Origin: an uncultured Gammaproteobacteria bacterium
GTDB taxonomy: Bacteria > Pseudomonadota > Gammaproteobacteria > Pseudomonadales > Azotimanducaceae_A
Direction: 5' to 3'
DNA: 28,952 nt
Assembly: GCA_913041025.1 (NCBI GenBank)
Contig: CAJWGQ010000012.1
Span: forward strand, 1 to 28,952
The notes below the pieces were generated by a model, which had not been told where the DNA came from, did not search any database, and saw nothing but the letters and a program-made list of their open reading frames with translations. This document shows, in pieces, positions 1 through 28,952 of the stretch. Position numbers and translations under genes: made by a program. Within the stretch, counting starts at the first letter, position 1. Every line of letters begins with the position of its first letter.

Positions 1-1834
1 TAGAGACCTCTAAGATATCGGGAGGCCAATGACCCGCATGAAGCGCGTTCAAGGTTTGACCGCCGTTCCTCTTGTTGACGACAAGGAGTGAGTGGGAAAA
101 GTCCGACTCCTTGAAGTCACGCTCAAAGTTGGCATTGTTTCTCGGAAAATAGTCTCCTTGAGGCCACCACCACATTTGCCCGCGAGTAGATGAGTACAGC
201 ACAAACTTTGTTAAAGAGTCTGTGATTATTCTGCGGACTTCACTTTGGCCCTGAATCTCGTCAACGACGTGGATCAGGTCTCTCCAAAGCCCGAGGCCGC
301 TACTTTTATCTACAGAGATCAAACTCGGAATTCGAGATGTTCTATTGAAATGTTGTTGTAGGGTCCAGGGCAGCATAGAAGCGAGCAAAACGGCCGATAC
401 GCTGATCGCTACAAATTGAGAGCGAATTGATTTGTTGGATTGATTCGCGAGATACAGCACTCCAAGCGTTGCAGCCATTGTTCCTAGGGGAATGAGGTAA
501 GCAGTACGCCATAGTCCGGTTGCTGGTCCAAAATGAAGAAATACAACAGCATAAAGCGGGTTCAGGTTAGTGAAGATTGGGACCAGCATTCCTGCGGTGA
601 GAAAGTCCGACCGAAGCATCCGCCGAAATCTGAATAGCCACAGTAGATATACGGCTAGACCGAAGTAGCCGATCGTATCCCAAAAGCGAAACCCAGGATT
701 ATCTAATGGAAGCCCGGACCCGATAGAAAGATACCGACCTAGATCAACGATATGGGGAGTGTGTTCCCAGGGATTAATCGAACGGGTGACAAGCGCATAG
801 ATGACCGTCAGCGCAAGACCAACCAGTATGACCTGCGCGCTAGTTCGGGTACGGAGCTGAAGTTCCCGTGGAAAATGTTCGGCATCGAAATATGTTCTGA
901 TTGCACGAACAAAAACGATAATGGATAAAAGAATTAGGGTGAGTAATGCCTCTTGAGCGTGGATCAAGTACATGATCACCAAAAACAGAGGTACTAGCAA
1001 TAGATTGCTACCCGTATTTTTGGGCCTTTGGAGATAGTCGAGCGCTAAAGCGGCGCTTGCAAAGATTAATGGGTATGCAAAGATTGTAGGGAAGTAGGCG
1101 TAATACCTCCCGTAAGCAAAACCCGCGGTGCCTAGCGAAATAAAGGTAAGTAGCGCTGCAGCAGAGGCGCCAATAAGCGTGACATTTTCCGAAAATCTAA
1201 ATCGGTCGAGGACGAGGAACGAAAAAAAGTAAGTGGTCGAGATAAAGATGCACCCTGTGAACAAAGAGACGCCACCTACCATCTCAAATGGTTGTTTACC
1301 CAACTGATGCGCGATTAACGCATGAATCAGGTAAATTGGGCTGGTAGTAAGACGTTCATAAATTGATCCACTGTGCTCGCCAAATTTGCCCGCCCCTAAA
1401 GCGGCAAACTCAATCCCGACCCTGGCTAGATGTTTCCATACGTCTGACGGGATCTCGGTGTACGCGCCAACATGAAAGTGGTAGACGGTGAAAGCACCAA
1501 GCAAGATCAATAACGCTTTCAGTTTGCGTTTTTCTTTGTTCTGCCATTTCAATCGAACGGTGGTACCCACCGCAGTCTGGCCACGACATTTATTAAGCAC
1601 CGTTACGATCAAGATTACCAAGGCAAAATGAAGTACCGCGAGAAAGGCCCACTTGCCCAGGCCGAGGAGATAGACCAAAGCCACTGATCCAACGATAATT
1701 GACAGGCTAAGAGCATATGAGAGTAAGAAGCGTTGTCTTTTGATGTCGAGCAATCGACAAAGCAGGTATCCGGTTACAAAAAAGTAGACGAAGTAGATGC
1801 CTGCGATTGCGAGATCAAATAAGACGCTATTCAT
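1..1834 (-). CDS. Large polytopic membrane protein, GT-C-like, 3' end outside the window
   Basis: I translated the reverse strand from the ATG at 1834-1832. The frame stays open for 611 codons to the window edge with no stop, so the C-terminus is missing. The protein starts with a hydrophobic segment at about residues 7-28, followed by many more membrane segments to about residue 460, then a mostly soluble tail. The first large loop carries D131-x-W-x-H135 followed by a 'TTSPIYLIHAL' stretch. An early acidic or His motif in the first extracytoplasmic loop is common in GT-C glycosyltransferases and related polymerases, but I do not recognise a named family. It is divergent from the EpsG-like gene, with 115 bp between the two starts. 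A role in polysaccharide assembly is inferred from fold type and context only; another membrane function is possible. Confidence 0.8.
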   Translation of the reverse strand, partial: MNSVLFDLAIAGIYFVYFFVTGYLLCRLLDIKRQRFLLSYALSLSIIVGSVALVYLLGLGKWAFLAVLHFALVILIVTVLNKCRGQTAVGTTVRLKWQNKEKRKLKALLILLGAFTVYHFHVGAYTEIPSDVWKHLARVGIEFAALGAGKFGEHSGSIYERLTTSPIYLIHALIAHQLGKQPFEMVGGVSLFTGCIFISTTYFFSFLVLDRFRFSENVTLIGASAAALLTFISLGTAGFAYGRYYAYFPTIFAYPLIFASAALALDYLQRPKNTGSNLLLVPLFLVIMYLIHAQEALLTLILLSIIVFVRAIRTYFDAEHFPRELQLRTRTSAQVILVGLALTVIYALVTRSINPWEHTPHIVDLGRYLSIGSGLPLDNPGFRFWDTIGYFGLAVYLLWLFRFRRMLRSDFLTAGMLVPIFTNLNPLYAVVFLHFGPATGLWRTAYLIPLGTMAATLGVLYLANQSNKSIRSQFVAISVSAVLLASMLPWTLQQHFNRTSRIPSLISVDKSSGLGLWRDLIHVVDEIQGQSEVRRIITDSLTKFVLYSSTRGQMWWWPQGDYFPRNNANFERDFKESDFSHSLLVVNKRNGGQTLNALHAGHWPPDILEVS

Positions 1835-1949
1835 CAGGAATTACCCGCCACGGGTTAGCAGAAAAAGTTTTGAATTACTCTACGGTTTGCCTTGGTCCGA
1901 AAAACGACGAAGTTGTCTTTCAAAATTCATTTAGACAGATTTAACTCGC

Positions 1950-3215
1950 ATGATTGGATTTTTCGGCGCATGCCTGCTAGGTGCTTGGTTGCTGGGGCAC
2001 CTGCTGATTTTGGGGGTCATTACAGGTCGAGCAAACACCCGAGCGATCCTCTTGCTCATGGCTTCTTTTCTCACGCTAGTCTACCTGACAAAGCCGTATA
2101 CCTACGACCTGAACAAGTATTCAATTTATTTGTCGACAGGGTATATATCCACAAAACCTTGGCATACCCCCGATGGCAATTTCCAGCTGGATGAGAAAGA
2201 TGTAACGGGTGAACCATTTGCAGGAGCCTACGAGTTAGGTTTTCAATGGCTGGCTGAGATTAGCCACAAGTTTCTTCCTGGGGGCGCCCTTTGGCCAAGA
2301 GTCGATGCGGATTACGGAGATTTAGGACAAAGAGGGCCACCGAGAAGTGATGCCGCTATCTTTGCGTTTGGCCTTATCGGTTTTGTTTTGGTGTGTTGGG
2401 GGCTAAAGCATGGCGGCCGGAGAAACCCTGATGGTTCGTTGTTATCAGCGCCGGATATGCTTCTGGTGTCAATATTAGTTTTAGGCTCCATATTCTTTCT
2501 ATTGGGGAGTCAGAACACTCTTCGACAATTCTTAGCAATGTCCATCGTAATCAATGGCATTGTTTTGGCGATGTCGCGTCGGTATTTTATGGCCATCTTG
2601 GTTTGTGGACTCTCCGCGCTATTTCATAAATGGGCGCCTTTTTTAGGAGCGCTTGCAATATTTATCGCGCTAACCACCAATCTTGAATTTTCACTTGCGA
2701 GAGATAAAGGGGTAGTGTCTTTTCGTCCGGGTAAATTTGATCTATTGATATTTTCGCTCGGCTGCATGGCGATGATCATGATCAAAGCGATCGGCGTATT
2801 CGGTTTGTTTACGGCAGATCTGCCTCTGATTGGTGAGTTAAAACATTATTTGATAGACCAGGATCAGTATCAGTCATTGGAGAGGGTCAGCGGTTTAACT
2901 AAAGCTGCCCTTCTGGTGTTCCTAGCTATTATTTCTGAGGCCGTGCTCGGTACTACAGACGATGCGAATTTCAATAAGGCGCGGTCCCTTAGACGCAAAG
3001 TGCTGATGTTCATTTTGCCGTTGGCGGTTTTTCCTGAAATATTTTCTCGTTTACTGATCGTCTATTGGGCGTCTGAATTAATCTTTATGGTTGGCGCGCT
3101 GACTGCGAGCCGAGTCCGTACCCGATTGGCCGGTGCGTTAGTCTTTTGCGCCTATGGCGCCGCGCCAAATGCTATAAATGTAGTTATTGGCTCGGCTTGG
3201 AGGTTTGCTCTCTGA
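1950..3215 (+). CDS. EpsG/Wzy-like polysaccharide polymerase candidate
   Basis: This 421-residue polytopic inner-membrane protein has about ten hydrophobic segments. Its pattern resembles the EpsG family of Wzy-like proteins. D53 and Y57 lie in the first large loop after the second membrane segment, an EPFAGAYELGFQWL block (88-101) matches the usual 'E-P-x-Y' region, N-x-L-R-Q is followed by a membrane segment near residue 190, and a 'LFHKWAPF' segment matches the conserved 'H-x-S/W' site. EpsG/Wzy proteins are thought to join lipid-linked repeat units on the outer face of the inner membrane. The ATG at 1950 has no clear ribosome binding site. A longer reading in another frame starting at 1892 is a shadow. 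It is the best polymerase candidate in the window, although 1-1834 and 23838-25400 are also polytopic. Confidence 0.85.
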   Translation: MIGFFGACLLGAWLLGHLLILGVITGRANTRAILLLMASFLTLVYLTKPYTYDLNKYSIYLSTGYISTKPWHTPDGNFQLDEKDVTGEPFAGAYELGFQWLAEISHKFLPGGALWPRVDADYGDLGQRGPPRSDAAIFAFGLIGFVLVCWGLKHGGRRNPDGSLLSAPDMLLVSILVLGSIFFLLGSQNTLRQFLAMSIVINGIVLAMSRRYFMAILVCGLSALFHKWAPFLGALAIFIALTTNLEFSLARDKGVVSFRPGKFDLLIFSLGCMAMIMIKAIGVFGLFTADLPLIGELKHYLIDQDQYQSLERVSGLTKAALLVFLAIISEAVLGTTDDANFNKARSLRRKVLMFILPLAVFPEIFSRLLIVYWASELIFMVGALTASRVRTRLAGALVFCAYGAAPNAINVVIGSAWRFAL

Positions 3216-3342
3216 GTTGAGAAAAGTTGCAATTTGAGCCTTCCCAGTCAGTGGATAATGTTCTCGACTGAACTTATGCAAGTACTGGTGATTTGCTGAG
3301 TGTTCAATTCAGGATAAGTGGGGATAACGCTAAATCTAGGGC

Positions 3343-3348
3343 TATAAT
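3343..3348 (+). promoter_or_regulatory. Possible -10 box upstream of the SIS isomerase gene
   Basis: A perfect TATAAT lies 75 bp before the ATG at 3424, in the 208-bp gap after the EpsG-like gene. No good -35 hexamer sits at 16-18 bp; the best is TGGGGA at 3319-3324, with three of six matches and an 18-bp spacer. I saw no JUMPstart/ops element (GGCGGTAG) in the gap. It is a plausible but unproven promoter for the SIS-ABC gene pair. Confidence 0.3.
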
Positions 3349-3423
3349 TGCGCGCGCAAACGAGGAGCCGCTTCATTAAAGCCAACCATCCCCGTTCCCT
3401 CTGTCAAAAATTGGAAAACTGCA

Positions 3424-3993
3424 ATGTTCGAAGAGTATGCGGCCAGATTGTCTTCCGTGCTGTCAAATTATGACTGGACCCCAGTCGAAAAGCTCGCAGC
3501 CGAAATTTTTAAATGTTGGGGTAGCCGTAAACAAGTAATCATCTGTGGAAACGGAGGCAGCGCCGGCAATGCGATACATCTGGCTAACGATTTTCTTTAC
3601 GGGATAGCAAGCAAAGTCACAGACCCCGGTCTCAGGGTTGAAGCACTACCTGCAAATAGTGCCGTGCTTACTTGCTTGGCGAACGATATTGGGTACGAGG
3701 AGGTTTTCGCCGAACAAGTTCGTGTCAAAGGAAATCAGGATGATCTCTTGATCGTTCTTTCTGGGAGCGGAAACTCGGAAAATATTGTGAGAGCACTTGA
3801 TGCTGCGAAGAGTATCGGTATGACGACTTGCGGAATTCTAGGCTATTCAGGCGGTAGTTGCTTGTCGCGTGTCGATATAGCTATTCATTTTCCGATAGAT
3901 GACATGCAGATCTCAGAAGATACCCAATTAATCGTTGGACACATGTGTATGCAGTACCTGTGCGGCAAAATCACGTCGCAAGAGCTCGACTAA
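3424..3993 (+). CDS. SIS-domain phosphosugar isomerase, GmhA-like
   Basis: This 189-residue single SIS domain is close in length to E. coli GmhA (192). It has the phosphate-binding loops CGNGGSAGN (41-49) and SGSGNSEN (113-120), and the conserved block LTCLANDIGYEEVF (82-95) seen in sedoheptulose-7-phosphate isomerases. GmhA converts sedoheptulose 7-phosphate to D-glycero-D-manno-heptose 7-phosphate in the cytoplasm. By hand alignment to E. coli GmhA, metal ligands H61 and H180 correspond to H52 and H173. E65 is replaced by D56, and Q172 appears to be replaced by E165, so specificity could differ from housekeeping GmhA. Its 3' end overlaps the longest reading of the ABC gene by 49 nt, which suggests co-transcription. 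Transketolase and an HldE-like kinase downstream support a heptose-type role. Confidence 0.85.
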   Translation: MFEEYAARLSSVLSNYDWTPVEKLAAEIFKCWGSRKQVIICGNGGSAGNAIHLANDFLYGIASKVTDPGLRVEALPANSAVLTCLANDIGYEEVFAEQVRVKGNQDDLLIVLSGSGNSENIVRALDAAKSIGMTTCGILGYSGGSCLSRVDIAIHFPIDDMQISEDTQLIVGHMCMQYLCGKITSQELD

Positions 3994-5885
3994 AAACATT
4001 GCTCACAGTGGCCTATCAAGCAAAAGATCAGTTCAGAGAATTGATCAAGCGGTTATTTAATTACTCCGTTCTCTCCTTGAGTACGGATGCGCAGGATGGA
4101 CTTAGAGAGACTGTCCGACTCTTAGCCTTTCACCGCTGGAAGATGCTGGGATTGGTCTGCGCAGCTACGGTTGCTGCGATCCTTGAGGGCGGGACGATGG
4201 GACTCCTGGGTCTCGCGGTATCGGTGCTAGTTGGCGAAGTGGATCTTACTTCGGAAGTTGTCAGCGGTCGCCTTGGGCCAACTTTCGATCAGTTCTTGGA
4301 GACGACTAGCGCAAGCGGCTTGTTTCTATTGTTAGTTGGGATAGCAATCATTGCGCAACTAGCAAAAAGTATATTTTTGTATGTCAGCGCCGCTCTTGAA
4401 ATAGGACTTTCTTATGACCTGAAAAGAGAAATTCAAAAAAAAGCGGTGAATCACCTCATGAGAATGAGTTATCGGCAGGTCGCGGCTTACTCACCTGGAG
4501 AGATCGCGAACGCGATTGATCAAGCAGATGTGGTCCAGGAAGGCGTAAATGGCGCGGCAAACGTTATTCGAGCGACTCTAATGCTGCTGGCCTATCTCGC
4601 GATCATGCTGTTGATGTCCGTGAAGATGACTATCGCGACCGCTATCGTAGCCGTTTTGTTGTGGGTAGCTTTAAACCGAGTAGTTAGGATACTCCGGGAA
4701 TTGGGGAAAAAGTCGATTGATGCAAGAGTAGCTCTCTGGAAGTGGACGATAGAGTTTCTGAATGCCCCGCGGCTTCTTCGTATTTTTAATGCGACGGAAT
4801 TCGCAGCGGAGTCGATAAACAAAGCGCGGGACGAAGAAATTTTTCCGGAAAGAAAAGGAAAGATCATTCAGGCTGCAATTAAACCAGCGATCGAAGCGAT
4901 TACGATCCTAGGGGCAGGCGTATTTCTCCTCGTGGGGTACTCGATAGCTGGAAATGGAGCGCAGTCGGTGGTGCCCCAACTCTTTGTTTACGTCCTCGTT
5001 TTTTACCGCCTCAAGCCGCAAATCTCCGCATTTAACGATTTCAGGGTCAAGCTTGCCTGGATCATGAGGCGATTAGAGCTTGTGGGAGAATTCCTGCGTA
5101 TCTCAGACAAAGAGTTCCTGCAAACTGGCGGTGATTCGGTTAAGCGAGTGGATCTTCCAATTCGGTTTGACAGAGTCTCTTTTCGCTACTCCCCGGACAT
5201 TGATTTCGCGTTGTCGGATATCAGTTTAACCATTCACCCTGGTAAGACATTGGCGATAGTCGGCCCATCCGGTGCAGGAAAATCTACGCTTGTTGATTTG
5301 TTGATCGATTTATATCAGCCAACTAATGGGAGCCTTTTTCTAGGAGAGACCAATCTATCGTACCTTGATTCTCATGAGTGGCGCGAGAGAATCGGGATGG
5401 TTGATCAGAACATTCTCCTTCTAAATTCATCAGTTTCAGAAAATATCCGATTCGGAAGAGTAGATGCTACGCACGCTGATGTCACCGCAGCAGCTCGATT
5501 AGCAAATGCGGATGGATTTATTGCAGAATTAAATGAGGGGTACGAAACCATAATTGGAGAAAAAGGGTTCAAGCTTTCTGGCGGTCAGCGACAAAGATTG
5601 GCTTTGGCGCGCGCGCTAATGAGAAATCCAGAGATACTCATCTTGGATGAGGCAACAAGTGCGCTGGATTCAGTTTCGGAAAAAGCAATTCAAGCGGCAA
5701 TTGATGAGATGCATGAAACCCGGACGATCATAATAATTGCTCATCGCCTTTCCACCATTGCCAGCGCAGATCATATAGTCTTTCTGGAACGAGGAAAGAT
5801 TATCGAACAAGGTAGTCCAAAGGAATTGCGGGAGCAAAATGGGCGCTTTGCTGAACTATGGAACCTCCAGATGCGCGCCACTTAG
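3945..5885 (+). CDS. ABC exporter/flippase with fused membrane and ATPase domains
   Basis: The protein is 646 residues from the first ATG. The N-terminal half has six membrane segments (about 65-375 in this numbering). The C-terminal ATPase has Walker A GPSGAGKST (440-448), Q-loop Q488, signature LSGGQ (544-548), Walker B ILILDEATSAL (from 564) and H-loop H600, all intact. Fused half-transporters such as MsbA and PglK work as homodimers and flip lipid A or lipid-linked oligosaccharides, and the locus suggests the second type of cargo. The start is uncertain. ATG 3945 overlaps the SIS gene by 49 nt and has no clear ribosome binding site; TTG 3999 or GTG 4008, just past the SIS stop codon, would remove 18-21 residues. 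With no Wzx-type flippase in the window, this is the best candidate for translocation. Confidence 0.92.
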   Translation: MYAVPVRQNHVARARLKTLLTVAYQAKDQFRELIKRLFNYSVLSLSTDAQDGLRETVRLLAFHRWKMLGLVCAATVAAILEGGTMGLLGLAVSVLVGEVDLTSEVVSGRLGPTFDQFLETTSASGLFLLLVGIAIIAQLAKSIFLYVSAALEIGLSYDLKREIQKKAVNHLMRMSYRQVAAYSPGEIANAIDQADVVQEGVNGAANVIRATLMLLAYLAIMLLMSVKMTIATAIVAVLLWVALNRVVRILRELGKKSIDARVALWKWTIEFLNAPRLLRIFNATEFAAESINKARDEEIFPERKGKIIQAAIKPAIEAITILGAGVFLLVGYSIAGNGAQSVVPQLFVYVLVFYRLKPQISAFNDFRVKLAWIMRRLELVGEFLRISDKEFLQTGGDSVKRVDLPIRFDRVSFRYSPDIDFALSDISLTIHPGKTLAIVGPSGAGKSTLVDLLIDLYQPTNGSLFLGETNLSYLDSHEWRERIGMVDQNILLLNSSVSENIRFGRVDATHADVTAAARLANADGFIAELNEGYETIIGEKGFKLSGGQRQRLALARALMRNPEILILDEATSALDSVSEKAIQAAIDEMHETRTIIIIAHRLSTIASADHIVFLERGKIIEQGSPKELREQNGRFAELWNLQMRAT

Positions 5886-6141
5886 CATCGGTGCGTCAAT
5901 TTCCAAGCGTTGATTTCATTTCAGCTGTCTCACTTTCACACGCAAAGCCGGTATATCGAGATTTCACTCACGCAGTTAAAGACCTAGAAGACGATCTGTC
6001 ACCGAGCGACTTGTGCTTACGTTTAAAGCCAGGAAATGCCTGATTGGTTGTTGAGAGAATATTTAGCGCCTGGAAACCCGCGGAGCCACCACAAGCAGGT
6101 AGGATACGTTACAAACTAAGGAACAGTATTCGTTTCGCATA

Positions 6142-7185
6142 ATGTCTAAGAGCATTTTATTTCATCTAGCTGGTGGGATCGGCAATATGATTATGGCGAC
6201 TCCCGCGATTTCTAGTCTTGTAAACGCTGGCGAAACAGTAGATTTATTTGTAGAAGGTGATTCTGAAGAGGCAATCGACTTGTTCAAGGGTTGGTCATTG
6301 CCTCGCGTAGTCGTGGACTCCATCGTCGACCTGCCAGATAAGGGGTATGATTTTTATTTGATTTCTTGGTTAGCTAAGAAACCACTCGCTATAGGTCAGG
6401 TCGACTCATCCATTATCCTTTCAACTAGTTATCATGGAGTTGATGGGAGGAGATTCCCAGAATATGAGATGTATCTACATTTCGCGAGAGCGATCAGCGA
6501 TCAATGCGAGTCTACCGTGGAGACTTATTGCGGCTCTTCAGAGAGAAGTTTTCCCGAGATAACAACAGAGACGCTGGTTCTGTACCCGGGTTGCCAAGAA
6601 AGGTTTCCAATTAAACGTTGGGACAAGTTTCCTGAACTTGCAGGCAGATTCAAGGATGTGGCAATTGTGGGGTCACCAGCGGACCTTAGTGCCACTTACA
6701 GTCGACTTTACCCTGAGTGGATAAAACGGAGATTTGGACGCCAATTGGGTAGAAACAGACGCCTTACTAGCTTATTGAATCTGTTCTCTGAAAAATACAA
6801 CCACGAAAATACCTTCCCATCACATGTGAAGAATTATCTAGGCAAGTTATCTCTTGCGGACACTGCCTCTCTAATAAGTCAGTCTGGAGCGTTCGTGGGC
6901 AATGATGGCGGATTAGCCCACATAGCGGCAGGGCTGGGGGTCGAAACGCTCGTTCTATTCGGTCCGACGGATGAGGCGAAGAACCTTGTCCCAAGGGACA
7001 ATGTTCACGTAATCAAGATGGGCCTTGACTGCCAACCCTGCCAATTCGGCGGAAAATTCCCAGACGCGTACACCAGTCACTTCATCGGGTGCCCATTGGG
7101 TGTAAAGTGTCTGAAGTCGATCACTGTGGACCGTGTCGTGACCGAGTTGCGAAGCGTGGGCTACAACGAGACGATGTCTGTGTAA
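6142..7185 (+). CDS. Glycosyltransferase family 9, heptosyltransferase-like
   Basis: This 347-residue cytoplasmic GT-B protein shows the GT9 (ADP-heptose:LPS heptosyltransferase) pattern. The N-terminus has a glycine-rich HLAGGIGNMIMATPA stretch (8-22), where the family has G-x-G-D/N. The C-terminal half has the donor-site block GNDGGLAHIAAGLG followed by LFGPT. Near the end is a C-x-x-C pair, then G-C-P-x-G-x-x-C-L-x-x-I-x-x-x-V, which is common in this family. Known members transfer heptose from ADP-heptose, though some act on other sugars. This fits the isomerase, kinase and nucleotidyltransferase genes in the window that could make an NDP-heptose. The 256 bp before it back to the ABC gene hold nothing I can name. 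The ATG at 6142 has no close ribosome binding site. Confidence 0.9.
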   Translation: MSKSILFHLAGGIGNMIMATPAISSLVNAGETVDLFVEGDSEEAIDLFKGWSLPRVVVDSIVDLPDKGYDFYLISWLAKKPLAIGQVDSSIILSTSYHGVDGRRFPEYEMYLHFARAISDQCESTVETYCGSSERSFPEITTETLVLYPGCQERFPIKRWDKFPELAGRFKDVAIVGSPADLSATYSRLYPEWIKRRFGRQLGRNRRLTSLLNLFSEKYNHENTFPSHVKNYLGKLSLADTASLISQSGAFVGNDGGLAHIAAGLGVETLVLFGPTDEAKNLVPRDNVHVIKMGLDCQPCQFGGKFPDAYTSHFIGCPLGVKCLKSITVDRVVTELRSVGYNETMSV

Positions 7186-7356
7186 TGACAAGCTTCTCTG
7201 CTGGTATAGATGCCTATGTCTGGGCGCTTAAACGATTATCAGAATATCTATTGAGGACAAACCTAGCTGTCAGGGTAGCCTAAATTGTTTCCCACGCAGT
7301 CTAATTCAAGTAAGCGATTCAGTAGCGCAATATTCATTAGGCTTTAGGAGTTTCCT

Positions 7357-8127
7357 TTGGTCAAAAAAAGCACGAAGTGGTTGCCATTGAAAAGAGAACT
7401 AGTGGGATTGCGGCGAGCCTTCACCGGTCGTGACCAGGCGCTAATGCGGCAGTCTTCCCGCTTGCTCGACCTTGTATCGAATAAAGCCCCTTGGGCGTTG
7501 GCTAGGTTCAACGATGGTGAAGTCAAGGCGATGCTGAGTTCCAATGTCGGGGAAAAGACCGCTAGAGATGACCAGGAAATTAATCAGTCGCTTGTCGATA
7601 AATTGAATTGGGCATTTAATCAGAGATCCGACAATCTATGGTTAGGCCTGCCGTGCAGTGTTTGTTGGCCAAGCGAGAGGGCTTATTTAGGGGGAAAAAT
7701 TGAAAAAAATTATCCATATCAAACTTTGGCGGTGGTTCAAACAAATCGTAACTGGGACGATTGGATAACTAAGTTACCACCTTTGCTTAAGAATAGGTCG
7801 GTAGTATGGGTCTCTGGTGAGGATCAAGACCTTAATCATCTTAAGTCCAAGGTTGGCATAGTTGCTCGTGACCATTGGAAGCTTCCAACTACTAATGTTT
7901 GGCAAAGCGAATACAAGAAACTCAGTGAGAAATATAATGAGTTTGAGACGGGCGATATTGTTTTTTTGAGCTGTGGTCCATTGGCAACCGTGCTTGCAGT
8001 CGAATGGTTTTTGAAAAGACCAGACTGCACCTTTATTGATATTGGATCTACGTTTGATCCCTTCACGCGCAATGTTTGGCATGCCTGCCACAAAAAAGAA
8101 TTGCCTAGATGTATTGGTTGCAACTGA
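7357..8127 (+). CDS. GT-D fold (DUF1792-like) glycosyltransferase, TTG start
   Basis: The protein has 256 residues. A R50-F-N-D53-G-E55 motif near the N-terminus resembles the R-F-G-D-G-E (DxE) motif of GT-D fold (formerly DUF1792) glycosyltransferases. A late G-P-L-A-T-V-L-A segment followed by FIDIGSTFD resembles the G-P-x-A-x-x-L and D-I-G segments of the same family. Members transfer sugars in glycan assembly; donor and acceptor cannot be told from sequence. The start is a TTG at 7357 supported by TAGGAG at 7345-7350, six bases upstream, the clearest ribosome binding site in this part of the window. A C-terminal tail rich in Cys and His (W-H-A-C-H, C-I-G-C) might bind metal. It is convergent with the minus-strand GT2 gene, 51 bp away. 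Confidence 0.75.
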   Translation: MVKKSTKWLPLKRELVGLRRAFTGRDQALMRQSSRLLDLVSNKAPWALARFNDGEVKAMLSSNVGEKTARDDQEINQSLVDKLNWAFNQRSDNLWLGLPCSVCWPSERAYLGGKIEKNYPYQTLAVVQTNRNWDDWITKLPPLLKNRSVVWVSGEDQDLNHLKSKVGIVARDHWKLPTTNVWQSEYKKLSEKYNEFETGDIVFLSCGPLATVLAVEWFLKRPDCTFIDIGSTFDPFTRNVWHACHKKELPRCIGCN

Positions 8128-8178
8128 AGGAGCGAAAACTAGGATATACAGGAGGTCCGAGTAGGGCTTTTCCCAAGT

Positions 8179-9225
8179 TTAGAGAAAATCTATGATAGAT
8201 CGCTTTAGATGGCGCGAATCTCGCCATGGAGACGAATTCAAATAGTCGGGTCTATTTTCGTTGGCGGCAAAGTGTTCCGCAATCCATTGCTCATGCTCCA
8301 AGAAACCTCGTCTTTTCCCTCCCAAAATACTAAAAGCACCCTTTGTAAGCTTCCCCCACTCATGACCTTGGTTTCTGGTTATTGATAATGAGGAGCGTCT
8401 ACTGAAGTACTGGTCGTTTGGGTTCTCAGCCGTGGAATTTCGTGCTTGCTGTGGATGCCATAAATGAACGCCGGAAAAAGCCATAGAGCTGTTATCTATG
8501 GGGAGAGTGTTCCTCAGGCGATGAAAGATATCATCGTCTTCTCGACCATAGCCCTTCAGATACTGTTCGTCGTATCCGCCTATGTGAAAAAACGCATTCG
8601 CTGGATACGAGATGAGCCAAACCTGATCCCAGGGTTGTGGGCCGCTGATGCCTGTGATACCCATGCACTCCGAGAAGCTCATGGTTTCACTTGCTAGCAT
8701 CAAATTCTGATTAATTAGTCTAATTAACCATGGGCGCAAGCTACTTACTCTAGATGCCAAAGCCCACATAGTGCGGTAGTGAAACCCGGAAACTGATCCT
8801 TTGGTATTTCCGAATTGCCCACGCCCACTGGTATCTATCATGAACCCAATTTTTAAACAGGGGCGATCCACTTGGCTTTCGAGCGCACCCATGACGAAAT
8901 CCTCGTGAACCCAATGGTCCGCATCAATCATCGTGAATACTTTTCCTTCCGCTACCCGGAAACCCACATTTCGTGGAAATGCCGGATTCATATAAGTGTT
9001 GGTTCCACCGCTTGGAAGAAACACGTATTTAATCGGAAATGACCAAAATGCCGAAGTTGCGAGAGCTCGGTATTCTTGGTCCTCGGAGTTGTCGACTAGG
9101 ATGAATTCAAACGGTAGAGTTTTCTGATGCCGTTTTGCATTCAGCTCAAGACGACTAAGCACCGCTTTGATTCGCTGGTAGCGCCCGCCAGCGGCTGGAG
9201 TCACTATACTTAGTTGAGGGGTCAC
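8179..9225 (-). CDS. Family 2 (GT-A) glycosyltransferase on the opposite strand
   Basis: This 348-residue soluble protein has an N-terminal GT-A nucleotide-binding half (QLSIVTPAAGG, then ILVDNSED at about 42-49) and a D101-A-D103-H metal site. The acceptor half has GGYDEQYLKGYGREDDD, the G-x-x-x-E-D-D/E-D pattern of GT2 and galactosyltransferase-type C-terminal domains. It should transfer one sugar from a nucleotide donor on the cytoplasmic side; the substrate is unknown. The ATG at 9225-9223 is preceded on its own strand by no strong ribosome binding site. It is the only minus-strand gene between 1950 and 22664, so it needs its own promoter in the 180-bp gap it shares with the sulfotransferase gene. 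Confidence 0.88.
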   Translation of the reverse strand: MTPQLSIVTPAAGGRYQRIKAVLSRLELNAKRHQKTLPFEFILVDNSEDQEYRALATSAFWSFPIKYVFLPSGGTNTYMNPAFPRNVGFRVAEGKVFTMIDADHWVHEDFVMGALESQVDRPCLKIGFMIDTSGRGQFGNTKGSVSGFHYRTMWALASRVSSLRPWLIRLINQNLMLASETMSFSECMGITGISGPQPWDQVWLISYPANAFFHIGGYDEQYLKGYGREDDDIFHRLRNTLPIDNSSMAFSGVHLWHPQQARNSTAENPNDQYFSRRSSLSITRNQGHEWGKLTKGAFSILGGKRRGFLEHEQWIAEHFAANENRPDYLNSSPWRDSRHLKRSIIDFL

Positions 9226-9405
9226 TTATTTTGTTTTGATCAAGAAGGCTGCCAATCACAGAGGCCTATAGGACTAACTTGCTAGTTCGATCCAAGTATC
9301 TATTGGGCTCGTCGGAGCTCGCATCACAAAGAGAAAGTAGAAACCTATAAAGTTAACGAGTGTCAGTCTATTTATCAGAAATCGTAAAGGCAAGTAACAA
9401 GTAAA

Positions 9406-10194
9406 GTGTATAAAGAAAAAATCAGACCAAAATTAAAGAAACTGTACTGGTTTGGCAAGCAGCGATACTTCAATGTAGTCGATGCCTTTATTTCGAGTAG
9501 TCCAGCAGTTGCTGTTATTGGCTGCGGTCGAAGCGGAACTAATATGGTTTTGGAGATACTGTCGGGACATAGTGCTCTATGCCCAACTAGCCCTGATCCA
9601 GAAGACAAGCGTTTTTTCGTGAAAGGGAGACGATTCCCTCCCGGCTACTTGTCTAAGTGTGATACGGATTACGGCTCGACCGAATCATTGATCGCACTGT
9701 TGAGACTAAACTCGAGGCTGAAAATTGTCTGGACAATTCGTGATCCGCGGGATATTTGTCTTTCTAAACTACGTCGAGGGGTTCCAGAATCGGAAGGAGG
9801 AGATTGGATAAATCGATCGGAAGATAGCACGGATAGAGGGTGCATTAAATCGATAACAAAGATGTTCGAAATGTATCAGTGTGTGTCGTCAAAATTTTCG
9901 GGGAGAATCTATCTTGTGCGGATGGAAGACGTTATCAATGATGTGCCCGGCGAGTCAAAGAGATTGGCAGGGTTTTTGAACATAGAGTACCAGCCCGCGA
10001 TGGTTCATTTCCCACAGCGAATGCGTAATGAAAAAAAACGCGCCCGGTATGGCAATGAAGTTGATAAAGGGCAAGTCGGACTCTGGCATGATACTGAAAC
10101 CGTTTACGACGGGTTTTTCGCAGGCCAAGCCGAGCGTTTAGGGCTAATGTTCGATCGCCTTGACAGTGTAATTCACTATTTTGGATATAAATAG
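9406..10194 (+). CDS. Sulfotransferase family protein
   Basis: The protein has 262 residues. The PAPS 5'-phosphosulfate-binding loop is G-C-G-R-S-G-T (39-45) with the usual hydrophobic strand before it and an N-x-x-L-E-I-L helix after it. The 3'-phosphate-binding segment R112-D-P-R-D-x-x-x-S120 is also present. These are the two defining motifs of PAPS-dependent sulfotransferases. In a polysaccharide locus the likely acceptor is a sugar hydroxyl, but amine or lipid acceptors are possible. I see no PAPS synthesis genes here, so PAPS would come from central sulfate assimilation. The start is a GTG at 9406. An AAAGG at 9386-9390 is 15 bases away, too far for a normal ribosome binding site, so the start could be further in. 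Confidence 0.88.
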   Translation: MYKEKIRPKLKKLYWFGKQRYFNVVDAFISSSPAVAVIGCGRSGTNMVLEILSGHSALCPTSPDPEDKRFFVKGRRFPPGYLSKCDTDYGSTESLIALLRLNSRLKIVWTIRDPRDICLSKLRRGVPESEGGDWINRSEDSTDRGCIKSITKMFEMYQCVSSKFSGRIYLVRMEDVINDVPGESKRLAGFLNIEYQPAMVHFPQRMRNEKKRARYGNEVDKGQVGLWHDTETVYDGFFAGQAERLGLMFDRLDSVIHYFGYK

Positions 10195-10610
10195 AGATGT
10201 CCGGTTGCAATGTGTCGACCAACAGAGAGCAAACAGATTCTGGCTAAATCGATTCGTCTCAAGTAGATTCAGTCGGTTGCAGGTCTCTGGTTATGAGGGT
10301 GCGAATTCAGCTAAGGAGCTGGTCGATCGAGCTAGAAATCTCCGAGGGTTAGATTAGATTATGGTTCCACAGCGGCTAATTTAAACGAAGACAATGCTTC
10401 TTATTCTTTGTTAGCCATAGCCCTAGAGACCCGATGTAATTTACGAGGAAGATTGCATAATTATCGAGGGAGAGTGCAGGATGCCTTCTCAGTTGAATTC
10501 CACGTGGGATTGTATGCTTCGCTCCTAGATAGGCGAAATGAAATTTTGTTAGATCGACTCTGGATTGATCTCCTGGAGATCGAGAAATTAAATCTTCGGC
10601 TTAACCGCTG
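10195..10610. other. 416-bp gap with no convincing gene
   Basis: The stretch between the sulfotransferase gene and the CgeB-like gene has no clear terminator or promoter. One open frame (10408-10611, 67 codons, TTG start) ends in TGATG, overlapping the ATG at 10611. Its product is rich in Arg and Leu and resembles nothing I know. It could be a coupled leader peptide, a gene relic or chance. Confidence 0.5.
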
Positions 10611-11942
10611 ATGAGAAACGGCTTTTTGATGGCAAAAGATAACTATAGCGTCGTCCGAATTCAGAGAATCGGTTTTGAGCAAGCGACGAGTCGAGTAAGG
10701 AAGATTGCCGAGCGCGATCCCGGCCTCAGTTATCTGGAAATGTATGAAGCGGTCGCCTCTGACTCCTCCGTTTATACCGCTGGTTTTTCCCGAAGTATGA
10801 GTCAATTAGGCAATGATACGTCAGAGATCTTTTTCGACTGCGAACCGTTGCAAAAACAGTGGGCGAGGGAGAACGGTCTTCGGATTCAGGACACAGATAA
10901 TTGGGAGGTTGAGATTGCACTCGCTCAGCTAAGGAAAATCTCCCCCGAAGTGATATATTTTCAAGACATATTTACCCTCCCTGCCGCTCTGCGGCGAGAC
11001 ATAAAAAAGCTTGTCCCTTCAGTGAGGCTTAGCATTATTCAAAAAGGGTATCCTGGAGAAACGCGAGATCTGAGCGACGCCGACATCCTGTTAGTGAGTT
11101 CTCCCATTCTGTTTGAGAGATATCGCCATCAGGAGCCGCATCTTGTATATCACTCGTTTGATAGCAGCGTCGGTCGTGTGAAGTCCAGATTATTGTCGGG
11201 ACCATGTGAGCCGTTAATTTTTGCGGGAAGCACCCGTGCTCCAGAGGATAGATACTGGATGCTTCGACGGCTACTAGCAGAAACCCCGATCCAGATGTGG
11301 ATCGACGAAGATCTAAGAACTCACAAGCGGCATGGCGGTCTACTAAACGTTGATAATTGGAAGCGGATTCTGCGACGAAAAATTGTAGAGGAAGTGAGGG
11401 GTAAGCCCTCAGGAGTGCTAAAGGCTACTTTTTCAGCGTTTGCAAAAAATAGTAAGGCCCGAAATATTCTTACGGAAGCAGCGAGATGTGAAGAGGTGGA
11501 ATCCGAGCTTCGGGAATTGCCAGACGTTGGCCTAGGGCTTCTCCCAGCAAAAACACTCTGTGATGAGTTTCCAACTAGATGCCACTCCTCCGTTTTTGGC
11601 CAAGAATACTATGACCTTTTGTCCCGAGCACAGATTGTGTTCAATATGCACTCATCGCAGTCGCGTGACACGGTAGACAATATGAAAATGTTTGAAGCGA
11701 CTGGGATGGGGGCGTGTCTTTTGACAGATACTGGAAGAAATATGAAAGATTTATTCGACGAAGACTACGAGGTGGTTACCTATTGCTCTGCAGACGAGGC
11801 GATCGAAAAAGCAAAATATCTTATTGAAAATCCAGAAGAAGCCCAAACGGTTGCAACAGCGGGCAGAGCCAGAACTATGGCATGTCATACAATGGCGCAT
11901 CGCTGTCAAGAGATTGATGGGATCATAACACGACGACTTTAA
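10611..11942 (+). CDS. CgeB-like / group 1 glycosyltransferase
   Basis: This 443-residue protein appears to have a GT-B architecture. The N-terminal domain contains a 'YFQDIFTLP' segment typical of CgeB-like and DUF3880-type proteins. The C-terminal domain has N-M-K-M-F-E-A-T-G-M-G-A (about residues 361-372), followed by an acidic L-F-D-E-D-Y-E-V-V-x-Y segment. This is the donor-binding pattern of 'glycosyl transferases group 1' (PF13524-type). It should act in the cytoplasm on a lipid-linked glycan; the sugar is unknown. The ATG at 10611 overlaps the stop of a doubtful small frame. An in-frame ATG at 10629, six codons later, is an alternative start. A weak terminator candidate follows the stop codon. 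Confidence 0.8.
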   Translation: MRNGFLMAKDNYSVVRIQRIGFEQATSRVRKIAERDPGLSYLEMYEAVASDSSVYTAGFSRSMSQLGNDTSEIFFDCEPLQKQWARENGLRIQDTDNWEVEIALAQLRKISPEVIYFQDIFTLPAALRRDIKKLVPSVRLSIIQKGYPGETRDLSDADILLVSSPILFERYRHQEPHLVYHSFDSSVGRVKSRLLSGPCEPLIFAGSTRAPEDRYWMLRRLLAETPIQMWIDEDLRTHKRHGGLLNVDNWKRILRRKIVEEVRGKPSGVLKATFSAFAKNSKARNILTEAARCEEVESELRELPDVGLGLLPAKTLCDEFPTRCHSSVFGQEYYDLLSRAQIVFNMHSSQSRDTVDNMKMFEATGMGACLLTDTGRNMKDLFDEDYEVVTYCSADEAIEKAKYLIENPEEAQTVATAGRARTMACHTMAHRCQEIDGIITRRL

Positions 11943-11977
11943 GCACACTCGCGTGTTTATCCTGTGTTTTGTTCACG

Positions 11978-12000
11978 CCATTTTGCTTGGATGGTTTTTT
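11978..12000 (+). terminator. Weak Rho-independent terminator candidate
   Basis: CCATTT and GGATGG can pair (four Watson-Crick pairs and two G-T pairs) around the loop TGCTT, followed at once by six T residues and then CTTTTG. It lies 35 bp after the stop of the CgeB-like gene and before the ten-gene operon that starts at 12061. The stem is short and weak, so the call rests mainly on the T-run and its position. Confidence 0.35.
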
Positions 12001-12060
12001 CTTTTGTTAGATAACCCTTAGAATCGCACCAATTGTTAAATTCATTCAGATAGTTTTTAC

Positions 12061-13053
12061 ATGAAAAGTCTCGTGACAGGGGGAGCAGGGTTCATTGGTA
12101 GCCATCTAGTGGATGCATTGCTCAAGTTGGGTCATCAGGTAACGGTGCTGGATAACTTCAGTACTGGGAGACCAGAAAATGTAGAACACGTAAAGCATGA
12201 CATCGATCTTGTCGAGTGTGATATCGGTAAATGTAGTGGGTGGGAGAACTCATTTCGTGATGTTGATTGGGTTTTTCATCTGGCAGCGCTGGCAGATATT
12301 GTGCCTTCAATCCAAAATCCAAACGATTACTTCCGTTCTAACGTTGATGGAACATTTAATGTTCTCCAAGCAACTCGGGAATCAGAATGTGGGCGGTTTA
12401 TATATGTTGCCTCGTCGTCGTCTTACGGCCTGCCAAACATCTTTCCGACGCCCGAAACGGCCGATATAGATCCGCAGTATCCGTATGCGTTGACTAAATA
12501 TCTGGGAGAAGAGTTGGTGATGCATTGGGCAAAAGTTTATGAATTGCCTGCCGTGTCGTTACGGTTCTTTAATGTGTATGGGCCACGTTCCAGGACGTCC
12601 GGGACCTATGGTGCTGTGTTTGGAGTCTTTTTGGCTCAAAAACTTGCCAAAACTCCGTTCACGGTAGTTGGTGACGGGAGTCAGACGCGTGATTTCACCT
12701 ACGTTTCCGATATCGTAAAGGCGCTAATTACTGCCGCCGAGAGCTCTAAGACCAATGCGGTTTATAATGTGGGAAGCGGTGCAACTGTCTCCGTCAATCG
12801 GTTGGTGGAACTGCTTGGCGGCGAGAAAATCTTCATTCCAAAGCGACCGGGTGAACCAGACTGCACATTTGCGGATATCTCTAAAATTCAGACGGAACTG
12901 GATTGGCATCCTGAGATCGCAATAGAGCAGGGCGTGTCAGAATTGCTTGAGCACATTGAATATTGGCGGGACGCGCCGGTCTGGACGCCAGACGCTATTG
13001 CGACGGCGACAAAGGATTGGTTTCGATATTTAGGTAGTAGCGATTCCGGGTGA
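12061..13053 (+). CDS. NAD-dependent sugar epimerase/dehydratase (extended SDR, GalE-like)
   Basis: This 330-residue extended SDR has the Rossmann motif T-G-G-A-G-F-I-G (6-13), then L-D-N-F-S-T-G (30-36), the serine cluster at 118-121 and the catalytic pair Y142-x-x-x-K146. The L-D-N-F-S-T-G segment and the R-F-F-N-V-Y-G-P motif are typical of UDP-hexose 4-epimerases of the GalE/WbpP type rather than of HldD. It likely uses NAD to act on C4 of a nucleotide sugar in the cytoplasm. It is the first gene of a ten-gene operon: its stop shares GTGA with the start of the next gene, so the two are probably translationally coupled. Whether its substrate is a common UDP-sugar or the special sugar made by this operon cannot be told. 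Confidence 0.9.
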   Translation: MKSLVTGGAGFIGSHLVDALLKLGHQVTVLDNFSTGRPENVEHVKHDIDLVECDIGKCSGWENSFRDVDWVFHLAALADIVPSIQNPNDYFRSNVDGTFNVLQATRESECGRFIYVASSSSYGLPNIFPTPETADIDPQYPYALTKYLGEELVMHWAKVYELPAVSLRFFNVYGPRSRTSGTYGAVFGVFLAQKLAKTPFTVVGDGSQTRDFTYVSDIVKALITAAESSKTNAVYNVGSGATVSVNRLVELLGGEKIFIPKRPGEPDCTFADISKIQTELDWHPEIAIEQGVSELLEHIEYWRDAPVWTPDAIATATKDWFRYLGSSDSG

Positions 13054-13850
13054 GGGAAGTACGCGCACTGTTATTGGCCGCAGGTCTTGGGACAAGGCTT
13101 CGTCCTCTTACATCTTCCTGCCCGAAATGCTTAGTCCCTATTGGCGATAAGCCCCTGCTGGAGCATTGGCTTTGCAGTTTGCATTACAGTGGTATCTCAG
13201 AGGTACTGGTTAATATTCATCACCACAGGGAAATGGTCGAAACTTTCTTGTCGAGAGAGCCCTTCTCGGGATGGGTACATGGTGTCGTCGAAGATGAACT
13301 GCTAGGTACGGCAGGTACATTACGAAATAACCATCAATTTCTTGATAAGAGTACAGTGCTTTTGGTACATGCGGATAACTGGATACAGGCAGATCTGGTA
13401 GATTTTGTAGAATTTCACCAACACCAGCGTGCGCCTGGAACGGTGATGACGATGATGACCTTCCAGACCGATAGCCCTACGAGTTGCGGAATCATCGAGA
13501 CAGACGCGAAAGGCGTAGTTCGGAGATTTCATGAGAAAGTAACGAATCCCCCAGGCAACTTGGCAAATGGAGCTGTCTATCTTTTGGAGCCGGAAGTCTT
13601 GAATTGGGTCAGTCAGAATCCAGATGTGACGGATTTTAGTACCGAGGTGATTCCTAAGTTTTTGGGACGAATTGCAACCTGGGAAAACAAAGGAATTCAT
13701 CGGGATATTGGGGCTATCAACTCTCTTTTGATCGCACAAAGTGATCCCCAACCAGAATCTTGTTGGAGACAAGTAGATGCGTGGATGGAAAGCTATCTCG
13801 AGCATCCAGTCCATGAGTACCTCAGTAACACCCGGGCCAAAATTCAGTGA
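13050..13850 (+). CDS. Sugar-1-phosphate nucleotidyltransferase (RmlA/HddC-like)
   Basis: This 266-residue protein has the signature L-L-A-A-G-x-G-T-R-L-R-P-L-T (8-21) and the P-K26-C-L-V-P-I segment that binds the triphosphate and metal. A G-T-A-G-T-L block (86-91) follows, and the H-A-D109-N segment sits where the family has its metal aspartate. This family joins an NTP to a sugar 1-phosphate to give an NDP-sugar. The layout resembles HddC (GDP-D,D-heptose pathway) and mannose-1-phosphate guanylyltransferases, and the base cannot be fixed by eye. It starts with GTG at 13050 in a GTGA overlap, and its own stop overlaps the next gene in a second GTGA. The next gene carries another nucleotidyltransferase of a different fold, so the operon may make two activated sugars. 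Confidence 0.88.
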   Translation: MREVRALLLAAGLGTRLRPLTSSCPKCLVPIGDKPLLEHWLCSLHYSGISEVLVNIHHHREMVETFLSREPFSGWVHGVVEDELLGTAGTLRNNHQFLDKSTVLLVHADNWIQADLVDFVEFHQHQRAPGTVMTMMTFQTDSPTSCGIIETDAKGVVRRFHEKVTNPPGNLANGAVYLLEPEVLNWVSQNPDVTDFSTEVIPKFLGRIATWENKGIHRDIGAINSLLIAQSDPQPESCWRQVDAWMESYLEHPVHEYLSNTRAKIQ

Positions 13851-15391
13851 CTAGTATATTTCGTTTGAGTGAATTGGACTCAAAGACTCCTGATCAAATT
13901 CTTTTTGGCGCGACCGTGTGTTTCGGTCACTTTAATATCATTCACCCTGGGCACATTCGATATTTTCGTACTGCAAAAGAATATGGGCCGACTCTTGTAG
14001 TTGCTTTAGAGGGCGATGCTCAGTTGCCAGATGGGGAGCGGCATAATGTGTTCCCAGAGTGGGAGCGCGCACAGTCTTTAATCTCAATCGAGCTTATTGA
14101 TTTTGTCGTAATTCTGGATTCTGGTTCTCTTGAAGATTTTGTAAATCAGGTGAGAATTAAATCCTTGGTCCTCGGTAGGGAATTCGAAGAGATTCGTGCT
14201 CCCAAGGTAGCCGGGGCAGTTGGTGCGGTACAGGAATCAGGCGGGAAAGTGATTTACGATCCTGGAGAAACGCACTACGCCAGCGTTGAACTCTTCTCTC
14301 GATCAAAAGATGACCTTGAGAGGAGTCGTTGGGAGAATTTTGAGTCCACACTGAGATCCAACGATATCTCCTTGCCGAACCTCTTCGCGAGACTAAAAAA
14401 TGAACCTCCAGGGCATATCCTAGTTGTCGGCGATACGATCGTAGATCGTTACGTAGCCTGCGACCCGGTTGGTATGAGTAATGAAGCTCCCGTTGTGGTC
14501 GTAAAAGAGTTGGAGACCCGAGATTACATTGGTGGCGCGGCTATAGTCGCAGCGCACATCGCCGCGCTAGGTGCAAAAAGCACTTTAGTCTCCGTCACCG
14601 GTGAAGACGATTTAGCGAGTTTCTGTTCGGATAAGTTGAGCCGGGCTGGAGTCGACCCCATCTTGTTCCGTGATACAGGCCGCCCCACGACATTGAAGGT
14701 TCGGTACCTGGTAGAAAATCAGAAGCTATTCAGAGTAAGTCGACTAAAAGAGCACAGTCTAACCCGAGACCTTGAAGACCAGATAATTTCCCAAATTTCT
14801 GACCAAGCAGATAACGTGGATGGCATCTTAGTGAGCGACTTCGTTTACGGTGTCATTACGCCAAGGGTCTTGGATGAGATTCGTCGAATCGCAACTCAAA
14901 AAGAACTTTCTCTTTTTGGGGACTTGCAATGCAGCAGTCAAGTGGGCAATGTTCTTAAGTTTCAGGGCTTTTCACTTATTTGTCCTACAGAGCGGGAGGC
15001 GCGTATTGCGTTGGCTAATCATGATGATGGTGTTGAATATGTTGCAAACCTGCTCATCCAAAAAACGGCCAGCGCAAATACAATACTAAAGTTGGGCGCG
15101 GATGGCTTTATTGCCTACGAGGGTCCGAAGGATGATGAAGGTTTCTTGAAGAGACAGCATTTTCCGGCGCTCAGCGTTAATCCAGTAGATGTCACCGGCG
15201 CGGGAGATGCGTTGCTTGCAACAATGGCTCGTTGCATAAGTAGTGGTTTGTCAATCATAGAAGCATCAGCAGTCGCATGCTGCGTTTCAGCGATAGCGGT
15301 ACAGACTATTGGAAATAAGCCAATAGGACTTGGCCAAGCCGAGAAGTTTTACTCAAGTCAGCAGGAGTATCAAAAACAGAATGCAATTTAA
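13847..15391 (+). CDS. Nucleotidyltransferase-PfkB kinase fusion, HldE-like with reversed domain order
   Basis: This 514-residue bifunctional protein has an N-terminal cytidylyltransferase-fold domain (about 15-155), with the nucleotide-binding H33-P-G-H36 and the adjoining G-H-F-N-I-I strand. The C-terminal domain (about 188-505) is a ribokinase/PfkB kinase: it opens with V-V-G-D-T-I-V-D-R-Y, contains an I-G-G-A-A motif (228-232) and ends with D-V-T-G-A-G-D454, the catalytic aspartate loop. The kinase start closely resembles HldE heptose-7-phosphate kinase. E. coli HldE has the kinase first and the adenylyltransferase second, so the order here is swapped. The likely role is phosphorylation of a heptose phosphate at C1 and transfer of a nucleotide, giving an NDP-heptose-type donor. 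It starts with GTG in a 4-nt overlap with the previous gene. Confidence 0.9.
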   Translation: MTSIFRLSELDSKTPDQILFGATVCFGHFNIIHPGHIRYFRTAKEYGPTLVVALEGDAQLPDGERHNVFPEWERAQSLISIELIDFVVILDSGSLEDFVNQVRIKSLVLGREFEEIRAPKVAGAVGAVQESGGKVIYDPGETHYASVELFSRSKDDLERSRWENFESTLRSNDISLPNLFARLKNEPPGHILVVGDTIVDRYVACDPVGMSNEAPVVVVKELETRDYIGGAAIVAAHIAALGAKSTLVSVTGEDDLASFCSDKLSRAGVDPILFRDTGRPTTLKVRYLVENQKLFRVSRLKEHSLTRDLEDQIISQISDQADNVDGILVSDFVYGVITPRVLDEIRRIATQKELSLFGDLQCSSQVGNVLKFQGFSLICPTEREARIALANHDDGVEYVANLLIQKTASANTILKLGADGFIAYEGPKDDEGFLKRQHFPALSVNPVDVTGAGDALLATMARCISSGLSIIEASAVACCVSAIAVQTIGNKPIGLGQAEKFYSSQQEYQKQNAI

Positions 15392-16367
15392 GAATATCTT
15401 CGTGACTGGTGGAGCAGGCTATGTTGGCGCGGTTCTTGTGCCCAGACTATTAAGTGAAGGTTGCAATGTCACTGTGCTGGATCTGATGATTTACGGCGAA
15501 CAGGCTCTTACGCCGCACCCTAATCTGAAAATAATTAAAGGCGATATTCGTGACCAGATACTTCTAGCGGAAAGTGTAAGCGGCCATGATGCTGTTATTC
15601 ATCTTGCTTGCATCTCAAACGATCCGAGTTTTGAGCTGAATCCAGCGCTAGGTAAGTCGATTAATCTGGATGCGTTCGGACCATTGGTTGAAGTTAGCCG
15701 GGAGAACGGAGTTGCTCGATTTATTTATGCATCGTCCTCGAGTGTGTATGGAATAAAAGAGGAAAAAGATGTCCATGAGGAAATGTCACTTGAGCCGCTT
15801 ACGGACTACTCAAGGTTTAAAGCAGACTGCGAGACAACGCTAAACGAGGCCGAGAATCCAAATTTTGTACCCGTCACGATTCGTCCAGCTACGGTGTGCG
15901 GCTATTCACCCCGTCAACGACTCGATGTAGTTGTAAACATTTTGACCAATCTTGCTTATCACAAGGGTGAGATCACGGTTTTTGGTGGCGAGCAGTTGCG
16001 GCCCAACATTCATATCAGTGATATGGTTGAGTCTTACATCACTGTCCTCAGAGCTGAAGATAAACAGGTATCGGGTCAAATATTTAATGCGGGGTACGAG
16101 AATCAACCCGTGAGGGAGTTGGCAGAAACTGTGCGCGCGGTAGTCGGCGAGCATGTCGAGCTGTGCACAACCCCAACAGACGATAACCGCTCATATCACA
16201 TATCCTCCGAAAAGATCAAAAAACACCTTGGATTCACGGCTAAATATACGATTCGCCAGGCGGTGGAGGATTTGGTGCAGGCATTCAAGGCGGGAGATTT
16301 GCCTGACTCCCTAGAAAACGAGCTTTATTTCAATATCCGAAGAATGCAGTCATTGAAGTTGGTTTGA
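15381..16367 (+). CDS. NAD-dependent epimerase/dehydratase (second extended SDR)
   Basis: The protein is 328 residues from the ATG at 15381. That start gives an 11-nt overlap with the upstream gene and places the Rossmann motif T-G-G-A-G-Y-V-G (9-16) at the usual distance from the N-terminus; a longer frame from 15330 would overlap by 62 nt. The Ser cluster (118-121) and Y143-x-x-x-K147 complete an extended SDR active site. A R-P-A-T-V-C-G-Y-S-P segment stands where sugar epimerases have R-x-x-N/T-x-x-G. Expected substrates are NDP-sugars, by epimerisation, dehydration or reduction. It follows the HldE-like fusion, where an ADP-heptose epimerase would fit functionally, but it lacks obvious HldD-specific features. 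The next gene starts two bases after its stop region. Confidence 0.88.
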   Translation: MQFKNIFVTGGAGYVGAVLVPRLLSEGCNVTVLDLMIYGEQALTPHPNLKIIKGDIRDQILLAESVSGHDAVIHLACISNDPSFELNPALGKSINLDAFGPLVEVSRENGVARFIYASSSSVYGIKEEKDVHEEMSLEPLTDYSRFKADCETTLNEAENPNFVPVTIRPATVCGYSPRQRLDVVVNILTNLAYHKGEITVFGGEQLRPNIHISDMVESYITVLRAEDKQVSGQIFNAGYENQPVRELAETVRAVVGEHVELCTTPTDDNRSYHISSEKIKKHLGFTAKYTIRQAVEDLVQAFKAGDLPDSLENELYFNIRRMQSLKLV

Positions 16368-16368
16368 T

Positions 16369-17994
16369 ATGCACATTGGGCTGGATTTTGACAACACCAT
16401 AGCCTGCTACGACCAATCATTTATCAAAGCTGCGACGGGTCGAAATCTTTTGCCTCCCAACTGGTCGGGCGGCAAGCGGGCGTTACGGGACTTCCTCAGG
16501 AACAAAGGCGACGTTGGAGAACAGGAGTGGCAAGCCCTTCAGGGTCGGGTTTACGGGAAGTTGATGCCGGAGGCCGAGCTAAAGCCAGGTGTAGGGTGGT
16601 TCCTTTTATTCTGCAAGGCCCGGAAGATCCCACTATCTATCGTCAGTCACAAGACAGAATATAGTCCGAAAGATCCAGCGCGTATCCCTCTTCGATCGGC
16701 TGCACTGCAATGGATGACGGCTAAGGGGTTCTTCGGTTCCCATGTTTACGGCCTCAAAGAGGATAAGATTTTTTTCGAATCAACCCGTCGTCAAAAGGTC
16801 GAGCGAATAAAGTCTCTTGGCTGTACGCATTTTGTTGATGATTTGCTTGAGGTGTTTCAAGAGGAGAATTTCCCGCGCGACGTTGAAAAGCTTCTCTACG
16901 ACCCAGAGGATTTAGACCAACAATCTACCGGATCGATAGACGTCCACAATAGTTGGTCTTCCATTGGCAATAGTCTGTTGGGTGCCGAAACGCATGCCGA
17001 ACTTGGTGTGATTGTGAGAGGGGTGGTGCCGAAAGAAACCATCCAAGAATGTGTGCCGATCTCACCAGGGGGAAACAGTACGGTTTTTAAGTTATGCCTC
17101 TCGGATAAATCGGAAAATTTGCTTAAGCGTTATCCTCAAGAAATAGCAGTCAACCGAAGTCGGTTGAAAACGGAAGTGTCAGCGTGCCGACTGCTACGAA
17201 CAGTCGGGATTGAGCAGCCAGCAGAGGTGATTTATGAGGATGTCGAAAATGAGATCGCGGTTTTTAGATGGATCGATGGGAGCAGAGTAGCTAATCCGAA
17301 AGCAAAGCATATTGAATCCTTGCTGCAGTTTGTCGAGGAGCTAAGAAATATCAAGAGAACCGATGAGGTTCATGCGTTTCCGAGCGCCAAGGAAGCATGC
17401 CTTAGTGGTCAAGACATTTGTGACCAGATCCAGAACCGTCGTGACAGATTAGGGCGACGCGAGATAAAATCTGAGGAACTGAAGACGTTCTTGAGCCAGA
17501 TCTTTGATCCCCTGGTTGCCAAGACTATTGCATGGGCTCAAGAAGAGTGGCCTGCCGGGCGCAGTTTTTTTGAGCCACTTCCAAGGAAGTTCCAAACCCT
17601 CAGCCCCTCTGATTTCGGATTCCATAATGCATTATGGGAGAGGTCGGGGAAACTTCGTGTAGTAGATCTGGAGTACTTTGGTTGGGACGATCCAGTAAAA
17701 CTGGCTTCCGATTTTTGCTGGCACCCTGCTATGAAAATACCGCAGCGCTTGCAGCAAAAATGGATTTTGGGTATGCGTCAGCTGTTTTCTAGCGATCAGG
17801 ATTTTGAAAATCGGCTTACAATTGCACATCCTCTTTATGGTCTCAGGTGGGCGATGATCGTGTTGAAGCCTTTTTTCTCGAAAGGCGGGCGAATGGCTGG
17901 CCGTGATCAACTCCTACAAGACCGACTATGTAAATCAAGATCGTTTTGTGACGATGTACGCAACTGGGTAGACCGTGGCCATCAACAGTTCTAG
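16369..17994 (+). CDS. HAD phosphatase-like domain fused to APH-type kinase domain
   Basis: This 541-residue protein has two domains. The N-terminal HAD-like domain (1-185) has motif I D6-F-D8-N-T, a serine in S-I-V-S93-H as motif II and D157-D158 in motif IV, so the phosphatase residues look intact. The C-terminal domain (about 220-535) resembles aminoglycoside/choline phosphotransferases. It has a G-G-N-S-T-V-F nucleotide loop (234-240), K253 as the likely ATP lysine, a catalytic segment D415-x-x-x-x-N420 and the metal aspartate D433 in V-V-D-L-E. The His usually two residues before the catalytic Asp is Pro413. In this operon the HAD part could remove a phosphate from a sugar bisphosphate, as GmhB does, and the kinase could phosphorylate a sugar or lipid. 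Both substrates are unknown. Confidence 0.82.
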   Translation: MHIGLDFDNTIACYDQSFIKAATGRNLLPPNWSGGKRALRDFLRNKGDVGEQEWQALQGRVYGKLMPEAELKPGVGWFLLFCKARKIPLSIVSHKTEYSPKDPARIPLRSAALQWMTAKGFFGSHVYGLKEDKIFFESTRRQKVERIKSLGCTHFVDDLLEVFQEENFPRDVEKLLYDPEDLDQQSTGSIDVHNSWSSIGNSLLGAETHAELGVIVRGVVPKETIQECVPISPGGNSTVFKLCLSDKSENLLKRYPQEIAVNRSRLKTEVSACRLLRTVGIEQPAEVIYEDVENEIAVFRWIDGSRVANPKAKHIESLLQFVEELRNIKRTDEVHAFPSAKEACLSGQDICDQIQNRRDRLGRREIKSEELKTFLSQIFDPLVAKTIAWAQEEWPAGRSFFEPLPRKFQTLSPSDFGFHNALWERSGKLRVVDLEYFGWDDPVKLASDFCWHPAMKIPQRLQQKWILGMRQLFSSDQDFENRLTIAHPLYGLRWAMIVLKPFFSKGGRMAGRDQLLQDRLCKSRSFCDDVRNWVDRGHQQF

Positions 17995-18811
17995 GTTCGA
18001 TACTCCGTTAGACTCGAGATCACGCTACCTGCGGTCTCTCATCGTCCGAGGTCTTATAGGAGGCAATCGGGGTCATCTAGGATCTTCAATGTCTCTCGTT
18101 GAGATTCTACGAGTGTTGTTCGATAGTTTTCTGAAGTATCGACCCAGTGAGCCAGGCTGGGAGGAACGAGATCGATGCATTCTTTCAAAAGGTCACGGCT
18201 GTCTAGCGCTCTATGCGCTTTTGGCTGACAAGGGCTTTTTTCCTACCGAGGCACTCGATCAGTTCTGCGGCAGTGACGGAATCCTTGGCGGTCATCCAGA
18301 GTCGGGAAAGGTTCCCGGGGTTGAGGCATCGACCGGCGCTTTAGGTCATGGATTACCTATTGGCGTAGGCATGGCGCTCGCTGGCCGTATCCGTAGTAAG
18401 CGGTACAGAGTCACTGTCGTCACTGGAGATGGGGAAATCAATGAAGGTTCAAACTGGGAAGCAGCGATGTCGGCCGCAAAGCATCGATTGGAAAACTTGA
18501 GTGTATTTATAGACTACAACAAACTTCAGTCTTACGGCTCGACGAAAGAAGTTTGTGATCTTGAGCCGTTGGCGGATAAATGGGAAAGTTTTGGGTTTTC
18601 CGTCAGAGAGGTTAATGGTCATGACGTCGACCTCCTTGAATCGTGTGTGAATGATTTACCGTTCGAAGCCAATAAGCCAAGCGCCGTTATTTGTCACACA
18701 GTGAAAGGGAAAGGATTCGAATTTGCTGAAGGACGACCTGAGTGGCATCACAAGTCTCGATTTAGTGCCGAGGACATAAGCCGAATTCACACGGCTCTTG
18801 AAGATCAGTAA
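17975..18811 (+). CDS. Transketolase, N-terminal (TPP diphosphate-binding) subunit
   Basis: This 278-residue protein has the length of the N-terminal half of a split transketolase. It has the early G-G-N-x-G-H-L-G-S segment (29-37), S-K-G-H-G (71-75), G-H-P-E (106-109), and the TPP motif starting G-D-G-E (151-154) and ending about 30 residues later in D-Y-N-K (180-183). It pairs with the next gene to form the full enzyme. Transketolases move two-carbon ketol units; one such reaction yields sedoheptulose 7-phosphate, the substrate of GmhA. It starts with GTG at 17975, overlapping the HAD-APH gene by 20 nt, and its stop and the next start share TAATG. A dedicated transketolase inside a sugar operon may supply a precursor or may act on a nucleotide sugar. 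Confidence 0.93.
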   Translation: MAINSSRFDTPLDSRSRYLRSLIVRGLIGGNRGHLGSSMSLVEILRVLFDSFLKYRPSEPGWEERDRCILSKGHGCLALYALLADKGFFPTEALDQFCGSDGILGGHPESGKVPGVEASTGALGHGLPIGVGMALAGRIRSKRYRVTVVTGDGEINEGSNWEAAMSAAKHRLENLSVFIDYNKLQSYGSTKEVCDLEPLADKWESFGFSVREVNGHDVDLLESCVNDLPFEANKPSAVICHTVKGKGFEFAEGRPEWHHKSRFSAEDISRIHTALEDQ

Positions 18812-19740
18812 TGCGCCGTACGTGCCTTGATTGCGTGTTCGATCTTGCTTCGCAGGATGAGCGGGTCTTATTTGTCGGGTCAGACCTCGGCCCGGGTGTT
18901 CTGGAGCAGATGAAGAATGAGTTCCCAGAGCGATGGATCATGGAGGGGGTTGCAGAGCAGCATGTTGTCGGCATGGCGGCGGGGCTTGCCATGGAGGGCT
19001 TCATACCTTATGTCAACACTATTGCAACCTTTTTTAGTCGTCGAAGCTATGAGCAGGTATTGCTAGACCTGTGTCTTCATAAGTTACCGGTACGCCTGAT
19101 TGCAAATGGGGGGGGCGTTGTATATGCGCCACTGGGACCCACCCATCTGGCGACAGAGGACATTGCGATACTTCGGTGTATCCCGAATATGACAATTGTC
19201 GCCCCGTGTGATGCTGAAGAGATGAAACGGTTTATGAGTGCCTCCCTAACGTGGCCTGAACCAATATATATTCGACTCGCAAAGGGCGGGGATCCAGTAG
19301 TAAGTCGCTCCGAACATAAATTTGAAATTGGCAAGGCGATAATGCTCAGGCAGCCCGGGAAGGCTCTTTTTGTCTCAACAGGCGTCATGACTCAGAGGGC
19401 TTTGGAAGCCACGGAAAAACTGGAAAAAACAGGCATCAGTGCTGGTGTTTTGCACTGTCATACAGTCAAGCCGTTTGACCGTGACAAGTTGCTGAGTTCC
19501 TTAGTTGGAGTAGACCTCGTAATTACAGTGGAAGAGCATACGCTGATTGGAGGGCTGGGCAGTTTAGTTTTGGAAACATTGAATTCTGCCGGACATGAAG
19601 CGATTACTAAAGTTGTACGGTTGGGCATTCCGGACGAGTTTGCTCCAGAATACGGATCACAAGATAGTTTGCTGAATCGGTGGGGGCTCGACAGTGACTC
19701 GCTTGCCAACTGCGTAATCTCAAGATTGGCAGCAAAGTAA
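18811..19740 (+). CDS. Transketolase, C-terminal (pyrimidine-binding) subunit
   Basis: This 309-residue protein supplies the other half of the split enzyme. E49 in G-V-A-E-Q-H is the conserved glutamate that activates the TPP pyrimidine ring. It is followed by M-A-A-G-L-A and a T-x-F-x-x-R segment (about 73-78). A P-L-G-P-T-H-L-A-T-E-D stretch is typical of small transketolase-like subunits and DXP synthase. A transketolase C-terminal domain (about 185-305) contains V-E-E-H-x-x-x-G-G-L-G. It should assemble with the upstream subunit as an alpha2beta2 complex, with the active site between the two chains. The start overlaps the previous stop by one base, which would help 1:1 synthesis. Pyruvate dehydrogenase E1 beta is a related fold but fits less well. 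Confidence 0.93.
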   Translation: MRRTCLDCVFDLASQDERVLFVGSDLGPGVLEQMKNEFPERWIMEGVAEQHVVGMAAGLAMEGFIPYVNTIATFFSRRSYEQVLLDLCLHKLPVRLIANGGGVVYAPLGPTHLATEDIAILRCIPNMTIVAPCDAEEMKRFMSASLTWPEPIYIRLAKGGDPVVSRSEHKFEIGKAIMLRQPGKALFVSTGVMTQRALEATEKLEKTGISAGVLHCHTVKPFDRDKLLSSLVGVDLVITVEEHTLIGGLGSLVLETLNSAGHEAITKVVRLGIPDEFAPEYGSQDSLLNRWGLDSDSLANCVISRLAAK

Positions 19741-19753
19741 AAATTTTCACAGC

Positions 19754-20557
19754 ATGAATGATAGCTTAGAATTTCTGGAGCCTGCGGAGAGGGAACTTCA
19801 AAATGAGTTTCTAACAAACGGTTTTGTTATTCGTCCCGTTGAGAATTATGAAGCGCTTGAAGAACTTCGTGATAGTGTCGTGGAAGCGGCATCAGTTTTT
19901 CTCGGTGTTCAATCGACAGATCAAGATGACTTTCTCAATCATATTCATCAGGCGGTCTCTGCAGATAAGCTCAATGAACTGCGGTTGGATGTGCTCGAGA
20001 AAATCAACTCATCCAAAGCGATAAGACCACAGTACTACTCGATGGCCCGCAGTCTTTTGTCGTCGCTTGTAGGCAATGAATTGGCGATGCAGAATCGTTT
20101 GAATCTAAGCATTCAACTCCCCCAAGATGAGGGCTCTTTGTTGCCCATCCATGCCGACGTTTGGTCCGGTGATTCACCCTATGAAGCCGTCGTGTGGCTG
20201 CCGTTAGTTGATTGTTATCGTTCAAAGAGTATGTTTTTGCTGCCTCCTGCGGCGACACAGTCACTGCATCAAAACTTTTCCCATTATTCCGAGAAAAGCA
20301 GTGAGGATCTCTTCCGAGACTTTAAGGAAGAACTGAGATGGATAGAGATCAAATATGGCAGCGTTCTGGTATTTAATCAGAACCTACCCCATGGCAATCG
20401 TGTCAATCAGGAGTCAGAGACACGATGGTCACTCAACTGTAGATTTAAGTCTCTTTTTTCACCTTACGGCGATAAAAAGCTCGGTGAGTTTTTTTCCCCC
20501 ATCACATTAAGGCCCGCGTCGAAAATCGGTATGGAATACAGCTTTCCTAAGACATAG
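19754..20557 (+). CDS. 2OG-Fe(II) oxygenase of sporadic-carbohydrate-cluster type
   Basis: This 267-residue protein matches the jelly-roll 2-oxoglutarate/Fe(II) oxygenase pattern. H133-x-D135 is the first metal pair, H213 is the distal histidine in N-L-P-H-G-N, and an Arg about ten residues on (R224 or R230) is in position to bind 2-oxoglutarate. From memory it resembles the family named 'sporadic carbohydrate cluster 2OG-Fe(II) oxygenase', and the next gene strengthens this match. Such enzymes hydroxylate or otherwise oxidise their substrates with O2; here a sugar, nucleotide sugar or lipid-linked glycan is likely. It lies 13 bp after the transketolase pair and 10 bp before the LIC12192-type gene, within the operon. 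No good ribosome binding site is seen before the ATG at 19754. Confidence 0.82.
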   Translation: MNDSLEFLEPAERELQNEFLTNGFVIRPVENYEALEELRDSVVEAASVFLGVQSTDQDDFLNHIHQAVSADKLNELRLDVLEKINSSKAIRPQYYSMARSLLSSLVGNELAMQNRLNLSIQLPQDEGSLLPIHADVWSGDSPYEAVVWLPLVDCYRSKSMFLLPPAATQSLHQNFSHYSEKSSEDLFRDFKEELRWIEIKYGSVLVFNQNLPHGNRVNQESETRWSLNCRFKSLFSPYGDKKLGEFFSPITLRPASKIGMEYSFPKT

Positions 20558-20567
20558 TGTTAGATCA

Positions 20568-20984
20568 ATGGGCTTTCGAGGATACATTTCCAGTCGACCG
20601 TTTGGGGGACAGCGAGTGCCTCAGCATATTCAGAATCTCGTCATCCGCGATTACTGTAAACGTAGACAGCTCAACTATCTGCTGAGCGCGACCGAATTAG
20701 CAATGCCCGAGACTTATCTCATGCTAGCGCAATTGCGGGAACAGGTTGAAGAGATTGATGGGGTTGTGTTCTATAGTATTGAGCAGCTTCCAACGGAAGA
20801 AGGGGATCGGTCAGAATTTTTTTCGCGAATGATCTCAACTAGACGTGTTAGTCATTTCGCGGTTGAAGACTTATGTATATCTGATTTTCAGGACCTGGAG
20901 CGATTGGAGCAATTATTTCGAATTAAACGGGTAATGCCCAACTGCTTATCGACCGAAGTCCTTCGCCAGGTAAAGTTGAATTAG
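20568..20984 (+). CDS. LIC12192-type 'sporadic carbohydrate cluster' protein, function unknown
   Basis: This 138-residue soluble protein begins M-G-F-R-G-Y-I-S-S-R-P-F, with V-P-Q-H-I-Q-N-L-V-I-R-D-Y-C at 17-30. From memory this start is characteristic of the 'sporadic carbohydrate cluster protein, LIC12192 family' (TIGR04323-like), first named from Leptospira. The biochemical role is not known to me. No membrane segment, metal motif or nucleotide loop is evident. The central part (about 60-75) is an alternating hydrophobic and acidic stretch that could be a small alpha/beta fold. It sits between the 2OG oxygenase and the methyltransferase genes, with a 10-bp gap before it and none after, so it is probably part of the same pathway. 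It is either a small enzyme or a partner subunit. Confidence 0.78.
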   Translation: MGFRGYISSRPFGGQRVPQHIQNLVIRDYCKRRQLNYLLSATELAMPETYLMLAQLREQVEEIDGVVFYSIEQLPTEEGDRSEFFSRMISTRRVSHFAVEDLCISDFQDLERLEQLFRIKRVMPNCLSTEVLRQVKLN

Positions 20985-21653
20985 ATGGTGGGTGAGCAAC
21001 TAAGCATTGTTACTGCGCTCCACGAATCGACCGCCAGGGATTACCTTGCTCGGATGGTTGATAATAAAGTCGAGTGCATGGATGTCGCCCAGGCCTACGG
21101 AGCCGAATACTGGGACGGGGACCGCCGATTTGGTTATGGAGGCTACTCTTATATACCCGGACGATGGGCGCCGGTGGCGCGAGCGCTTATAGACAGGTAT
21201 GCGCTTTCTCAGAGCTCGTCTGTCTTGGATGTCGGTTGCGGAAAAGCGTTCCTGTTGCATGAAATGAAATGTCTCTTGCCAGAATTGAACGTTGTAGGAT
21301 TCGATATATCGAGCCATGGTATCGATGACTCGAGGCCAGAAGTTCGCGAATCCCTGTTTATCCACCGCGCACAGGATGAGTTCCCGTTTCGTGATGACAG
21401 TTTTGATCTTGTGATCTCTCTGGGTTGCTTGCACAACCTGAAATTGCCGGAGTTGCAGGTTGCGGTTTCAGAGATACAAAGAGTCGGGCGGAAAGGGTAT
21501 TTGATGGTCGAAAGTTATCGCAATAACGCGGAACTCTTCAATCTGCAGTGCTGGGCTCTTACCGCTCAGTCGTTCCTTGATCCTGAGGAATGGAAATGGC
21601 TCTATGGTGAGCTCGGGTATAACGGAGACTATGAATTCATTTTTTTTAGTTGA
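20985..21653 (+). CDS. Class I SAM-dependent methyltransferase
   Basis: This 222-residue protein has methyltransferase motif I L-D-V-G-C-G-K-A-F (81-89), the acidic loop D107 after strand 2 (V-V-G-F-D-I-S), and the post-I to motif IV segment F-P-F-R-D-D-S-F-D-L-V-I-S (near 125-140). An N-terminal cap of about 60 residues, rich in Tyr, Trp and Gly, may hold the substrate. It likely transfers a methyl group from SAM to a sugar hydroxyl, amine or carbon of the glycan precursor. Its ATG directly follows the TAG of the LIC12192-type gene; a GTG one codon later is an alternative. It closes the ten-gene operon, since a 69-bp gap precedes the next gene. Confidence 0.87.
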   Translation: MVGEQLSIVTALHESTARDYLARMVDNKVECMDVAQAYGAEYWDGDRRFGYGGYSYIPGRWAPVARALIDRYALSQSSSVLDVGCGKAFLLHEMKCLLPELNVVGFDISSHGIDDSRPEVRESLFIHRAQDEFPFRDDSFDLVISLGCLHNLKLPELQVAVSEIQRVGRKGYLMVESYRNNAELFNLQCWALTAQSFLDPEEWKWLYGELGYNGDYEFIFFS

Positions 21654-21722
21654 CCAAGCCCCTCTTTGTCTTTGGCCTGGGTATTGCTGTGATGGCTGGG
21701 GCACGGTTCGAGGTAACTTTCT

Positions 21723-22664
21723 ATGAAGCTTGTCATTCAGATTCCCTGCTTAAATGAAGAGGAAGTGCTTCCGGAAACCCTTGCTGCACTGCCGAGACAA
21801 GTCCCTGGTTTTGATGTGGTCGAATGGCTGGTAATCGACGATGGCAGTAGTGACAACACAGTAAACGTCGCGAGGCAACATGGCGTTGATCACATCGTAA
21901 GTCACAAAAGGACGAAGGGACTTGCGCGTGCATTTATGACAGGCCTTGATGCATGCCTCCGAGCCGGAGCCGATGTAATCGTCAATACTGATGGAGATAA
22001 TCAGTACGCGGCATCAGATATCCCTAAACTCGTATCTCCTGTGTTGAATCAGGAAGCGGATATCGTTGTAGGAGCGCGACCCATCGGGACACATCAGGAA
22101 TTCTCGCTGACAAAGAAAATCTTGCAGAAGATAGGAAGCGCGGTGGTTCGCCAAGTCAGCCACACGAGGGTAGCAGATACAACCAGCGGGTTTCGGGCAT
22201 TCAGTCGTGATGCCGCAAAAAGATTGATGGTGTTTAACGAATACACCTATACGCTCGAGACCATCATTCAGGCGGGACATCGCAAGTTAGCAATAACCTC
22301 CGTCCCTGTAGAGGTCAACAGGGTTACTCGCCCCTCTCGATTGTTCCGAAGTGTCCCCTCGTACATTCGCCAATCTCTGATTACCATTATTCGTATATAT
22401 GTCATTTACAGGCCTTTTCATTTTTTTGGAATGATAGGCCTCGGATTCATCCTGGGTGGCATGGTTATTGGATTACGTTTCCTCTACTACTATCTGACAG
22501 GCGACGGTTCTGGACATATCCAGTCGCTAATCTTGATGTCGGTGCTGCTGGGAGTGGGTTTTCAGACTTTGCTGGTCGCTTTTATTGCGGACCTATTTGC
22601 TGCCAATCGAAAGATGTTGGAAGAGGTCCGATATTTCCAGCGCCGTGATCGCATTGATGACTGA
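21723..22664 (+). CDS. GT2 glycosyltransferase, polyprenyl-phosphate (DPM/GtrB-like) type
   Basis: The protein has 313 residues. The N-terminal GT-A domain begins I-P-C-L-N-E-E (7-13), continues with V-I-D39-D40-G-S-S-D and has the metal motif D90-G-D92. The C-terminal third has two membrane segments (about 228-252 and 270-292). This layout is that of enzymes moving a sugar from a nucleotide donor onto polyprenyl phosphate or a membrane acceptor (DPM1, GtrB, Pgl-like). Such lipid-phosphate sugars feed GT-C enzymes outside the membrane, and GT-C-like proteins are present in this window. A GAGG about 10 bases before the ATG at 21723 supports the start. The last codons and the stop (TGA 22662-22664) lie inside a 7-bp tandem repeat, so the C-terminus could change with repeat number. 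Confidence 0.9.
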   Translation: MKLVIQIPCLNEEEVLPETLAALPRQVPGFDVVEWLVIDDGSSDNTVNVARQHGVDHIVSHKRTKGLARAFMTGLDACLRAGADVIVNTDGDNQYAASDIPKLVSPVLNQEADIVVGARPIGTHQEFSLTKKILQKIGSAVVRQVSHTRVADTTSGFRAFSRDAAKRLMVFNEYTYTLETIIQAGHRKLAITSVPVEVNRVTRPSRLFRSVPSYIRQSLITIIRIYVIYRPFHFFGMIGLGFILGGMVIGLRFLYYYLTGDGSGHIQSLILMSVLLGVGFQTLLVAFIADLFAANRKMLEEVRYFQRRDRIDD

Positions 22665-22684
22665 TGACTGATGACTGATGACTG
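22655..22684. repeat. Heptanucleotide tandem repeat TGATGAC, about 4.3 copies
   Basis: Four perfect head-to-tail copies of TGATGAC run from 22655 to 22682, followed by TG. The second copy supplies the stop codon of the GT2 gene. Because the unit is 7 bp, a change in copy number shifts the frame, but each copy carries TGA, so the coding effect would be limited to the last residues. Confidence 0.97.
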
Positions 22685-22754
22685 TTTTGCTTGGCGATCC
22701 TGAGGTATTGTCTAGCGCAGTTTGCAGGGAAAGAAAGTAACGACGACGAACGCC

Positions 22755-23225
22755 CTAAGCGCATTTTCGTTTCTGCTCTTTGAACCATACGTAAAGCATC
22801 ACCAAAAAGAGCACCGGGGCCGCTAGGAGGCTCGCGTGAACATGAAACCAAGCCATCTGCACGGGCTCAAAGCTCAATGGGAACCACGGCATATAAATAG
22901 GTTTGTGGAATTGTTTTTGCAGCACGTCTAACCCGAAGTGAAGAATCGAACCTGAGAGCATTAGCCAGAATCCGTGCTTTCGAATAGATGAAGAAAAAAG
23001 AAAACTGATTAAGTAGCAGAAAATGACAAAGGCGGCCGGGGTATGAAAAGCAGAAAAAAAATGCGCAACGGGCAGCTCTAAAAAGCGTTGCAGCAGAATT
23101 TGGGGAATACGGCTAACTAGATCAGGGAGAATTGATCCAATCAGAATAAATCCGAGCCGGTAATCAAAAAAAAGCTTTCGCCCTACAAAAAAACCAACTG
23201 CCGAATGTGTTAAAAGGTCAGGCAT
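22755..23225 (-). CDS. YdjM/DUF457-like membrane-bound metal-dependent hydrolase
   Basis: This 156-residue protein begins M-P-D-L-L-T-H7-S-A-V-G and then has G-S-I-L-P-D35-L, H61-T-P and L-H96-F-G-L-D100. This set of His and Asp residues between four or so hydrophobic segments is the pattern of the YdjM/YbcI (DUF457) family of inner-membrane, probably zinc-binding hydrolases. The substrate is unknown in the family at large. It is the second gene of a two-gene minus-strand unit: its ATG shares one base with the stop of the upstream gene (TGATG). The pair runs against its neighbours and has no evident tie to sugar metabolism. A basic tail (K-E-Q-K-R-K) marks the cytoplasmic end. Confidence 0.8.
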   Translation of the reverse strand: MPDLLTHSAVGFFVGRKLFFDYRLGFILIGSILPDLVSRIPQILLQRFLELPVAHFFSAFHTPAAFVIFCYLISFLFSSSIRKHGFWLMLSGSILHFGLDVLQKQFHKPIYMPWFPLSFEPVQMAWFHVHASLLAAPVLFLVMLYVWFKEQKRKCA

Positions 23226-23713
23226 CAGAGTTCACTTCTCTGGCTTAGGGGAAAGAACGACCCCTTAGTTGGTTTAAAAAAATGAAAAAATACGAAGAGA
23301 ACAACGACGACACCGAATATTGAGACTACATATTTTGTTGTTTGAATCCAGTCGTCCTCTCGTTGTCTGGACACGAGAAATCTACCGTCTTCTTTAAAAG
23401 TGCCTAATACATCGATGATCCGTCCAGGAGACTTTTGGCCGGTGAGGCCATGGACTTTGATAGGGGATGCAGCGAGGTATGATCGCCCAACCTTCACATG
23501 AACACGGACCGAGAGATCTGAGACCTCTTTAATCTTTACTCGCATCACGAGAACCTGTTTGATGCACTTAGAGGGAGTGGTAACGCAAAGCTTAATTCTG
23601 TTGATGGCGCGCTCGTCCTCATCTCGCCCGATGTTTTGGGAGTAAAGGCCCATTAGCAAAAGTATAATTAGCCCAACTCCAAGCTTTGGCCAAAGATAAG
23701 AAGAGGAAAACAT
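23225..23713 (-). CDS. Small membrane-anchored protein, unrecognised
   Basis: This 162-residue protein has one hydrophobic segment near the N-terminus (about 10-25) and one near the C-terminus (about 127-146), with a beta-rich domain of about 100 residues between them. The middle domain contains two Cys (in L-C-V-T-T-P-S-K-C, near 43-51) and alternating hydrophobic residues (V-S-D-L-S-V-R-V-H-V-K-V). If the first segment is N-in, the domain faces the periplasm, where the Cys pair could form a disulfide. I do not recognise the family. It is translationally coupled to the YdjM-like gene, which suggests they act together. The ATG at 23713 lies at the divergent region shared with the membrane protein gene at 23838. 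Confidence 0.65.
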   Translation of the reverse strand: MFSSSYLWPKLGVGLIILLLMGLYSQNIGRDEDERAINRIKLCVTTPSKCIKQVLVMRVKIKEVSDLSVRVHVKVGRSYLAASPIKVHGLTGQKSPGRIIDVLGTFKEDGRFLVSRQREDDWIQTTKYVVSIFGVVVVLFVFFHFFKPTKGSFFPLSQRSEL

Positions 23714-23775
23714 TTTAAAAGCTAGTTTGAACCGTTACTCGGATAAGTGACCGGATGGCGTAGTTAGACTGCCGC

Positions 23776-23803
23776 AATGTTGAACTCCTTTGTAAACAAC
23801 ATT
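23776..23803. promoter_or_regulatory. Inverted repeat in divergent intergenic region, possible operator
   Basis: AATGTTG (23776-23782) and its exact complement CAACATT (23797-23803) are separated by 14 bp. They lie in the 124-bp gap between the divergent starts at 23713 and 23838. The centre-to-centre distance is 21 bp, about two helical turns, which would suit a dimeric regulator. Chance is not excluded. Confidence 0.25.
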
Positions 23804-23837
23804 AGGTGGAATCTGTTGTAAGACAAAAAATTAAACT

Positions 23838-25400
23838 ATGTTTTTTATAAAGAATAATCAATTGGCCAGAAACTGGGGATTTTTTCTGCTCGGCCTTGCG
23901 GCGTTGTGTCTGTTCAGAGTGATCTACTCGGTTCCCATTGAGTTTAATGGAGAGTCGATTCGGAAATGGGAGGTCGCCCGACAACTAGCCACTTTAGGAA
24001 ATTGGGAAGTATTGTTGTCGGATCATCATCAGTTGAGATGGGGGGTTATTCTTCCCCAAGTCGTGTTTTCATGGTTAATTTCTGATCACTGGTTTGGTTA
24101 TTACCTGACACCGATGCTGTTTTGGTCTCTGGTGGTGGTTGGGAGTATCAGGTTATTTGATCCAGGTTCCTTAATACTCCCGGTGGGACTCGGATATTTT
24201 ATTGCTGTTGCGAGTGAGCCTCTAGGGCATGCAATGGGCTCTCAGTTCAATTCGGGCGCATTTGGCCTGTTATACGTCTTGTGCGGTATCTATGCTTTAT
24301 TGGGATATGTTGAAAAAGGCCGTATTGTCTATCTTCTTCTGGCAGCTCTCGGATTTTTTTGCGCTTACGGAGCGCACCTTACGTTTATTGTTTTCGCGGG
24401 GGCTCCTATAGTTTTTCTGTTGCTAATTAACAAAGATGTACGCGCAACGGCGGTGTTCTGCATCGCTTTTGCCATATTGTTGGGTATGGAGGCTCTGATT
24501 CTTTACGTGCTTTCAGATGGTGGTATCCAAGGTGGTCGGATGGTTGAGGTTGCCCGAATGAAAACGTGGGGAGATTCCATGATGGGAGCAACCCACTTTC
24601 GAGGTCAGGAACCTTTTGAACTCCGCCATTTCATTGATCGCTGGCGGATGTTGCCAAAGTACAGTTTGGCAATTGGGATTTTGTTTGTCGTCTGCTCTCT
24701 TTCACTGTTGTCGCCAAAGACTAGATCAAATATTCCGGATGGGGTATTGTTGTCATTTCTCGTAGCAGGCGTCTATGGCATTGCAGTCTCATTCCCAATT
24801 ATCGGACTCAATCCGATTCGATTGGTGCTTGACCTTCATTCTAGGTACCTGGCTCCCTTTTTTCCGTTTGCCATCGTATTCATTGTTTGGGCGTTTGTTT
24901 TTTTGCTCAAATCGCGAATGAGGTCTGACGCACACCTGAAAGGCGCGCTTTACGGATTAGTGCTTATTGGATTCGCTGTTTTTGCGTGGGGCTCTGTTTC
25001 ATATCGCTGCGCGGACGAGGTCTTAGAATCAAACAAGTCAAACTACTCTCCAGCTAACCACACCTACTGCCGCTTTTTCCGTTATAGCCAAGAGCAAAAC
25101 ATTTATCCATCCCCCGATCTTTTCGCGTTAAATGCAGACTCCTATTATCGACAGTTTGGACAGGACTACGTTACGGGTGGTGTAGCACTTTACGGCTTCA
25201 CCCGAATAGGCGCTTTCGTGTGGTTTATTTCAGCGATATACCCTGACGCAAAATTCATAGAAACAAAAAATGGCTGGTTTACAGTTGATGGAAAAGAGAA
25301 ACCGTTTTGTGTAAAGGAGCTGGGAAATTTCACTGCTCCGAGTGAAAATTATGTTGATTGCATAGGTTTGACTATGGAGCCCGGATCAATTCAGGATTAA
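23838..25400 (+). CDS. Polytopic membrane protein, GT-C/GT39-like
   Basis: This 520-residue protein has about ten membrane segments in its first 385 residues and a soluble C-terminal domain (about 390-520). The first outer loop contains E35-F-N-G-E39 and S-D-H-H-x-L-R-W-G-V-I-L-P (61-73). Acidic residues in this loop followed by an H-x-x-x-R-x-G segment are common in GT-C transferases of the ArnT/PMT type, which use polyprenyl-phosphate sugars made by DPM-like enzymes such as the GT2 at 21723. I cannot name a family with certainty. The tail holds several Cys, which might form disulfides if periplasmic. The ATG at 23838 follows an A-rich stretch with no strong ribosome binding site. Confidence 0.8.
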   Translation: MFFIKNNQLARNWGFFLLGLAALCLFRVIYSVPIEFNGESIRKWEVARQLATLGNWEVLLSDHHQLRWGVILPQVVFSWLISDHWFGYYLTPMLFWSLVVVGSIRLFDPGSLILPVGLGYFIAVASEPLGHAMGSQFNSGAFGLLYVLCGIYALLGYVEKGRIVYLLLAALGFFCAYGAHLTFIVFAGAPIVFLLLINKDVRATAVFCIAFAILLGMEALILYVLSDGGIQGGRMVEVARMKTWGDSMMGATHFRGQEPFELRHFIDRWRMLPKYSLAIGILFVVCSLSLLSPKTRSNIPDGVLLSFLVAGVYGIAVSFPIIGLNPIRLVLDLHSRYLAPFFPFAIVFIVWAFVFLLKSRMRSDAHLKGALYGLVLIGFAVFAWGSVSYRCADEVLESNKSNYSPANHTYCRFFRYSQEQNIYPSPDLFALNADSYYRQFGQDYVTGGVALYGFTRIGAFVWFISAIYPDAKFIETKNGWFTVDGKEKPFCVKELGNFTAPSENYVDCIGLTMEPGSIQD

Positions 25401-25450
25401 CGTAAAGGGCACGATTTCAAGTGACCATTATCAGATGAACACATTTTGGA

Positions 25451-26590
25451 ATGACGGACGAACTCTTTAGCCAACCCGTACTCAAAAACGCTAAGGTAGC
25501 GTTTCGGGATCTTCGTGTTTTGGATCCCTCCTTGAGAGAGACCCTGCTTCAATCCTTTGAAGAAGTCTTGAAAAATGGCCCAGTCCTGATGGGGCCTCGA
25601 GTAGAACATTTCGAAAGACGTATCGCGGCGTACTGCGACCGTTCGCAGGCAGTAGGCGTAGCCTCAGGAACCTGCGCGCTTTACCTTGGCCTACGCGCTT
25701 TAGGGATTGGGTCGGGAGATGAATTGATAACAACTCCGATGTCATGGGTTGCCACATTAAATGCCATCTTGATGACCGGGGCGACACCAATTTTCGTGGA
25801 CGTGGGGGAGGATCAAAACATCAACCCGACGCTTATCGAATCTGCGATAACACAGAACACACGCGGAATATTGGCAGTCCACTTTACCGGTCGTCTCTGC
25901 GACATGACAGCACTTTCGCAAATCGCGAAAAAACATAACTTACTGATTATCGAAGACGCAGCCCAAGCGTTAGGAGCAAAACGTAAAAACTATAAAGCGG
26001 GCTCGTCAGGGGATGTTGCCGCATTCAGTTTGAATCCGATGAAGGTATTCCCGGGATACGGCGAAGCTGGAGCGTTGCTGACCGATGACGACGCAGTAGC
26101 TGAAAGAGCACGTGTGCTTCGTTATCTTGGTACGGAGCGTAAAGAGGTTTGTGTTGATGTTTCTTTGAATCACAAGATGGATGAACTGCAAGCGGCGTTG
26201 TTGCTGCATGGCTTTGACCAAATCGACGCTGTGGTGGAAAAAAGGATAGAAATGGCACGTAGATACTCAGCTAACCTATCGGGTGTGGTTGGTGTTCCGA
26301 AAGTGCCCCTAGATAGTGACGTATCAAGCAATTTTTTTGATTACGTGATTTTCTCGACACGGCGTGATTCACTGCGATCCTATCTTCACGCCCATGGTGT
26401 CGAGACCAAAGTAAAGCACCCAGTATTGTTGTGCGACCACCCGGTTTACCAGTGCCAGCCGAGACCAGCGATTCCGGTAGCGGATCGCTTGGTGAGTCAG
26501 ATGCTTAGCCTGCCTCTCCACGAAAAAATGGAAAGGTCGGATGTCGACTATGTTTGTCAAGTGATCAGTGATTTTTCAAATGCCGGCTGA
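25451..26590 (+). CDS. DegT/DnrJ/EryC1/StrS-family PLP sugar aminotransferase
   Basis: This 379-residue fold-type I PLP enzyme has G-P-R-V-E-H-F-E (48-55) near the N-terminus, S-G-T-C-A-L (72-77) for phosphate binding, the aspartate D169 in I-I-E-D-A-A-Q and the Schiff-base lysine K198 in S-L-N-P-M-K. The G-Y-G-E-A-G-A segment that follows is typical of the family. These enzymes aminate a keto group of a nucleotide sugar, usually with glutamate as donor. No matching NDP-sugar 4,6-dehydratase is adjacent, so the keto substrate must come from an SDR in the operon or from elsewhere in the genome. It overlaps the WbuC-like gene, so the two are likely co-translated. Confidence 0.93.
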   Translation: MTDELFSQPVLKNAKVAFRDLRVLDPSLRETLLQSFEEVLKNGPVLMGPRVEHFERRIAAYCDRSQAVGVASGTCALYLGLRALGIGSGDELITTPMSWVATLNAILMTGATPIFVDVGEDQNINPTLIESAITQNTRGILAVHFTGRLCDMTALSQIAKKHNLLIIEDAAQALGAKRKNYKAGSSGDVAAFSLNPMKVFPGYGEAGALLTDDDAVAERARVLRYLGTERKEVCVDVSLNHKMDELQAALLLHGFDQIDAVVEKRIEMARRYSANLSGVVGVPKVPLDSDVSSNFFDYVIFSTRRDSLRSYLHAHGVETKVKHPVLLCDHPVYQCQPRPAIPVADRLVSQMLSLPLHEKMERSDVDYVCQVISDFSNAG

Positions 26591-27125
26591 CTGGGACAGT
26601 TTTCGACCTCTTTCGAAAGAGGTGTATGCGCCTGACGGTCAAGTCACGAAACTGTCTAAGGCCGTGCTCGCCAAGTTGCGAGACCAAGCGCTCGCTGCTC
26701 CTGCAAAGAAGTCCCGGATATTGTTGCATGGAGATCCAGAAAATGATCTTCATGAGATGGTCATCACGCATACACGAGATACGTATATTCGTCCCCATAT
26801 TAACGAGACATCAGCGAAAAGTTTCCTTGTAGTGGATGGTAAGATCGTCGTCTGCTACTTCGATCAACGCGGCAATGTGACAGATCGGTTCTTGTTGCAG
26901 GAGGTGTGTGGAGGGGGCGACTTCTTTCTTCGGTTTGAGCGACCGGTTTTTCATACCATTGTTGTTCTCAGTGACACTGTGACATTCATCGAGACAATTC
27001 GAGGCCCACATCGCGAGACGAAGTATGCGCCATTTGCGCCTGCGTCCGAGGATGAAAAAGCAGGTGATTATTTTGCGACGCTCGAGCAGGATTCAAGAAA
27101 CTGGCTTGGTTCGCAAGGCGTTTGA
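26580..27125 (+). CDS. wbuC: WbuC-family cupin-fold metalloprotein
   Basis: The protein is 181 residues from the ATG at 26580. It has a cupin barrel with I-R-P-H-x-N-E-T-S-A-K-S-F (about 78-90) and a later F-H-T-I-V-V-L motif, the pattern of the WbuC family found in O-antigen clusters. The exact reaction of WbuC is not established to my knowledge; cupins often bind metal and act on sugars. The ATG gives an 11-nt overlap with the aminotransferase gene. A GTG at 26568 would add four residues and a 23-nt overlap; neither has a clear ribosome binding site. Pairing with the aminotransferase suggests a shared amino-sugar substrate. Confidence 0.85.
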   Translation: MPADWDSFRPLSKEVYAPDGQVTKLSKAVLAKLRDQALAAPAKKSRILLHGDPENDLHEMVITHTRDTYIRPHINETSAKSFLVVDGKIVVCYFDQRGNVTDRFLLQEVCGGGDFFLRFERPVFHTIVVLSDTVTFIETIRGPHRETKYAPFAPASEDEKAGDYFATLEQDSRNWLGSQGV

Positions 27126-27158
27126 GCGCTGGCCCGGTGAGTAGATGTGCCGAGATAA

Positions 27159-28388
27159 GTGTCGTTGACTAGTCGGATGCCAACACGGCCTAAAATTGCC
27201 GGAATCGCCCGACGTCTGGTTATGCTATCAGGTGTGTTGTGTGCGTTACCCATCGTTGTGATCTGTAGGGCGATTAGCCCTTGGTTGTGCATCCGTTTTG
27301 GCTACTTCACGGCAGATAGGATTGGCCATTTTGCATTTGACTTGGAGTACTATCTCTCGGAACGTTATGAGCGTGAAGGTCATCAGCAGTTCCTAGATTG
27401 GTTTTTTTTGAAGCGGGAGCCAGCAAATCACCAACTTGCTCTTATGGCTCGGCGTCAGCTGCGAATTAACCGCTTTGTCGAATTTCTGTTTCGTGCGAAT
27501 GCGCTGGTGCCAGGTGGGGCAAAGTTCGAAGTAATTCCATCTCGCGAGACCACAGCGTCTCGTGATAAAGACGGCGTGTTCTACCGAACTCCGGTCCAAT
27601 TGGCTTTTACGGACGAGGAGAACGATCGCGCAAAGGAGTATCTTGAAGAAGTGGGATGTGATGATCCACGAAAAATTGTCTGTCTGGTGGCGCGCGATAA
27701 CGCATATTTGGATTCACTGAGACTGGAGCGGGATTGGTCGTACCACAGTTTTCGGGATACGAAGATAGAAGACTATCGGGATGTCGTTCAGGCGTTGGTT
27801 GCTAGAGGATACTGGGTGTTTCGTATGGGGAAGCAAGTCAATGATCCGCTGGATATCGACCATCCCCAGGCAATCGACTACGCATGCAGTCAAGAGCGCA
27901 ACGATTTTTTGGATGTCTGGTTAATGGCAAACAGCTTCTTCTCAATAAGCACAGGATTGGGGTTGGACTCTGTATCCGACATCTTCCGAAGGCCGCAAGT
28001 CTTTGTGAACTATTTGCCCTTGATGGATATGGAAGCGTGGGGACGGTATCTCACAGTGCCGAAAATACTTTCTTGGGCTGACACTGGTCGTCATCTTAGT
28101 CTTAGTGAGCAAATAGGGCACAGCAGTCTCAATGCCTATCACTACAAGGAGCACGGAATTGAGATTAGAGATTTGAGCCAGACCGAGATAAGCGATGCCG
28201 TACTCGAATTTGAGGCAAGGTTAACGGGAAAATGGCAGCCAAGCGAAGATGAGACTGATTTGCATGAGCGTTTTTGGGAAACAATGAAGGCTCACCCGGA
28301 TTTTTCCAAATATCATGGTTGGATTCATCCTGATGCACGGGCCGGTACGCAGTATCTTAAAAATGCGCAGAAGTATCTGTTTGCTTAG
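27159..28388 (+). CDS. Putative glycosyltransferase, TIGR04372-like
   Basis: The protein is 409 residues from a GTG at 27159; an in-frame ATG at 27177 would remove six residues. One hydrophobic segment lies near the N-terminus (about 17-40). The middle carries C-L-V-A-R-D-N-A-Y-L, W-S-Y-H-S-F-R-D-T-x-I-x-D-Y and G-Y-W-V-F-R-M-G-K, followed by S-T-G-L-G-L. From memory this matches the putative glycosyltransferase family TIGR04372. The last block is in the position of a GT-B donor site. The sugar is unknown. It is the last plus-strand gene of the locus, 33 bp after the cupin gene and convergent with yggT, 57 bp away. I see no strong terminator hairpin between them. Confidence 0.85.
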   Translation: MSLTSRMPTRPKIAGIARRLVMLSGVLCALPIVVICRAISPWLCIRFGYFTADRIGHFAFDLEYYLSERYEREGHQQFLDWFFLKREPANHQLALMARRQLRINRFVEFLFRANALVPGGAKFEVIPSRETTASRDKDGVFYRTPVQLAFTDEENDRAKEYLEEVGCDDPRKIVCLVARDNAYLDSLRLERDWSYHSFRDTKIEDYRDVVQALVARGYWVFRMGKQVNDPLDIDHPQAIDYACSQERNDFLDVWLMANSFFSISTGLGLDSVSDIFRRPQVFVNYLPLMDMEAWGRYLTVPKILSWADTGRHLSLSEQIGHSSLNAYHYKEHGIEIRDLSQTEISDAVLEFEARLTGKWQPSEDETDLHERFWETMKAHPDFSKYHGWIHPDARAGTQYLKNAQKYLFA

Positions 28389-28445
28389 TAGCCGTATCGT
28401 TTTGCGAGGTTGCTCCTTGTGATGCCCATGGGAATCCTGGAGTAG

Positions 28446-28952
28446 TCAGAGGAGCGCTCTTCCCAGATCCAGCAAGGGCTGGACCACCAATTTAAGGATT
28501 AACATCATCGCGATGAATACAACCAGCGGTGATAAATCTATCCCTCCAGTAGCGGGAAGTATCCGCCGGACAGGCTGGAGTATCGGGTCAGTAAAGGAGC
28601 CGAGCAGTCTTGTCATTGGGTGCTGAAGCCCGTTACTGAACCAGCTTAGCAGTGCGTGGATAAAGATACTAAAAATGATGGTGTACACAGCAAGCTTGGC
28701 AAGTTCACCGAGACTAAGAAAGATAATCCCAGTCCATCTTGGGCTATGCCCGAGCAGCATTGCAGTAAGAGAGATTCGAAGCACTTCCATGGTGATCAGC
28801 AGCGCCAGTGCCGCTAGATCAACTCCCCAAAGACCTGGGATAAAGCGACGTAATCGAACCAAAGGTGGATTCGTCGCGCGAACGATGAATTGAGAAATCG
28901 GGTTATAAAAATCGGCGCGAACTAGCTGGAGCAAAAATCGAAGTAGAACCAA
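28446..28952 (-). CDS. yggT: YggT-family membrane protein, N-terminus outside the window
   Basis: The 168 codons read from the right edge contain two copies of the YGGT domain. Each has hydrophobic helices and an F-x-x-P/N-P-(I/L)-x-x-P-(L/V)-R segment: first near N-P-P-L-V-R-L-R-R-F-I-P, second in F-T-D-P-I-L-Q-P-V-R-R-I-L-P. Family members are small integral inner-membrane proteins, often beside proC and yggS, of poorly defined function. The codon at the window edge is TTG, and the known family starts some 15-20 residues earlier, so the real start is probably outside. The gene is not part of the sugar locus and likely marks a boundary of the inserted polysaccharide region. Confidence 0.93.
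   Translation of the reverse strand: MVLLRFLLQLVRADFYNPISQFIVRATNPPLVRLRRFIPGLWGVDLAALALLITMEVLRISLTAMLLGHSPRWTGIIFLSLGELAKLAVYTIIFSIFIHALLSWFSNGLQHPMTRLLGSFTDPILQPVRRILPATGGIDLSPLVVFIAMMLILKLVVQPLLDLGRALL

Follow-up and report, generated by a model that had tools for sequence, protein, structure and literature searches.

A widespread, modular gene cassette that probably makes an unusual nucleotide-activated sugar

Ten adjacent genes at positions 12061–21653 of the window, by which we mean the whole 28,952-nucleotide stretch of DNA analysed, appear to be one form of a modular cassette that is widespread and sporadic in its distribution. This cassette probably makes an unusual nucleotide-activated sugar for a surface glycan, and our best guess for its product is a C2-branched nucleotide heptose. 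All ten genes occupy one strand, with spacing that ranges from a 20-nt overlap to a 13-nt gap, bearing out the ten-gene, same-strand operon with overlaps of 1–20 nt or very short gaps described in a sequence-only reading of this DNA. The relevant genes, the first two of them outside the operon, are as follows.

3424..3993, + strand: GmhA-like SIS-domain ketose-phosphate isomerase (NCBIfam gmhA, Pfam SIS_2)
6142-7185: GT9 heptosyltransferase-like gene
12061..13053, + strand: SDR1, extended SDR of the GalE/NDP-sugar epimerase type (PF01370, 202 bits)
13050..13850, + strand: NTP, sugar-1-phosphate nucleotidyltransferase (PF00483, 128 bits)
13847..15391, + strand: CT-kinase, N-terminal cytidylyltransferase-like domain fused to a PfkB HldE-type kinase (TIGR02198, TIGR02199)
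15381..16367, + strand: SDR2, predicted NDP-sugar C4-dehydrogenase (best PDB sequence match 6vo6/6vo8)
16369..17994, + strand: HAD-APH, HAD phosphatase-like domain (about 1-200) fused to an APH-fold kinase (about 205-541)
17975..18811, + strand: TKN, N-terminal (PP) subunit of a split transketolase (PF00456, 154 bits)
18811..19740, + strand: TKC, C-terminal (Pyr + C) subunit of the split transketolase (PF02779/PF02780)
19754..20557, + strand: TIGR04324 2OG-Fe(II) oxygenase (335 bits)
20568..20984, + strand: TIGR04323/LIC12192 protein with a serine-recombinase catalytic-domain fold
20985..21653, + strand: MT, SAM-dependent methyltransferase (Pfam Methyltransf_31/25/11)

The operon had been likened to the 'sporadic carbohydrate cluster' kind, and profile searches agreed: the oxygenase scored 335.2 bits against TIGR04324 (SpoChoClust_2; cut-off 150) and the LIC12192 protein 131.1 bits against TIGR04323 (SpoChoClust_1; cut-off 55), both far above the cut-offs. 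The one-line NCBIfam descriptions name these families and give no reaction, product or partners, and in one open-access library we found no paper naming either. Among the titles and abstract openings from that library, we recognised no known pathway with the same gene set and no paper tying the identity of a sugar to the cassette. The TIGR04324 family is large (of 4649 candidate proteins, 3526 matched at E ≤ 0.001) and can now be placed, through the 82 loci described below, in an uncharacterised surface-sugar cassette.

Our sample of oxygenase loci comprised 80 kept from 180 confirmed genome matches plus two IMG/VR contigs. Gene-family counts were limited to families anchored to the window or to obvious enzymes; de novo ORF clustering was dropped because antisense shadow ORFs swamped the clusters in GC-rich loci. 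Among the 82 loci, LIC12192 was present in 81, MT in 70, TKC in 62, TKN in 57, SDR2 in 53, CT-kinase in 50, HAD-APH in 45, SDR1 in 43, SIS in 37 and NTP in 17. The genes do travel together. The oxygenase adjoined the LIC12192 gene in all 81 measurable loci, TKN adjoined TKC in 57/58, TKC the oxygenase in 53/63, LIC12192 the methyltransferase in 61/70, and HAD-APH adjoined TKN (at least 55%) in 45/47; transketolase, methyltransferase, SDR, HAD-APH and kinase genes recurred in a conserved order across several phyla. Most hosts were bacteria of environmental origin, with SAR11, cyanobacteria, Acidimicrobia and Azospirillum among them. Searches of plasmids for the oxygenase (E ≤ 1e-20) and of phages for LIC12192 (E ≤ 0.001) gave zero matches.

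Co-occurrence extended to whole genomes. Of 289 alphaproteobacterial genomes, 22 carried TIGR04323 and 22 carried TIGR04324 over the cut-off, with 21 in common and 23 having either (Fisher 1e-29), and TIGR04324 was found in 16 of the 19 genomes with the transketolase motif. The gene set had also been considered self-contained enough to build one unusual sugar. It does recur as a set, but it is modular, and some genomes carry its parts at a distance on one contig or spread over several. At several oxygenase-LIC12192 loci, for instance, no transketolase of the 50% class adjoins. In 18 such genomes a transketolase at the 52–62% level lay elsewhere in 11, only a 39% version was present in one (G010), and six had 29–33% versions or none; seven further genomes had transketolases at 51–54% (three), only 37% versions (three) or only a 33% version (one).

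Several members of the cassette resemble enzymes of heptose metabolism. The SIS protein, which elsewhere has relatives within the cassette or close to it, scored 110 bits against NCBIfam gmhA (cut-off 209) and is only 25% identical to E. coli GmhA. Where E. coli GmhA has E65, presumably a catalytic residue, the window protein and its aligned relatives have Asp; a C-terminal His is invariant in one alignment (n = 11), and L052, in another alignment, has Ser there. The nucleotidyltransferase is mannose-1-P guanylyltransferase-like, with every NCBIfam score under its cut-off, including that for the heptose-1-phosphate guanylyltransferase HddC (NF049965; 72.8 bits, cut-off 300). In the CT-kinase (41 of 50 loci aligned with the window), residues 190-493 matched TIGR02198 at 189.5 bits (cut-off 345) and residues 26-140 matched TIGR02199 at 54.2 bits (cut-off 181.5), and the best PDB sequence match was the heptose 7-phosphate kinase 4e84. 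Both domains of HldE from the E. coli ADP-heptose pathway are thus recognisable in the fusion, but their order is reversed, the scores fall under the cut-offs and the CT domain is degenerate in the window's subtype: its HPGH motif is kept and its second motif is degenerate. The separate NTP accompanies one kinase subtype, with relatives at 38–55% in 11 of 12 CK10-type loci. The HAD half of HAD-APH had no PDB sequence match at E ≤ 1 and was not reached by the listed structure matches; its HAD fold is a predicted assignment.

For SDR2 we preferred the ATG at 15381 to the TTG at 15330 of the listed ORF. Its best PDB sequence match, at 141 bits (runner-up 88 bits), was 6vo6/6vo8, which we take to be the heptose C4-dehydrogenase Cj1427, although the similarity is distant. 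In the alignment (50 of 53 loci plus the window), RxR(L/M)D and YxxxK were both present in 51/51; a longer candidate signature, SPRxRLD, was rejected with 16/51, RxR(L/M)D being its common part. The best PDB matches of SDR1 were NAD-dependent epimerases/dehydratases.

The cassette kinase, a PfkB protein fused to a CT domain, differs from the Campylobacter heptose kinase, which belongs to the GHMP family. Otherwise, as far as the C. jejuni GDP-heptose capsule pathway is set out in the accessible text of PMC10680097, the cassette has predicted counterparts for its sedoheptulose-7-P isomerase, 1-kinase, 7-phosphatase, sugar-1-P nucleotidyltransferase and C4-dehydrogenase-like SDR, the last being Cj1427, which oxidises GDP-heptose at C4. 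The cassette adds a split transketolase, the 2OG oxygenase, LIC12192 and the APH kinase; the word 'transketolase' is absent from the accessible main text of that paper (PMC10680097).

For the split transketolase, alignments covered 57 of 62 TKC and 55 of 57 TKN loci with the window added to each; here, as in the SDR2 and CT-kinase alignments, minus-strand proteins, those with query coverage ≤60% and those with no usable start were removed. The ThDP/donor residues expected of a transketolase (EC 2.2.1.1) were retained: equivalents of H26, H66, H100 and H261 in 56/56 TKN chains, E411 and H473 in 57/58 TKC chains. The acceptor residues were replaced, with H461G in 58/58, D469L in 56/58, S385G in 54/58 and R520K in 55/58, alongside E468P on the same side (window motif GGG..YAPLGPTH). 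H461 and S385 have been tied to the substrate phosphate, and mutation of H461, D469, R520 and S385 has been used to improve non-phosphorylated acceptors, according to the accessible portions of PMC3657141 and PMC5073344. Since the positions for acceptor phosphate and hydroxyl are rebuilt, the cassette enzyme is unlikely to be a simple maker of sedoheptulose 7-phosphate. R358 was kept in 58/58, however, and with Lys for R520 the enzyme may still take a negatively charged, even phosphorylated, acceptor.

These changes distinguish the cassette enzyme from other split transketolases. Its best PDB sequence matches, 6yaj/6yak from Carboxydothermus hydrogenoformans, share the two-chain architecture (accessible text of PMC7661550) but keep S385, H461, E468, D469 and R520, all five of which the cassette enzyme alters. 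The H461G/D469L pair was absent from 4/4 split transketolases of other contexts, and was present in 8/8 of another split-transketolase set and in a single copy carried on a plasmid next to HAD and APH genes. A Solidesulfovibrio split transketolase from a pse-type cluster has S385G and E468P as in the cassette, but keeps H461 and D469. By description rather than sequence, a parallel lies in the Streptomyces antibiotic clusters for miharamycin and amipurimycin, where split-gene transketolases with a preceding oxidoreductase have been proposed, not proven, to add a hydroxyacetyl branch to keto sugars (accessible text of PMC12247030).

The sequences establish which genes recur, in what order and with what residue changes; the chemistry is inferred, and we arrange the genes, tentatively and at rather less than even confidence, into a single route. 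A ketose phosphate, probably sedoheptulose 7-phosphate, would first become heptose 1-phosphate through the action of the SIS isomerase, the HldE-type kinase and the HAD domain, and the separate NTP would then activate it in place of the degenerate cytidylyltransferase domain. SDR2 would oxidise C4 to a ketone, and the split transketolase, its donor site intact and its acceptor site rebuilt, would add a two-carbon hydroxyacetyl unit to this ketone of the NDP-4-keto-heptose. The result would be an NDP-sugar with nine carbons and a branch, to be completed by SDR1, by the methyltransferase, and by the oxygenase together with LIC12192, its constant companion. We see no obvious step for the APH kinase, and other points also weigh against the route: transketolase divergence correlates less well with that of SDR2 (r 0.53-0.54) than oxygenase divergence does (r 0.80), the HAD-APH-transketolase block stands without heptose genes in the fetched stretch at L106, L108 and L115, some oxygenase-LIC12192 genomes lack a 50%-class transketolase, and the SIS identity to GmhA is low. 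If the transketolase does branch a keto sugar, evolution has already altered the very positions, S385, H461, D469 and R520, that engineers chose.

In one rival reading the transketolase would instead extend a free (dephosphorylated) aldose at C1 to a linear higher ketose, which the NahK-like APH kinase would phosphorylate for activation, leaving the sugar unbranched. We regard this as doubtful. D469, which we take to contact the acceptor hydroxyl in E. coli transketolase, is Leu in nearly all copies, an odd choice for a hydroxyaldehyde acceptor, and a genome-wide link between transketolase and SDR2 would go unexplained. Three genomes with the transketolase motif and neither TIGR family over cut-off (G068, G240, G285) carry SDR2 at 54–56%. 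These three, and largely G065 (55%), are the fresh tests among nine signature genomes, G038, G303, G305, G306 and G308 being already known carriers; nine control genomes had ≤36%.

Alternatively, at least two independent modules (NDP-heptose oxidation, HAD-APH-transketolase and oxygenase-LIC12192) might each make or decorate a separate sugar within a single glycan and keep company only because they share glycan loci, which we also judge rather unlikely. The modules are indeed separated in some genomes, DegT aminotransferases join the gene order in a subset of loci, and the transketolase chains correlate at r 0.92 with each other but at 0.44-0.62 with the remaining proteins. Yet genome co-occurrence persists even where parts are non-adjacent, the gene order recurs across phyla, and the oxygenase-SDR2 correlation (r 0.80) crosses a supposed module border. 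Finally, an ordinary heptose pathway whose cluster-borne transketolase only boosts sedoheptulose 7-phosphate supply would suit the SIS, HldE-type kinase, HAD and nucleotidyltransferase genes and the nearby GT9 gene, but is very improbable given that most of the acceptor residues serving phosphorylated aldehydes are gone and that a separate transketolase- or DXS-type ORF (30–35%, 600–740 aa; kinds pooled) already exists in 13/18 and 6/7 genomes.

LIC12192 has the fold of a serine-recombinase catalytic domain (model 2..128 aligned on 2gm5 2..125) and weak profile similarity to PF00239 serine recombinases/resolvases. PDB sequence searches gave no convincing relative (matches at E 0.27 and 0.54), nor did Pfam by sequence alone: 13 families were matched at E ≤ 1, one of them Pox_F16, to which 4 of 51 members showed weak similarity (best E 0.015). 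F16 is an inactive recombinase relative, and this match, which proves little, agrees with a recombinase-like LIC12192. In what we take to be gamma-delta resolvase numbering, with the register set by the 2gm5 alignment and the profile match, the catalytic Ser10 is absent, position 10 being Arg in 81/82; Phe and Met/Gln predominate at 72 and 73, position 76 is mixed with Glu commonest, and the catalytic Arg residues are missing. We rejected an active recombinase on these grounds, and at 138 aa the protein, unlike serine recombinases, has no space for a DNA-binding domain. Because other conserved residues lie near the same pocket, we consider a role as an enzyme or a ligand-binding partner likelier for LIC12192 than an action on DNA, which would mean that a DNA-recombinase fold was recruited to carbohydrate chemistry. 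The fuller picture, in which C2-branched higher-carbon nucleotide sugars occur across many phyla and a recombinase fold turned carbohydrate enzyme is paired with a 2OG oxygenase, is a speculative one that we hold with little confidence; its transketolase and LIC12192 components are both open to concrete, cheap tests.

The oxygenase has no PDB sequence relatives at E ≤ 0.1. Its H133, D135 and H213, which we take to be the 2OG-Fe(II) facial triad, and R224, presumably the 2OG-binding Arg, are present in 82/82 aligned proteins; our first regular expression had matched 39/82, mainly owing to variation at the position preceding the distal His.

There is good support for the ten-gene operon (12061..21653, forward strand) being a conserved cassette that makes a surface sugar not yet characterised; the sequence-only reading had seen in it an uncharacterised sugar-nucleotide pathway. 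An alignment search of one-per-species genomes with the TIGR04324 oxygenase returned 180 relatives; the 80 genome loci kept and two IMG/VR contigs formed a set of 82 loci. Relatives of the window's LIC12192 (TIGR04323) protein were found in 81 of these, of the methyltransferase in 70, of the C and N subunits of the split transketolase (TKC and TKN) in 62 and 57, of SDR2 in 53, of the cytidylyltransferase-kinase fusion (CT-kinase) in 50, of HAD-APH in 45, of SDR1 in 43, of the GmhA-like isomerase (SIS) in 37 and of the separate nucleotidyltransferase in 17; as many contigs are short, gene absences are lower bounds. The order CT-kinase, (SIS), SDR2, HAD, APH, TKN, TKC, oxygenase, LIC12192, methyltransferase recurred, whole or in large parts, in records titled alpha-, beta- and gammaproteobacteria, cyanobacteria, Acidimicrobia and others. 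The oxygenase adjoined LIC12192 in 81/81 loci and TKN adjoined TKC in 57/58; TKC lay beside the oxygenase in 53/63, LIC12192 beside the methyltransferase in 61/70, and HAD-APH beside a TKN of at least 55% identity in 45/47. The cassette genes travel together. A literature search in one open-access library found no paper describing the cassette. IMG/VR contigs L081 and L082, classed as viral, carry oxygenase-LIC12192 pairs, which may reflect either phage carriage or misclassified host DNA. Pfam Pox_F16 was weakly matched by 4/51 LIC12192 members (best E 0.015), in agreement with a recombinase-like fold.

Alignment of the split transketolases to E. coli TktA, whose numbering we use, showed that the residues for donor and cofactor are conserved: H26, H66, H100 and H261 in 56/56 N chains, E411 and H473 in 57/58 C chains. 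The acceptor side was altered: S385 to G (54/58), H461 to G (58/58), E468 to P (55/58), D469 to L (56/58) and R520 to K (55/58), with R358 unchanged in 58/58. In the available text of PMC3657141, H461 is tied to phosphate binding of natural substrates, and H461S, R520V and D469T/A mutants use non-phosphorylated acceptors better. The available text of PMC5073344 has S385 contacting phosphate groups, and presents S385Y/D469T/R520Q as the last stage of a stepwise shift in acceptor from phosphorylated to aromatic compounds.

Unlike the cassette enzyme, the split transketolase of C. hydrogenoformans retains S385, H461, E468, D469 and R520. A second Solidesulfovibrio enzyme, from a pse-type cluster, has the S385G and E468P changes of the cassette, yet H461, D469 and R520 are intact. 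The full signature occurred in all eight signature enzymes of further fetched stretches and in one Solidesulfovibrio plasmid enzyme. HAD or APH genes adjoin eight of these nine (the ninth, L107, begins at a contig end), so the signature goes with HAD-APH partners. Around the eight, LIC12192 had no match and the oxygenase only one (L109, 36%). Both Solidesulfovibrio enzymes lie on S. carbinolicus plasmid pDCAR1 (3067-19000): the pse-type copy keeps H461 and D469, whereas the signature is found in the copy beside HAD and APH genes, whose N-subunit gene is missing from the plasmid gene table. Three further split transketolases (L116-L118), in which positions 461 and 469 are Leu and Tyr, are perhaps catabolic; all adjoin SDR-type genes, and two adjoin TRAP-transporter genes.

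Among 289 alphaproteobacterial genomes, TIGR04323 exceeded its cut-off in 22, TIGR04324 in 22 and both in 21 (16, 16 and 15 once six genomes known as sources of the loci are set aside). TIGR04324 exceeded its cut-off in 4/194 genomes of the cyanobacterial centre's phylum: the distribution is truly sporadic. The exact transketolase motif was present in 19/289 genomes, 16 of them with TIGR04324. Seven genomes examined in addition to the 18 below had TIGR04323 or TIGR04324 without the exact motif; three carry a transketolase at 51-54%, three a 37% version and one only 33%. A 50%-class transketolase was looked for elsewhere in 18 genomes that showed none immediately upstream in the oxygenase locus. 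It is present at 52-62% in eleven: in L005 inside the locus but on the opposite strand, in five on other contigs and in five further along the oxygenase contig (G203, G296, G303, G306, G308). G010 has only a 39% version, and in six no 50%-class enzyme was found, only 29-33% matches or none.

Against the PDB, SDR2 scored 141 bits with 6vo6/6vo8, which we take to be Cj1427, and 88 bits with the next entry. Cj1427 is described as the C4-dehydrogenase of GDP-heptose (PMC10680097, available text). We asked whether the motif-bearing genomes without TIGR04323 and TIGR04324 (G068, G240, G285) carry SDR2: all three do, at 54-56% identity. It was also found at 55% in G065 and at 58-59% in five genomes whose SDR2 had been seen before; the best match in nine control genomes was at most 36%. 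The residue changes, the distant SDR match, genome co-occurrence and an unproven precedent (PMC12247030, available text) make transfer of a C2 hydroxyacetyl unit to a 4-keto NDP-heptose formed by SDR2, giving a branched sugar, our best, if tentative, reading. Linear elongation of the sugar and action of the genes as independent modules are both open alternatives.

The CT-kinases fall into two subtypes, CK10 (the window's, in 12 other loci) and CK35 (38 loci). A separate nucleotidyltransferase at 38-55% identity accompanies CK10 in 11/12 loci; CK35 loci gave only 26-28% matches, in 3/38. The CK35 domain retains an SSSSLIN-type second motif. The window has YASVELF there, and the remaining CK10 sequences vary between FSSIDLI and YSSADFL, so that loss of the motif is graded; we infer that the separate gene replaces a failing CT domain. 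HAD and APH are fused in 14 loci and separate in 26, and N-acetylhexosamine 1-kinases are as close to the APH half as any other kinase.

Four features flank the operon in the window:
6142-7185, GT9 heptosyltransferase-like gene, adjoining an SIS/ABC-transporter pair
9406-10194, sulfotransferase-family gene, upstream, among glycosyltransferase-like genes
25451-27125, DegT aminotransferase and WbuC-type cupin pair
27159-28388, TIGR04372 glycosyltransferase (198.8 bits, cut-off 45)

Relatives of this TIGR04372 protein recur in 19/82 cassette loci, and the Solidesulfovibrio transketolase block is followed downstream by a TIGR04372 gene; the window's protein may therefore be a glycosyltransferase for the cassette sugar. 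DegT relatives lie near the cassette in 24/82 loci and WbuC-type cupin relatives in 18/82, and some loci have two DegT genes between SDR2 and the transketolase.
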